Source: Aphrocallistes beatrix (taxonomy: Eukaryota; Porifera; Hexactinellida; Sceptrulophora; Aphrocallistidae). From it: a stretch of 64,000 nucleotides of DNA. The position numbers and the translations under genes were made by a program. Below, one piece after another: positions 1-64,000 of the stretch (positions are counted from its first letter, which is position 1; every line of letters begins with the position of its first letter). The notes beneath the pieces were generated by a model, which saw only the letters and a program-made list of their open reading frames with translations, made no database searches and was not told the DNA's origin. The stretch covers positions 4,235,148 through 4,299,147 of the forward strand of contig OY725499.1 of NCBI GenBank assembly GCA_963281255.1, in the 5' to 3' direction.

Positions 1-1008
1 GGCATAGATGGACAAACCATTGTTGTCAAGTTTTTCTTCAATGGCGTATACAAGCTGGATTCCATGGTGCTCCATGGAATGGCGGAAAGTACCAATAGGA
101 CATGGTTCGGCGATCTGTCAATAAATGGAAAAACGTCTAACCCGATCACCACATGGTTAGGATCGGGTTACCATTCCATACACGTGCTAGGAGGTTTGGA
201 AGCTGGTGTCATTACTTTGGAATTTCGGATGATGGATGATCATACCCTTGCTTTGTCCGAAATAGAATTTTTTGGGATTGAGAATCAAACCATTAGCGAT
301 GAAGGTGGGAGTGAAATAGAACCATGGATGATTGGAATTATCCTATCGGTCATATTCTTTGTCATCATTCTCTTAATTATTATTCCAATCATTATTTCGG
401 TGAGAATTCTCTATATTCGCACGAAGAAGCAAGCTGTGTACTTCCCAGTTGCACCACAAATCGAACAATCACGTGCATCTACCAGCAATCTCTTCTCATC
501 GCAGGAGGTAGTTCGCTCGATTGATAGCATCAAACCGATGCCAGAGGAAACAACCAACCAGAATTCAGCTTCAGATGCGATTGGAAGAACAGACACAGGT
601 GTCCCGAATAATTACTACGAGCGGATTCCAACTTTACCGACCGCGCAGGTGAAAGATCTCCGTGAGTCGCTAAAAATAAAACGATCTGCCTCCCCCCTCC
701 CTCCCCTAGACAGAGCCCCTCCTGACCCCACCAAGCTCCCGATCTACGCCCTGCCTGTCAGGAGGAAAGAGAATACCGCGAACAGACTTGAACTGCTCCG
801 TCCGCTATCGCAAGACGGGTATTTACAGCTGTTGGAATCTAACAGTGTAGACAACACTGGGCAAGAGCAAGAAAGTCCTATGTATGATTACGTTAGGCCT
901 AGGTCTGCAGTGTTCCCATTCGGTGATAACTCAATGGCAAAAAGTCACTCTGATTATATACAGCAATCATTCTACGTTAACTCGGGTGAAAATAGCACTA
1001 ACTTGTAG
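1..1008 (+). CDS. Single-pass receptor-like protein, F5/8-like ectodomain end plus tyrosine-motif tail (5' partial)
   Basis: The reading frame is open from base 1, so the gene begins upstream; the ATG at 64 is probably internal. The first ~95 codons look like the end of a beta-sandwich domain of discoidin/F5-8 type, closing with LALSEIEFFGI, a motif that recurs in the gene at 17.5 kb. A strong TM segment follows (bases ~325-410, WMIGIILSVIFFVIILLIII), then a ~190-residue cytoplasmic tail. The tail has a proline-rich stretch (SPLPPLDRAPP) and tyrosine motifs (YALP, YLQL, YDYV) of the kind bound by SH2 domains when phosphorylated. It is the first member of a receptor-like cluster that runs to 21 kb. 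Membrane topology is clear; the ligand and the domain name are inference. Confidence 0.7.
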   Translation, partial: GIDGQTIVVKFFFNGVYKLDSMVLHGMAESTNRTWFGDLSINGKTSNPITTWLGSGYHSIHVLGGLEAGVITLEFRMMDDHTLALSEIEFFGIENQTISDEGGSEIEPWMIGIILSVIFFVIILLIIIPIIISVRILYIRTKKQAVYFPVAPQIEQSRASTSNLFSSQEVVRSIDSIKPMPEETTNQNSASDAIGRTDTGVPNNYYERIPTLPTAQVKDLRESLKIKRSASPLPPLDRAPPDPTKLPIYALPVRRKENTANRLELLRPLSQDGYLQLLESNSVDNTGQEQESPMYDYVRPRSAVFPFGDNSMAKSHSDYIQQSFYVNSGENSTNL

Positions 1009-1053
1009 TTCTATGCATAGAGAAACGGTTGTGTCTCATTCTATTTTTAGATT

Positions 1054-1086
<33 letters not shown>

Positions 1087-1428
1087 CTAATGTATCATGT
1101 CAGAACTAAAATCCCACATTTTACATCAAACTTTCAATCATATTAAATTTGTCTATTTGTTTATCTCTAGAGAATTTTTCTATATCGATTGGTCTACTCC
1201 CTTTTATTCACAATGTTCCTATTTTCTACCTAACATATGTCCCTCAATAACTAAGTCCCCCAAACCATACTCCGAAACAATATTTAACTTGCATAGGAAT
1301 CAAATCCAGTTACAGTATCAAAATCCCTTCAAAGAACAAGACTAAGTTATAGAATTGTTCTATGGCATTCTTGCTAAAATACTTAGTATAGCATTTATAT
1401 CACAGAATAGTCCTTATAATTCCTTCAA
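1009..1428. other. Convergent intergenic region with GTT microsatellite
   Basis: This is 3' flank between two convergent genes. A (GTT)n microsatellite occupies about 1054-1086, just after the stop of the upstream gene. The short open frames here have no recognisable protein features. Confidence 0.6.
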
Positions 1429-1986
1429 TCAAACTTGAGTGAAACAATTCTCTCTCGTGCTAATACTAATCACATCGTCGTCCTTCAAAACAACTTCTTC
1501 GACGGATTCTAGCCTGCTGGAGTAGGACTGTATGGTTTTGGGTGTCATGTCCTGATACGTACTCTCTGTACTCGCATTCCTTAGCATGGGTGGTCGATGC
1601 GTTTCTATTCTTATCCCTGTCAGTGCCTGGGCGTGTAACTGAGGATTTAGGAAGAAAGTGGCATTCCCAATTTTCTGTTGCAAGGGTATGGCTCCAATGA
1701 ACTGATTCTCAATCATGCCAGCTGGGTTTATGTCAGTGTATATCGTGGCTTCACGTTCCAATCGGCTTTTCTGTTTCTGTGATTTTCCATTGTTACTATT
1801 ATTAGAACTTTTCCCAATACAAAAACAAACAACACAACTGACTAAACATAAACAAAATAGTACGATTAGAATTCCGATTATAACAGGTGTTACTATTTGC
1901 AAGAGGAACAACACAGGAAAGATTAGATGTGTTGTATCTGTTCCGTTAAACGTTGGATATTCTATTACAACCATTTTTCCTATCAC
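1429..1986 (-). CDS. Small single-pass membrane protein with ITIM-like tail
   Basis: The ORF encodes 185 residues. A short N-terminal region with NGT glycosylation sites is followed by a long hydrophobic segment (residues ~20-60, with many Cys at the inner face, LCLVSCVVCFCIG) and a ~125-residue cytoplasmic tail. The tail has IYTDI (YxxI), TYQDM (YxxM) and SYSS. No clear signal peptide precedes the TM, so a 5' exon may be missing: a CTATAAATAG box lies on the same strand about 300 bp upstream. The two genes at 0-2 kb point at each other. The protein fits the tyrosine-motif group of this cluster, but its family is not recognised. The start is uncertain. Confidence 0.6.
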   Translation of the reverse strand: MIGKMVVIEYPTFNGTDTTHLIFPVLFLLQIVTPVIIGILIVLFCLCLVSCVVCFCIGKSSNNSNNGKSQKQKSRLEREATIYTDINPAGMIENQFIGAIPLQQKIGNATFFLNPQLHAQALTGIRIETHRPPMLRNASTESTYQDMTPKTIQSYSSRLESVEEVVLKDDDVISISTRENCFTQV

Positions 1987-2590
1987 TCATTCGAGGATTT
2001 TAGTTTTATATGCTTCTGCATTGCTACAACACTCTTCTTCGGTTAGTAAAATGTTGAGTTGTTGATTTGAAACATTAATTCTTAATCAGATTTAACAGAC
2101 TGAGTTTCGTATACGTGTGCAGTTTAAAGTTTATCTGTGGTTAATATATGGTTGTTATATTAAACGCTTAATTATACCAGCCAACTATTAATTATTTTAG
2201 AACGCATGACTGGTTCCTAGTAGTGTGGTCAATTCTAATAATAGAATTTGTGATACTCGCTAAAGTTAGACGGATTCGTCAGCTATTTATAGTAGCCAGA
2301 ATTATTGTCAGAGTTATCGCTTAATTAATTAATTTCGTTGTTAACATCCAAAAACCACTATTCTAACTCCTAGCAAGCTAGGGTTAAATAATTTCATTTT
2401 TGAAAGTAAAAACTTTTCTCCGTCCTACCTCATAACCTGATATTTAATTACAAAATATGGGAGTGTTGAACTATATGAAATATGAGGATACTAGTATTAC
2501 CCGCCTAATATTAGGCGGGTTAATTAAATAAACTAATATACTTTCAATAGTCACTACTCACTACTACACGTCTTATTCATAAGCTACATA
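1987..2590. other. 5' flank of the 1.4-kb gene, with a 22-bp palindrome
   Basis: Probable 5' UTR or first-intron region of the minus-strand gene. It holds a minus-strand CTATAAATAG box at 2283-2292 and a perfect 22-bp palindrome at 2499-2520 (ACCCGCCTAAT and its mirror complement) just outside the mariner insertion. No other gene is seen. Confidence 0.5.
2283..2292 (-). promoter_or_regulatory. TATA-like box
   Basis: CTATAAATAG on the minus strand, the same box seen before several genes of the cluster. It lies ~300 bp upstream of the ATG at 1986, so either the 5' UTR is long or an upstream exon exists. Confidence 0.35.
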
Positions 2591-3937
2591 CTACTACGGG
2601 CGTTCAATAAGTTCTGATCAATACACTGTAAAACATTTAAAATACACAATAAACAAGTTGTTAATGTTTTATTTTTTCAAAATACTCCCCACGATTATTG
2701 ATACAGCGTTGTAAACGTTCTAACCATTGTTCAAATACTTTTTTATAGTCCTCTGGAGGTATAAGGTTTAGATACTGGAAAATCGCCGAACCCAGTGCTG
2801 CATTTGTGTCGAAATGGCGGCCAGAAAGGTACTCTTTTAGCTTCGGGAATAAATAAAAGTCACAAGGAGCTAGGTCTGGACTGTAGGGTGGATGCTCAAG
2901 CTCAACCATCCCCATGCTTGCAATTTTGGCTTTGACCTGCTTGGTTTTGTGAGGGCGGGCATTATCGTGCAATAATTTTAACCCCTTCGCTCCAGTACTA
3001 GGTCTTCGTTTAAAAAGTCTTTGTTCAACTTCACGAATACACTGGTTAGTATAGAAATTCCCTGTAATGGTTTGTCCTTTTGGAACTATTATCTGAGCAA
3101 CTGGGCCATATCCATCAAAGAATATACAGTACATCACCTTGGATGACCTGAAATCGGGCCTAGGGATCATTGGTGGATCCGAGTGACTCTCCTTCCACAC
3201 CTTGTTCGCTTCTTTAGATAGAGGTGTGCTATACTGTACCCACGTTTCATCACCAGTCACTACTTCAAATAAACGGCGAGGGTCAGCTCCTTTATACAAT
3301 TTTAAGAGGTTTCGGCAACATCTAACCCTGGTTGCCATTTGGGCCTTTTTATAAGCAACGAGGGACCCATCGGGCACAAACCTTTGATAGATTGAGTTTT
3401 GACTTCAGAATGTGATCAACACTTCCCGTTGAGATCCCAATAATATGAGCTAACTCTTTAACAGTGATATGAGGATCTGAATCAACGAGTTCCTTAACAG
3501 CACTGGAATACTTGGGGACAACCGCCGTAACAGGTGCTCCAGCCCGAGGGTCATCTTCCACAGACTCTCTACCTACCCTAAAGCGCTGGGCCCATCGTCT
3601 GACTCCAGGATAAGATAGAGCACCTTTCATACTGTAGACTTGCACCAAGTCAACATGTATATCGTGCGCAGATTTCCCGAGCAGAGTACGAATCTTAACG
3701 TATGATCTCTGCTCAATTAAAGAATTCTTCTTTGATGACGCCATAATTGATTAGTATGCAAAATCGGTTTTACAAAATAATGTGTAAATCAATAAGTAAA
3801 TGTAATATCAAGATGAAATAAAAACTGACTTTTAGGTAATTGATAGAATAAACACATTCTATGAGCGAATTATGGTACTTGTACAATATAGTCATGTTAT
3901 CTCTTAATGATCAGAACTTATTGAACGCCCGTAGTAG
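2591..3937 (-). mobile_element. mariner element, complete ends, TA target duplication
   Basis: A 1347-bp element bounded by perfect 30-bp terminal inverted repeats (2591-2620 and 3908-3937; the outer end begins CTACTACGGGCG). A TA dinucleotide flanks each side (2589-2590 and 3938-3939). Length, TA duplication and the DD34D transposase are all typical of mariner. It lies between two receptor-like genes. The ends are identical, so the insertion looks young even though the transposase has a frameshift. Confidence 0.93.
2661..3744 (-). pseudogene. mariner DD34D transposase, single frameshift
   Basis: Two overlapping frames make up one transposase. The 5' part (3744-3349, 131 aa) carries the N-terminal helix-turn-helix region. 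The 3' part (3377-2661, 238 aa) carries the catalytic domain with TGDETWV, LHDNARPH and YSPDLAPCDFYLFP. The second and third Asp are separated by 34 residues, which places it in mariner (DD34D). The frames are offset by one base, and the break falls just after KVCARWVP near 3360. Apart from that lesion the protein looks full length, so it is a recently dead or mis-sequenced copy. Confidence 0.9.
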
Positions 3938-4842
3938 TACAATATCATTGGGAGCCTATTGTCTATAAATTTAACAATCTTACTTTTTGTTGGTTAGTAT
4001 CTTCATGTTCGTACCATTGTTTAGTTGAATAGAATTACAAAATTATATTGAATTAAACAATGTACTTTCAATAGTAATTATAGTACTCTGTTTATTTATG
4101 TGAAATAATCTATTTGATGCATTTACGCTTATTACTAATGGAAAATTTCCCAGAAAAATTATGAGGGAGTACTATCAGCAACACCAACGACAAGGATAAT
4201 CGAAATTTCCAGTCAAATCCTCTGTATTAGGGTTAAAAACTGGTTTTTAGTTGGACCACTTCGTACAGTAATTTTCAAATGAAAGATAAGTCTTTCATTT
4301 GAAAATTACTGAACACTATCTCAACCAATACAAATGTCCCTACTGCAGAACTCTAGCTGAGTCTGGTCCGAAATTGGAAGAAGAAAGGAGAAATTCACTT
4401 TGTTTCTTTATTCTATTAAAAATGATTATTAAAAATGTTTATATTTGTGATGGATTGTGTTATTTATTCATATTATTAAATATAAATAATAGTTGATAGT
4501 TCGGTTATAATATCAATGTTATGGACCATAAATATAACCATACGGATGGGGACAGTCCATATCTCAAATGCTAATTGGCCGATTAAGACATTTATTTTTT
4601 TTTAAACTTAAAATAGTTAAGCACTTTTTAATCTTATTAGTTTATACTACGTAATTAGATGTTTTTTCCTTCTTCAAGTTAAGATATATCTTCTTTGAAA
4701 TAAACTTCACAACACAAATAAATTGAAACTTTTTCAAGATTATTATATAAAGTTTCATTACTCAGAATAGCAACAGATACTTACAATAGTATATTCATGC
4801 AAAATTTCTCAAAAAGCATTTAGGGGGATATCTATTTATAAA
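3938..4842. other. Intergenic region containing a perfect hairpin
   Basis: AT-rich intergenic DNA between the mariner element and the 3' end of the next gene. The only structured item seen is the perfect hairpin at 4265-4310. A 65-codon open frame at 4299 overlaps the hairpin and shows no family features. Confidence 0.5.
4265..4310. repeat. Perfect 21-bp stem, 4-base loop hairpin
   Basis: Left arm 4265-4285 (CAGTAATTTTCAAATGAAAGA) pairs exactly with 4290-4310 across a TAAG loop. It may be a tiny MITE end-to-end remnant or a cruciform; no flanking duplication is obvious. Confidence 0.8.
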
Positions 4843-5364
4843 TTAACTAGCAACACTCTCATATTCACTGCTGCAAGTGGACTTGTCGAGGCTAAAAGGA
4901 CCTGGATCCCGTCTGACGTAATCGTACACTTCATGCTGGTTACTTTCCAGTTGTTTGTCACTCTCAACAAATCTATCAATCTTCACACCATCGAATGAGA
5001 TATTTTCCGATCTCAGCTCTTGTAGAGATTTAGATCTCTTAACTGTGAAACTGTTCCGGACCGGAGTTTCAATTGTGTAGTATTTATTTTCCTCTGATAG
5101 CGTCATTTTCTTACTCTGAATCTTATCCCGTTTTACATTGGTATTCACGTAGAAAATTTTCGTTGTATCTCGTTTTTTATCTCGTCTGTATAAAAGGAAA
5201 GAGCAGCAACCTATAATACAGAACAGATTATAAATAAGGAAGCAAACTGATATAAGGATGGTAGTTATAAACCATAAACTTTCTACATGAAACTCAATAT
5301 TAGCTTCTGCTACTGTGAACAAGAGTGAAAGTATAAAAGCTCTGGTTACAAAAATGTTTGCCAT
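4843..5364 (-). CDS. Adaptor-like single-pass protein with almost no ectodomain and three YxxV/I motifs
   Basis: The ORF encodes 173 residues and is complete. A signal peptide (MANIFVTRAFILSLLFTVAEA) is followed by only about ten extracellular residues, a TM segment (WFITTILISVCFLIYNLFCI) and a basic cytoplasmic tail. The tail has YYTI, YDYV and a C-terminal YESV, all YxxI/V motifs. This layout resembles signalling adaptors such as the DAP12/FcR-gamma type in architecture only: no charged residue is seen inside the TM and the tyrosine spacing is not a canonical ITAM. YDYVR is shared with the tail of the gene at 1-1008. A minus-strand TCTATAAATA box lies ~30 bp before the ATG, which supports this start. 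Confidence 0.75.
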   Translation of the reverse strand: MANIFVTRAFILSLLFTVAEANIEFHVESLWFITTILISVCFLIYNLFCIIGCCSFLLYRRDKKRDTTKIFYVNTNVKRDKIQSKKMTLSEENKYYTIETPVRNSFTVKRSKSLQELRSENISFDGVKIDRFVESDKQLESNQHEVYDYVRRDPGPFSLDKSTCSSEYESVAS

Positions 5365-5391
5365 TTCTTAATTATCTGTGTTTATTTGTGT

Positions 5392-5400
5392 ATTTATAGA
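5392..5400 (-). promoter_or_regulatory. TATA box of the adaptor-like gene
   Basis: TCTATAAAT on the minus strand, ~28 bp upstream of the ATG at 5364, which implies a very short 5' UTR. Confidence 0.5.
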
Positions 5401-6488
5401 AGATTTGATAAATTAGAAACGATTTGTAATTTGCTTTGTATGCATCAGAGTTAACATCATCATATACGCACAGCTTAGTTTTAAATCTAGTTGGTAATCA
5501 CTTCCATTCTGGCATGCTATAGTTGGTTTACGTAGTTATAGCATATATATGCTGATACCTAAAATATCTGTTTAGAAGTAGGAACAAAATTGAGTTGTTT
5601 TAAAATTACAAACAAATCACATATTCAAAGTATAACAAATTTTCCATTCATAATTTTGAGTTAAATCATAGACTAAAGCAAGGTACTTCTCCATCATGTT
5701 TGCTTTGCACTCTGCATAATTATCTTGATAATTTGTGGTTGAAAGTTTCTTAATTAATAATACACCGAAAGTAATGATGTGTAACAGGTGGATATATTTT
5801 AAAAATATTCACTAAAATCAGAAAAATAAAGAAAGATCATATTAATGAAGGGAAAAGCTAAAACGAATCAAATGATTTGTTGTGTGTGTAGTTTAAATGT
5901 AGTATAAGCAGTTTAACACTTATTTGTCTTAATATTTTTTAAATAATAAATACGAATTTTTAAAATCATTTGTACTATGGGACAATAAATATACGATATT
6001 TTATGGAAACGCCAGTTTATTTGTCAGAACCATAATGAAATATGTCAGATTTTTTTCAAAATTTGGCATACACATGGTGTCCACTAGCCGCACAGCAGAA
6101 TACAGATTTCTTGAATGATTATTTTTTAAACTTAATCCATTCCATCATTCTATTCGAGGTTCTTGTTTCAAGTTGGTTCTTTGATCTTTTCGATCAAATT
6201 TGTTGAGTAAATCCCTTTCCACATAAAGTTGGTAAATCAATGATATCAGTCACACCATAACAACGATTCCACCAAATCGTAATGTACTGAAATTATAGTA
6301 CAATATCGCACTCCTAATTCAGATAATTAATTGTCTAGGATCCAATTAGAGAATGAAAGTCTTTGAAATAGTATTAATATATTTGCGTTTCAGAGTACAG
6401 TAGACTATTGAGTGCGAGATTAAACTATTAATTAACCTTTGTCAAAACAATAAGACTTATGGCAGGCCATCACAGAACTAATGTACAG
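5401..6488. other. Divergent intergenic region
   Basis: AT-rich spacer between two divergently transcribed receptor-like genes. It contains the upstream regulatory DNA of both. No repeat or coding signal is recognised. Confidence 0.4.
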
Positions 6489-6497
6489 CTATAAATG
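6489..6497 (+). promoter_or_regulatory. TATA box CTATAAATG
   Basis: CTATAAATG 40 bp upstream of the ATG at 6537. The same nonamer sits at matching distance before the paralogs at 8868 and 20777. Confidence 0.6.
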
Positions 6498-6536
6498 TGA
6501 ATATCTCGATGGAAACGCTTACTAACTTCATTTTCC

Positions 6537-7454
6537 ATGTTAATATTCGAGTTACTCTCCATCTCATTCTCGTGTCTGATTGGATGCCTGGGAGCGAATC
6601 AGCTGACGTATCCAACCAATCCATCAAATGCTATAGCAATCCCAGGAATGTCTGCCCAATTACCCGAACATGTGGAATCACATTCTAGCATTAGAGCAAG
6701 AAATCCACGATTAGCCCCACCCCCTCCTCCTCCTCCTCCTCCTCCAGACTTTGGACAGAGCTGTACCACAACTGCTGATAGCGTATTCGACATTTCCTCT
6801 CCGGCAGCAATTTTCGCTGTATTGGTTTGCCTGATCTGTATCGCGGCGAGTTGTGCTAGCGGAATCTCACTCTTTATCTGCTGGTATTTTCTATTAAAGT
6901 ATAAAATGCGCTTTCGAGAAATCGAAAAGGAAGTCATCAAATTGCGGATATCGGAAAAACTGTCCTTCAAACTTTTCAGTCGCAGAGGGACTCAGGAAAG
7001 TCTTGAGGCATTGAAACAAAGAGGAAGTTTGTCAAGTGCCGGACGTCCGCCTTCCCCAGTTCGATACCAAACTATTCCAGGCTACGCCCCAACTCTCCCC
7101 AACAGGAATACCATACAAAGATCCACGATACTGGAAGCAATTCCAGATTACACTAAAAACGGAGCTGGGAATGGAGCCTATGAAATTGAGGATATGTATG
7201 ACGTGAATGGAGCATACGAGATTGAGCATATCAACGATATGCCCGAGGGTGCATATACCATGATGGGTCGACGCTCCCAATTAGACCCATTACCCATCCC
7301 AGAAATGACACCGAACAATACCATTACTATGCTTCAACAGCAGTCGAACCATGTTCGTTCATGCGGCCTTAAAGAAGAACCATATCTCTCCATCTTGCCT
7401 GATAAAGACAGTTTTTGCCTAGATAACTTCGAGCTATATGCTCCTAAGCCTTAA
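6537..7454 (+). CDS. Proline-rich single-pass receptor-like protein with repeated tyrosine motifs
   Basis: The ORF encodes 305 residues and is complete. The signal peptide ends at GCLGANQ (residues 1-~22). The ectodomain is short and has a run of ten prolines (residues ~61-70). The TM block (FDISSPAAIFAVLVCLICI through FICWYFLLKYKMRF, residues ~82-125) and the juxtamembrane KYKMRFREIEKE are shared with the genes at 8868 and 17530. The tail carries a near-repeat, GAYEIEDMYD / GAYEIEHIND, plus RYQTI, PDYTK, AYTMM, PYLSI and LYAPKP; several are YxxI/M/L. SQLDPLP is conserved with the 8868 paralog. I infer a phosphotyrosine signalling receptor; the ligand-binding part is too short to classify. 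Confidence 0.75.
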   Translation: MLIFELLSISFSCLIGCLGANQLTYPTNPSNAIAIPGMSAQLPEHVESHSSIRARNPRLAPPPPPPPPPPDFGQSCTTTADSVFDISSPAAIFAVLVCLICIAASCASGISLFICWYFLLKYKMRFREIEKEVIKLRISEKLSFKLFSRRGTQESLEALKQRGSLSSAGRPPSPVRYQTIPGYAPTLPNRNTIQRSTILEAIPDYTKNGAGNGAYEIEDMYDVNGAYEIEHINDMPEGAYTMMGRRSQLDPLPIPEMTPNNTITMLQQQSNHVRSCGLKEEPYLSILPDKDSFCLDNFELYAPKP

Positions 7455-7964
7455 TAATATCACGTGACAATACTTTGTTTGTGCTTGTATTAGTATTTGT
7501 ATCATAATTGTGGATAATGTGATATGATATTATCAACTGAAATATGTAGTTATATGTTGTTTTCAATGATAGTGTGTGGATTCCGTAATTTGGAGTTTTG
7601 AAGCGCTACACCATTTGTTTGTGCTAGTAAGGCTGTAGGGAGATGCCTTATGGCATGGACGGTGTTATATGTCCGTACGCGCGCTACTGCGAAATCTAAC
7701 AGTCTGATTTTACCAAATTTCACATGTAGGATCTCTTTATGGTGTAGGTGTGCACTGTCAATATTTTTCACGAAATCTCATCACTCCTGGGTTATAAGCG
7801 TATATTCATATTTTAGCACCTCCACTGTAAAACTTAGTTTAAAGATAGAAGGGACTAATGGGCGGTATTCACTATGTAGAATCCGATTTTCGTACTTAAA
7901 AAGTCATACGATGAATTTTTTGAGTTATTAACATATGTATATTACATATTTTCACACCTAAATA
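7455..7964. other. 3' flank, nothing recognised
   Basis: 3' UTR and spacer after the 6.5-kb gene. Open frames on both strands here are short and featureless. Confidence 0.4.
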
Positions 7965-8134
7965 CAGTCGACTCTGTTTGATAGAGTCACATCGGTTAGA
8001 TGACTTTTGCCCCGATTAAGCGGAGAACCCTATTAACCAAAAATATTTTGTATTAGCTTCCATGTGTGAGAGCTATTCCGGTCCTGCCAAAAGTGGCCCA
8101 ATTATACAGTGATCCTATAAAGCGGAGTCCACTG
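7965..8134. mobile_element. 170-bp MITE with TA duplication, pogo/Tigger-like ends
   Basis: The ends CAGTCGACTCTGTTTGATAG and, inverted, CAGTGGACTCCGCTTTATAG form imperfect terminal inverted repeats. TA flanks both sides (7963-7964, 8135-8136). It has no coding capacity. CAGT...C ends with TA duplications suggest mobilisation by a pogo/Tigger-type transposase. Confidence 0.75.
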
Positions 8135-8824
8135 TATTAGGAAAGTGATTCCAAGTGGACTATTCGGAAGCAATGAACAATTAGATAAGTGTACTAGCAG
8201 TATATTTCTTTAATTATCCACGAATAGAGGATTCCCGGTGAGAATATGATAACAGCGGAATAATTTATTGGTGTGATATGGAGTGGAGGAAAAACAATAA
8301 AACAACAACAACGTTGGAAATTAATGAAAATAATGAATCAAATTAAACAATACATATACATATACAAGTGTAGTATTAAGAAAAGATCCGGTTTTAACTG
8401 TACAAATTACATGAGTCAGCAATAATTAAACTCCATTGCACAAAGATACTGCTGCTTGAAAGGTATGTTTGATATTAATATTAAATTAGGATGATATAAC
8501 TCTGCCTTTGTACTGTAACTTTATTCGATAATTTCAAGACTCTGTTGATCTGTTGAATGTAGTATTAATTACTGACACATGGAGTGAAGAGACTACTCTG
8601 TAATCTGATAGCAAGCTTACTCAGATCATAATTCAGTGAAACAGCAATCTATTCCTAGCTCTAATATCCGATCATTAGTGGTTACTAATCTCTCTCGCAG
8701 TAACTCAACTCCATTTCAATGAGTCGAAAGTATTAACAAATATACTATTGACTTGAATTATGAATAATACACTTTTATAAAATGAAATGGTACATGCATA
8801 TTGAACTAACACTTTTCAATGCTG
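8135..8824. other. 5' flank of the 8.9-kb receptor gene
   Basis: AT-rich spacer holding the upstream regulatory DNA of the next gene; no repeat or ORF is recognised. Confidence 0.35.
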
Positions 8825-8833
8825 CTATAAATG
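8825..8833 (+). promoter_or_regulatory. TATA box CTATAAATG
   Basis: Identical to the box before the 6.5-kb paralog, 35 bp upstream of the ATG at 8868. Confidence 0.6.
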
Positions 8834-8867
8834 CAGAGATGTCAGAGAAATGATTTATTGATTCGAA

Positions 8868-9593
8868 ATGAAATTGTCCATGCAAATATTCTGGTTTCTC
8901 TCCATCTCAATCTCGTGTTTGATTGGCTGTCTGGAAGCGAATCAGCCGATATTTCCAACCATCCCATCCTATGCTATGCCGGCTCCAGATGCTGCCATCA
9001 ATCCTGGTTCAAGAGCTATCAAGGCATATAAACGCAACGCCCAAGATCGGTTTCCCATGAACACACAGTCGCAACAGGAGGCGTTTAACTCTCTATCTGG
9101 AAACGTATTTGACATTTCCTCGCCTGTAGCAATCGGTGCAATATTGGCTTGCACACTGTGCCTAGTTACGGGCTGTGCTAGTGGAATGTTATTACTCCTC
9201 TCATGGTACTTTCTTGTCAAGTATGTAATGCGGTATAGAAAAATTGAGAAACAATTCATCAAATTAAAATCTGCACAGAACTTACAGACTATTCATGAGG
9301 AAACACTGCTGTGTTTGGAAAAAAATACCCTCTCAAATTCCGTCCGTCCATCTTCCCCAACTCATTATAAATTTTCAGGATATGATTCAGTTCTATCCAC
9401 TACCAGTAATCCCCAGGAATCCGTTTTATACAACACAATCCCAGCCGAAATTCGAAGTGCACCTCTAAGCTGTCCGTACAGAGCAGATAATATAAACAGA
9501 AACTCAGGGGAATTTCCAGCATATGCGAAGGTGTCAAAACGATCCCAGTTAGACCCTCTTCCCAGCCCGATTGTGGAACAACACCGTTTTTAG
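8868..9593 (+). CDS. Single-pass receptor-like protein, paralog of the 6.5-kb gene
   Basis: The ORF encodes 241 residues. The signal peptide ends in SCLIGCLEANQ and is almost the same as in the 6.5-kb gene. The mature N-terminus (PTIPSYAMPAPDA) is shared with the decayed copy at 19.6-19.9 kb. The ectodomain lacks the polyproline run and is only ~55 residues long. The TM block begins VFDISSPVAIGAILACTLCL and ends in WYFLVKYVMRYRKIEKQ. The tail has YKFSGYDSV, LYNTI and AYAKV and the shared SQLDPLP near the C-terminus. Close paralogy and the shared TATA box show a tandem duplication. It is a signalling membrane protein by inference. Confidence 0.75.
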   Translation: MKLSMQIFWFLSISISCLIGCLEANQPIFPTIPSYAMPAPDAAINPGSRAIKAYKRNAQDRFPMNTQSQQEAFNSLSGNVFDISSPVAIGAILACTLCLVTGCASGMLLLLSWYFLVKYVMRYRKIEKQFIKLKSAQNLQTIHEETLLCLEKNTLSNSVRPSSPTHYKFSGYDSVLSTTSNPQESVLYNTIPAEIRSAPLSCPYRADNINRNSGEFPAYAKVSKRSQLDPLPSPIVEQHRF

Positions 9594-9829
9594 GCTTCAA
9601 GTTTTGATAAATTGTGTGCCCTTAAAGAATACAATATAGTACTTCAATACTATACTCACTCACTATATATGTAAATGTTTGTATAGATAATTAATAAATG
9701 TTTTCAAAAGAGAAATGTATTTTACGTCTTGTTATATTGTCTGTGGATAAATATAATAAATGTAGCTAACAGAGCGTTTTATACTTTAGAAAGGTGTTCA
9801 TAACAGCTTATAAACCTCTGCAAGGAGAA

Positions 9830-9990
9830 ATGCGAGACATTGAGCTACTTAGCGGACTAGTATATTTGTATCGCCTTACACACTGAAAATCGGGATATTT
9901 CCACTTTCTTTTGGGAATTTTCGTTACTTTCAAAATATGTCCGAAAAATCGGGACGTCCTGCCAAAAACGGGGCAGTTGGCAAGTATGTA
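9830..9990. repeat. Dispersed GTCCCGCC repeat copy
   Basis: This block (CGGGACGTCCTGCCAAAAAC, then GGCAGTTGGCAAGTATG) recurs in the RAD6 intron (57706-57890) and in part at 27140-27190. It is a non-coding dispersed repeat, probably a MITE family. Confidence 0.6.
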
Positions 9991-10067
9991 ATAGATAGGA
10001 AGTACACTCAAATGCAGCTACGCCACTGCAACAGACGATAATGTAAGTGTGTGAAATTTATATTTGA

Positions 10068-10320
10068 ATTCAATTAAAAGGGAGATAGAATCTCTAAATA
10101 CGTCTGTCCTACTATTATAATCGATCGCCGAAAAAATCACCAAATCTGTCAGTTGTTAAATGTTTGATGTGTAATGATAACGTCATAACAGAGTGATGAG
10201 TCATCATATTTTAATAATACTTGTATCATATGTGAGATATATTAATAAATTTAATATACACATTCTATTAAAATTTCAGCTTTGCATCACTTAAAATGGC
10301 TGAGTTAAGGTCGAAAAACG
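10068..10320. repeat. Dispersed repeat, second copy at 61.6 kb
   Basis: About 250 bp beginning at AAAGGGAGATA and including TCTGTCCTACT, AAAATCACCAAAT and a GTCATAAC...GATGAGTCATCAT block. It matches 61575-61775 in the same orientation. No coding capacity; the element class is not recognised. Confidence 0.65.
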
Positions 10321-11585
10321 GAAATTCCTAATTATAAAATGGTGACAATGACGTCATAATCCCATGATGAGTCGACATTTTCGTCTGAGCTCCGAACTTA
10401 CTGGAGTCATAGCCAAAAGACTCAAACATGCCAAAAATCAGCTTCCAGCTATTCCGTGAGAGGATTGAGGCACCCAATTCTAATCTGTGGAATTTTAGTG
10501 AGCACAGCTTTTGAGTTTGCGGCCTAGGCTCCATGTGCCACACCCTGGCTACGCCTCTGTGTGCATCTTTTCTCTGAAAACTTTACAAGAGTACATAAAA
10601 TCAAAAGAAAAATGATCTGCACAGATCAGTACTATTCTACTTGTCACAACTACAACTATCATTATGCCATAGAATAACAGTAAAAATATTTCACACTCCA
10701 CTGATTAGACACAATTTCAGATCACTAGATAGATAAGTAGCTTGAGTGAGTTCAGTAGATTTGACATAAGTTATCACTCAAATTATGTTTCTCGTCATTT
10801 CACTTAGCTTCACTAATTGTGTCGCTTAACGCCAACTGAATAGTCTATTTGATCAACTGAATTTATTCGGCTGCAACATTGTTATTGTGTCATACCTTCA
10901 GAATTCAATTCTCATAACTCCGTGGATGGTTATAGCAGTTATACATTGATTATGGATTTCGCTAACTCATTTCCAGCTAAGTCATTTGGGGCGGGGAAAC
11001 CTTAGAAACACGGGGTCCATACTATAAATAGAATGGACCCCGGGTCATTGTTGGGATTTATATAATGGAGTAGGCGTGTATAATCAGTGTTCGGTTTTAG
11101 TTATACTCTACCTGCTGGCATTCTCTTTGGAAGTTACTCTTATAAGCTAGAATGAGTAGTCCCTAAAGATAATTATGGAATTCACATACGCACAATTATT
11201 GAAATTATTTGGAAGCTAATTATAAGTTCCTTATACTATTGTAACTGCATTATCACATATCTTTGCCTCCTAAAGATCTTACGGGCCTCATTCGCTAAAA
11301 TTCTTGGACGGAGTAAGAAATCTTTAGAATTGAAATGAAAATTAGTTAAGAATACTAATTCGAAATTCAGTAAATAATGCATTTACAGAAGAGAATAATA
11401 GGAAGCTCAAACTGTGGAAAAAGTGAAACAAAACATACCTTGAAGTGGAAACATAGTATTTTGATTATATGAAAAACAATTCTTAAAAAATTATACAGAT
11501 ATATATATATCACAAACAAATTTAACACAAATTTCGAAGGACTGAAAAATAGAACATCTCAAATGATTGGAAAATGATATTAACA
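10321..11585. other. Gene-free region with one GC-rich hairpin
   Basis: No gene is recognised. A hairpin at 11011-11042 (CGGGGTCCAT paired with ATGGACCCCG) has an ACTATAAATAGA loop that looks like a TATA box. A second TATA-like run (TTTATATAATGG) follows, but no coding ORF does, so this may be a dead promoter. Confidence 0.4.
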
Positions 11586-12265
11586 AACATAAATATAATT
11601 TCAGAACATTTTAAAGACGTGGGACTTCATGGTCGAGTCGTTAGCGCACTGAGTCGATAACAAAGTGACGCAGGTTCGAATCCCAAACAAGTCAACAAAT
11701 TTTCAGTGTTCCAAAGCAACAAATATAAATATAATTTTAGAACATTTTAAAGACGTGGGACTTCATGGTCGAGTGGTTAGCGCACTGAGTCAATAACGAA
11801 GCGGCGCAGGTTCGAATCCCAAACAAGTCAACAAATTTTCAGTGTTCCAAAGTAACAAACATAAATATAATTTTAGAACATTTTAAAGACGTGGGACTTC
11901 ATGGTCGAGTGGTAAGCGCACTGAGTCAATAACGAAGCGGCGCAGGTTCGAATCACAAGCAGTCAACAAACTTTCAGTATTCTAAAGTAACAAACATAAA
12001 TATAATTTTAGAACATTTTAAAGACGTGGGACTTCATGGTCGAGTGGTTAGCGCACTGAGTCGATAACAAAGTGGCGCAGGTTCGAATCCCAAACAAGTC
12101 AACAAATTTTCAGTGTTCCAAAGCAACAAATATAAATATAATTTTAGAACATTTTAAAGACGTGGGACTTCATGGTCGAGTGGTTAGCGCACTGAGTCAA
12201 TAACGAAGTGGCGCAGGTTCGAATCCCAAACAAGTCAACAAACTTCCAGTGTTCCAAAGGAACAA
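11586..12265 (+). repeat. Five-unit tandem array of tRNA-like, A-box/B-box repeats (136-bp period)
   Basis: Each unit has ~64 bp of AT-rich spacer followed by a ~72-bp tRNA-like core: 11622-11693, 11758-11829, 11894-11964, 12029-12100 and 12165-12236. Starts are 136, 136, 135 and 136 bp apart. Every core has a good A box (TGGTCGAGTGG, with a C for G in the first copy) and a B box GGTTCGAATCC (one change in the third copy), spaced as in a tRNA gene. GACTT at the 5' end can pair with AAGTC at the 3' end. The anticodon and T stems pair poorly, so these look like tRNA-derived, pol III-type repeat units rather than working tRNA genes. Confidence 0.75.
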
Positions 12266-12454
12266 ACTGACTCGATTGCAAAGGAGCGGGACGAGGGAAC
12301 AAATCTAAATAAAAAAACACAGAGAAAATTTACAAAAAGGAATACGTAGAGAGCGATGACTCTAGGAATAAAGGGAAAGAATGAGCAAAAAAATAAAAAA
12401 GGAAATAAAAGGGGAATTCCAAACCTAATGAAAGAGTATCTCAATATGGAGAAA
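12266..12454. other. Spacer between the tRNA-like array and the minisatellite
   Basis: Purine-rich, A-rich spacer; nothing coding is recognised. Confidence 0.4.
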
Positions 12455-14070
12455 TTGAAATTCTCCACATAATGCCACAGAACACCCCTCAAGCTGGATG
12501 GATTGAAAAGAGCAACCCAAATGCCTATTCTCCACATAATGCCACAGAGGCCCCCCAGCTGGTGAAGGCATTGAAAAGAGTAACCCAAAATCCCTGTTCT
12601 CCACATAATGCCACAGAGCCCAGCCCCCAGCTGGTGGAGGCATTGAAAAGAGTAACCCAAAATGCCAATTCTCTATATAATGCCACATAACACCCCCTTC
12701 CAAGTGGAAGCATTGAAAAGAGTAACCCAAAATCCCTGTTCTCCACATAATGCCACAGAGCCCCCCCGCCAGCTGGTGGAGGCATTGAAAAGAGTAACCC
12801 AAAATGCCTATTCTCCATATAATGCCACAGAACACCCCCTCCAGGTTGGTGGATTGAAAAGAGTAACCTAAAATGCCTATTCTCCACATAATGCCACAGA
12901 ACACCCCTCTCCAGGTGGGGGGATTGAAAAGAGTAACAAAAATGCCTATTCTCCATATAATGCCACAGAACACCCCCCTCCAGGCGGGAGGGATTGAAAA
13001 GAGCAACCCAAAATGCCTATTCGCCATACAATGCCACAGAACACCCCCTTCCAAGTGGAGGCATTGAAAAGAGTAACCCAAAATCCCTGTTCCCCACATA
13101 ATGCCACAGAGCCCCCCCCCAGCAGGTGGAGGCATTGAAAAGAGTAACCCAAAATGCCTATTCTCCATATAATGCCACAGAACACCCCCCTCCAGGTTGG
13201 TGGATTGAAAAGAGTAACCTCAAATGCCTATTCTCCACATAATGCCACAGAACACCCCTCTCCAGGGGGGGGGATTGAAAAGAGCAACCCAAATGCCTAT
13301 TCGCCATATAATGCCACAGAACACCCCCTTCCAAGTGGAGGCATTGAAAAGAGTAACCCAAAATCCCTGTTCCCCACATAATGCCACAGAGCCCCCCCCA
13401 GCAGGTGGAGGCATTGAAAAGAGTAACCCAAAATGCCTATTCTCCATATAATGCCACAGAATACCCCCCTCCAGGTTGGTGGACTGAAAAGAGTAACCTA
13501 AAATGCCTATTCTCCACATAATGCCACAGAACACCCCTCTCCAGGGGGGGGGATTGGAAAGAGCAACCCAAAATGCCTATTCTCCATATAATGCCACAGA
13601 ACACCCCCCTCCAGGTTGGTGGACTGAAAAGAGTAACCTAAAATGCCTATTCTCCACATAATGCCACAGAACACCCCTCTCCAGGGGGGGGGGATTGGAA
13701 AGAGTAACCTAAAATGCCTATTCTCCACATAATGCCACATAACACCCCTCTCCAGTTATGGGGATTCAAAAGAGTAACCCAAAATGCCTATTCTCCATAT
13801 AATGCCACAGAACACCCCCCTCCAGGTTGGTGGATTGAAAAGAGTAACCTAAAATGCCTATTCTCCACATAATGCCACATAACACCCCTCTCCAGTTATG
13901 GGGATTCAAAAGAGTAACCCAAAAGGCCTATTCGCCATATAATGCCACAGAACACCCCTCTCCAGGTGAGGGGATTGAAAAGAGTAACCCAAAAATGCCT
14001 ATTCTCCATATAATGCCACAGAACACCCCCCTCAAGGTGGGGGGATTGAAAAGAGGGATTGAAAAGAGTA
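12455..14070. repeat. Minisatellite, ~68-bp unit, roughly two dozen copies
   Basis: The unit is built from ATTGAAAAGAGTAACCCAAA, ATGCCTATTCTCCATATAAT and GCCACAGAACACCCC, followed by a variable C-rich/G-rich piece (CTCCAGG, then a G run). Units vary by short indels in the G and C runs. A unit length near 68 is not a multiple of three, so long open frames pass through it by chance on both strands; they are not genes. The array flows into the left arm of the inverted repeat at 13661. Confidence 0.9.
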
Positions 14071-15169
14071 AAATTTCTTATACTCAAACAATCTTAGCTA
14101 TTATGGTCTTTAGAGATTGTAATTCGAATATTCTCAACAATTTTAAAAGATTTTTCGATTCTATGACTTAGAAATGTGTTTTGTATGGTGAGTTTTGAGA
14201 AAAGAAAATGTGTCCTGGCACGCAGCGAAAATCGTGAATCAGGGTCCACTGCTTTTCAAGTTATCTTCCCAGAGCCTTCAAATTCTAGGAAAAATTGGCT
14301 TACACATTTTCCTCGAAAACTCTGAATTTGTAGAAATATAGGATGTTCAGATCAGTGCATTTTGAGGACTATTTGGATCAGATTTTTTTGTGATGCGAAA
14401 AAAAGTGCCATTTGGGGAATTTTGCAAAATGTACCTAATTTGAAGTCGTGAAATAATAGCTTTATCTCGTTTCTGATAATGAATTCAATGAATTTGTGAA
14501 ATATTTCAATGGTGAATGAACGGTATCTGGTGCTAAATCGTCATGGAACATCGATTTAAGAGACATTTTTTACAGAAGCAGTGGCCCTGATTCTCGATTT
14601 TCGCTGCGTGCCAGGACACATTTTTTTTCTCAAAACTCACCATACAAAACACATTTCTAAGTCATAGAATCGAAAAATATTTCAAAATCATTGAGAATAT
14701 TCGAATTACAATCTCTAAAGACCATAATAGCTAAGATTGTTTGAGTATAAGAAATTTTACTCTTTTCAATCCCTCTTTTCAATCCCCCCACCTTGAGGGG
14801 GGTGTTCTGTGGCATTATATGGAGAATAGGCATTTTTGGGTTACTCTTTTCAATCCCCTCACCTGGAGAGGGGTGTTCTGTGGCATTATATGGCGAATAG
14901 GCCTTTTGGGTTACTCTTTTGAATCCCCATAACTGGAGAGGGGTGTTATGTGGCATTATGTGGAGAATAGGCATTTTAGGTTACTCTTTTCAATCCACCA
15001 ACCTGGAGGGGGGTGTTCTGTGGCATTATATGGAGAATAGGCATTTTGGGTTACTCTTTTGAATCCCCATAACTGGAGAGGGGTGTTATGTGGCATTATG
15101 TGGAGAATAGGCATTTTAGGTTACTCTTTCCAATCCCCCCCCCCTGGAGAGGGGTGTTCTGTGGCATTG
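13661..15169. repeat. Long inverted repeat, ~593-bp arms, 322-bp spacer
   Basis: The left arm 13661-14253 and right arm 14576-15169 are reverse complements with only scattered differences. They cover six to seven minisatellite units plus ~180 bp of unique DNA that includes CGCAGCGAAAATCG. The spacer is 14254-14575. A transcript through it would fold into a ~590-bp duplex. It may be a fold-back transposon or a recent inverted duplication. The right arm ends abruptly at 15169, ~280 bp before the NHL gene. Confidence 0.88.
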
Positions 15170-15374
15170 CTTTAGATAGTGCAACTCAATCCTGAAAGTG
15201 AATGAGGTAGTGACATGTCTTAAATTATCCAGTGAGAGGAAATATGAGTCACAGTGCAAGAGTTGCTTCCTCTCAGAGAGAGAGCCACCACTCCACATCC
15301 TCTGATAGTGCAGCCATCTAGACACAATCCACGAGATGTGGTTGCACTCTCTCTAGCGGGAGCAGTAGCCACTA

Positions 15375-15384
15375 CTATAAATAG
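15375..15384 (+). promoter_or_regulatory. TATA box of the NHL gene
   Basis: CTATAAATAG, 66 bp before the ATG at 15451; similar to the boxes of the receptor-like genes. Confidence 0.55.
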
Positions 15385-15450
15385 ACACTCCATCCTGATA
15401 CGCCATTTCTAGTACACAACTGATACAAGCAACTAATACGAGCAAACAGA

Positions 15451-16689
15451 ATGGCAGAGAGATTCCCTGAACCAGCAGCCGTCGTGATGGACCCAGTGGA
15501 GGTAGCAATCAACTCACACTTTGATTGGCTGGTGTATACAGTGAATAGGCGACGTGTAGAGCTCCTCCTCGAGTACCGAGAGAGGAGGGACGAGATGCGA
15601 GCAAGGAAGACAGGCCTCATCAGGACGAAACAACAGCTCCTCCAAACCAAAGAACAACTCCACGATAAAATGGCAGAAAACATGCTCCACTCTCTGAAAG
15701 AGAAGATGACGGAGGATATCGAAACTAAGCTGAGAGATCTGGAGGTGACTGATCGACCAATGGAGCTGTCGTTCCAGTGCGAGACACGAGAGGTGGGGGA
15801 GACCATCTCTCAACTGGGACAGCTGATCCAGAAACAGATCCTCTCCACTCCCAACTACCCCGCACTCTCACAACCACGCATCTCTGTCTGTGTGGAAGGG
15901 ACAGGACCTGGACAACTCCATTTGCCTAGTGGAATAGCATATGATGAGACTAGTCATCTCATATATGTAGTGGATAGTAATGGTTTTTCAAGTAGAGTCT
16001 GTGTATTTTCTGAGGAAGGAGAATACATTTACTCATTCGGTAAAGGAGAATTAGTTGATCCAGTGGGAGTAGCTATCAGTGGGGAGAATATATATGTTAG
16101 CGAATTCTTAAAGTGCACCATTCTCCATTACAAGCTACCAGCCTATCGTTTAGTGTTTAGAGTAGGCAAGTTGGGATCTGGAGAGAACGAGTTCTCTTCT
16201 CCTCAACACATCTCTGTCTCGAGTAATAGAGATGTGTATGTAGCTGATAGTGGTAACAACAGAGTTGTTGTTATGGATTGTGAACTCAGGTTTAAACATT
16301 CCATTCAACACTCTACTATGACTAGACCCTGTGACGTGAAAACACTAAATGATGAAGTATATGTACTAAGCTTAAGAGATTTTCCGTGTCTCCACGTATT
16401 TCATAAATCTGGTAGCAAACTCCGTTCATTCATTACTCGTGGGGAGGGAAGTGACTATCAAGTAGAAGGATGATTTTGTTTATGTTTCGATAAACAGAAC
16501 AATATCCTTATCGGTGACTACATGGCTAAACGTATCAAGGTCTTCTCTCCAACAGGCATTCTCCTACACACACTAGGAGGTAGTCAGGATGAAGATAAGG
16601 AAATACGACCTGAAGGAATTGTGGTCACCCCGAACAACAAGATTGTTTGTTGTTCTTTTACCAAGTTTAAGTTACATGTTTTTTATTAG
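15451..16689 (+). pseudogene. Coiled-coil NHL-repeat protein interrupted by an in-frame TGA
   Basis: The ATG opens 340 codons: a coiled coil (residues ~20-130, with RTKQQLLQTKEQLHDK) and NHL beta-propeller repeats (LPSGIAYDE, DPVGVAISG, SPQHISVSSNRDVYVADSGN). TGA at 16471-16473 ends the frame, yet the same frame continues without indels to TAG at 16687-16689. The continuation encodes the expected last propeller blades (NNILIGDYMAKRIKVFS, GILLHTLGG, PEGIVVTPNNKIV). Against the intact 411-residue paralog at 31.7 kb the TGA falls at a Ser/Pro position, so it is a simple nonsense change. Like its paralogs it has no RING or B-box, only the coiled coil and NHL part known from TRIM-NHL proteins. Recent pseudogene or allele. 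Confidence 0.85.
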
Positions 16690-17529
16690 ATTGCTCTTTT
16701 TGTTTGTGAATGTCTAAAATGAATTTTCTTATACTCGTGTAAAGTTGAAATCACTGGGTGCCGGGTGGAATTTTTCAGAAAATAATGAAATAACCAACAA
16801 ATTATTTAAACATTTTTGACTCTGAATCGAGAAAGAAAATCAAATATAATTGTTCATCTAAGGAAGAAACAATACGGAATAAATATTTCACACCCCACTG
16901 ACTAGACAAAACTTTAGATAGTTAAACTCAATTGTAATAACTGCCAGTTTAAAAGGAAATAAACCATCATAGACATATCCATATTACTGCAAAGGTGTTA
17001 ATGCGATACTTAGGAACCCCGCTATGTGATAACATATCATTACTTTTAGGCTGCTTCGCCCTCTTAGCTCACTGAGGATCCGCACATGGAGATATAAACA
17101 ACTGATCGTTGAAAGGCACTCTCAGGAAAGTCCTTCTTAAATTATAGAAAAGACTTCTACTTTTGTACAGAGAGTTTCTCAAAAGTTCTGGAACGATTAA
17201 AAACGATCAAAATGTGCAATTGTGTCGTAAGGAGCGGTTGCTATGTTTGTTTCCATATTTGGATTGTTTGTTGCCATTGTGCCATTGCACAGAATCTTCA
17301 CCTGGGACCTGAAGATTGGTTGCTAATAGAGCAATATTGCTAACAAGTGAATTCCACTGTAGTTTATTTTATCCTGATGGATCATAGATGATAACTTTGA
17401 TGGGTCACTTTATCTAAGTCCAGTTTACCAACTCTGTTTCCAAATAATAAGATTTGGAGTGCTATCATGAGATATGGTTAATATAATCACTAAAAAACTC
17501 AGTACAAATACAGGAAACAATATACAGTC
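16690..17529. other. Intergenic, nothing recognised
   Basis: AT-rich spacer between convergent genes. No repeat, RNA gene or convincing ORF is seen. Confidence 0.4.
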
Positions 17530-19002
17530 TCAAAAATGAGTAGAAGCCATGGGGATATAGTTCTCTTCACGAACAGTCAGCAGATTCGAACTACCATCAT
17601 GAACCATGTGTGGGTTGGAATGTACTTCTGCAGATGAGATGCCGCTGTTTTGACCGTTTTGATCCCAATGTCCAATGGAATCTTCATATAAGTCATTGAT
17701 GTCCTCAATTTCGTAGATGCTACTGGTAGCAGACATTGCTGGTCTCGAAGCGCCAGGAATTGCTTCGTAAATGCGAGTGTCTTCTGAGTATACATTTGGG
17801 CTTATTTGAAGATTTTGTTGGTGCGCATTAGGCAATAGTAAGTTAGGAGGTTGCACGTTGTTTGCACCATAACCATAATTCGCATAGTCTCTCCTCCTCA
17901 AATTAACTCCGTAAATTTCATTGCTTACTTTCAGCTTTTGATTTTCTTTCTTACTTTCCTTATAGCGCAGTTTGTACTTAATAAGGAAGAACCAGCACGC
18001 AGCTACGAGTCCTGTGGCAGCACATGTAGTCACTAGGCATATTATACAGATGACGACTGAGAAGAGAGTGGCGGGAGATGAGAAGTCCAGTATCTGCTCC
18101 AGGAGGGAAGGAGGGGCAGGAGGTCTCGGGGGAGGTGGTAGGGTGGTCGTCATCTGGTTAGCTCCTGGAGGCGTGTTGGAGTTAGGAGGTGGTGTGTTGG
18201 GGTTAGGAGGTGGTCTGTTATCTCGAGGGGGTTGAGTGGTAGATGGTGGAGGTAGATTAGTAGGTATTGAAGGTTGAGTGGTAGGTGGTGGAGGTGGAGG
18301 AGGTGGATTAGTAGGTGTTGAAGGTTGAGTGGTAGGTGGCGGAGGTGGATTAGTAGTAGGTGTTGAAGGTTGAGTGGTAGGTGGCGGAGGTGTTGAAGAT
18401 TGAGTAGTAGGTGTTGAAGTTTGAGTAGTAGGTGGTGGAGGTGGAGGAGGTGGATTAGTAGGTGGTGGAGCTTGAGTACTCATCGTACTGGTGCTATTAG
18501 TAGTCTCATTAGTAGTCACAGTAGGGGATGTGCTAGTCAGAGGTGTCTGGCTTGAAGAGACGGGATCAGCTGTCATTGATTGGATTTGTGTATTCAACAG
18601 GACACTCGCGTTGGAGAAGAATTCTATTTCATTGAGCAGAATAGAGACATTTTGCATTGCAATGAGTCGTAGCGTTACCATGGTTACAGGCTGTACAGTT
18701 AGAAGCAGAGTTAGCGCATAATTAGCTTCGCTGTGGGTGAAGTATAAGGAGTTGCTGACGTCATTAACGATGCTCACGCTGAGTGGCGGTTGTGTAGAGG
18801 AGACGGGGGCATTAGGATGATGAATGCCATACAAGATGATCTTCTCTATGGCTACAACAATGCCGAAATGGAATGTTATATTGCAGGGTGAACAGTTCCT
18901 GAATCCGACATGGTCCTCGTATCTGGGTGATCCTACATGTTGGATGGAGTTTAAATGTTGTAAAAATGCATTAGTAATTGCTTCGTAAATGAATGTTTTC
19001 AT
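17530..19002 (-). CDS. Large single-pass receptor-like protein: F5/8-like domain, Thr/Pro-rich stalk, TM, tyrosine tail
   Basis: The open frame encodes 490 residues. Residues ~20-130 look like a beta-sandwich domain ending in ILLNEIEFF, which matches the EIEFF end of the gene at base 1. Then come ~170 residues of Thr/Ser/Pro stalk with imperfect TTQPSTPTNPPPPP repeats, and a TM block (FDF SSPATLFSVVICIICLV to CWFFLIKYKLRYKESKKE) homologous to the 6.5- and 8.9-kb paralogs. The tail has YGVNL, VYSED, IYEAI, IYEIEDINDLYED and YIPM. The first ATG follows an in-frame TAA directly, and no signal peptide is present. The 5' part is therefore probably on another exon, perhaps the signal-peptide exon at 20268-20777. 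A possible acceptor (CAACATGTAG) falls inside the ORF near 18930. Confidence 0.72.
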   Translation of the reverse strand: MKTFIYEAITNAFLQHLNSIQHVGSPRYEDHVGFRNCSPCNITFHFGIVVAIEKIILYGIHHPNAPVSSTQPPLSVSIVNDVSNSLYFTHSEANYALTLLLTVQPVTMVTLRLIAMQNVSILLNEIEFFSNASVLLNTQIQSMTADPVSSSQTPLTSTSPTVTTNETTNSTSTMSTQAPPPTNPPPPPPPPTTQTSTPTTQSSTPPPPTTQPSTPTTNPPPPPTTQPSTPTNPPPPPPPPTTQPSIPTNLPPPSTTQPPRDNRPPPNPNTPPPNSNTPPGANQMTTTLPPPPRPPAPPSLLEQILDFSSPATLFSVVICIICLVTTCAATGLVAACWFFLIKYKLRYKESKKENQKLKVSNEIYGVNLRRRDYANYGYGANNVQPPNLLLPNAHQQNLQISPNVYSEDTRIYEAIPGASRPAMSATSSIYEIEDINDLYEDSIGHWDQNGQNSGISSAEVHSNPHMVHDGSSNLLTVREENYIPMASTHF

Positions 19003-19353
19003 TTAAATCTTAATTCGTTCCACGATTAGAAAACTATATTATCAGCGAACAAAATTGAATATGTTACGAATCGCTATTAACTTACAGTATAAAACTGCTA
19101 ATGTTTTGAAAATCTTAAATTTGCAGTATAAAGATACCGTATACTTGTATTATTAGCCTCATTTACCACCTAATGAAATTTTTCAGATATGAGATTTTTC
19201 AATGAATATGAGTTGTATAATCGCTCGAATGATTCAAGAAATAGTAAAAGGGAAAATTAATATTTATTCTTAGGAGTAACCAAAATAGCATCCACTTTTG
19301 GGGGTTATTATTCGATGGCTGGCTACTATTCAAGTATATATATACATACAGAC
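19003..19353. other. Probable intron or spacer
   Basis: AT-rich sequence upstream of the 17.5-kb ORF on its strand; probably intronic if the exon at 20.3-20.8 kb belongs to the same gene. Confidence 0.35.
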
Positions 19354-19612
19354 CAGGGGTGCTCAAACTTTTACATCTACGGGCCACTTTAAAAATTAGG
19401 CTCCGCCTTACGGGCCACAAATCATAGATCGCCTCTAGCTTTAGTTTAATCAATTTTCAAGCTATACATTGTAAAGTATCTACAATTATTTCTATATGGT
19501 GTTTAGAAAAAACAATTATTATCTGTGACGATTGAAGCACGTCAATCTACTGTATATATATGAATAATGAAAACAAGCGAATTATCCGCGGGACATAGTT
19601 TGAGCACCCTTG
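19354..19612. mobile_element. 259-bp hAT-type MITE
   Basis: Ends CAGGGGTGCTCAAACT and AGTTTGAGCACCCTTG are terminal inverted repeats of the common hAT form. The 8-bp flanks ATACAGAC (19346-19353) and ATATAGAC (19613-19620) are a target duplication with one mismatch. The body includes the GGGCCAC segments usual for this MITE type. No coding capacity. Confidence 0.85.
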
Positions 19613-19615
19613 ATA

Positions 19616-19900
19616 TAGACGGTACTCAAATTCGAGTTTGTACTTAACAAAATTACCGTAGTTTCCATCAGTGAGCAGTCCGTTTCCTCCAGTACAGAGG
19701 ATGCTGGAGCATATTCCTGTGTATAGAGTGTCAGAGAATGTGTAGGGAGTAGAGTTTGTAGAGTTAGTAGAGTTTGTGTTTGTAGAGTTGGTAGTTAGAA
19801 ATGTAGCAGTAGCATCTGGGACTGGCATAGCATAGGATAGGATGGTTGGATATGTTAGATTGTTCGACTCTCTCTTACAACCAAACAGTTCTATACGCAC
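19616..19900 (-). pseudogene. Remnant of a receptor-like paralog
   Basis: The minus strand encodes LTYPTILSYAMPVPDATATF, which matches the mature N-termini of the 6.5-kb (LTYPTNPS) and 8.9-kb (PTIPSYAMPAPDA) genes. An Asn/Ser/Thr repeat follows, then GNFVKYKLEFEYR, which matches the juxtamembrane KYKMRFRE of the family. The TM segment itself is missing or scrambled and the hAT MITE abuts the 3' end. It is a decayed copy, or possibly an internal exon of the gene spanning 17.5-20.8 kb. Confidence 0.6.
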
Positions 19901-19989
19901 GCAGTATACGCCAATGGATCCATTGTACGTCTTTATTATCTACAAGCAGAATAAGTACTGTGGTCAACACTGAAACAATTCAAATTAGA

Positions 19990-20209
19990 GATATTTTACT
20001 AAGATGCAAAGTTCCCAATACAATCCTCCAGAGATACGCTCCTAGTCTCAAACCCATGAATTTCATACGACGCCTAAATGGATAAATTACATTATAATTT
20101 GGGATAAATTAGGGATTATTCTAAATTTTCACGCTCCTAATTCCTAAACACTTTCGGGCTTAAAATCATACGTCTAAAGGAGCGTATCGCGCTCCTAGAT
20201 AATGCCTTG
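19990..20209 (-). mobile_element. hAT-like MITE family A, diverged copy
   Basis: Shares GAGATACGCTCCTAGTCTCA and CTAAAGGAGCGTATCGCGCT with copies at 23120, 23662 and 28413. The 5' end is degenerate and no clean target duplication is seen here. Confidence 0.65.
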
Positions 20210-20267
20210 ATTCCCCAAACTATAATATTAACGAATTATCAGCTGAGAAAGCATGGATTAAACTCAC

Positions 20268-20777
20268 TTCCACTTTATCTGCGAGCACAGGTGTCACAGA
20301 CACCTTGACGGACACATCTCTGCTTCTAGCCACAGAACTGAATTTGTAGAGTCCATCCGTAGCATACGGAGAGGTCAGCTGATTGCTTATCCCGCCCAAT
20401 TGTCTCCTCAGCTCGAATTCCTCTGTGTCGTTAGCATCCACCTGAGTGTGGCACTCTCCCTCCAACCCTGATCCATTCGGTGGCAGCTGATTGATAGCCA
20501 CTCCAGTGATCCAATACTGATCCCAGGTCCCGTTCAAGTAATGAAGATCGATTATAAGTTTTTCTCGTACATCTATCTGCCAAAAACTGGCATTCCGTGA
20601 CAGAACTGGGAGTAGGGTAGTGTTGCTAGGCACCAGTGCACCTGAATAGTTTACCATTAGATCCATTGATTGGAGGATTGCATTGTTGCATAGGTTCGTA
20701 GCTGACAGACTTGACAGTTGCTGATTGGTCCCCAGACACCCAATCAAGCACAGGAATGAGATGAGGAGTAAATCCAT
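20268..20777 (-). CDS. Signal-peptide plus discoidin-like exon of a receptor-like gene
   Basis: The ATG at 20777 opens a signal peptide (LLLISFLCLIGCLGTNQ) of the same kind as the 6.5- and 8.9-kb genes. About 145 residues with several N-glycosylation sites follow, reading FWQIDVREKLIIDLHYLNG then QYWITGVAI, which resembles the core of a discoidin/F5-8 domain. A strong donor (GAA|GTGAGT) at 20268 ends the exon in phase 0 after 170 codons; the open frame past it stops within 16 codons. A CTATAAATG box lies ~40 bp upstream. The downstream exons are probably among 17.5-19.0 kb, which would give a complete receptor of ~650 residues. The join is not proven. Confidence 0.62.
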
Positions 20778-20815
20778 ATTCGAGCTTTAGTAAGCCATTC
20801 TTTCGAGGTGGTCTG

Positions 20816-20824
20816 CATTTATAG
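20816..20824 (-). promoter_or_regulatory. TATA box CTATAAATG
   Basis: Minus-strand copy of the nonamer found before the 6.5- and 8.9-kb paralogs, ~39 bp upstream of the ATG at 20777. Confidence 0.6.
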
Positions 20825-21456
20825 CAGTACCAATGGGTGCTAGTTCCAAAATGACATGCCACTGTGCCATTTCCATTCTAACTCTATTATAGATTCCTAC
20901 ACCATTGTATATGGCAGTAATCATGAAATTTGATGTTTTAATTATTAATATTATAGAGTGTTAATGGTATCGTGATTAATGCACTCAATCTGTACTATAG
21001 TGTAGGATTGCATTGAGCTGTGTGTATACTGTTGCTAGGTGAATATCCTGGCTATTTAGATTTTGGGCCTGATCAGCTGATAGCTATCTGAACGAAGGGT
21101 ATTGTGAAATGAAGAAAATAATTGAAACTAGCACATTCCATTATTTTATATCCTGATTGATGCAAACCAGTTTTAATCATTAATTGAAGGTTGAAGAATT
21201 GCATTAGAGCGACTTATTGAGAACCCACATAGATGAGATGGACGTGGTTAGGAAGATTTTATTGCCCTGAGAAAATAGAAATAAAATTTCTACGGTCAAT
21301 ATTAGAAATTGAATCTTCAAATCAGATTCAGACCGTTCACACTCATTTGAAGTTTTTTTCTGTGAATTCAACCATCCTATCTGTATTAAAAATCAGAACT
21401 GGAACAATGAGAATGTATGAAGTAAATGAGCGATAAACCAGATACCCAGTAGATTC
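20825..21456. other. Spacer, nothing recognised
   Basis: Upstream regulatory DNA of the 20.8-kb exon and AT-rich spacer; no feature is recognised. Confidence 0.35.
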
Positions 21457-21669
21457 CTAGATTGTGAGATGAGCAAATGAATGGACCTTAGTGAGGTTCC
21501 AATCTACCCACTTCAAATCCTCCGCACTACAGATACCAACTCTCAACTGCACCTTCTTATCCGAGATTATCTCTCTCATGCCCACGAATAGTTCATTATT
21601 CCTGAACTTCGCAACTGTTCTGTTACAGAGGAATGTTTTCACACTGCCAGAGTTCCACCGCTGCTGATT
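21457..21669 (-). CDS. Isolated ectodomain exon or fragment
   Basis: An open frame after a possible acceptor (GACGCTAG) encodes ~70 residues including TFLCNRTVAKFRNNELFVG and VQLRVGICSAEDLKWVDW, then a stop. Cys pattern and composition suit an extracellular beta-domain like the neighbouring exon. It has no start or TM of its own. It may be an exon of an otherwise lost receptor paralog. Confidence 0.35.
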   Translation of the reverse strand, partial: NQQRWNSGSVKTFLCNRTVAKFRNNELFVGMREIISDKKVQLRVGICSAEDLKWVDWNLTKVHSFAHLTI

Positions 21670-21678
21670 CTAGCGTCA

Positions 21679-21770
21679 AATGTCCCCTCGACCTGTAGTC
21701 CTAGTCCAGGAGTCCCCTGTGGGCCAGGAAGGGACTCCTCGCCCTAGAGCTACAGTTCCGGGGGACATCT
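21679..21770. repeat. 92-nt imperfect hairpin
   Basis: ATGTCCCCTCGACCTGTAGT on the left pairs with the inverted GATGTCCCCCGGAACTGTAG on the right. The inner stem is AGGAGTCCC/GGGACTCCT. It is GC-rich compared with its surroundings. A small MITE or an RNA-hairpin gene are both possible. Confidence 0.5.
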
Positions 21771-22500
21771 GATCCTAGGGTTACAAGTTCATGACGACAC
21801 CTGGCACCACACTGCCACTACGGCCTACAGGGTTCATGAATCATAATGAGACACTTTTTTTGAAGATAGGGCAGCCACACGATTGCTGTTCTGCCATGAA
21901 GTCTATTGGTTTTATGTATGCCGACTTCTTTATTCACGATTTTCATGATATATATGCGAACTCATTGCAGTCGTTTCATAATCACAGAGAAGATCGGTCT
22001 CTACTTTAGAAGATCTACGTACACCTCAAGGTTGACAGATTCATCATTGCCTAGCATTTGATTTACGTTTCGGAATTGGGTTTCTAGGAATTCCTGAGAT
22101 TCCTAATTTCCGGAACAAATTTATTCCGGAAATTTAAACGCCAATATCTAGAATGTTCCTAGGCGCTTAAATTTTCAAAATAAATTTGTCCGGAAATTAG
22201 GTATCCTTATTTCCCGGAGTGCCGCCTAATTCCTTAATTTAGGCGCTAGGATACTTTACCTCTACGTAGGCTAAGATTTATGCTTGAGACTTTTAGCAGA
22301 TTATTAATTAAACTGTAATGAGCCGCATTTATTAAAAATAATCAAATAATGTTCCGTTTAGTCTTCGTGGAGGCAGGTACCCCTCAAATGCGAGACTGGT
22401 TTGAATTTTCCTTTGGAAATCTTGTCTTGTAAGAGAGCATTAATAACTCCCACCCTTGGGTTTTGGTGGCTACGTATTACTTCTATTTATATCTTGCTAG
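21771..22500. other. 5' flank of the zinc transporter gene with a palindrome-rich stretch
   Basis: At ~22100-22240 several TTTCCGGAA/CCGGAAATT pieces and mirrored AGGCGCTTAAATTT segments form an imperfect inverted repeat, probably a degraded MITE. A similar CCTAATTTCCGG piece is at ~52490. No gene is seen. Confidence 0.4.
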
Positions 22501-25500
22501 ATGCTGAACAGCCGCATTTCTCTGAAGAGAGAAAGGCCTATTCTGATTAGCTTTCTCTTCAGCAAGCTCCTACACACATCCTCGCTGTTCATTCTAGCGC
22601 ACATTCTCACACACACGCCGATAGCCATCAGCCTACTGCTCACACGAGTAGGCATAACCGGCGTTCTGCTGGCCATTCAGAAGCCATTCTCTCACGGAAA
22701 ACAGCTGACATTCTCTCTCTACTTCCGTGTGCTGAGATACGCACTATTCTCCACGCTAGGGGACTGTCTGTGGATTGGTGGACTGTTCGTCTGCGGACCA
22801 ATCCGTACGGTTTTGCTGTACGACCATTACGCGCCTATAGTGCTGGGTTTGATCACGACACTGGTGCAGTGTGGAGGTGTTAGTTCCAATAGGAACAAAG
22901 GCACCTGCTACTTCATTGGCGGCGTTGCGGTGCTGCTGCTGTTTGATAAAGACACGCGGGTAGGCCTACAACACCCTGAGGGAGTGCACAACAGTTTCCT
23001 GCTGCATTGGCTGTACCAGGCGAGTTCTATTTATAGTACGCTTGTCTAGATTCATAGTGGTATTATCAGGAAAATTTTATCATTCGATACGCCAAAATGT
23101 CCTGGAGAGATGATGCAACCAAGGAATTATCTAGGAGCGCGAGACGCTCCTTTAGGCGTATGATTTTAAGCCTCAAAGTGTTTAGGAGCGTGAAAATCCA
23201 GAATAATACCCAATATACCTTATACGTATTATAATGTTATTTATCGATTTAGGCGAATGAAAATTTAAAGGTTTGAGATTAGGAGCGTATCTCTGGAGAG
23301 CTGTATAATACCTTGGATGCTACAATCCTCAAATATTTTTCCCTAATATGTGGAAAATTTTACTAGAACGTTACTTGAAATTAGGATAATGGGGAAGTTA
23401 TTTTGAAAATACGTATTTGCTTCCTCAAAAATAATTGTAATGTAGTACTGAAATTAATTCAAAAATTTTTAGAGACTAGAAGAAGTGAATCATTTTTATA
23501 CTAAAAAAGAGAAAAACGACTTTTGTTTTGAGATTATCTTCCAATTAGGATCTAACCTACAATAAAATTTAATTTAAAGACAATGGGAGTTATCATATAA
23601 GACGAAGATGTGCTATTAAACAGTATTAAGAGGAACTGTAATAGTGTCCTACAAATAGGACCAAGGTATTATACAGCCCAGAGATAAGCTCCTAGTCTCA
23701 AACCATACATTTTATACGCCTAAATCTATAAATAGCACATTACAGTAGGGTAAACTGGGTAATATTCTAAATTTTCACGCTCCTAAACAATTTCAGGCTT
23801 AAAACCATACGCCTAAAGGAGCGTCTCGCGCTCCTAGATAATCCCTTGTGTAGGACATAGCATAGGCGCCGAACCCGGGGGGGCTCGAGCCCCCCCTGGA
23901 CTCGAAGATGGCCCATAGACGCAATACAAAATTTAGGGCTGAGCCCCCCCCCTGGAACCCCGAAATTGTCCCTAGATTTCGAAAAGTTCGCCCCTGGGAC
24001 ATAGTACTATGTATTATTCCCTGTCACACCATAGGGTCTCTCGTACGTAGGACTATCAGACCACACAGCTGGGATTCTATTATTAGTATCAGCGCTGTTG
24101 TTCAGATCAACTCTGGAACGAATCAGCAAGCAGCTAGCTACTGACATCGGAGGTGTGAAAAGACTGCACGCCCTTAACTCCCTCTTCTCACTGCCACTCA
24201 TCCTGCCACTCTCAATCCTTCAAATAGTCTACTACGGCATTCCACATGTGTCACCTCTCCTCATCGCTTGCTTCATCGTGGCACAGGTGGCATACTTCTA
24301 CGGGAAAACCGTTGTCCAGAGTGTCGTGGAGTCCACTAAGTACGTCCGTTTCGGGACTGGGATTGGATTCGCTACCGCCGCTGGCATTGCTACTGGGACT
24401 ATTCTCTCAGATTCCATCTCCTCTCAGGCACATGGCATCACTGTCGGTTTGGTGATAAGCGCGATTCTGATTGGCTGTGGCGTCTTCCTCCTCTCTGAAC
24501 CGACGTCCAGACACCTCGAGCCAAGTGGCAGGCTGCCACTTTACGCCATGCAAACACGCGCCAACACCTGGATGTCTATTTTTAGGAGCAGCCTGGGTAA
24601 GATACTATCGTCCCGGGATTCGAGGCGCATTTTGTTCTACCTCCTAGTGAACCTCGCTTTCACTGCTGTGGAGTTCCTGTACGGATACTGGAGCAACAGT
24701 CTGAGTCTGATTTCTGACGGATTCCACATGCTATTCGACAGCTCCGCACTCGTGATAGGCCTATGGGCCTCCATCGTAGCTAGAATGAATGCCAGCCGGT
24801 TTCACCCGTTCGGCCTGAGTCGTGTTGAGGTAGTGAGTGGGTTCATCAACGGAGTCTTCCTGATCGTGATCGCGTGTATGCTGTTTTTCGAAGCAATTGG
24901 GCGCCTTCTAGATCCGCCGGAAGTGCTGACCAATCGCCTGCTAGCTGTGTCTGTCATAGGCCTACTCGTGAACTTGATTGGCGTGTTTTCTCTCCATTCT
25001 CATGGACACCATGGACATTCACACGGCAGTTGTGAACACGAGCATTCTCATTCACACGGACATCATCACCATGACGACGAATCTCATAGTGAGAATATGC
25101 ACGGGGTTTTCCTACACGTTTTGGCTGACACAATGGGATCAGTTGGAGTGATTATTTCTAGCCTTTTGATTGGCTACTTCGGATGGCATTGGAGTGACCC
25201 GATATGTTCTATGTGTATATCTTTGTTGATTTTAATAAGTGTTAAGCCCCTATTAGTCGATGCATTCCATATTCTCTCCCTGACAACGCCCTGGAATGTT
25301 AATCTGCAGTACGCCATAGCCCAAGTAATGCAAATTGAAGGTGTTAGTTCTATTTCCAATGCACGTGTGTGGCAACACAACTCTAAACAATTCTACGCAG
25401 TCATCCACTTACAAGTCAGCACAGAAACGAATGAAACTGGAACTATGCAACGCGTTAGTTCCATATTCAGAGAGCACCGGATTACACTGGTCGCGGTTCA

Positions 25501-25615
25501 AGTAGAGAAGCAAGGCTTCAGGTCTTTAGCCTACAGGTACCCCACTCCCGCCTACCTCACGAGCTCAAGAATGTACGTGGATCATGGGCCTAATGCTGGT
25601 ACGATGGAGGTCTGA
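22501..25615 (+). CDS. SLC30A5: Zinc transporter of the SLC30A5 (ZnT5) type, two exons
   Basis: Exon 1 is 22501-23019 and exon 2 is 24035-25615; joined in phase 0 they give 699 residues, close to vertebrate ZnT5 (~765). The N-terminal multi-TM extension is specific to ZnT5 (SKLLHTSSLFILAHIL, KPFSHGKQ, CGPIRTVLLYDHY, then WLYQ|GLSYVGLSDHTAGILLLV across the junction). The C-terminal cation-diffusion-facilitator domain has the Zn-site residues in LISDGFHMLFD and FLHVLADT, a His-rich loop (HGHHGHSHGSCEHEHSHS) and a cytoplasmic tail ending QVEKQGFRS. The only good junction uses a GC donor, CAG|GCGAGT, with acceptor CACCATAG. The family loads zinc into the secretory pathway with ZnT6. ATG 22501 directly follows a TAG. 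Confidence 0.9.
23120..23315 (+). mobile_element. hAT-like MITE family A
   Basis: Starts CAAGGAATTATCTAGGAGCG and ends ATAATACCTTG. The 8-bp flanks GATGCAAC and GATGCTAC are a target duplication with one mismatch. No coding capacity. Confidence 0.8.
23662..23848 (-). mobile_element. hAT-like MITE family A, inverted
   Basis: Starts CAAGGTATTATACAGC and ends CTAGATAATCCCTTG. Flanks AATAGGAC and TGTAGGAC form an imperfect 8-bp duplication. Inverted relative to the copy 350 bp upstream in the same intron. Confidence 0.78.
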
Positions 25616-26476
25616 ATTAGCTAATCAAATTGTGTACAGCTGTCATTCATTGCTAGTTCATACTAAGTCATATAATTGTGTTATTTTGAAATTAATTCTC
25701 TTATGCACTGGTTATTTTTAGTATCAATATTTGGGTTATAACTAATTAGTACTAATGGAGAGATGTGTTGATTGATAAATTTATCTTTTCGATTAAAAAC
25801 AAACAACACAAATGGATCCGACCTAACAAATGTATTATCATCAAATAAGTATTCGTGATACCATAATTAGATTTCCGTGAACAAATTCTTTTTGTTAAGA
25901 TTTATTCGAAAAGATGTCATAAAACGGAAGGAGAATCCGTTCCATTTGCTGGCCATTGTATCGCAAGCCATAGACACTCGAAACTGAGTTCTGAATATAT
26001 AAATTAGTCGCGTTATGAAGGATGCGATTTACCTGTCTTTTTGTTTTTGTTTTTGTTTACTCTAATTAATTGTATTGGAATGCATCACTAGATTCTCCTC
26101 ACTCTTTTATGATAAAATAGCTGTTCACCAATTTTAATTTTGCTTTCAGTACTCGTTAGTATGTACACGCATAAACTTTCACTCAGAAAAATAATTAAAT
26201 TCTCTACAAGCAAAATAATGGTTTACATATTTTCTGATCAAAATGTACAGTCTCCTAGGATTCTAACTAACAAGTCACGAGGATCGAATGCATTTACACA
26301 AACTTTCTATTGCGTTTAAATTATAACACACATGGTTTTAGGTCTCGAATTTTTGGGAAGTATATAGCGGAGTCGACTGTAATTCAGTTTCTATCTCCAA
26401 AATTTCTGAATTTAAAATTTATATTGTTACAAATCGGTGTGTTTCTAAAATAGTTTCGCAATCACTTCACCAACCA
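25616..26476. other. Intergenic, nothing recognised
   Basis: 3' UTR of the transporter gene and upstream DNA of the LITAF gene. A short GCGGAGTCGACTGTA piece at ~26368 resembles one end of the TA-duplicating MITE at 7965. No gene is seen. Confidence 0.4.
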
Positions 26477-26899
26477 ATGGAAACACAGAAATTACTTACA
26501 ACTTCCGGTCACTTAACACCATCCTATTTCCTCTCAACCAATCAGCGTGCATACGCTGAGCCATCAGCACCTCACACCTATACCGACAACCCACCAGACC
26601 ACTATTACTCCCAGCCGGTACAACTCTCCGGGCCTCTGCCTAAAAACGTCGAGGATTTAAGGGAAAATCGCGAATTCGTGATCTGTCCCTTTTGCCACGA
26701 ACACATATTGACAGTTAACGCTTACACTGAGAGTATCACTCCGTGTGTGATTACTACTGTGATGTGTCTGTTGTTTGTGATGGTTGGACTATGGATTTGC
26801 ATTCCGTGTGCCTTTATACCTCTCTGCCTTAACAACAGACAAAGAGTTGAACATTTCTGCCCTAAATGTGATAAACTTATTTATGTATATAAGCCATAA
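26477..26899 (+). CDS. LITAF-domain protein
   Basis: The ORF encodes 140 residues and is complete, with no intron. A Pro/Tyr-rich N-terminus (residues 1-~60) precedes the LITAF/SIMPLE domain. That domain has a first Cys knuckle CPFC (C70, C73), a membrane-embedded hydrophobic stretch (VITTVMCLLFVMVGLWICIP) and a second knuckle HFCPKC (C128, C131) at the very C-terminus. Length and layout match the animal LITAF family, monotopic zinc-binding proteins of late endosomes and lysosomes. No PPxY or PSAP motif is evident in the N-terminus, so the ESCRT/Nedd4 links known for vertebrate LITAF cannot be assumed. Confidence 0.92.
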   Translation: METQKLLTTSGHLTPSYFLSTNQRAYAEPSAPHTYTDNPPDHYYSQPVQLSGPLPKNVEDLRENREFVICPFCHEHILTVNAYTESITPCVITTVMCLLFVMVGLWICIPCAFIPLCLNNRQRVEHFCPKCDKLIYVYKP

Positions 26900-27203
26900 C
26901 ACATATGTGTATATATATTTCTATGAATGGAATGTGTGTTTTTAATCTTATACAGTAGAATGTGAATGATGAACATTTGCATTATACAGTGAAACTTCTT
27001 TAATACGAAACTCCAGCTAATACGAACAGAGGTTTTATAATACAGTATATATGGTATCCTAAGGATAGATGGAATCTTAAAAAGGGGAGTATAATGGAGA
27101 CTTTCCACGTAGAACGGGACACTCAAAATTAGCTCAATGGAAGAGTGAATGTCCCGCCAAAAAACGGGATGTTTGGCAAGTATGCAACACCAATAAACAA
27201 ATA
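26900..27203. other. Intergenic with MITE debris
   Basis: Contains an ACAGTGAAACTTCTTTAATA piece resembling a TA-MITE end and part of the dispersed GTCCCGCC repeat at ~27140-27190. Nothing coding. Confidence 0.4.
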
Positions 27204-27351
27204 CAGTCAGGGTCGCTTATTGTTAACCACCAGGGGACCAAAAATATGTTCATAAGAGAGATACTTCATATTAAGCGAACTTGATTCAATACGAATCCTA
27301 AAGAATGAAATAGGGGCCAGGAGGTTAGATCATAATAAACGACCCTGACTG
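27204..27351. mobile_element. 148-bp MITE with TA duplication
   Basis: Terminal inverted repeats begin CAGTCAGGGTCG at both ends and extend imperfectly ~22 bp. TA flanks at 27202-27203 and 27352-27353. Non-coding; ends are pogo/Tigger-like. Confidence 0.82.
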
Positions 27352-27520
27352 TAAACATCTTCCAATAAACACATCTCTAACAGCAACAGGATTTTCATAG
27401 AACTGAACGTGAATACAATTGTCACCCAACCAAAACATTTTTTCATAATTCTATACAATACTCATTTCACCAGGAATACACATCTAGAAAATCCGTGATT
27501 AGAATTATAAACCTGAAAAA

Positions 27521-29204
27521 ATGTCGCTTATAAGAAATGCTTCATCACTTATACGCCAAACCTTAAAACTGTGCCACACGACACAATTGCGCCACTTCAG
27601 TGAGACCGAAGTAACGACAGGCGATGCTATACGAGAAATGCCCACAAATGAGACCTTTGATAAACAAGAACTAGACGAGTATTCTGACCGCAGAAAGATC
27701 CTAGTCTCCGGTACAGTTCGGTCACAAAGCATGGGTGTGCTCTTCCCTACCTACCTCAACATACAGATGATGGGGAGAGTGATCGGGATGGTGAAGACCA
27801 AGGAGCTGCGTAGAGCTGGGATCACCAATATGTATGCGGTCTTTGCAATGGTGACCGGACACTTCAGACACACTCGAGTTGATGCATTCACACAGAAGCA
27901 CCAGTTAGTTTTGTTTATTTTGTGTCACTCTATACTTAGGACGTGTAAATTACTTGTTCATCACCCCGCCTAATTTTAAGCTCCCATCTGGAGAGTTTAT
28001 TAACTCTTTTAGAGTGGACTTTGGTAATGTATCAACCTAAACTATAGCTAATAGAGCTTGAGGTTATTAGCATTTAAAGTTTGCCAGTTCAAAGCTATAT
28101 CTTTATCAATTAAGTTTATTCATTCAATATTCTGATATTCGTGTTGGTCAACCAATTCACATGAATGAATTTAAAAAAATTAATAAATGCTGCACTGAAT
28201 CCCTCCTATGATCCCTAATTCTAGAAAAAGATGGTTGATAAACAATGAATTTATTTACATGACTTGAAGGAATATCCTCCTATGTCCTTATGACATACGT
28301 ACAGTAGAACCTGTATAGTTATCCAAAGAAATAGGTTATTGACTATCCCTGGCATTTGGTGCAATAATAATATTATAATTACAGTAGATTGAAACGATAA
28401 CATAGTACGTATCAAGGGATTATCTAGGAGCGCGAGACGCTCCTTTAGACGCATGATTTTAAACCTCGAAGTGTTGTGGAGCGTGAAATCCAGGATACTA
28501 CCCAATTTACCTTATATTAGAAGGTAATTTATCAATTTTAGGCGTAAGGTTTGAGATTAGGAGCGTATCTCTGGAGGGCTGAGTAATACCCTGGTACGTA
28601 CAGTAGAATCTCCATAATCCTGAGGACCTGCTTAACCATAACTGACGTTGGACAGTAGAAATGCACTGTATAATCCGACTGATTTTTCGTTCCCCAACCG
28701 GTGCCGGATTATGCAGGTTCTACTGTACTCGATTATTGTCCAGGGGAACACCAGCCATCCCCCATTGAAGGGAATCCCTTTAACCCCCTCCCCCCTTGAA
28801 ATCTAGGCTGGACCCAACCCTTACTGTCCCATAGGTGCGGGCCTGTCACCCCTTCATTAAATTTTGCCCCATCAACCAATGAATATAGAGCACACTACCA
28901 CTCTGTCTGTGAGGTTTTTTCAAATTAATCGCTTTACTCCTGCTCTAGAGTGATAGTGCCTGACTACGAGGCAGATGCCTTTGGGAGAGCGGTTAGGCTC
29001 ATACCTGACAATATCGTTGGGCTATCTGGAGAAGTCCACTATCGTTATTACATGCATCGACAGCTTGGCATTTTCGTTCCATATGTCGAGATTGTTGCTG
29101 AAAAGATTCATTTTAAGACCTCTTGGCATTTAGACTACAGGAGAGCTAGTGAAGAGGCATCAGGTCCATATAATATGCCTGATGAACAGATCGACTCCAT
29201 CTAG
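27521..29204 (+). CDS. Divergent mitochondrial single-stranded DNA-binding protein, two exons
   Basis: Exon 1 (27521-27903) joins exon 2 (28949-29204) through donor CCA|GTTAGT and acceptor CTGCTCTAG, giving ~212 residues. The N-terminus (SLIRNASSLIRQTLKLCHTT) is Arg/Ser-rich without acidic residues and RHFS suggests a cleavage site: a mitochondrial presequence. The body fits the OB fold of mtSSB: LNIQMMGRV (beta 1), MYAVFAMVT, HTRVDAF, then FGRAVRLIPDNIVGLSGEVHYRYY, closing VEIVAEKIHF, which parallels the ...I.ADNI.FL end of known mtSSB. The classic WH(R/K)V motif is replaced by TRVDAF, so the protein is divergent. It would coat single-stranded mtDNA during replication. The assignment rests on pattern, not a search. 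Confidence 0.62.
28413..28593 (+). mobile_element. hAT-like MITE family A
   Basis: Starts CAAGGGATTATCTAGGAGCG and ends AGTAATACCCTG. Flanks GTACGTAT and GTACGTAC are an 8-bp duplication with one mismatch. Confidence 0.8.
28601..28725. mobile_element. 125-bp MITE with TA duplication
   Basis: Ends CAGTAGAATCTCCATAATCC and, inverted, CAGTAGAACCTGCATAATCC; TA on both sides. Non-coding. Confidence 0.78.
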
Positions 29205-29407
29205 TTCATTGAGTAGATACATGCTGATGCAGTGATTACAGTCTAGGCAGAATCTAGTGACGTCTTTAGTTATACGAAATCTATAATTTTATTCTTTATC
29301 ATTTAAATGCGATGATATTTCTACTTGTTATAAATTAATAAAATCTTATTCTCACTATATTATACGTAAATCTCGATGTCGAACTATCAATAGAAATGCC
29401 TTTATAA
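29205..29407. other. 3' flank of the mtSSB-like gene
   Basis: Probable 3' UTR; contains AATAAA-like runs near 29338. Nothing else is seen. Confidence 0.35.
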
Positions 29408-29571
29408 TACATGCCAACCGTCTAGTTTTTTCACTCGTCTTGATTTTTTTCACGAGTTTCCCGTTTTTACATGAAAAATCTTGCTTTTTTGGAGTACGTG
29501 TGTAATAATTTTCCATTGCGTCCCGCCCTGTCCAGCCTTTATCATGGCTCATGTTGGCATGTATCATGCCT
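29408..29571. repeat. GTCCCGC dispersed repeat with ATGCCAAC/GTTGGCAT ends
   Basis: Begins ATGCCAACCGTCTAG and ends ATGTTGGCAT, a short terminal inverted repeat. Similar copies lie at 58936-59028 (continuing at 60336-60412) and in the RAD6 intron. Confidence 0.55.
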
Positions 29572-29977
29572 GTCCTCGTACGTTCATACATTCCTGTAAT
29601 GGTAGTGTCAGAACCACCTGGACAACAGACACGGATGTCGTACAATGTCAATGCAAGATATAAATCTGTTGTGGGAGGTGCACTAACAACTCTTCAATCA
29701 TAATAGAAATGTTACAATGAGCTTACAAGAGAGTGGTTCATCCACGAATGGAACAAGGGGGACGTGCTCCCGTCAGGATCTAATATGCTAAATTTGTGAA
29801 ATTACATTTGTTTGGTCTAAAATGTGGGATAATTATGAAGTGAATATCAGTCCAGATTCCCAGCTAGTGATATGTCGTAATCAGAAAATCCTGGCTGCAC
29901 CACAATATTACCAGTTATAGATATGCCTCGAGGAAGTAATTTGTAAATGTGTATTACTGTTGAGAAAAAAACTCAGA
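29572..29977. other. 3' flank of the short NHL gene
   Basis: Spacer between convergent genes; nothing recognised. Confidence 0.35.
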
Positions 29978-30895
29978 TTAGCACGGTCTTTCAGTTATGC
30001 TAGAATAAAATATTTGAAGTCTGTAGTTAGGATTCCATGACACAGTCGCTAATTTTAAGTTCGGAGTTAAAGCCAACCCATTCGGAGAGATAAACATTCC
30101 GACTTGCTGTCCCTGTTCCCCGATCGTGTGGAGGAGCACACCGTTGCTAGAGAACACCTTGATCAGGTTGCCATGGAAATCACTAATGAGAATGCTGCTA
30201 TTAGCTCCGATACGGAAGAAGTAAGGCCTGACTACCTGCATTCCCTCGCCACGTGTGATCAATGATCGTATCTTGACTCCTGCGTAGGAGAATACGTGTA
30301 TGCAGGTCGCTTCTCCATAACTGAGTACGTATATCTCTTCTTTCGTTAGTTGCACGTCACGAGGGTAGCTTAAAGAAGGATGTGTTACTTCTCTCATCGG
30401 ATGCAGTGAGCTGTCTAGGATTTGGATTCTGTGATTGTAAGAATCAGCTACGTAGACTTCTCCATTCGGAGAGACAGAGAGTTGGCAGGGGTACTGAAAC
30501 TGTCCGATTTTAGTCCCTCTGTCTCCCAGCTTAGCCACCAGAGAGAAACCGTTCTCTATCTTGAAACGGAACACAGCATGCACTCTATCATCAGTGACGT
30601 ACACGTGATTTCCGTGTACAGCAATCCCCCATAGTGATTTCATGAGCTCATGCGTGTGGCTACTAAGGTGACATCCGTTCTCAGAGAATATTGACACTCT
30701 CGCGACACACGTTCCATCTCCCTCAGCCACGTAGATGTGGTTAGTGGCTGTGTCGATGGCGACACCACGAGGTGACCAAAGTTCACCTGGAGCTAGTCCT
30801 TCTTCGCTACACACAGTCACGTGGTCGTATGAATCATGTGCTCGGGTTTGTACAGATAATATTTCATGTTGGATTTCAGGAAATAGAACTGCCAT
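29978..30895 (-). CDS. NHL-repeat protein lacking the coiled coil
   Basis: The ORF encodes 305 residues. The first residues (MAVLFPEIQHE) match the start of the intact paralog at 31.7 kb (MAVRYPEVPQV). The coiled-coil region is then missing (~110 residues) and the protein passes straight into the propeller: GLAPGELWSPRGVAIDTATN, YVAEGDG, LWGIAVHGNHVYVTDD, QFQYPCQLSVSPNGEVYVAD, YPRDVQLTKEEIYVLS, FFRIGANSSILISDFHGNLI. The frame is intact to the end, so the short form may still be made as a soluble propeller. NHL propellers bind RNA or protein; the ligand is unknown. No clear TATA box is seen. Confidence 0.8.
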   Translation of the reverse strand: MAVLFPEIQHEILSVQTRAHDSYDHVTVCSEEGLAPGELWSPRGVAIDTATNHIYVAEGDGTCVARVSIFSENGCHLSSHTHELMKSLWGIAVHGNHVYVTDDRVHAVFRFKIENGFSLVAKLGDRGTKIGQFQYPCQLSVSPNGEVYVADSYNHRIQILDSSLHPMREVTHPSLSYPRDVQLTKEEIYVLSYGEATCIHVFSYAGVKIRSLITRGEGMQVVRPYFFRIGANSSILISDFHGNLIKVFSSNGVLLHTIGEQGQQVGMFISPNGLALTPNLKLATVSWNPNYRLQIFYSSITERPC

Positions 30896-31705
30896 TCACA
30901 AGTTTACAGTTGAAATGATTGGTTTGACTTTGATTGAAATTGAGCCGAATAAAATTGCTTGATTTGAAAACTGAGGTTAGTTTCATAACAGTATTACAGA
31001 AACTGGAACTTGAGCTTTAGACTATCCACTGTAATTATAAGCCTATAGTAACATTCTGGCATGATAGAAAACTAACTTCAGTATAATATTGTCGCATACA
31101 TTCGATTCTCTGCGTACTTTTGCAGTGTAAACGCGTTTTCATTGCAACACATTCGAACTTGTTTTGTTTATAATATTTTAAAAAAATGTTTTGTGCGATG
31201 TAGACGCCATCATACATCCAACTTCGTAGAGATAACATATTCCACGAATCTTTAAAAGTAAACGAATTGCAAATATTGGAAAATTCGAAATTAGACTTTA
31301 AAACTGGTTTTCAAACTTTGGTTGACTGTGGACCCCGCATCCAATTTTTTGCATTTTATGGACTACAGATAATACAAAATTTCAGATAGCGTGCATCCTC
31401 TAAGCCCAGTTTGGCAACCACATCCTCAAATAGTCGATAATTTGCATGAATCAAAAAATGACATCTTGAATACTAGCTTGTCGAATTTACTCGTATTACC
31501 CAATCAATAATAATCAATGCCTGCACGTGCAATGTCATGTGGTACTGATGCCAATAATGACGATTTTTGCGTAGCTAAATATTGACACAAGTGTTGGAGC
31601 TGAAATAATTTATCTTAATTTAGCCAAATAGATTTAGATTGAAAATATTCATATAATTAATTAAGTTCTAAACACACAGCAAAATAATTGAGCAAAATAT
31701 GGCAA
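30896..31705. other. Spacer between two NHL genes
   Basis: AT-rich; contains TGGTTTTCAAACTTTGGTTG at ~31305, which resembles one end of a hAT-type MITE, without a partner end. No gene. Confidence 0.4.
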
Positions 31706-32941
31706 TTATGATGGTGAAAATATTTGAAGACGAGTGCTAGCATTTCGTGAGACGGTTACAAGCTTAAGACTAGGAGTGAGAACTATTCCATGTGGTTGAA
31801 ATAGCATTCCTGCCTGCTGTCCCTCTTCCCCTAGGGTGTGGAGAAGAGAACCTTCATTAGAAAATATTTTAATCTGGTGAGTATTGTAGTCACTGATAAT
31901 TATACTCTTATTAGCATCGACACAGAAGCTGTAGGATCTATTAACCTGCCATGATGTAATGAATGAACGCAGAAAGAGTCCAGTGTGGGAAAACACGTGT
32001 ATACCGGGCGAGGTTTGACAGAGTACATACATCTCTTCTGCTGTTAACTTTACGTCAAAAGGATTTTGGATGGATGGATGCTTAAAATCTCTGATCGGAT
32101 CTAGAGAGCTGTTCAGGATGTTGATTCTATGGTTGAGACAATCAGCTACGTACACATCTCCGTTCGTCGAGACGGTGAGTCCAAGGGGCTCATTCAACTG
32201 TCTCAAACCAGCACCTCTGCTCCCTAGCCTAGCCACTAGACGAAACTCAGCTTCAATCTTGAAATGAAACACAGCATTTATCATATCGTCCGTCACATAC
32301 ACATTGTTTCCATGTATGGCAATACCATATGCTGTTTTCATATCCTCGTGAGAGAAACTGTGAAGGTACTCTCCCATTTCAGAAAATATGGACACTCGTG
32401 CGAAATTACTTATCAAGTCTCCTTCAGCTACATAGATATGGTTATTGGTTGTGTCAATCGCAACATGATTAGGATCCCAAATTTCTCCAGTGGCCATACC
32501 TTGCTTCCCAACTGCTACTGTTGATCTCATGTCGCGATAATTGGGGACGAGTGGGACTTCTTCTTCCAAGATTTCTCCCACTCCTCGGATCAGCTGTTCC
32601 AGGTTATGAGCGTCACCTCGGAAGACTATGAGAGTCTCAGGGATGGGAGTCCTCGCTTCAACCAACTTAGCTTCAAGTTGCTCCAGGATTTGTTGCTGGG
32701 TATCGTGGAGTTCGTTCATTTGGAGTTTGTGGAGAGTTTCGGACTTCAAAGCTATCAACTCTTCTTCCATTCGAGCGCGGGCAGCTGGCCTTGATTCTTT
32801 CTCTTGACGCGTGTCGCGAACAGCTGTCAGGAGCTCAACACGTCTCTCGTTTATACGGTTTATTAGTTGATCACAGAAGTAGTTGATGTGAATCTCAGCT
32901 GGGTCTACAACTTGAGGAACTTCAGGGTATCGTACTGCCAT
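31706..32941 (-). CDS. Intact coiled-coil NHL-repeat protein
   Basis: The ORF encodes 411 residues and is complete. Residues ~15-130 are Glu/Arg/Leu-rich coiled coil (RPAARARMEEELIALKSE, LQMNELHDTQQQILEQLE). Residues ~140-411 are NHL repeats: WDPNHVAIDTTNNHIYVAEG, YGIAIHGNNVYVTDD, NEPLGLTVSTNGDVYVADCL, NPFDVKLTAEEMYVL and a final FQPHGIVLTPSLKLVTVS. It is the reference member for the two altered copies at 15.4 and 30.9 kb. No RING or B-box is present, unlike TRIM-NHL proteins. A TATATAAAAA box lies ~75 bp upstream. Its 5' flank is duplicated at 36.9-37.4 kb. Confidence 0.88.
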   Translation of the reverse strand: MAVRYPEVPQVVDPAEIHINYFCDQLINRINERRVELLTAVRDTRQEKESRPAARARMEEELIALKSETLHKLQMNELHDTQQQILEQLEAKLVEARTPIPETLIVFRGDAHNLEQLIRGVGEILEEEVPLVPNYRDMRSTVAVGKQGMATGEIWDPNHVAIDTTNNHIYVAEGDLISNFARVSIFSEMGEYLHSFSHEDMKTAYGIAIHGNNVYVTDDMINAVFHFKIEAEFRLVARLGSRGAGLRQLNEPLGLTVSTNGDVYVADCLNHRINILNSSLDPIRDFKHPSIQNPFDVKLTAEEMYVLCQTSPGIHVFSHTGLFLRSFITSWQVNRSYSFCVDANKSIIISDYNTHQIKIFSNEGSLLHTLGEEGQQAGMLFQPHGIVLTPSLKLVTVSRNASTRLQIFSPS

Positions 32942-33692
32942 TTAGGTAGGTTTGCAAATATTTATTTTGGGAAATGAAAAACTGTTTATTAAATGCTAGC
33001 AACTGAGATTGTGTCTTTTTATATACAATTGGGTTAGATTACTAAAATAGTGCAACATACTTATGCGTCTTACCTTACAGTAATGGCTATAGTTCAATTA
33101 TAAATTGATTCGAATAGAATTAGAACTACCTTTTTGTGGAAAACTTGTCTTGAGGTTGTTGTAAACAACTCATAATATAATGTTCCACCAATCAATTGGA
33201 AATAGCAATTTTCTTGCTTGTAAAATCAATTGGGTTGGCTGGCTTTAGCTGTGTATTGGACTGCGTTGGAGATATCAAGATTGGCGTTTTCATGAATGTA
33301 TGCGATGGAAAAGTTAACGAGGAATCAAATAGACACATAATACTGAGTTGAGGATGTTATCCATTAGTTGAGCAACTGTAAGGCCTTGAGTTATGGGAAG
33401 GGTATTGGAGAGAGGATTGTAGACGAAATGATGTTTGTTAGTAAGGAATATGCTTACTAGTGCTGAGGTCTGAGGGTTTGTAGCTTTTCAGTAGATGGAT
33501 GGGATGGATCGCTACTGTGGAGTTGTGTGGGAGAGGTGTGTTTATCAAATGAATCACTAAGCACGAAGTATAGAGCTGCCGTTTCGGTTCCATTTGATTA
33601 CTAATTGTGTTTCTCCAAAGTTTTGCTTGCTATAATCTAACTGTAGAAATGATGTATCATGAACACTATAGGTTTGTGGCGAAGAGACGAAT
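32942..33692. repeat. 5' flank of the NHL gene, duplicated at 36.9-37.4 kb
   Basis: About 0.75 kb including the TATA box; stretches such as TTTTTATATACAATTG and ATTACTAAAATAGTGCAAC recur in order at 36925-37440. Confidence 0.65.
33016..33025 (-). promoter_or_regulatory. TATA box of the intact NHL gene
   Basis: TATATAAAAA on the minus strand, 75 bp upstream of the ATG at 32941; conserved in the duplicated flank near 37015. Confidence 0.5.
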
Positions 33693-34902
33693 ATCTTGTA
33701 TATTAAAATGCTAGGATTTGTTTCTTCTTTTTGTTTGTTTGTTTGTCTGAATTGATTGAAGAATTGTCAAGTCGTTGAGATACAAAAATTGGCAGGTAGG
33801 TGTCAAATGATATGACTACGATTAAGTTCGGAAATCTAAGCGAAATTTTCACACCTCTGTAAAAAAAATGGAGAACAACTTTTCACCTTTTCTATACAAT
33901 ACTATGTACGGCTTTACTTTCACAATAGAAATCTATGTACGACACTATTGTAGGCTGTCATTGTTATTAATACTTCAAAGCAATAACTTATATAAATGTC
34001 TCAATTATATTATAGAGTATGGCAGTGAAAAAGGTTATGTGTATATTTTTTTTATATGATAAATTCTATGTTTATATGATAAATTCTATGTTTACTTTTT
34101 TTGTTCAATAAAGTGTTCAATATAGACAAGCGCGCTTCGCTTGCTTGCGCTGCGCGGCATGAGGACACTTTGTGTCCGCTGAGTCGCCCTGTTGCCGCCT
34201 GGAGTTACTCAATCTGACCTATTTTGGGATTTTTTTCCCTTATATAAATATTGTAAATAAAGGTTAACGAAATATTTCTCATATGGATCCGAAAATATTA
34301 TATTCTAAATCTACACCCCTGAAAACCCCATGTCAACCGTTAGAAGCTAGTCTCTAGCCTATTTTTGTAATTTGTTTACTTTATATATCTATTGTAAACA
34401 AAAGTAAACAAAAAAATTGATCTTCAAATTTACTCGAAAATATTATATTCGAAATCTACACCCCTGAAAGCCCAATGTCACCCGTTGGAAGCTAGTCTCT
34501 AGCATTATTTTCAAAATTCATCAAATGGTGTGAAAATATGTGTATAAAGGTGTGAAAATATGCAGATAATCTTTTTATTGCCAAATACTATAATACATTT
34601 AAGATATCAAACATAAGTTGTGGCTTTGAAGTATTAATAACAATGATGATCTATTGTAGTGTCGTACAATGTTTTCTATTGTGATAGTGTAGTCATTTAT
34701 TTTGTATAGAAAAGGTGTGAAAATTTGTTTTCCATTTTTTTTTGCAGAGGTGTGAAAATTTCGCTTAGATTTTCGAACATAATCCTAGATTCATCATTTA
34801 GCACCTACATGCCAATTTTCGTATCTCTACGACTTGCCAATTTTTCAATCAATTCGGACAAACAAACAAACAAAAAAATCCTAGCATTTTAATATATAAG
34901 AT
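33693..34902. mobile_element. 1.2-kb fold-back element
   Basis: Imperfect inverted arms 33693-~34050 and ~34540-34902 (outer end TTGTATATTAAAATGCTAGG; both arms contain AATTTTCACACCTCTG near the middle) flank a ~490-bp spacer. The spacer holds the GC-rich AGCGCGCTTCGCTTGCTTGC block also present at 61.5 kb, and a tandem near-repeat (CCCCTGAAAACCCCATGTCA at ~34317, again at ~34461). No transposase is present. Confidence 0.7.
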
Positions 34903-35406
34903 GTCTCAACAGAATTATCTTAATTAATTATGCTTACGTCATCACGATGCCACAGCAATAATTATAATGGCTAATAGAGTTAAAATGATAAGAAATAGAA
35001 ATAAACAAATGTTGTAAAAGTGTTCAGTGTTGATGACTATACAAAACTATGTTAATTAATTATGCTGACGTCATCATGATGACTCAGCCAAAATTTACAT
35101 CCACTATTTTAATCCTTCAAACTTTAATTGATGTAAGAAAAGTCCCTCACAGACAGACCAGAATTGTGCTTCCAAATTCCTTGGATGACATGTATTGTGT
35201 CATCATCCAAGGAATGTAGAAGCACACTTCTGGCACGTCTGTGAGGGGCTTTTCTTACATCGATTGAAGTTTGATTAATCTATGCAAATATCACAAAAAA
35301 TGTCCCTTTTTATCATTATTATTCAAATAATTATTTATGAGAAACTGCAAAGATTATTTACAAATTATGACAAAATAAAAGTATGAGTGTGTCTCTATAA
35401 TACATC
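34903..35406. other. Spacer with a long hairpin
   Basis: Contains two TGACGTCATCA-type blocks (~34937 and ~35067) and the hairpin at 35116-35273. No gene. Confidence 0.45.
35116..35273. repeat. Near-perfect ~70-bp stem hairpin
   Basis: ATGTAAGAAAAGTCCCTCAC on the left pairs with the inverted ATGTAAGAAAAGCCCCTCAC on the right, and the pairing runs inward through CCTTGGATGACA to a loop of a few bases. A MITE without spacer or a small-RNA hairpin are possible. Confidence 0.75.
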
Positions 35407-36555
35407 TCATTGAGGAACTGCAAGGAGAGGATTAGTCAAGCCGGGTCTAAACCTGGTGGGGATATACCCAAATCGATATTTCAGTTTCTTCACGATTATT
35501 TTTCCGAAGAAAAAACAGGTGGCCAGTATGTATTGTGATCCAATTATAGCAGATGCTGATATTATCAGAAATGTCGAAAAATATCCGATAACTGTATTGG
35601 TAGTGTGGAGAGTCTCGATCTGTTGCTGTGTAACGAGAAGTGTTTGGTAGTCTGGAGTAGCATAGAGATAATTGAAGATGCAAGGACCGTAATAGAGAAT
35701 GGTAGCGATCAGTGTGAAGTATTGCGTTAGAAATTCAGCGAGGATTAAGCAGGCAGTACCGATCAACATACAACTCATTATGATTACAAACTGATAGCTA
35801 CTGATGAGAGAACTCTTAACAACTCGATTGGATCTACCTCTTACACGAAACTCAATTGTCCTCCACTTCAGTGTCTTGTAAAAGGTACGCGTGTGTTTGA
35901 CCCAAATACGGAAGTAGATTAGTTGCAATATTGGCTTCACAACTTTTTGAATCAAAATCAATTGTGGAACAGATTCTGCTATGATCAAGAAAATTCCTAA
36001 CATTACTGTGACCAGAAGAAACGTTCGAATGTATCGAGCTGTTTTTCCATATATGTCATGGTACTTCACATCAAGATACTTCATAAGACAAATCCCTAAA
36101 GCCATCGAGAACAACAGTCCAGCTTGTCCAATGGCTAAAAGTATGGAAATAGATGGATTTGCGATCAGAGCCTCCGTCATTATGTTATTAAAACGAGCAA
36201 ACTCAGTGGTACAGTTGGGGATTTGAAATCTTAACGAATTTGGAATGTCGTCAGCCTGTCGTATAAATATGAGAGCAGCTCCTAATCCATATATTTGCAT
36301 CGCACCAAATTCGGCGACATTTATTACAAGTAAAAATGTGTATTTGTGAATTTCGACTTTACAATGTTGAGCTGCTTCCAAGAAATTCCTAAATGGATCA
36401 GTATTTGCCTTCTCCATACATTCACGATACAACAAAACGAAATGCCTGATCTTTTCAACAAATAAGACGTCCCAGATAATGGATAGTATAATGAGAAGAA
36501 AAAGAAATGGCATCATTGTACTAATTTGGACTTCGTTAAGAATTGTCAGTATCAT
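35407..36555 (-). CDS. Seven-hydrophobic-segment membrane protein, family member 1
   Basis: The ORF encodes 382 residues and is complete, single exon. About seven hydrophobic segments are visible (residues ~12-32, 72-95, 138-158, 178-200, 248-272, 276-295 and 322-352). A basic loop follows segment 4 (WVKHTRTFYKTLKWRTIEFR) and the C-terminus is short (YIPTRFRPGLTNPLL). It is about 85-90% identical by eye to the gene at 38.9 kb. No GPCR signature (DRY, NPxxY) or channel motif is found, so I do not assign a function; a chemoreceptor-like or lineage-specific membrane protein is possible. A CTATATATAG box precedes it at 36621-36630. Confidence 0.75.
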   Translation of the reverse strand: MILTILNEVQISTMMPFLFLLIILSIIWDVLFVEKIRHFVLLYRECMEKANTDPFRNFLEAAQHCKVEIHKYTFLLVINVAEFGAMQIYGLGAALIFIRQADDIPNSLRFQIPNCTTEFARFNNIMTEALIANPSISILLAIGQAGLLFSMALGICLMKYLDVKYHDIYGKTARYIRTFLLVTVMLGIFLIIAESVPQLILIQKVVKPILQLIYFRIWVKHTRTFYKTLKWRTIEFRVRGRSNRVVKSSLISSYQFVIIMSCMLIGTACLILAEFLTQYFTLIATILYYGPCIFNYLYATPDYQTLLVTQQQIETLHTTNTVIGYFSTFLIISASAIIGSQYILATCFFFGKIIVKKLKYRFGYIPTRFRPGLTNPLLAVPQ

Positions 36556-36620
36556 TTTCTAACCACTTAAAGTTCTATTAGTTTTGATGAAAGTATTTAC
36601 TTCGTTAAGAAAGAGTACGA

Positions 36621-36630
36621 CTATATATAG
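36621..36630 (-). promoter_or_regulatory. TATA box of the 35.4-kb membrane protein gene
   Basis: CTATATATAG, 66 bp upstream of the ATG; the paralog at 38.9 kb has a TATATATATA run at the matching place (~40074-40083). Confidence 0.5.
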
Positions 36631-36924
36631 GCTATGCTCTGCACCTAATCCTAATCTCAAAGGACAATATCAAAATAAAAACCACCTTCCATTTTGTTGG
36701 CAAATCATCTTGATTAATTAAATTTTTAGGAATATTGCACTTTACTAAATAATGTTGTATTAATGCTGAAAAATAGTCAGTAAGATTTCTTAATAATTTC
36801 TTATCGAACTTGCACTTGTGTGTGTAGTGTGCCAGTCTGAATAAAATTTGAATTTGTGCCAGATTCCACGTAAGACTAGTATGCTACCTTGCAAAATGTG
36901 CCATCTAAACAATTTAACATTATT

Positions 36925-37440
36925 TGGGAAAAGATTTAAGTAGGTTTACAAATATCTATTTTGGGAGATGAAAAATGGTTTTTATTAAATGCTAGTAATT
37001 GAGTTTGTCTTTTTATATACAATTGTGTTAGATTACTAAAATAGTGCAACGTATTTACAATTTTTTCCTTACAGTAATAGCTATAGTTCAGTTATACAGA
37101 TTTGAGTAGAATTAAAACTTTCTTGTTTGTGGAAAATTTGTCTGAGGATTTGTGACCAACTCATGATACTAGTGTTTCATCAATTAATGAATAGCAGACA
37201 TCTTGTTTGTAAGATCAATTTGAAGGATTGTTTATTTCAAACAACTATCATTACATATTCTATTATTGGACATTGTATCAACTGTCAATCACTAAGTACA
37301 GAGTCGCCATTTCGGGTTCTATTTGATTACTAATGTGTTTCTTGAAAGTTTTGCTTATTGGAATATAACTGTAGAAATGATGCATCGCATACACTATGGG
37401 TTTGCGCCTCCGAATGGACGAATATTTTATATAATATTGT
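36925..37440. repeat. Orphan copy of the NHL gene 5' flank
   Basis: Matches 32942-33700 in the same orientation, TATA box included, but no NHL coding sequence lies to its left; that side holds the 35.4-kb gene instead. It marks a broken segmental duplication. Confidence 0.65.
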
Positions 37441-37681
37441 TCTCAATGTCATTAATTACTGTGATGCTGATATGAGACTTTTGAATAATATTTGTTGATA
37501 GATATTTAGTGTAGTGGGCTAGATGAGGATATTGGACCAAGTTATTCTGTCCTCAAGAATTGCAACCTTAAAACTACTACCGACGAGGTTTCTAGAGGAT
37601 TTAGATTACTTAATCTTTTTCATGGATAAACTCTGTGTTAACCTTCTCAGTAAAGTAGCTAAAGCTTCTTTGCAAATATAG

Positions 37682-38090
37682 CTCTCCGTAAAGACGAAGA
37701 CCCGAGCAAGGGTCTATTCTGTAAAGATAAAACTGCTACGATGGATATCAAGGATTTTGCAGGAATAGGCAAGAACAAAGAATCTCAGTTCATTAGCACA
37801 ACTTCAAGTCTTCAAAAGGCAAAGAACATCGCACATGCATCTGTGAATAAATACCATGAACCAGTCCAGGTAGTTAAGGTGGATGTAGGATGGATTAAAG
37901 ATAACAGACAGGGCTTAGCCGATCAAGCGTACAATTCTGTAGTGAAAAGAATCGAGACAAATTTCTCTCAAATCAGAAACAGAAGGATAATGCTGGCACA
38001 ATGAAGGAGGTGTATTTCCCTCACAAGATTCCCAAGGAAGCAGTCTCGAAAGTTTGTACTGTCAGTAAAAGAAGAAATGAACTCATTTAG
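37682..38090 (+). pseudogene. ADP-ribosyltransferase-like domain fragment with a frameshift
   Basis: After a possible acceptor (TTTGCAAATATAG) the frame reads LRKDEDPSKGLFCKDKTAT, then SQFISTTSSLQKAKNIA and VQVVKVDV, and drifts into a stop at 38004. A second frame carries on as KDNAGTMKEVYFPHKIPKEAV and stops at 38090. The order Arg (LRKDED), STTS, then KEVYFP is the R-S-E order of ART folds, in a form different from the ANK-ART genes nearby. The change of frame near 37945 points to a pseudogene. No N-terminal part is recognised. Confidence 0.5.
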
Positions 38091-38859
38091 TGAGATATTG
38101 CTTGTATTTGTGATCATGTCTGCTCTCTGTTTTGCAAATAAGCTAGCTGTTTGTATGTTTTGCTGTTTTCACGTAGTTTAGAACTCAGTATTCATTGCTC
38201 TACTGTTCGACCATATATAATAGTTTGATGTATAAATATACGAGTTTTTTATGGGATGTCACAATGCATAATATTGATTGGAAATTAAAGGAAATCGAAG
38301 GAAGAGATGAATAGGCGAATCTCAACCATCTTTGCTAAGGCGATGTAGGAGAAACACACCTTTCATTACATGGATATGATAATTCCTGTCTCTGTATTGA
38401 GAGACTTCCCAAAGTATACATCTTTGAAAGGTCTTAATAGTGAACTCTCATGGTAGATACTCCGTATATCCTCGTGAAGATATATAGGATAGTTATAGCT
38501 TGTACATATATTTAAAGAATCTTCGTAGGCGTAGCGACTTTGTCTGTTATCTGTAAATATCTGTCATTTTGGTAGCACGCGGAGACAAAAATATAAAAAA
38601 GTGTGCTTACATGGAGAAGCTTATTCAACTGAATTTTATGGTGAAGTAAGATGCACTCTCGCTACTGATTGCTTTTGCAGGTCAAATATCGAGTTATTGA
38701 AAATAACTTGGTGCATGGACCTAGTCATTTTTAATATATGCAAATATCACAAAATATATCACTTTTTATAATTATTCAAATAATTATTTATGATAAACTT
38801 GAATGATTATTTACAAATTAGAACAAAATAAAGTATGAGTTTGTTCTCTATAATAAATC
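38091..38859. other. Intergenic, nothing recognised
   Basis: AT-rich spacer between the ART-like fragment and the 3' end of the next gene. No feature is seen. Confidence 0.4.
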
Positions 38860-40008
38860 TCATTGAGGAACTGGGAGGAGAGGATCAGTCAAGCTGGGTC
38901 TAAACCTGGTGGGAATATATCCAAATCGATATTTCAGTTTCATTACGATTATGCGTTCGAAGAATAAGCAGGTAGCCAGTATGTATTGTGATCCAATTAT
39001 AGCAGATGCTAATATAATTAGAAAGGTCGAAAAATATCTGATAACTGTATTGGTAGTGTGCAGAGCCTCGATCTGTTGCTGTGTAACGAGAAGTGTTTGG
39101 TAGTCTGGAGTAGCATAGAGATAATTGAAGATGCAAGGACCGTAATAGAGAATGGTAGCGATCAGTGTGAAGTATTGTGTTAGGAATTCAGCGAAGATAA
39201 AACAGACAGTACCGATCAACATACAACCCATTATGATTACAAACTGATAGCTACTGATCAGAGATCTCTTAACAACTCGATTGGATCTACCTCTTACACG
39301 AAACTCAACTGTCTTCCATTTCAGTGTCTTGAAAAAGGTACGTGTGTGTTTGATCCAAATACTGAAGTAGATTAGTTGCAATATTTGCTCAACAACTTTT
39401 TCAATCATCATCAATTGTGGAACAGATCCTGCGATGATCAAGAAAATTCCTAACATTACTGAGACCAGAAGAAACATTCGAATGTATCGAGCTGTTTTTC
39501 CATATATGTCATGGTACTTCACATCAAGATACTTCATAAGACAAATCCCTAAAGCTATCGAGAACAACAGTCCAGCTTGTCCTACGGAAACAAGTATGGA
39601 AACTAATGGATTTGAGGTCATAGCATCTATCATTATGTTATTAAAATGAGCTAACTCAGTGGTACAGTTGTGGATTTGAAATCTTGAAGAATTTAGAATG
39701 TCCTCAGGCTGTCGTGTAATCGCGAGAGCAGCTCCTAATCCATATATTTGCATCGCACCAAATTCAGTGACATTCATTACAAGTAAGAATGTGTATTTGT
39801 GAATTTCAACTTTAATATGTTGAGCTGCTTCCAAGAAATTCCCAAATGGATCAGTATTTGCCTTCTCCATACATTCACGATACAACAAAACTAAATGCCT
39901 GATCTTTTTAACAAAGAAGATGTCCCAGATAATGGATAGTATTATGAGAAAGGAGATAACTGGCATCAGTGTGCAAATCTCAACGTTTTCAATACTACTG
40001 AGCACCAT
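38860..40008 (-). CDS. Seven-hydrophobic-segment membrane protein, family member 2
   Basis: The ORF encodes 382 residues, the same length as its paralog at 35.4 kb. Segments and loops align without gaps: RHLVLLYRECMEKANTDPF, then EIHKYTFLLVMNVTEFGAMQ, KYLDVKYHDIYGKTARYIR and YFTLIATILYYGPCIFNYLY. Most differences lie in the N-terminal 20 residues and the extracellular-looking loop around residues 105-135, while loops facing the other side are nearly unchanged. That pattern hints at divergence of an exposed surface. The function is unknown. A possible upstream exon with a perfect donor is noted at 41.7 kb. Confidence 0.75.
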   Translation of the reverse strand: MVLSSIENVEICTLMPVISFLIILSIIWDIFFVKKIRHLVLLYRECMEKANTDPFGNFLEAAQHIKVEIHKYTFLLVMNVTEFGAMQIYGLGAALAITRQPEDILNSSRFQIHNCTTELAHFNNIMIDAMTSNPLVSILVSVGQAGLLFSIALGICLMKYLDVKYHDIYGKTARYIRMFLLVSVMLGIFLIIAGSVPQLMMIEKVVEQILQLIYFSIWIKHTRTFFKTLKWKTVEFRVRGRSNRVVKRSLISSYQFVIIMGCMLIGTVCFIFAEFLTQYFTLIATILYYGPCIFNYLYATPDYQTLLVTQQQIEALHTTNTVIRYFSTFLIILASAIIGSQYILATCLFFERIIVMKLKYRFGYIPTRFRPSLTDPLLPVPQ

Positions 40009-40922
40009 TCTATATAATAGTAAAGTTTTATTAGTTTAGATGAAAGTATTTAATCTGTTAAGAACGAGGACCATATATATATACTATGTTCTGCTTATAT
40101 TGCTAATTTCATCAAAAATATCTGATTAAAACCAGTTTTCATCATGTGCTTAATTAAAAATGGAGAATGTAAAATTTGAAATGCTAATTCTGATGAATTG
40201 CTTGATTATTTGTCAATCTTGCTTATTCAGTTAATTAAAATAGCAAACGTTAGCAAATTAACTAGCATTTTATGAGTAAGAATAGTCTTACACCTGTACA
40301 TTTGATATTGGAAATAGTGATAATTTTTTTGGGGTTTGAGGTGACCCAGTCGATAATATTTAGTTATTATATTGGATATTGTGTTAATTTTACCTAAAAT
40401 GTTATGTCCCGATACGGTCACTGATGACCATTATCTAATATATATGTGAAATATACGTGTATTAGAACCAGGCTATCTTTTAAGCAATTTTTTTCTTATT
40501 TCTAAAAATTATAATATAAATATTTATATATGACTAAGAAATGGTTGGATATTTTATATTAGCGTATTATTGCATGATTGTGTTCGAAGTATGATAAATT
40601 TTACATTCCTAGCCAATATTGGGAGTTTCAGATGGCTTCGAGTACAATAACGTTTCAAAATTTTGAATTTATATTAATAAAAATCCCAATATAATATATT
40701 TTTTTTATTCCGGGGATTATTTTTTTTAATCCTGAAAAGAACAAAAAAAAATTTTTAATCCTTAAAAGATACACTGATTAGAACTCAGATAAGACTCCCT
40801 TTGGGAAGGAATTATTAGTAATTATTAGTACTACATTGCCATCATTTTATATACTACTACTGATGATACTTACACAGATCAATGTGTAGTTGATCCATAT
40901 TCATAATTATGACTACTTAGTA
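40009..40922. other. 5' flank, AT-rich
   Basis: Upstream DNA of the 38.9-kb gene with a TATATATATA run at ~40074; otherwise nothing recognised. Confidence 0.4.
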
Positions 40923-41437
40923 CTGTTTCGTGCCAGGTTGATTCACGTGCCAGATTGATTCACTTGTATTAATGGACCATGGACACTGTAGTGTCGTGCC
41001 AGATTAATTCACTTGTATTACTGAACCATGGATGCTGAGTTACCGTACCAGATTGATTCATTGTTTGTGTAATTATGTGATACGAACAATATGCATTGCT
41101 TACACAGTATCTGCACTTTATGAGGGAGTTACTGTATGATAATTATCACATTTTCGCATACGCAGCTAGTAATTCCGAATTTATTCAAAGGATTATCTTT
41201 CAAGGATTGGAATTGGTAAGCATTTCAACTACGTAGTTTCTGAAAATGGAATAATATTTGATTTTTATTCGTTAATCACTTATGCTGTCATACAAAGTTT
41301 GAATCAATCTGGTACGGTAACTCAGCATCCATGGTTCAGTAATACAAGTGAATTAATCTGGCACGACACTACAGTGTCCATGGTCCATTAATACAAGTGA
41401 ATCAATCTGGCACGTGAATCAACCTGGCACGAAACAG
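40923..41437. mobile_element. 515-bp non-autonomous element with ~130-bp inverted ends
   Basis: The arms 40923-~41054 and ~41303-41437 are near-perfect reverse complements (outer end CTGTTTCGTGCCAGGTTGAT). TA lies on both sides (40921-40922 and 41438-41439). Inside each arm CCAGATTGATTCACTTGTAT occurs with variation. Non-coding. Confidence 0.85.
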
Positions 41438-41670
41438 TACTACTGACCAACTTTCCTATATAATTACATAACAACTTCAGTTATCCGAACCCCCTCGGTC
41501 CCAACCCGTTCGGATAACTGACGTCCTACTGTAAATAGAAATCTCTAATATAGATGGATTTTGGTTTAGAGAAAGGAGTTTGTACTAAACTGTAGAATGT
41601 ATTACCTGAGGAAATAGTAAAAGAAGAAATTATTTATTAATTAGTAATAAAATATAACTGTTTTATTTTT

Positions 41671-41855
41671 AGAATAAGGGCATCGGATAGACACCCAGAG
41701 CATAGAGCTCAACTTACCTGTATTTAGTTTTGTTTGAAGTTTGTAAAGTAGTTTTATAAGCACTGAGTTGAGAATAAGCTAGCTTATCATACAGTTTCAT
41801 TGCAATCATGTTATGGGTCTATGTTAATAAAGCTATTCTATGCATTGTTAAATTT
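41671..41855 (-). repeat. Repeat copy carrying a perfect splice donor, near the 38.9-kb gene
   Basis: 185 bp that recur at 56392-56572. On the minus strand it has TTATAAAAC and then ACAG|GTAAGT, with the donor boundary at 41718. It lies upstream of one seven-segment gene, and the other copy lies upstream of a second member, so it may be a shared promoter plus 5' exon. Confidence 0.5.
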
Positions 41856-41913
41856 TTGTGGTTGTATTTTAATATAATCTTTAAACAGTGCGCATTTATC
41901 TTGAGAACATCGT

Positions 41914-41970
41914 CAAGATGGTAGGTTTATTTGTGAGAAAAACAAATAAACCTACCATTTTATGATCTAA
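41914..41970. mobile_element. Short copy of the palindromic GATGGTAGGTTTATTTGTGA MITE
   Basis: The two arms AAGATGGTAGGTTTATTTGT and its mirror complement meet across a few A residues. Longer copies lie at 45.9, 46.5 and 49.4 kb, always beside an ANK-ART locus. Confidence 0.7.
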
Positions 41971-42107
41971 GAATATTCATCGGATACTTTTCTTCTCATT
42001 TACTGTTTCAAGGATGAGTTCAGGGTTCAGTCTATTTATATTGTTCAATTACATATACATATGCTCGTACTCGTATGGTGGAAATTTGTATTGTCAAATT
42101 GTGTACG

Positions 42108-42740
42108 AATCAAAATTATAAAAATGTAGATGCCATTATTAAAGCCATTGAGGTTTATTCAAAAACGGAAGTGGAACTAGTTGGAACCATTTTACACTCT
42201 GAGCTCAAAACTACGACTGAATGTGTCAACTAATTGGATGAATGGAAGCGCAATACAGTACACCCTCGATAGTCCGAACCTCGGCAATCCGTACCCTCGC
42301 TAATCCGAACACTTCATTCTTAATATCCGAACACCCAAAATATAATTTTATTCGCCTTTATGCTTTAAATAAACGTTTATAAACTTATATATATCAACAT
42401 AGCGAAATAATATCTTAAAAATTCTAACAATACAAATTTATTATAATTAATGCCCAATTGAATTAGTGTTATTTCACTGATCGGAACAAATTCACTAATC
42501 CGAACGATTTTTTCGAACATCGGAACAGAGCTGTTCGGATTAGCGAGGGTGTACTGTACACAGAAATTTGACGAAAATTTAGCTGTAAAGCCAGAGTAAG
42601 TGAAAGTGAAGTCAAATAAAATATTGTAACTTTATTCCAAGAAAAAAATTCATGTACAAAACGCCAAATTTCAACTGGAAAATGATCATGTGATCTCCTT
42701 GTAAGCATTGTATTCCAGTTGAGAGAATAAAGTTGATTTG
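42108..42740 (+). pseudogene. ANK-ART C-terminal fragment split by a MITE
   Basis: The DNA matches the last ~300 bp of the intact gene at 50 kb (for example AATGTAGATGCCATTATTAA and TTTATTCCAAGAAAAAAATT) but the frame is broken. A 301-bp MITE is inserted at 42256-42556. Only the coiled-coil end and 3' UTR survive; ankyrin and ART parts are absent. Confidence 0.78.
42256..42556. mobile_element. 301-bp pogo/Tigger-like MITE
   Basis: Ends CAGTACACCCTCGATAGTCC and, inverted, CAGTACACCCTCGCTAATCC; TA flanks at 42254-42255 and 42557-42558. Repeated TCCGAACA pieces inside. It interrupts an ANK-ART pseudogene. Confidence 0.88.
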
Positions 42741-43056
42741 ATTTTTTTGTACATAAAATACATACACATACCTCTGCTCAGTACAAATTCAAAATAAGAT
42801 ACAAATTTAAACAGTACTAAATAGCACCTAGTGTCAATGTCTTTATTGCAGTGATTCCCAACCTCCCAAGTGGTCCACAGAATATATCAGGGGGTCCACA
42901 GTATACGAAATTTTATAGGAAAGTTGATATAAGGGGTCCACAGTAAAAATAAGGTTAAAACCGCTACTCTATTGTATCGTAGTTGCTATAATGTAGGATA
43001 AGTTGTACTATAGCATTCTATACACTAAGGCAAATGGCACTCCCAAAATCTTTTGG
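42741..43056. other. Spacer with hAT-like debris
   Basis: GCAGTGATTCCCAACCTCCC at ~42848 and GGTCCACAG repeats resemble one end of a hAT-type MITE; no partner end is certain. Confidence 0.4.
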
Positions 43057-43345
43057 ACTAGGGGTCACATCTTATTGTGATTGCAAACTGATAGCTACTG
43101 ATGAGAGATCTCTTAACAACTCGATTGGATTCACCTCTTACATGAAACTCAATTGTCCTCCATTTCAGTGTCTTGTAAAAGGTACGTGTGTGTTTGATCC
43201 AAATACTGAAATAGATTAGTTGCAATATTGGCTCAACAACTTTTTGAATCAATTTCAATTGTGGAACAGATCCTGCGATGATCAAGAAAATTCCTAACAT
43301 TACTGTGACCAGAAGAAAGGTTCGAATGCATCGAGCAGTTGTAGT
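43057..43345 (-). pseudogene. Fragment of the seven-segment membrane protein family
   Basis: Encodes LVTVMLGIFLIIAGSVPQL to VVKRSLISSYQFA, equal to residues ~175-255 of the genes at 35.4 and 38.9 kb, with both ends missing. About 290 bp remain. Confidence 0.85.
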
Positions 43346-43570
43346 AGAGTTATACTATGTGTATTTTATGTACAATTTGAAAAATGTATCCACAAGTATA
43401 GTCTTAATGAAAGTCTACGTATAACTGTTGGAATAAGAGTTTATTAATCATATAAATAAGCACATTTACACTTAAGCCTATACAAAAATACTAATATTGT
43501 ACCATGCAAGAGAGTGGAAAGAGGGGAACCTATTTATACACACTAAATCAGCTGCATTCTCTCACTGCTA

Positions 43571-45624
43571 CTAGTAAATAAGATTGCCATTTTCCAACTG
43601 AGATTTGGCACTTTGTACCTGAATTTTTTTCTTGAGATAAAGCTCCAACATTTTCTTAGAACTTAATTTCACTTTCTCTTGCTCGAGAGCTAACTTTTCG
43701 TCAAATTTTTGAGTCTTCACTTTCCATTCATCCAATTTGGTTATAACATTTTGAATCGCAGTCCTGAATTCAAAATGTTTGGTTTCCATTAGTTTCACTT
43801 CCGTTTTTGGATGAACTTCAACGATTCTCATTTCATCTACATTTTCATTATTCTGATATTTCATAATTTCTGCTCTCAATTTGCCTTTTCTGTTTTCGAA
43901 TTCTTTTCTTTTCTTTTCTTAATTAAGGTTGCAATCGCTGCCTTTATTCCTTCGGCTTGCATTTCAAAATTACTTGCTATGATAGAGAGAAGTTGTCTTG
44001 GCTCAGTTTTACAGATTAATTTCATGTGGATTTGTGTTTTTCCATTTACTTTTTCAACCTTCGTAACTCTAAACTGAGCACCACATGGATAGAGATATTC
44101 ATCTTCTGTTTGGTTGGCAGAAAAACTTGATATTCCTCTTGGTGACCATATGCAAGTATTGGAATTGTCAATTATGAACTTACAATTTCCAGAGAAAGAC
44201 TTATTTTCGTCACTTGAAGATGAGGTGAAGGACAACCAAGCAAATTCTTTTCCTTTTGAATACTTTTTGATATCTGACTCTCCCACATCCATGCCTCTAA
44301 ATGTTTTCTGAGTGTAGACTGGCCGTTTTAACAAATTCTGGAGCAGTATCGCATTTGTTAGAGCACTGTATGCTCTGAATTCTGTCTTTGTACTCGGTTT
44401 ATTTAGTGATTGGTTCCGTAACTCTATATTGAGTTTGATGTAAATAAAATCTGTGGTGTACCATTTGATTAATTCTTTGAAGAAAGAATCTATTTTAGTG
44501 GTTTTTGCTAAAGTTTCACTCAAGGTTACATCAAATTTGTGAATTTCTGTTAACACTACACTCTTTGCCTTTTTCCAGTTATTCGGGACAAATGGAAAAG
44601 CCTTTAACTCAGCTGACATCCGTGCATCTCCTAAGTTGATGAAATCAAATATGAACAGCCCCATTTCTGGAAACACCTTTAGATATTCTAAATTTAGATC
44701 ATTATCGCATATGTCCCCTTTGTACTCCTCCATTGTTTGTGCTGTGTACCTCATCAGTATCAAATTGCTGTCGTGGATAGAGACGTATGTTGGCTCACTT
44801 GTGTGTTCTTCTTGAAGTTTCTTTTCTTTCCATCGAATCGCCGCTTTCACTTCGTCACTTGTTGTGATCATCGCAGCTGTTTGTTCAGCTCCATATGAAC
44901 TTTCTATCGACGTCTTAACAGCTGGATCACAAGCTGGATAGTACAGAATCTTCTGAACTGCTTCTACGTCGTTAGCTTCTGCAGCATAATGAAGAGGAGC
45001 CATTCCTGTATCTGGATCTGTCTTGTTCACTAAGTTCTTCCACTTATCCAGAAGAGAGAATAGGTTCTTCCAATTCTTACTCTTTGCCTCTTCACCGATA
45101 GTTTTAACATGTTGTTCATCTTCCTTAATTAGTTCTTCATAAGTTTGTTTATTTTCTTTTTGAATGGTTATTTTGGGATCCGTTGCTTCTGGAGCTATCT
45201 CCTCACTAACTTCATCGTTTGCAAATGGTGTTTCATTTTTGTTTGCTTCTACTAAGTCTCCTTGAGGCATTTCTTCCCATCCATTAGCCTGTGCTATGTG
45301 CTGTTCCAGTAGCTTCCGTATCTCTGCTGTTGTCTCGATGTCAAGAGATCTGAGTCCATTCTTAGTCAACAGCTCTGAGTCACAGCCTGGCACTGCTAAG
45401 ATCTTCTTCACAGCTATCACGTCTTTCCACCAAACAGCTTGGTGCAGTATAGCCCATGCTCTCTCTTCAGGAATGCAATTCACGAAGTAAGGTTTTCTGT
45501 TCAATATTTCCCACACAGTGTCCCATTCTCCATATTTAGCTGCCATTGTCATTTTCCCACTTTCATCATCATGTAGATCAGTGTATGGATCTGTAACATT
45601 AGTTGCCATTGTAATGTAATTCAA
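43571..45624 (-). pseudogene. ANK-ART gene with a 5-bp slippage frameshift
   Basis: The ATG at 45624 opens 582 codons with the full ankyrin and ART part. The R-S-E residues are kept: TFRGM, FTSSSS and EDEYLYPCGAQFRV (ExE). Then the frame is lost at an AAAAG repeat: this copy has one more AAAAG unit than the intact gene at 50 kb (bases ~43906-43922). The lost C-terminal coiled coil (102 residues) is still readable in the next frame, 43879-43571. A 582-residue enzyme without the coiled coil could still be made, so it may be a truncated allele. The promoter (TTTTATA at 45656-45662) and 5' flank match the plus-strand paralogs. Confidence 0.85.
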
Positions 45625-45655
45625 TGGCTTATGATAATACCCAAGCTTTATTAAC

Positions 45656-45662
45656 TTTTATA
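45656..45662 (-). promoter_or_regulatory. TATA box of the 45.6-kb ANK-ART gene
   Basis: TATAAAA on the minus strand, ~32 bp before the ATG; the same block precedes the 47- and 50-kb paralogs. Confidence 0.55.
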
Positions 45663-45894
45663 CCATTAATTTGTCTATCTGACCTTACAACAAGAATCAA
45701 ATATCTAAGTCATCTGCTATGAGTCAATACAGTTTGTATATGTATGATTACTTTGAATATTTCTGTAGTAATTGTAAGCATTGTGTCATTTAGGATGTTT
45801 GCACCGTTATCTATAGATGCTTGTAATAATGCTTTCATTAATATTGATTTAAATAAGCCTCAATAACCCTAATAATGTTTATTATTCAGTGACA

Positions 45895-46020
45895 TCATCT
45901 CCAACAAACAAGAAATACTATGAATAATCTCAAACAAGCAAAAGTTGTCCCTTTTCAAACGAGCAGAAATAGTATGCATTTATCCTTAGATCATAAGATG
46001 GTAGGTTTATTTGTGAGAGA
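45895..46020. mobile_element. Half copy of the palindromic ANK-ART-linked MITE
   Basis: ATCTCCAACAAACAAG ... AAGATGGTAGGTTTATTTGT; the second half is replaced by the mariner fragment that follows. Confidence 0.65.
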
Positions 46021-46083
46021 AACTCAAAAATTTTAAGATACTCAGAAGAAAAGTTACATTTCTGTTGAGAACAAAAAGTTGAG

Positions 46084-46471
46084 TTGTCAAAACCACAGAA
46101 CTTAGTTCTGATGACTCTTGCTTACACGGCACAGGTTTCGGCCACCACTGCTGTCAGATGTGGCTTTGAAATCCTGCTACATCCTCCGTATTCTCCAGAC
46201 CTTACTCCTTCCGACTTGTATTTGTTTCCTCGTTTAAAGGAACAACTTCGTGGTAAGCATTTCGGTTGTGATGATGACGTCATCTCCGCCATTGAGACTT
46301 CCTGGAGGAGCAGAATGAGGTCTTCTTCGGGACTGGCCTAGAGAAGCTGGAGGATCGCTGGAGCAAGTGTGTTGCCCTCAACTATGCCATGCTAAAAATA
46401 AAGTCAAAAATGTAAGAAAATATGTTATTCTGTGGTGTGTGAAGTCGGAAACTTTTTGAACGCCCCTCGTA
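46084..46471 (+). pseudogene. 5'-truncated mariner transposase remnant
   Basis: Encodes HPPYSPDLTPSDLYLFPRLK, the third-Asp region of mariner, then after a frameshift DFLEEQNEVFFGTGLEKLED to a stop near 46411. A terminal-repeat-like TTTTTGAACGCCCCTCGTA ends at 46471. It is older and different from the element at 2.6 kb and interrupts a MITE. Confidence 0.82.
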
Positions 46472-46690
46472 ATTATAAGCATTGTGTCATTTAGGATGTC
46501 TGCACTGCTATCTTTACTAGATGCTGAGCAGAAATAGTATGCATTTATCTTAGGATCTTAAGATGGTAGGTTCACTTTTATTTTCTCTCACAGATAAACC
46601 TACCATCTTATGATTTAAAGATAAATGCATACTATTTCTGCTCGTTTGAAAAGAGTTAACTTTTGCTTGTTGGAGATGACTCATAATATT
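46472..46690. mobile_element. Palindromic ANK-ART-linked MITE copy
   Basis: Arms around AAGATGGTAGGTTCACTTTT and AGATAAACCTACCATCTTAT, with outer AGCAGAAATAGTATGCATTT on the left mirrored on the right. Lies in the 5' flank of the 47-kb gene. Confidence 0.7.
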
Positions 46691-46945
46691 TCTTGTTTGT
46701 TGGAGATGATGTCACCAAACATTAAACGTCATTAGGGTTGTTGAAGTATAAATATTCAATTCTATATTAATTGAAAGCATTATTACAAGCATCTAGTAAA
46801 GATAGCAGTGCAGACATCCTAAATGACACAATGCTTACAATTACAACAGAAATATTCAAAGTAATTATACATATACTTCATTGCAATAACTCATGGTACA
46901 TGACTCAGATATTTTATTCTAGTTGTAAGGTCAGACAAATTAACG

Positions 46946-46954
46946 CTATAAAAG
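46946..46954 (+). promoter_or_regulatory. TATA box of the 47-kb ANK-ART copy
   Basis: CTATAAAAG, 46 bp before the ATG at 47000; identical in the 50-kb gene. Confidence 0.55.
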
Positions 46955-46999
46955 TGAACTAAGCTTGGTTATTATCACAAGCCATCTAGCCACACTACA

Positions 47000-48778
47000 A
47001 TGGCAACTAATGTTAAAGATCCATACACTGATCTACATGATGATGAAAGTGGGAAAATGGTATTGGCATCAAAATGTGGAGGATGGGACACTGTGTGGGA
47101 AATATTGAACAGAAAACCTTACCTCGTGAATTGCATTCCTGAGGAGAGAGCATGGGCTATACTGCATCAAGCTGTTTGGTGGAAAGACGCGATAGCAGTG
47201 AAGAAGATCTTAGCAGTGCCAGGCTGTGACTCAGAGCTGTTGACTAAGAATGGACTCAGACCTCTTGACATCAAGACAACAGCAGAGATACGGAAGCTAC
47301 TGGAACAGCACATAGCACAGGTTAATGGCTGGGAAGAAAAGCCTCAAATATACTTAGCAGGAGCAAACAAAAAAGAAACTCCTCAAGGAGATCCAGCTAA
47401 AACAAACAAAAAGGGAACACTATTCTCAAACAACGAAGTTAGTAAGAAGATAGTTCCAGAAACAGCAAAACCCAAAATAACCATCCCGAATAAAAAATAT
47501 ACAAACATATAAAGAAATAGTTAAGGAAGACAAAGAGCATACTCAAGTTATGGGTAAAGAGGCAAAGAGTAAGAATTGGAAGAAACTATTCTCTCTTCTG
47601 GACAAGTGGAAGAACTTAGTAAACAAGACAGATCCAGATACAGGAATGGCTCCACTGCATTATGCTGCAGAAGCTAACGACGTAGAAGCAGTTCAGAAGA
47701 TTCTGTACTATCCAGCTAGTGATCCAGCTGTTAAGACGTCGATAGAAAGTTCATATGGAGCTGAACAAACAGCTGCGATGATAACAACAAGTGACGAAGT
47801 GAAAGCAGCGATTCGATGGAAAGAAAAGAAACTTCAAGAAGAACACACAAGTGAGCCAACATATGTCTCTATCCACGACAGCAATCTGATACTGATGAGG
47901 TACACAGCACAAGCTATGGAGGAGTACAAAGGGGACATATGCGACGATGATCTAAATTTAGAATATCTAAAGGTGTTTCCAGAAATGGGGATGTTCATAT
48001 TTGATTTCATCAACTTAGGAGATAACTGGAAAAGGGCAAGAGATGTGGTGTTAAAGGAAATTCACGGATTTGATGCGACTTTGAGTGAAAGTTTAGCAAA
48101 AACCACTGATATAGAACCTTTCTCCAAAAAATTAATCAGATGGTACACAACAAATAATATTTACAAAGAACTCAATGAAGAGCTACGGAACCAATCTATA
48201 AATAAACCGAATACAGAGAAATTCAAAGCATACAGTGCTCTAACAAATACGATACTGCTCCAGAATGTTTTGAAACAGCCAGTCTACACCCAGAAAACAT
48301 TTAGACGCATGGATTTGAAAGAGTCAGAAATCCAAAGGTATTCAAAAGGAAAAGAATTTTCTTGGCTGTCCTTCACCTCATCTTCAAGTAAGAAAAAGGA
48401 GTCATTCTCTGAAAATTGTATGTTTGTAATCGACAACTCCCAAAGTTGTGTGTGGTCACCAAGAGGAATATCAAGTTTTTCTGCCTACCAAGCGGAATTA
48501 GAATATCTGTATCCATGTGGTGCTCAGTTTAGAGTTACGAAGGTTGAAAAACACAAATCCACATGGAATTAATCTGTAAAACTGAGCCAAGACAACTTCT
48601 CTCTATCATCGCAAGTAATTTTGAAATGCAAGCCGAAGGAATAAAGGCAGCGATTGCAACCTTAATTAAGAAAAGAAAAGAATTCGAAAGCAGAAAAGGC
48701 AAATTAAGCACGAATCAAAATTATGAAAATGTAGATGCCAGTATTAGAGCCGTTGAGGTTTATTCAAGAACTCAGTAA
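47000..48778 (+). pseudogene. ANK-ART pseudogene with three lesions
   Basis: Three frames are needed to read this copy. (1) 47000-47512 holds the N-terminal ankyrin part, ended by a one-base insertion near 47490. (2) 47550-48572 holds the second ankyrin unit and the ART domain, with TFRRM, FTSSSS and ELEYLYPCGAQFRV still intact. (3) Near 48550 a 13-bp deletion between short GAAAAA repeats shifts frame again (48563-48778), and the C-terminal coiled coil is then cut short. It also lacks the ARMSAELKVFPFVP insert of the intact gene. Sequence is otherwise very close to the 50-kb gene, so decay is recent. Confidence 0.88.
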
Positions 48779-49427
48779 TCAAAATTTGTGCAATCATCAT
48801 TATATTTCGCAACAAGCTATAATTACGACTAATTTGACCAATTTTCTTGCATGCTTTGCGTAGTCATAATAAACTACTAATATTTATTTAGAATAGGATA
48901 TCTCACTTTGGATCAGTTGTTGAAAAATATGTGGAAATTTTCATTAGAATGTACATGCATTCCTGCTTTTCCTGGAAACGTCATCGACTAACTTGGGGTC
49001 TCTTAATAACTGTAATATTCATAAATGATGTCATATCATAGGCAATAGGCGACTTCCTTTTCACAATAATAAAATTTCTTCGCCTAAATATTATAGTTAC
49101 AATGATGGACTAATACGTCATTTTGTATTGGCAAAATATATTTGCTCATAACTGTAAAAGTATTTCATATTTAAGCTCATTGCAAATTTCCACATACAGG
49201 TATATGTATATGTAATTGAACAATACAATTTGACTGAACCCTGAACTCGATTCTTGAGCAGTAAATGAGAAGAGGAAATTGACAAATATTCTTAGCAGTG
49301 AAGTGTCTCTTGATACGCAATTAATTTCGAACGAAAAATTACAAGTAGTAGTATAACTGAATCGAGTTGTTTTGTAAATACTAACTAAATACCAATCTGG
49401 TGTTACGAAGAGTTCAATTTAACATAT
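48779..49427. other. Intergenic, partly duplicated
   Basis: Spacer; 49190-49300 is the reverse complement of ~41990-42100 (TATATGTATATGTAATTGAA), so this spacer was duplicated together with the ANK-ART loci. Confidence 0.5.
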
Positions 49428-49616
49428 CATCTCCAACAAGCAAAATTTACTTCTTTCGAACAAGCAGAAATAGTGTATATTTATCCTTACTTAGATCATA
49501 GGATGGTAGGTTTATTTGTGAAAGAAATCACAAATAAACCTACCATCTTATGATCTAAGGATAAATATACAGTATTTTCGCTCGTTTGAAAGAACTAAAT
49601 TTTGCTTGTTGGAGAT
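49428..49616. mobile_element. 189-bp palindromic MITE, fullest copy
   Basis: Near-perfect palindrome: outer ATCTCCAACAAGCAAAATTT mirrored at the right end, core CATAGGATGGTAGGTTTATT mirrored across a ~10-base centre. Located ~430 bp upstream of the intact ANK-ART gene. No TA or 8-bp duplication is clear. Confidence 0.8.
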
Positions 49617-49992
49617 TATTCATATTATTACTTGCTTGTTTGAGATAATGTCACCAAACAATAAACTTCATTAGGGTTGTCCAAATCAGTTTAATTGAAA
49701 GCATTACAAGCTATAGATAGCAGTGCAAACATTCTAAATGACACAATACTTACAATTACTACAGAAGTATTAGAAGTATTTTAATAATATATAATGTTAC
49801 TTTTGAAATATCAAATCGGTTATTATGTAAAATACCTGAAAAATTCAGTGATTATGTAGAAGATATGTAAATCAAGGCATTTCCATCAGTTATTATACAT
49901 AATGACTGATTGATAGCAATATATACCCATTGACTCATGGGACATATTTTGGAATTATATTCTTGTTTTAAGATCAGATAGACAAATAAACG
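49617..49992. other. Conserved 5' flank of the ANK-ART family
   Basis: ATTAGGGTTGT, AGATAGCAGTGCAAACATTC and AATGACACAATACTTACAAT occur in the same order before the 45.6- and 47-kb copies, so the promoter region was duplicated with the genes. Confidence 0.55.
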
Positions 49993-50001
49993 CTATAAAA
50001 G
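49993..50001 (+). promoter_or_regulatory. TATA box of the intact ANK-ART gene
   Basis: CTATAAAAG, 46 bp before the ATG at 50047. Confidence 0.6.
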
Positions 50002-50046
50002 TGAACTAAGTTTGAGTGTTGTTACAATTCATTTAATTACGTTACA

Positions 50047-52122
50047 ATGGCAACTAAGGTTACAGATCCATACACTGATCTACATGATGATGAAAGTGGG
50101 AAAATGACAATGGCAGCTAAATATGGAGGATGGGACACTGTGTGGCAAATATTGAACAGAAAACCTTACCTCGTGAATTGCATTCCTGAGGAGAGAGCAT
50201 GGGCTATACTGCATCAAGCTGTTTGGTGGAAAGACGTGATAGCTGTGAAGAAGATCTTAGCAGTGCCAGGCTGTGACTCAGAGCTGTTGACTAAGAATGG
50301 ACTCAGACCTCTTGACATCGAGACAACAGCAGAGATACGGAAGCTACTGGAACAGCACATAGCACAGGCTAATGGATGGGAAATAATAACTCAAGGAGAC
50401 CTAGTAGGAACTAACAAAAAGGAAACTCCTCAAGGAGATCTAGCTAAAACAAACGAAAAGGGAACACTATTCTCAAACAATGAAGTTAGTAAGAAGATAA
50501 CTTCAGAAGCAACATACCCCAAAATAACCATTCCAAAAGAAAATAAACAAACTTATGAAGAACTAGTTAAGAAAGATGAACAACATACTAAAGCCATCGG
50601 TGAAGAGGCAAAGAACAAAAATTGGGATAAACTATTCTCTCTTCTGGATAAGTGGAAGAACTTAGTGAACAAGACAGATCCAGATACAGGAATGGCTCCT
50701 CTTCATTATGCTGCAGAAGCTAACGACGTAGAAGCAGTTCAGAAGATTCTCTACTATCCAGCTTGTGATCCAGCTGTTAAGACAGCGAAAGAAAGTTCAT
50801 ATGGAGCTGAACAAACAGCTGCGATGATCACAACAAGTGACGAAGTGAAAGCGGCGATTCGATGGAAAGAAAAGAAACTTCAAGAAGAACACACAAGTGA
50901 GCCAACATATGTCTCTATCCACGACAGCAATCTGATACTGATGAGGTACACAGCACAAGCTATGGAGGAGTACAAAGGGAACATATGCGACGATGATCTA
51001 AATTTAGAATATCTAAGAGTGTTTCCAGAAATGGGGCTGTTCATATTTGATTTCATCAACTTGGGAGATGCACGGATGTCAGCTGAGTTAAAGGTTTTTC
51101 CATTTGTTCCGAATAACTGGAAAAAGGCAAAGAGTGTAGTGTTAACAGAAATTCACAAATTTGATGCGACTTTGAGTGAAAGATTAGCAAAAATCACTAA
51201 AATAGATTCTTTCTGCAAAGAATTAATCAGATGGTACACAGCAGATTTTATTTATAAAAAACTCAATAAAGAGCTACGGAACCAATCTATAAATAAACCG
51301 AATACCAAGACAGAATTCAAAGCATACAGTGCTCTAACAAATGCGATCCTGCTCCAGAATGTTTTGAAACAGCCAGTCTACACCCAGAAAACATTTAGAC
51401 GCATGAATTTGAAAGTGTCAGATATCAAAAAGTATTCAAAAGGAAAAGAATTTGCTTGGTTGTCCTTCACCTCATCTTCAAGTAAGAAAAAGGAATCATT
51501 CTATGAAAATTGTATGTTTGTAATCGACAACTCCCAAAGTTGTGTGTGGTCACCAAGAGGAATATCAAGTTTTTCTGAATACCAAGCGGAATTAGAATAT
51601 CTGTATCCATGTGGTGCTCAGTTTAGAGTTACGAAGGTTGAAAAAGTAAATGGAAAAACACAAATCCACATGGAATTAATCTGTAAAACTGAGCCAAGAC
51701 AACTTCTCTCTATCATCGCAAGTAATTTTGAAATACAAGCCGAAGGAATAAAGGCAGCGATTGCAACCTTAATTAAGAAAAGAAAAGAATTCGAAAACAG
51801 AAAAGGCAAATTGAGTGCAGAAATTAAGAAGTATCAGAATTATGAAAATGTAGATGAAATGAGAATCGTTGAAGTTCATTCAAAAACGGAAGCGAAACTA
51901 ATGGAAACCAAACATTTTGAACTCGAAACTGCGATTCAAAATGTCATAACTAAATTGGGTGAATGGGAAGTGAAGACACAGAGATTTGACGAAAAGTTAG
52001 CTCTAGAGCAAGAGAAAGTGAGAGTGAGTTCTAAGAAATTGTTGAACCTTTATTCCAAGAAAAAAATTCAGGTAAAAAATGCCAAATCTCAATTGGAAAA
52101 CGGCAATCTTATTTGCTTGTAG
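50047..52122 (+). CDS. Intact ankyrin + mono-ADP-ribosyltransferase + coiled-coil protein
   Basis: The ORF encodes 691 residues in a single exon. Residues ~15-115 are ankyrin-like (AWAILHQAVWWKDVIAVKKI, NGLRPLDIETTAEIRKLL). Residues ~200-270 are a second ankyrin unit (DTGMAPLHYAAEANDVEAVQ). Residues ~300-560 form a vertebrate/ecto-ART-like domain with the R-S-E signature: R451 in TFRRM, FTSSSS at 474-479, and E515-L-E517 in ELEYLYPCGAQFRV. ExE is the arginine-specific form of the motif. Residues ~575-691 are Lys/Glu-rich coiled coil. There is no signal peptide or TM, so it should act inside the cell, where ankyrin repeats would choose the target. Known ARTs move ADP-ribose from NAD+ to Arg; activity here is inferred from the motif only. 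Confidence 0.85.
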   Translation: MATKVTDPYTDLHDDESGKMTMAAKYGGWDTVWQILNRKPYLVNCIPEERAWAILHQAVWWKDVIAVKKILAVPGCDSELLTKNGLRPLDIETTAEIRKLLEQHIAQANGWEIITQGDLVGTNKKETPQGDLAKTNEKGTLFSNNEVSKKITSEATYPKITIPKENKQTYEELVKKDEQHTKAIGEEAKNKNWDKLFSLLDKWKNLVNKTDPDTGMAPLHYAAEANDVEAVQKILYYPACDPAVKTAKESSYGAEQTAAMITTSDEVKAAIRWKEKKLQEEHTSEPTYVSIHDSNLILMRYTAQAMEEYKGNICDDDLNLEYLRVFPEMGLFIFDFINLGDARMSAELKVFPFVPNNWKKAKSVVLTEIHKFDATLSERLAKITKIDSFCKELIRWYTADFIYKKLNKELRNQSINKPNTKTEFKAYSALTNAILLQNVLKQPVYTQKTFRRMNLKVSDIKKYSKGKEFAWLSFTSSSSKKKESFYENCMFVIDNSQSCVWSPRGISSFSEYQAELEYLYPCGAQFRVTKVEKVNGKTQIHMELICKTEPRQLLSIIASNFEIQAEGIKAAIATLIKKRKEFENRKGKLSAEIKKYQNYENVDEMRIVEVHSKTEAKLMETKHFELETAIQNVITKLGEWEVKTQRFDEKLALEQEKVRVSSKKLLNLYSKKKIQVKNAKSQLENGNLICL

Positions 52123-52802
52123 CATTGTATTCCAGTGAGAGAATACAGTTGATTTAGTGTGTATAATTAGATTCCCCTATTTCTACTCTATTGCATGTGA
52201 TTTGATATCAATATTTATATAGGCTTATAAGATAAATGTGCTGTTTACAGAATTTAATTTTACAGGATTTAACTCTCATTCCATACAGTATTATACATAG
52301 ATTATTAGAACAGGAATAAACATGTATTTAGTTGAGGAATACATGTATCAAATATCTTGTGTATAAAATACATGCACATAACTCTACTCAGTGCAAATGC
52401 AATTTTCAAAAGACTTACTACCACCCTCTGTCAATGTCTCTATTGTATCATAGATGTGTTGTGCCTTGTACGGGTATTCATTTGATATAGGGATCTGCCT
52501 AATTTCCGGGGCGTGATAGTCCCGGAAAATATAGATCCCTAATTCCCGTTGGAATGACTAGACCAGACGTATCAGCACGCTAAGAACAGAATTAAATGAA
52601 TTTAAGAAACTTGTACTTGTAGGTTGTTGTGTTCAAAAGTATTTACCTCAATCATGGTTCTTTCCTAATCACCTGATTTATCCAATATTTACCACACACT
52701 CACTAAGTAAGCATAATTGCTTTCTAAACACACACAAGCACATCACTGAAATTCAAAATGTGAGTCTAACTATCGATATAAAAATGTACACATGCAGAAC
52801 AT
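52123..52802. other. Spacer between two convergent ANK-ART genes
   Basis: 3' UTRs of both genes. A CCTAATTTCCGGGGCGTGAT piece at ~52498 resembles the repeat at 22.1 kb. Nothing coding. Confidence 0.4.
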
Positions 52803-54677
52803 CTAGATCAGCTGGGATTTTTCCAATTCTAATTTCAGAGCTTCCACTTCCAGTGTAATCTCAGAGTATAGTTTCAATTTTCTCTCAGCATCTCCATTGA
52901 CTGGTGTTTGTCCAGTACTGAGCTGTCTATCAAATTTCAGTGTCATCATCTCCCACTCACTCAGCTTCGCTAGGACGTCTTTAACTGCCGCATCAACTTC
53001 ACTCCGTTTAGATTCTATCACTTCCTCTTTCTTCTTGGCTCTATCGAACTTAGATTTCATCTTCTTGTCTAGCTTCGTTTCAGTCTTTGTTTGTATTTCA
53101 TTTACGAAGTTTACTTTCTTATGAAAGCTAGAGTGGCATTTCTGAGGACACATTTCGCAATGCTCTTCATCAGCTGTTCCACTAACAATACACCTCCCTT
53201 CTTGCATGTCAGTTTCAGGACACGGGTAATGACAGGTGAAGTTACAGTTAGAACAATGGTATGCCTCTTCATACTTTATAAAGTGTTTGTGTATTGTTTT
53301 CTGAATGATCAGTGTCTCATAATTAGTATTAGCCTCGATTTTCTGCTTTATCTTGGGCAATTTCTTACTCATCTTCACGTGAATCTTATCTAACTCCCTT
53401 CTTGCTCCTGCTAGCACCCCAGCTCTCTCTCTTAGTTCCTTAATTAGAATTTCTAAATCTTTCGTGTCGATTGGAGCATATAACCATGGGTCAGGAATGA
53501 ATATTAACTTGATGTAGAATTTGTTTTTTCGATACATTTGTTCAACCTTCGTAACTCTAAACTGAGCACCACATGGATAGAGATATTCTTCTTCTGATAG
53601 GTTGCAAGATATATCCGATATTCTCCTTGGAGACCAAATGCAAGCCTCGGAATTATCAATTTCAAATATGCAATTCCCAGGAAAATCCTCCTGCTCTCTA
53701 CTTGTGGAAGAGGTGAAGGACAACCATGCAAACTCTCTGCCTTCCGTGTACTTCTCAATATCTGAGTTACCCAGCATTAAGCTCTTGTACGTTGTTTCTG
53801 TGCAAACTGGCAGTTTTAGAAAGTTTTCAAAGAGTAATGCATTTGTTAGAGCAGCATATCCTTTGTATGGGAAATTACTATGTTGTAGTTCTGTAGCCTG
53901 CGTTCTCAACTTTCGATTGAAATCAGAGGAAAAGCTACCTGTGTAGCACCGGATTAACTCTTTGAAGAAATCCTCACTCATTGTTGAGGAATGCAAATTT
54001 TTGGCCGCATCAAAATAGTAAATTTCTTTTGCTACTGCATCTCTTGCATGCTTCCAGTTATCTCCCTTGTTTATGAAGTCAAATATGAATGATCCCATTT
54101 CTGGAAACAGTTTCAGGTTATTTGCATCTAGATAATCATCACATTTGTCTCCACCATTTAGTTCCATAGCTTGGCCTATGTATCGCTTCAGTATCAGATT
54201 GCTATCATAGACAGAGACGTATATAGGCACATCTGTGTGTTTTTCTAGAAGTTTCTTTTCTCTCCACCTAATCGCTCCTTGCACCTCTTGACTTGTTGTG
54301 ATCTCAGCAGGCGTTTTACCAGCTCCATGAGAACTTGATTTCAGTGTCTTAACAGCTGGATCACAAGCTGGATAGCACAAGATCTTCTGAACTGCTTCTA
54401 CGTCGTTAGCTTCTGCAGCATAATGAAGAGGAGCCATTCCTGTATCTGGATCTGCCTTGTTCACTAAGTTCTTCGACTTATCCAGAAGAGAGAATACCTT
54501 TTTCCAATTCTTACTCTTTGCCTCTTCGCTGATAACTTTTATTTGCGGTTCGTCGTTCTTAACTAGTTCTTCAATCGCTGGTTTGTTTGTATTTGGAAAG
54601 AGTATATCTGTTTTTGTTGATTCTATAATTTCATTGTATTCATTATCAATATCTGCACCAGTTATCTTAGTCGCCAT
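52803..54677 (-). CDS. Divergent ANK-ART with Cys/His-rich domain and changed catalytic Arg
   Basis: The ORF encodes 624 residues and is complete. It lacks the first ankyrin unit of its paralogs but keeps the second (DTGMAPLHYAAEANDVEAVQ). The ART domain keeps FTSSTS and EEEYLYPCGAQFRV (ExE), but the Arg of TFRxM is replaced in TYKSLML by Lys, so NAD+ binding may be altered. After it comes a Cys/His-rich segment absent from the other copies, CSNCNFTCHYPCPE then CIVSG then HCEMCPQKCHSSFH. Similar TCHxxC...CxxCxxxCxxxxH patterns occur in immune-type GTPases and other animal proteins. A coiled coil ends the protein. No close TATA box was found. Confidence 0.82.
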   Translation of the reverse strand: MATKITGADIDNEYNEIIESTKTDILFPNTNKPAIEELVKNDEPQIKVISEEAKSKNWKKVFSLLDKSKNLVNKADPDTGMAPLHYAAEANDVEAVQKILCYPACDPAVKTLKSSSHGAGKTPAEITTSQEVQGAIRWREKKLLEKHTDVPIYVSVYDSNLILKRYIGQAMELNGGDKCDDYLDANNLKLFPEMGSFIFDFINKGDNWKHARDAVAKEIYYFDAAKNLHSSTMSEDFFKELIRCYTGSFSSDFNRKLRTQATELQHSNFPYKGYAALTNALLFENFLKLPVCTETTYKSLMLGNSDIEKYTEGREFAWLSFTSSTSREQEDFPGNCIFEIDNSEACIWSPRRISDISCNLSEEEYLYPCGAQFRVTKVEQMYRKNKFYIKLIFIPDPWLYAPIDTKDLEILIKELRERAGVLAGARRELDKIHVKMSKKLPKIKQKIEANTNYETLIIQKTIHKHFIKYEEAYHCSNCNFTCHYPCPETDMQEGRCIVSGTADEEHCEMCPQKCHSSFHKKVNFVNEIQTKTETKLDKKMKSKFDRAKKKEEVIESKRSEVDAAVKDVLAKLSEWEMMTLKFDRQLSTGQTPVNGDAERKLKLYSEITLEVEALKLELEKSQLI

Positions 54678-55530
54678 TGCACTGCTTTCAAATTAAATCG
54701 GTTGAAATAGATTTTAACTATTCTCAATAACTTAAATATTGTCTCAAAAGTTCGATTACAACATCTCCATAATACGAGATATCATATTATCTTCAACACG
54801 AGAGATTACATCAAACAATTTTAGTTTGTTTAGACGTTACATTATTAATAGTAAAACAATAAACAAGGTTTGTTTACACCTGTAAGATATCAGACTTACA
54901 GTGTATTGATCTTACATGAACTCTACTGAATAGTAAACAAACTAATTATATGAACTGTATTCCATAAAGTAAGGACAAACAAGATCAAATTTCATTACAT
55001 GAGTAGCAGTAGCAATCGGATCACTAGCTAGATACTACAGACTTCTCTCAAATAGTCGTAGCTTCTGCTATGACTCTAATTTGTATTTGGAATTTAGTTG
55101 TATTTGCAAATATGCACATCTCTTAAAATTCATGTGACTAAGGATTAAGTATTCAAGTAATTAGTCCTCACTACACTCGACCCGCATTGGTAGCTTAAGA
55201 ATTTATTGAGCAATTTTATGTTCTTCATTAATTAGCAAGGAATCCAGGAAAATTTCTTTGATCACGAACTTCGAAAATTGTTCTAGAATTTTGATCAAGT
55301 GATTATTTAAAACAGTTAGATAACAATATATCTCATATATGAAATTAGAAATATATTAACATCCAGGGATTTACCATTGAAATCCAAGGAAATTTAAGGG
55401 TGATGTTGGTAAGTATGAAAGCTTGTTATATACACATAATGTCAATAAAACAGCAAACAATCTCAATACAACAAATATGAGTGGAAAGAGTAAGCACTAC
55501 AAGTTAGTATATCAGCTGTGACCTAAATGC
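54678..55530. other. Intergenic, nothing recognised
   Basis: AT-rich flank of the divergent ANK-ART gene and 3' flank of the next gene. No repeat or ORF of note. Confidence 0.4.
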
Positions 55531-56134
55531 CTATATGAAGGGAGGTCTCCTATCAAGCTTCCGTCCTACGTCAGCTCTGTACTTCTCCATGAGAGGCCGG
55601 GTTACCCAGTCATTGACATGGATATACGCTTTTCTTCTTAAAATCAATCGTTTTATGATCCATGAGAGTATTGCTAGATTCAATGCAAATAGGATTAAAC
55701 CAATTAACATACTACTGATCATCTCTAGAATTTCGATGGAGGAGAAAATCCGGATTAAGACAGTTGTGCTGGTCGGTATTGTGAAGCCGATTGGAGTGTT
55801 GGGAAATATGTATTGTACCATACAATTACTGTGGGCTACAATTGTAGTCGGTTCTAAAATGGAATTTAGTATAGTTACTATCATCAAGAGGAATAAAATG
55901 AATAAGACGAGCATGCGTGAGATGACAAATAATTTTGCTGCTCTCCGTTTATTTTCGTATTCTCGTGGTGTGGAATGCCGCTTTGCTTCTTCACTCATTC
56001 CTTTCAGCAGAAGATAAAACTTCTTGCTTGCCTTTACATAGACATGAATATCAAAGAAGAAGAATGGTACTTCCATTGTACATAGCAAATAACTCATAAA
56101 GATGAAGTGAGTTGAAGATATCAAGATTGCCAAT
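55531..56134 (-). CDS. Diverged, C-terminal-half member of the seven-segment family
   Basis: The open frame follows a strong acceptor (TTTGTTTTCTATTCAG) at 56135, so this is an exon. It encodes ~200 residues aligned with residues ~185-382 of the 35.4-kb protein: FFFFDIHVYVKASKKFYLLL matches LIYFRIWVKHTRTFYKTLKW, then a basic loop, two hydrophobic segments, and RADVGRKLDRRPPFI at the end. Identity is low but spacing holds. The N-terminal half is missing in the open DNA. An ATG at ~56097 could start a short protein if the upstream exon (donor at 56439) is non-coding. Functional status is uncertain. Confidence 0.55.
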
Positions 56135-56391
56135 CTGAATAGAAAACAAACAGAATATCCTATTATCCATCTCCTGTATGGGACATTTAGTCTTGTGTGT
56201 ATGAACGATAGTTTTGTCTAACTGACAACATCGAATGCATAATTAATATAGAAATGTAAAGACAAGAGTTTATTTTAAAGGAAATTAGTGAGGAGGATGA
56301 ATGATTGTGTGGCAAGTAGAGAGAAATTTTTAAAAGAAGAAAGTATTCAGTACTTTAGTTGTGAAGCATATACGTAATTCTCTTTTAATTT
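56135..56391. other. Probable intron of the 55.5-kb gene
   Basis: Lies between the acceptor at 56135 and the donor-bearing repeat at 56392-56572; nothing else is recognised. Confidence 0.35.
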
Positions 56392-56572
56392 AGAATAAGG
56401 GCATCGGATAGACACCCAGAGCATAGAGCTCAACTCACCTGTATTTAGTTTTTGTTTGAAGTTTGTAAAGTAGTTTTATAAGCACTGAAATTAGAATACG
56501 CTAGCTTATAATACAGTTTCATTGCAATCATGTTATGGGTCTGTTTTAATGAAGTTATTATATGCATTGTTT
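56392..56572 (-). repeat. Second copy of the donor-bearing repeat
   Basis: Nearly identical to 41671-41855. The minus strand has TTATAAAAC and CAG|GTGAGT with the boundary at 56439, ~305 bp upstream of the acceptor of the 55.5-kb exon. Confidence 0.5.
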
Positions 56573-57400
56573 CAATACAATGGATTGTTCTATAATACTA
56601 TACGATGGATATATAGTTACTGTATAACTCTAAATTGAATTGTCACGTTTTGACACTATTATTGGAACGCAATTTAGAAATTAACGCCAACTGAAAGTAC
56701 TATCCTGAAACTAATCCAATGTTACTAAATAGAGGTGCAAAATACTTATCAGAATTCTGGTTGAATAAGACTACACAAGAAATGCCGTCATGATATATCC
56801 TAATTATAAATTCAGATAAGTCCACATGTATTATCTAACTTGACCACACTCAGAATTACGATGGTATTTTATCTTCAAGAAATTTCTGGAAATGATTAAA
56901 AATAGAAATTATACTCAGCTTAAGGTATCCGAAACGGTATATAATCTCCTTTCCTGTATCTTCCACATTTACGATTGATACGATTTTGATTCGAGCTAAG
57001 TTCTGCCTGCACCAAAGCAGACAGATAATCCACTATGTCTTATAACACGAATAGCACCGATTAATAGGAATTCCTATTAATCGGTGCTATAACGAAGACA
57101 TCGCGTAAAACGTTTAAATTGAACATCTACACCTCTTGGTGTACGCCTAAGGAGAATTCAGTGTTATACCACAGCAAGGGAGGAGTATCATGACTAGGTA
57201 CAAGGGAGTTAAAGTAGAGGATCCGTAGCAAAAACCCCGGCTCTCACCCCTGTAAGAGCTCTAAATATGAGATGTTGAAACGTTTCGCGAAAAATCGCCC
57301 TCCCCTCTCCCTAAGTAGCATTGTCTCTATCTCTTAATATCTCCCATCTAACTAAAGAATAATCCACTCCGTTACTTCCCAGCTAAAAGCCTATTTTAGA
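56573..57400. other. 5' flank of RAD6 with a perfect palindrome
   Basis: Intergenic DNA between divergent genes. It holds the 40-bp perfect palindrome at 57051-57090. No TATA box is obvious before the RAD6 ATG. Confidence 0.45.
57051..57090. repeat. 40-bp perfect palindrome without a loop
   Basis: ATAGCACCGATTAATAGGAA is followed directly by its exact reverse complement. It lies ~310 bp upstream of the RAD6 ATG. Confidence 0.85.
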
Positions 57401-58538
57401 ATGTCTACTCCATCTCGCCGTCGGCTGGTAAGGGACTTGAAGCGGCTACAACAGGATGCGCCGCACGGCGTTATCGCGACACCGAAGGACAACAACATAA
57501 TGCAGTGGAACGCCCTGATATTCGGACCAGACGACACCCCCTTCGAGAACGGGACCTTCAAACTGGTGATGGAGTTCTCAGAAGAGTACCCGAATAAACC
57601 TCCCAAGGTGAAGTTCACTTCTAAGATGTATCATCCTAACGTGTACGCTGACGGAAGTATCTGCCTGGACATCCTACAGAACAGGTGAGAACACTGGCAC
57701 TCGTGCATGCCAACCTATGCAAGGGAAAACCGGGACATAAGTATACTTTAGCCGACATGATATATCTGTATTAGTCCAATGCACTGATAAGCGGAACAAT
57801 TCCTCTTTTTGGACGTTTCTCGGGACATTACTTTCAACATATGCCCGAAAAAGTGGGACGTCCCGCCAAAAACGGTGCAGTTGTAAAGTATAGACACTCG
57901 CGGGAAATTTACTTAAAGTATCGGAATTTATAACTAAATTTATTCTTCTCAAAAGATCAGACCTTCCTAACATCGCTCATAATTTCCATGCGCCTAAATC
58001 GATAAATAAATTAGATCACAAGTCTGCCTATTATAATCGAATTTCACGTGACTTTGCGTTTGGTCCACATTATAACATGCATACATACAACTGTATAGTT
58101 ATTTATATCTTCTTATTGGCTAATTTCCGCGAGTGCTACGTTTTTAAATGAAATTTCTCCATTATGTCTCGCTTTTTTTGAGTCCATAGAAAAGTATTAT
58201 ATTTCTATATTGCGTCCAACCATGTCCCGCTTTTATCATGACTCAAGTTGATATGTATGCCCACCATGTACCATGTTACGCTACTGTTATTTTCCTGTCT
58301 CCTATCCAGATGGAGTCCTACCTACGACGTGTCCGCCATTCTCACCTCCATTCAGTCCCTCCTGGACGAACCTAACCCCAACAGTCCGGCCAACGGACAA
58401 GCCGCACAGCTGTACAACGAGAACCGTAGGGAGTACGTCCGTAAGGTGAGGAACATCGTAGAGGAGTCGTGGGAGGCGAGTGAGAAAGCGGAGATAGAAC
58501 CTCCGAAGGAGAAAGAGAAACATGGTGTAGCAGACTGA
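57401..58538 (+). CDS. UBE2A/UBE2B: Ubiquitin-conjugating enzyme E2 of the RAD6 (UBE2A/B) type, two exons
   Basis: Exon 1 (57401-57684) and exon 2 (58310-58538) join through AACAG|GTGAGA and CTATCCAG as ...[17 protein letters not shown], giving 170 residues. Start [20 protein letters not shown], the HPN motif (YHPN) and catalytic C88 in [10 protein letters not shown] are those of RAD6. The C-terminus has ~18 extra residues ([15 protein letters not shown]) compared with the 152 residues of vertebrate UBE2A/B. RAD6 enzymes mono-ubiquitinate H2B and PCNA with RING partners such as RNF20/40 and RAD18. The intron is largely dispersed repeat. Confidence 0.96.
57706..57890. repeat. GTCCCGCC dispersed repeat in the RAD6 intron
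   Basis: Matches 9830-9990 (ACTTTCAACATATGCCCGAA, then GGGACGTCCCGCCAAAAACG). A further related piece, TATGTCTCGCTTTTTTTGAG to TCCCGCTTTTATCATGACTC, fills 58120-58250. Confidence 0.6.
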
Positions 58539-58935
58539 CTGGTTACCTCAGTACACAATTGGAATGTTGTTTGTACTTTTAAGAACCTGTGAATTGTATT
58601 GGATATTGCTGAAGTGATGAAGTCTTGAATTGTCCTTTAATCATCTCAATTTATTCTGTCTTACAACTCCGTCATTAATGCCCATTTTTAAACTTTTCTA
58701 TTTTTAGTTCGACCTAGTCTATGTTAAACATTCCCATTCCCTGGTTACGTAATTGGTGTATAGGAATGTGTCAATCCGATATATACTATAATTCGAATCG
58801 TTATATTATTCTACCTTGTCCTGGTTTATAAATAGAAATTGCGATAGTTTATCTCCAAATCATTTGTATTTATTTATTTAATTGAGAATTTCCTAAGCCC
58901 GTTGGTCCAGTCGCTTTGTGAGCTGAGTAAATTCA
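58539..58935. other. 3' flank of RAD6
   Basis: Probable 3' UTR and spacer; nothing else is recognised. Confidence 0.4.
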
Positions 58936-59028
58936 TGCATGCCAACTGTCTAGTCTTTTCACTGTTCTATTGAGTTAATTTTTATATAAAATTTCTCCAT
59001 TATGTCCCGCTTTTTTTAATTCTATGTA

Positions 59029-60333
59029 CAGGGTGACAAATAAGTTCTGTCCCATTTAAAAATTGTTATAACTTTATCATAAGACGAGATATTAACTTGT
59101 AATTTTGCTGAAAGTTATCTTAGTACATACAGATTCATTACAAATTTAGCTGTTCAATGTAGCCTCCCTTGTTTTCGATTACGGCCCTGTCGCTTAGGAA
59201 CGGATTCAACAGCGATACGCATCGTTTCCTGTGGAATTTTCGCCCATTCTCTGCAAAGAGAGCTTTTTAGAGACTCGATACTCTTGTGGCTGGTAGAGCA
59301 AGCCTTTGTCTCCAATATTGACCATATCCAAAAGTCCAGAGGAGTGAGATCCGGACTGGATGGCGGCCATTCCTCCTTCGAAATGAAATCCGGAAGATTC
59401 GTTCGTAGCCACTCTTGGTTGATATTCGCGGTATGATCAGGAGCTCCGTCTTACTGGAACAAAAATGGACGATTATTGAACATTGTCTTACCAAGATCTT
59501 TCACTATAGGCTTTAAAACGAGTTCTTGATACTTGACAGCATTGATTTTCACGCCTGGTGGGATAAAAACTAGGGGAGTGCGGCCTTTTGCGGATATTCC
59601 GGCCCAAACCATCACTGACTGAGGTTTCTGTACTCTTAACCAATCTATACTCGTCTGGGATAGTAGAAGAAGAGGAGGACAATATTCGATCGTTTTGGGT
59701 ATTTAGGGCTTGCTCAACTGTAAATAATTTCTCATCAGAAAATATTATCTGATCTAGTCCATGACTTGCGAACCGGTCACGTAGAATTTTACTTCTTGCT
59801 AACCTCTTCTGCTTGATCGCTGCCGAAGTAAAGTGGACTTTCCTTCTTTTATAAGGAAATAGGCCTAGATCTCTTTTTACAATTGTACGAGATTCCCTAG
59901 AGATTTTAATTTCTGACGCTATTTTTCGCATCGAACGTCGCGGATTTCGCCAAATCCGACTCCGCACAACCTTTCTATTCCGTATGTTGGTTGCAGAGAC
60001 GGGACGTCCACTTCTTGACCTGTCTGTGGTGTTGCCAATGTCCCTATACCTTTTGATAGTGCGATATATTAATTTACGTCGCGTTTTGGGAAAATCCATA
60101 AATTTAAATATTTCGCTAGGACTTTTCCCTTGAAGGTAAAATTTAATAATAGCCGCCCTGTCTTCTTCCATGATTCAAAAAAAATTTTAATTGGTTCCGA
60201 TTGTTTGAAATAACTTAGAAATATGATGACAATAAACATAGTAACTGATGTTACAGCAATATTACTTGACTTGGTTGGTTAGTAAAGAAATAGACTACAT
60301 CAAACTATGGGACAGAACTTATTTGTCACCCTG
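59029..60333 (-). mobile_element. maT-like (DD37D) Tc1/mariner element
   Basis: 1305 bp with perfect 26-bp terminal inverted repeats (CAGGGTGACAAATAAGTTCT...) at 59029-59054 and 60308-60333, and TA on each side (59027-59028, 60334-60335). Encodes a decayed transposase on the minus strand. Confidence 0.92.
59138..60171 (-). pseudogene. DD37D transposase with frameshifts and an internal stop
   Basis: The ATG at 60171 opens 227 codons: paired helix-turn-helix DNA-binding part (SPSEIFKFMDFPKTRRK, then RSRSGRPVSA) and the first Asp (IIFSDEKLFTVEQ). The frame shifts near VMVWAGISAKGRTPLVFI, continues through FLFQ, a TAA in place of Gln, DGAPDHTA and SPDLTPLDFW, then shifts again before GGYIEQLNL and stops at 59138. 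Second and third Asp are 37 residues apart (DD37D), as in the maT group. Ends are perfect although the gene is dead, so mobilisation in trans is possible. Confidence 0.88.
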
Positions 60334-60412
60334 TATAATACTTTTCTATTGCGTCCCGCCTTGTCCCGCGAAATTCAACGCTGCGTCCCGCTTTTTTCAT
60401 GACTCAAGTTAC

Positions 60413-60758
60413 ATATGAGATTCATAACTGTATCTCATGCCATATACATACTGCGTGTTTGTACTACGCTTCACGCTGAGATTATTATGTGGTTGGATTA
60501 TGTTTTTGATAAATTTGTAATTAATTATTCTTTATGTTAAACATTCACACATTTCGATCTTCAGATTCTATCCAAATCGTTCAAGTTTCAATTTAGAATA
60601 TTCTAGAACATTCTAAAGCTATATATGTATCTCTATAGAGATGATCTAATGGAGTTCTGGAATGTTCTTATAATAGAACTTTCTATTTTATTCTAGTCTA
60701 TAGAAGTAATGTATAAATTCGCTAGAGTGAATAACTAAGTATTGAATAGACATTTAGA
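60413..60758. other. 5' flank of the TRAF-zinc-finger gene
   Basis: Contains a run of related TTCTAGAACATTCTA/GGAATGTTCTTATAATAG pieces at 60595-60700 that resemble heat-shock-element pentamers (TTCnnGAAnnTTC) and a TATAAATTC box at ~60713. Confidence 0.4.
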
Positions 60759-61406
60759 ATGGATTATCAAACTTGTGACAATTGCCAAGGAGACATTCCT
60801 ATCGCCAACTACGGTCTCCACGTGGTGACGTGCAGGAGACACACATACAGGTGTGAGAGGTGTGGCGAGTGCGTGGCGGTGAGTGGCAGAGAGGAGCACG
60901 AGCAGCTGAGACACACTCAGGAGCAGTGCTCGCTGTGCGGAGACAGTTTCTTGAAGGCAGACACAGCTGCTCATCTCCTGGAGTGCGAGTACGCGAATGA
61001 GCTGTGTGAGTTCTGTGACAGCGAGGTGAGGAGGAGAGAGATGGCAGAGCACAGAGACGCCTGTGGTTCCCGCACTGAAAGGTGTCACACCTGTTCCCGC
61101 TATGTCCTACTCCGACACAAGGACACACATACGTGTCAAGTGGCAGCAGACTACCAATCAGATGGACGCGTTTCTTATTTTGACACCTCTGACTACATTC
61201 ACACCTTATTTCCTTCCTTACGCATATCCAACCCTTCGATTGATAGCAACCGATTCCACACTTGGAATGTGTTTAGTTCCGGTTTGAACACGTTTGGTTC
61301 CAGTTCCAGTAGGCACTCAGACGGAGTTATTCCTTGCGAGTTCTGCTCTCAGCTGTTCGCACTGACAGATATCTCTTCTCATCAGCTGACTTGTCAGCAA
61401 TCTTAA
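60759..61406 (+). CDS. TRAF-type zinc-finger protein (XAF1/TRAFD1-like)
   Basis: The ORF encodes 215 residues in a single exon. Five to six C2HC-type fingers fill residues ~5-125: CDNCQGDIP...HVVTC, CERCGECV...HEQLRH, CSLCGDSFLK...HLLEC, CEFCDSEVRR...HRDAC, CHTCSRYVLL...HTC. After a Ser/Phe-rich linker a last finger, CEFCSQLFAL...HQLTC, ends the protein. This array, with RTERCHTC following the fourth finger, is that of XAF1 and TRAFD1, regulators of apoptosis and innate signalling in vertebrates. The TRAF-type fingers are clear; orthology to one of the two is not decided. Codon third positions are GC-rich compared with the neighbourhood. Confidence 0.85.
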   Translation: MDYQTCDNCQGDIPIANYGLHVVTCRRHTYRCERCGECVAVSGREEHEQLRHTQEQCSLCGDSFLKADTAAHLLECEYANELCEFCDSEVRRREMAEHRDACGSRTERCHTCSRYVLLRHKDTHTCQVAADYQSDGRVSYFDTSDYIHTLFPSLRISNPSIDSNRFHTWNVFSSGLNTFGSSSSRHSDGVIPCEFCSQLFALTDISSHQLTCQQS

Positions 61407-61777
61407 TCTCTTGTTTGAGTTATTTGTGTCTGTCTTATGTGTCAAATTAAATATCCAACTTTTAATTTTGTCACCTTTTATTTATGCGGGGGTTTAGTGT
61501 TTAATTGATACCAGAAATACTAAAAACAAGCGCGCTTCGCTTGCTTGCGCTGCGCGGCTGGCCACATTGATTAATTATAAGGGAGATAACATATCTTGAT
61601 ATGTCTGTCCTACTGTTATATTCGATATCGCACCAAAAATCACCAAATTTTCAATTTTTAAAATTTGATGCATAATGATGACGTCATAACTGATGAGTCA
61701 TCATTTTCTGATGATGTATTAATATACAAATTTCATTAAATTTTCAGCTTTCTATCAGCTAAAATGGAGTTATGGTG

Positions 61778-61838
<61 letters not shown>

Positions 61839-62085
61839 TTATACACTAATCTAGTTTTAATAGTAAACAATTTCATAGTACTTGGCGCATGCGTTACTAG
61901 TCCCTTTCTATAGCAACCGCGTAGATAGTTTGGTATGATGAGTTTCCAAACAGTACTCAAGAGCATAAAGTTGGATTGGGGATCAGTAGGCTATTTCGGA
62001 CATTTGTAGTATGATCAATGGAAAATATTACTGATGGCAAATTATTGGTAGAACCATGGCCCTACCAACTCTACCGATATCTATG
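61407..62085. repeat. Repeat-rich spacer
   Basis: Contains the GC-rich block AGCGCGCTTCGCTTGCTTGC at ~61527-61555 (also in the fold-back element at 34.1 kb), the dispersed repeat 61575-61775 (partner at 10068-10320) and a (TA)n microsatellite at ~61780-61832. The minus-strand ORF across the TA run is an artefact of the repeat. Confidence 0.7.
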
Positions 62086-62358
62086 CAGTGCCGGATTTAG
62101 GAATGTGGGGGCCCTGTGCGAGTGCGATTGTGGGGGCCCTGACATCTAACATCTATTTTTTTAAAAATGATTATATTTATTATTATAATTTTATTAAAAT
62201 TTTAAAATGAAAATGAAAAATCAGATTTGCTGCATACAATATTCATATTAGTGAGAGTATTTCATTAGAAAAACAAGTGCATATAATTTATGTCAATTTG
62301 TGGGGGGCCCGAAAATGTGGGGGCCCTGTGCGGCCGCACACTCCTAAATCCGCTACTG
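62086..62358. mobile_element. 273-bp hAT MITE with perfect 8-bp duplication
   Basis: Ends CAGTGCCGGATTTAGGAATG and, inverted, CAGTAGCGGATTTAGGAGTG. The 8-bp flanks TATCTATG (62078-62085 and 62359-62366) are identical. GGGGGCCC blocks lie inside both ends. No coding capacity. Confidence 0.93.
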
Positions 62359-62366
62359 TATCTATG

Positions 62367-62700
62367 TCCATGGTACTAGTATTCCCTACGGCACCGAATA
62401 ATACTCTGAACAAATCAGCAAAAAAGCAAAATAAAGAATTTTTTACCAAAATCACAATACAGTAGAACCTCATTAATTATTGCCCCTTGAGATTTTTCTA
62501 TTTATAGTAGCTACCCCAAACTTGTATGGCTTCCCTGTTGAAAATAACTTAAACCGGAAATGGCGCAACACATTCCTGGGGCAACTTAGGGATCTATCAT
62601 ATTATTAATACGACCAGGGAACGGTCGAAATTTGTTCGTATAACCGGAGTAATTAACATTTATTAATTAGTGTGATAAAAATACAATTTAGTCCAGGGTC
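62367..62700. other. Spacer between two MITEs
   Basis: Has an ACAGTAGAACCTCATTAATT end at ~62460 like those of the TA-type MITEs; no gene. Confidence 0.4.
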
Positions 62701-63071
62701 CAGGGCTGGGGTTGGTTAACCGATATTCGGGGTCGGTTATTTTGGTTTCCTCCAGGGCGGTTAACCGGTTAACCGAAGTCAATATTAATTAGTATAAATA
62801 TGGATTTGTCGACTAATATTTAACCAGATATTGAATTTTACAATCTTCAGTGGTCTCGAAATATACTTTCTGGTTAGAAAAATTGTAATACAAGTAATAT
62901 TGTAATATCAAAATTTTACTAGTAGAAGTAATATTCATGAATCTCCATCGAAAGACAATGAAATTAGTCTAAATATTTAGAAAATAAAGCAGATCGGCTA
63001 ACCGATCCAAAATTTTCTTAACCGTTAACCGTGATTGACGGCGGTTAGCCGGTTAACCGAATCCAGCCTTG
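62701..63071. mobile_element. 371-bp hAT-like MITE with GGTTAACCG repeats
   Basis: Begins CAGGGCTGGGGTTGGTTAAC and ends GGTTAACCGAATCCAGCCTTG; CAGGGTC lies directly outside both ends (62694-62700 and 63072-63078). GGTTAACCG motifs are repeated near both ends. Confidence 0.75.
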
Positions 63072-63516
63072 CAGGGTCTTTACCCCTACACCCACTACAG
63101 CTCCTCCAGACCTCAGCTGGATGTTGTATCTAAGAAACGCTGATATGTATGACTACTTCGTAATCATTATCACCCCATAGTCATGGTTGTGTGTGTAGTG
63201 AGGTGACTAAATTGTCATGTTGATGTACGTATTTTAATATCTGACTATGTAGAGCTATTATACTATACTTTACCAACATTTTCTAAAATCTTCTCCAAAA
63301 TACTGTTTTATAATATTATCTTCTCAGATTACTGAAAAACATTGCAATTATTCAATTCATTAATTCAGATATTATATTACCCATGTTATACTCTATGCTT
63401 ATCATATTCTGCATATAAAATAATTGTACTTAAATATACTGTGTAATATACTCGTAGTATTCTGTTCTTATTTCTTTCTACACCTTTAAAATTTCAAAGA
63501 TAATACCCAACGTATT
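63072..63516. other. 5' flank of the last gene
   Basis: AT-rich; CATATAAAATAATT at ~63413 is a possible TATA box ~100 bp before the ATG. Nothing else is recognised. Confidence 0.4.
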
Positions 63517-64000
63517 ATGTATACATTCATAATTATCATTTTATTGTTTAAGTGTTCAACAGTAATTACAGAAAATTGTTATCAAAGTAATAACATATCT
63601 TGTACAGGTGTACAATACACTTACGTTTCCTGTCAGGTCGGCGATATTTATTATTATACTTTGGTAACAGATGCACTAGTAAATTGCACGATTGGAAAAG
63701 AATATCAAATTGTTATAGTCGTATTTACCGTTTCTGAACCTTCCTTTGAATTAGAGTTAGTACTTGGAGATAACGTTACCATATTTTTGATTGGTTCCTA
63801 TTCCCAGCTAACTATTTCTATTTCACCTCTAAAGAAACACCTCAATTTAACATATCTGTATTTGGAAAAGTCTTACCTGAAATTCAGTTCTAACCATTTT
63901 TTTCAATTATATTAATGATATAGAAATAATTGGTAATTTTCTCGCTGGACTTAAGTCCTTATCCAGTCTTTATTGGCGGCACGGTTCACTCGTAAATATC
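63517..64000 (+). pseudogene. Secreted, possibly LRR-type protein, frameshifted in a T run, 3' partial
   Basis: The ATG opens a signal peptide (MYTFIIIILLFKCSTVITEN) and a Cys- and Asn-glycosite-containing ectodomain (NCYQSNNISC, VNCTIG). It then reads LNLTYLYLEKSYLKFSSN and stops at 63915 just after a run of seven T. One base shifted at that run, the frame is open to the window end as INDIEIIGNFLAGLKSLSSL, which continues the Leu/Ile/Asn rhythm of an LRR-like region. So either the reference has a homopolymer error or the gene is newly broken. The rest of the gene lies outside the window. Confidence 0.55.

Follow-up and report, generated by a model that had tools for sequence, protein, structure and literature searches.

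The stretch of DNA analysed here (the window, 64,000 nucleotides) contains a cluster of five loci on both strands that encode, or once encoded, proteins joining ankyrin (ANK) units to an ADP-ribosyltransferase (ART) domain. The intact gene (50047..52122, plus strand; the 50-kb gene), recognised by its open frame, Pfam and alignment, encodes in a single frame a 691-residue protein made up of ANK unit 1 (50089-50361), ANK unit 2 (50554-50901), an ART domain with R451, S476 and E515/E517 (50902-51702) and a helical C-terminal tail (51703-52119), with the borders of the units set by eye. The second gene with a single open frame (52803..54677, minus strand; the 52.8-kb gene) encodes a divergent protein of 624 residues with one ANK unit, the first being absent; it carries K298 at the position of the catalytic arginine (within 53778-53792) while keeping the ExE motif, and has a C-terminal Cys/His module (53121-53255) that the 691-residue protein lacks. 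For comparison, the longest open frame arising by chance in 200 base shuffles of 42001-55000 was 164 residues.

The remaining three loci are damaged. In the 43-kb copy (43571..45624, minus strand), the frame is broken after the ART domain, and the tail (43571-43879) lies in a different one. By eye, the cause is a short GAAAA-type repeat that is longer by one 5-nt unit; as a result, the ANK-ANK-ART open frame (43876-45624) yields a 582-residue protein ending before the helical tail. The 47-kb copy (47000..48771, plus strand, its end approximate at ~48770) is split into an ANK1 frame (47000-47512) and an ANK2-ART frame (47550-48572), with the rest of the tail out of frame; by eye, the ART frame is cut off by the loss of 13 nt lying between short direct repeats, and there is one further break. 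Finally, a C-terminal remnant (42095..42703, plus strand) consists of two pieces, 42095-42166 and 42558-42703, that match the tails of the 47- and 50-kb copies. The 5' flank of the 47-kb copy (46576..46999, plus strand) has pieces in common with that of the 50-kb copy (49528-50046), so the duplication carried upstream DNA too, and the 5' flank of the 43-kb copy (45736..46028, minus strand) is inverted relative to the flank of the 47-kb copy (169 nt at 89% and 80 nt at 93% identity). The cluster proposed in a first-pass annotation of this DNA is thus real and its coordinates stand, as does the recent duplication and decay of its copies; both copies described there as frameshifted are indeed broken, with the correction that the 43-kb break spares an ANK-ANK-ART frame and costs only the helical tail. 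Both the 50-kb and the 43-kb copy carry an in-frame insertion of 45 nt, which was considered as a retained intron, a reading dropped because by eye it has no GT...AG ends, and an Rfam search of 41000-56000 gave zero matches.

The assignment of the ART domain rests on profile matches. In hmmscan, PF01129 scored 32.6, 33.1 and 31.1 bits in the 50-, 43- and 47-kb copies, above the Pfam cut-off of 22.3, and the 52.8-kb gene fell just under it (21.5 bits; 24.7 bits in the six-frame search). The R-S-ExE motif had been attributed to the window ARTs in general, but it is kept in three of the four copies only, as K298 replaces the catalytic arginine in the 52.8-kb gene; in the 691-residue protein the letters are exactly as claimed. 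Shared ankyrin units are likewise supported, mostly just below the per-family Pfam cut-offs and with the first unit missing from the 52.8-kb gene: Pfam Ank models matched the 691-residue protein with E-values of 7e-5 to 5e-4, below their own cut-offs, and Ank_2 reached 44.7 bits, above its cut-off, in the family member L022. AlphaFold models of the 691-residue protein (pLDDT 44.1) and of its ART region alone (pLDDT 35.1), based on alignments of the four window proteins, were of very low confidence, and neither gave a confident ART fold; in the former, residues 551-684 were largely helical, the putative coiled coil of the first-pass annotation being judged from this model. By eye, the 18 N-termini examined, several with an uncertain start, show no signal peptide, and no GPI anchor signal was seen in these proteins. 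The 50-kb gene and its copies begin with the start methionine followed by polar sequence, and 3 of the 18 frames (L022, L020, L026), as well as a separate frame of a broken copy on contig C11, have MGxxxS directly after the first methionine, which we take to be a myristoylation-like signal. An arginine-type ART joined to ankyrin units and free of a visible signal peptide, as first proposed, is therefore what the sequences support.

The idea of a five-locus system is not supported as such, because the family to which the cluster belongs has copies at many other places in the genome. This genome-wide family comprises ~25 gene copies, scattered and in part broken, most of which combine ankyrin repeats with an ART domain, and PF01129 matched 16 of 21 aligned members at E<=0.01. 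We aligned 28 ART units from 25 loci, using the ART part alone for C3:6421, 6424 and 6437 and leaving out a copy with 12 stops (C3:1411 kb), fragments at C13:4425 and C19:772 kb, the 42-kb remnant in the window, and ARTs with no listed match to the 691-residue protein (C8:3696, C10:4719). Many members are deeply diverged in the tree of ART units; R, S and ExE are all kept in 24 of the 28, the motif being lost in the 52.8-kb gene, C7_4322 and the first units of C20_942 and C20_968. Three loci carry two ANK-ART units in tandem, and in two of them the first ART lacks catalytic residues while the second is intact, an arrangement of a pseudo-ART followed by an intact unit that is a new finding.

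Estimates of selection differ between pairs and along the genes. Over two ART parts, dN/dS was 0.26-0.34 between the 50-kb gene and each of three diverged members (the 52.8-kb gene, L011 and L013); against L015 it was 0.58 in the first part and 0.19 in the second, against the 43-kb copy 0.71 in the second part, and against the first frame of the 47-kb copy 0.97. Weak constraint in some of these pairs also fits relaxed selection. Synonymous divergence jumps along the genes (fourfold sites, 1/44 versus 28/63, p 3e-7; 1/45 versus 26/55, p 1e-7), a new observation and the pattern that gene conversion would give.

Among solved sequences, a family profile matched six at E<=0.1, all of them bacterial ART toxins or effectors. 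The best was Vis, named as an NAD(+)--arginine ADP-ribosyltransferase (E 5.8e-9), and the others were two sequences of a 'PAAR repeat-containing protein' ART, two of XopAI, and HopU1; we take all of these to be mono-ARTs of the R-S-E type. R, S and ExE are in register with Vis and both PAAR sequences in three alignments, and the PDB entry of one solved relative also contains a hydrolase. Because these relatives are bacterial toxins and effectors, the similarity is silent on action inside animal cells. Neither the ART nor the ANK profile found a relative in the genome_contigs and viral_contigs collections, where the scans used one or two short patterns, so that absence is weak evidence, and tblastn found none in phages and plasmids. 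With PADLOC, three of four proteins had no match at E<=0.1 and L030 had one weak match (E 0.01).

Support for a role in defence comes circumstantially from the C-terminal Cys/His module, which several ANK-ART members carry, the 52.8-kb gene among them, and which is seen in an alignment of six members. In single comparisons it matched GTPase L046 (5e-14, 1e-11) and GTPase L049 (5e-12), and a six-frame genome search found it outside ANK-ART genes with E-values down to 1.1e-7; a second module query, taken from C20:942, recovered one GTPase only. L046 is above the cut-off for Septin, AIG1 and MMR_HSR1, and L049 is above that for MMR_HSR1 and for the unrelated-looking AAA_23 model, with AIG1 below its cut-off (19.4 versus 27). 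A C-terminal module common to ANK-ART members and GTPases of the same genome, one of AIG1/septin type by its Pfam scores, is new. L046 has 13 non-ART matches, counting itself, and ten of them fall within C20:1030-1179 kb; tandem duplicates in this cluster are not independent, and a binomial clustering test, which had entered 9 of 13, was set aside. One ANK-ART locus lies within the interval (C20:1108 kb) and two more at C20:942 and 968 kb; the chance that at least one of 15 ANK-ART locations falls near the cluster is P ~0.02-0.05, and the proximity could be chance. The earlier label of a defence or conflict gene, strengthened in this circumstantial way, is still one that we infer.

ADP-ribosylarginine hydrolases of ARH1 type form an array in the same genome, at C16:924-944 kb, several segments of which contain stops; this array is a new observation. 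It sits on a different contig, and in a genome search ARH-type matches occurred on C16, C12 and C20 only, none near the window cluster. A hydrolase at C20:1018 kb was considered as a partner eraser and rejected, as the piece searched matched MJ1187 and an ADP-ribosyl-(dinitrogen reductase) hydrolase rather than ARH1; its position may also be due to chance, with P ~0.01 that at least one of four locations would be so placed.

Altogether, we favour, with a probability of about one half, a model whereby the ANK-ART proteins are intracellular, NAD-dependent arginine mono-ADP-ribosyltransferases with ankyrin docking, whose modification is reversible by ARH1 and which fit a role in defence or conflict. 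In this model, one or two ankyrin units would dock a protein partner, and the ART domain would move ADP-ribose from NAD+ onto an arginine of the bound target. The helical and Cys/His C-terminal module that several members have in common with AIG1/septin-like GTPases might mediate oligomerisation or joint docking with those GTPases, and ARH1-type hydrolases would take the modification off again. A role in intracellular defence or conflict would fit the turnover of copies, the conversion-like exchange of docking units, the pseudo-ARTs in the 52.8-kb gene and at the head of two tandem loci, and the module in common with an immune-type GTPase family, although many non-immune families also duplicate and form pseudogenes. 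We regard as tentative, and on balance improbable in full, the more specific proposal of a GIMAP-linked immune network of arginine MARylation, in which ankyrin-ART writers, some of them pseudo-ART/ART tandems, would have their tail in common with AIG1/septin-type GTPases, both assembling on one intracellular target or membrane, and the multi-copy ARH1 array would act as eraser.

Tankyrase-like housekeeping is rather unlikely. On this reading, the proteins would be intracellular ANK-ART signalling scaffolds that expanded by drift among single-exon duplicates and have no defence role, and passages in PMC9688111 giving the tankyrase plan as ANK plus ART, others in PMC10282587 describing single-exon tandem expansions in a glass sponge, and the purifying selection seen in the ART domains of copies that have diverged all agree with it. 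Young, broken and pseudo-enzyme copies and an AIG1/septin-type GTPase module would, however, be unusual for such genes, and the motif is R-S-ExE, with Pfam giving no PF00644 (PARP) match in those ANK-ART proteins that were scanned. We consider it improbable that the family is selfish, its ARTs poisoning cells that lack pseudo-ART or ARH1 partners and spreading by meiotic or post-zygotic drive: the closest solved relatives are toxins or effectors, one in a PDB entry with a hydrolase, pseudo-ART units adjoin active-looking ones, and clusters show turnover, but members are scattered and many deeply diverged, and the ARH-type matches on C16, C12 and C20 leave the window cluster with none nearby. 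Just as improbable is a family of bacterial origin that is in decay and no longer has a function, for which broken copies, pseudo-ART units and bacterial solved relatives might speak; against it stand the three motifs kept in 24/28 units, dN/dS of 0.26-0.34 when three diverged pairs are compared in their ART parts, and short-pattern and tblastn scans (weak for contigs) that gave no relative in prokaryotes, viruses, phages or plasmids. Least probable is that the ARTs are secreted or sit at the cell surface, as ecto-ARTs or venom-like proteins, with signal peptides on unseen upstream exons. Mammalian ARTCs are mostly GPI-anchored (PMC9404506, section 2.2), but 50047-52122 and its copies start with methionine and polar sequence, some others have MGxxxS, and ankyrin repeats and a tail in common with GTPases are usually intracellular modules.

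Inside cells, ADP-ribosylation is attributed mainly to PARPs. With a large family of ankyrin-bearing R-S-ExE ARTs that show no visible signal peptide, with a tail in common with an immune-type GTPase family, and with an ARH1 array as well, this genome would open arginine ADP-ribosylation inside the cells of an early-branching animal to direct testing, and the tail on several members points tentatively to a kind of animal defence chemistry that has gone unstudied. Genome size, the single open frames and the AIG1-type family suggest that the animal is a sponge, probably a glass sponge. The main text of two glass-sponge genome papers (PMC10282587, PMC10280926), in the portions available, makes no mention of ADP-ribosylation, which neither supports nor excludes the family.

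Among known systems, the solved R-S-E ARTs (Vis, PAAR-type ART, XopAI, HopU1) have the same ART core by profile, with motifs in register in three alignments, whereas the ANK-ART genes lie in an animal genome, carry ankyrin and Cys/His modules and have no secretion signal that we could see. Invertebrate AIG1/GIMAP-type GTPases, of which portions of PMC10282587 describe a single-exon expansion in the glass sponge Aphrocallistes vastus, resemble the ANK-ART proteins in clustering, in their single open frames and, as far as the GTPases of this genome go, in the C-terminal Cys/His module; the resemblance in sequence is confined to the tail, and Pfam listed no P-loop GTPase domain in those ANK-ART proteins that were scanned, whereas L046 and L049 have one. 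Vertebrate ARTCs (ecto mono-ADP-ribosyltransferases, PF01129) are similar in the profile, above cut-off in 3/4 window copies, in R-S-ExE (24/28) and in the predicted arginine acceptor. The arginine-specific mammalian enzymes are mostly GPI-anchored at the cell surface according to parts of PMC9404506, whereas ANK-ART proteins have no visible signal peptide or GPI signal, place ankyrin units in front, in several members add a Cys/His and helical tail, and at three loci carry two ANK-ART units. Tankyrases (ANK, SAM and PARP) likewise set ankyrin docking units before the ART, and the ANK-ART proteins, too, are read as intracellular. The two differ in that Pfam listed no SAM domain in the ANK-ART proteins scanned, that none of the 28 genome matches to PF00644 falls at an ANK-ART place, and that the ANK-ART proteins have many fewer ankyrin units and an R-S-ExE rather than a PARP-type ART; if our model is true, a tankyrase-like plan would have been reached from a different ART branch.

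We propose a model in which the ankyrin units of an ANK-ART protein (ankyrin units combined with an R-S-ExE ADP-ribosyltransferase, or ART, domain) would dock a partner protein and the ART domain would mark an arginine of that partner, while a shared tail would place some of these enzymes in GTPase-containing assemblies and ARH1 would reverse the mark. Activity, partners and a role in defence are what we infer for the family. The five loci that the first-pass annotation had placed at 42.1-54.7 kb, on both strands, were all found: an intact 691-aa open reading frame (50047-52122, +), a 624-aa open reading frame in the 52.8-kb gene (52803-54677, -), two broken copies and a C-terminal remnant identified by sequence match (42095-42703, +). 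The 43-kb copy (43571-45624, -) retains a 582-aa frame with its tail out of frame, and the 47-kb copy (47000 to ~48770, +) is broken at two places. The longest open frame across 200 base shuffles of the cluster region was 164 aa. The 47- and 50-kb copies have ~500 bp of upstream DNA in common, in pieces, and stretches of this DNA also occur in inverted orientation 5' of the 43-kb copy; we therefore conclude that these three copies are DNA-level duplications that include the 5' flanks.

The window also holds two similar 382-aa hydrophobic, membrane-protein-like frames (35407-36555 and 38860-40008, -), in which Pfam found no family at E<=0.01 for the former and chance-level matches only for the latter. 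Two single-frame NHL-repeat genes lie at 15451-16473 (+) and 31706-32941 (-), and on contig C3 a frame that by eye resembles them adjoins an ANK-ART. A PF01359 transposase remnant lies at 2661-3377 (-), and a frame at 59488-60171 (-), with helix-turn-helix matches under cut-offs, is transposase-like by eye.

Support for the ART assignment comes from PF01129 (cut-off 22.3), which scored 32.6, 33.1 and 31.1 bits in the 50-, 43- and 47-kb copies and 21.5 bits in the 52.8-kb gene, and which 16 of the 21 members in the family alignment match at E<=0.01; of the window copies, the 50-kb protein alone (26.4) passes PF03496 (ADP-ribosyltransferase exoenzyme; cut-off 23.4). The 21-member profile matched six solved sequences at E<=0.1, the best being Vis (E 5.8e-9), which bears the name NAD(+)--arginine ADP-ribosyltransferase. 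The other five are two sequences of an ART entered as PAAR repeat-containing protein, two of XopAI, and HopU1; in the three alignments inspected, R, S and ExE are in register with Vis and both PAAR sequences. R451, S476 and E517, proposed earlier for the 691-aa protein, are as stated and, with E515, align with the family motifs, so that a shared R-S-ExE holds for this protein; it does not hold for the 52.8-kb gene, where lysine (TYKS, K298) replaces the arginine. Two structure predictions, from alignments of window sequences only, had mean pLDDT of 44.1 and 35.1, too low for a confident ART fold. Elsewhere, C8:3696 (contig:kb) encodes a 403-aa ART (PF01129, 34 bits), the one Pfam family that it matches at E<=0.01, with a Cys-rich N-terminus; it adjoins a frame that by eye resembles a multi-span membrane protein.

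In the 691-aa protein, four Pfam Ank models match residues ~199-245 (E 7e-5 to 5e-3, all under their own cut-offs), a fifth being weaker, and the closest solved matches to residues ~182-246 are engineered ankyrin proteins (E 4.9e-6), which residues 26-96, an N-terminal unit, match weakly (E 0.027). The 43-kb copy passes PF00023 (21.4, cut-off 21.1), and a tandem relative scores 44.7 bits with Ank_2.

The window occupies positions 4235148-4299147 of contig C13. Across the assembly (100.5 Mb, 28 contigs), the 691-aa protein has at least 57 matches, on C3, C4, C6, C7, C9, C11, C13, C15, C16, C18, C19 and C20, including a second C13 cluster at 4422-4435 kb, ~123-136 kb past the window end. We aligned 28 ART units, drawn from 25 loci and counting broken copies, and R, S and ExE are retained together in 24 of them. 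The other four are the 52.8-kb gene, C7:4322, and unit 1 at both C20:942 and C20:968. By our own count an ankyrin unit is visible at 20 of these 25 loci, the ART part alone having been fetched for C3:6421, 6424 and 6437; no clear unit was found at C13:4433 and C7:4322. Two ANK-ART units share a single open frame at C18:1070 and C20:968 (1257 and 1279 aa, respectively) and occupy two overlapping frames at C20:942. In two of these three tandem loci catalytic residues are missing from the first unit but complete in the second, which suggests pseudo-ART/ART pairs. At C20:1108 an ANK-ART and its very long repeat tail, acidic and Pro/Thr-rich, form a single 2348-aa open frame (C20:1103-1110).

For both ART parts, dN/dS between the 50-kb gene and the 52.8-kb gene, L011 and L013 (family members in the same genome) is 0.26-0.34; with L015, another member, it is 0.58 and 0.19, and younger pairs range by part from 0.20 to 1.47, on few changes. 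In stretches picked after inspection of the divergence profile, fourfold sites differ between the 50-kb gene and L013 at 1/44 in residues 1-120 against 28/63 in 241-540 (p 3e-7), and for L011 at 1/45 against 26/55 (p 1e-7). L015 is near-identical to the 50-kb gene over 301-360 (0/11 against 15/33; p 0.008), and L011 and L013 are closer to each other in the ART than in the stretch compared with it (5/70 against 12/43; p 0.005). Such uneven synonymous divergence is the pattern expected from gene conversion or an exchange of modules.

A C-terminal module of paired Cys and His aligns in six members (C13:4428, the 52.8-kb gene, C13:4423, C13:4433, C18:1070 and C20:942) with ten invariant columns, seven of them Cys (five) or His (two). 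The C13:4423 copy of the module follows a stop, in a frame of its own. Outside ANK-ART genes, a 150-aa query from C13:4428 found six sites at E<=0.01 (down to 1.1e-7); with 220 aa of C20:942 as query there was a single site (E 7.8e-5). Of two such non-ART genes scanned with Pfam, L046 exceeds the cut-offs for Septin, AIG1 and MMR_HSR1, and L049 those for MMR_HSR1 and AAA_23, falling under that for AIG1; single comparisons of their tails with ANK-ART tails gave 5e-14, 1e-11 and 5e-12. L046 as query has 16 matches, three of them ANK-ART tails, and 10 of the 13 others (itself included) lie at C20:1030-1179. The ANK-ART at C20:1108 is inside this interval and those at 942 and 968 kb are near it; because a simple calculation gives a chance of 0.02-0.05 that any of 15 ANK-ART locations would lie in or within 100 kb of the interval, proximity alone is weak, and the shared module is the stronger ANK-ART/GTPase link. 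In the glass sponge Aphrocallistes vastus, AIG1 genes have expanded as a cluster of single-exon genes (excerpt of PMC10282587), and in a snail they stand in tandem arrays (excerpt of PMC7053062).

Candidate erasers come from PF03747, which matches 26 segments, distributed over C16, C12 and C20. For three pieces of the C16 array, ADP-ribosylarginine hydrolase (ARH1) structures are the only solved matches at E<=0.01 (three distinct sequences per piece, down to 4e-19); grouped by position, the segments at C16:924-944, several with stops, form about five units. ARH1 takes ADP-ribose off arginine (excerpt of PMC9404506). The hydrolase at C20:1018 is closer to MJ1187 and a dinitrogen-reductase-type hydrolase. 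Three tandem PARP-domain matches, in single frames of ~1030 aa, lie at C11:4343-4362, ~70 kb from an ANK-ART at C11:4273.

As to location, the claimed absence of signal peptides agrees with our reading by eye of 18 first-Met N-termini, several not certain starts, in which none is visible. Three of the 18 (L022, L020 and L026, all family members) begin with MGxxxS, a myristoylation-like signal; because of these starts and the lack of a visible signal peptide, the inner membrane face is a possible site for some members.

Three known systems were considered and rejected: GIMAP, as Pfam found no GTPase domain in the ANK-ART proteins scanned; tankyrase, as it found neither a PARP-type domain nor SAM in them; and canonical ecto-ARTC, as no signal peptide is visible in the N-termini read. 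The titles and opening abstract lines of the open PMC matches listed mention no ankyrin R-S-E ART family from a sponge. Some metazoa, namely hexapods and molluscs, do have 'Tox-ART-RSE' domains, according to an excerpt of PMC3482391.
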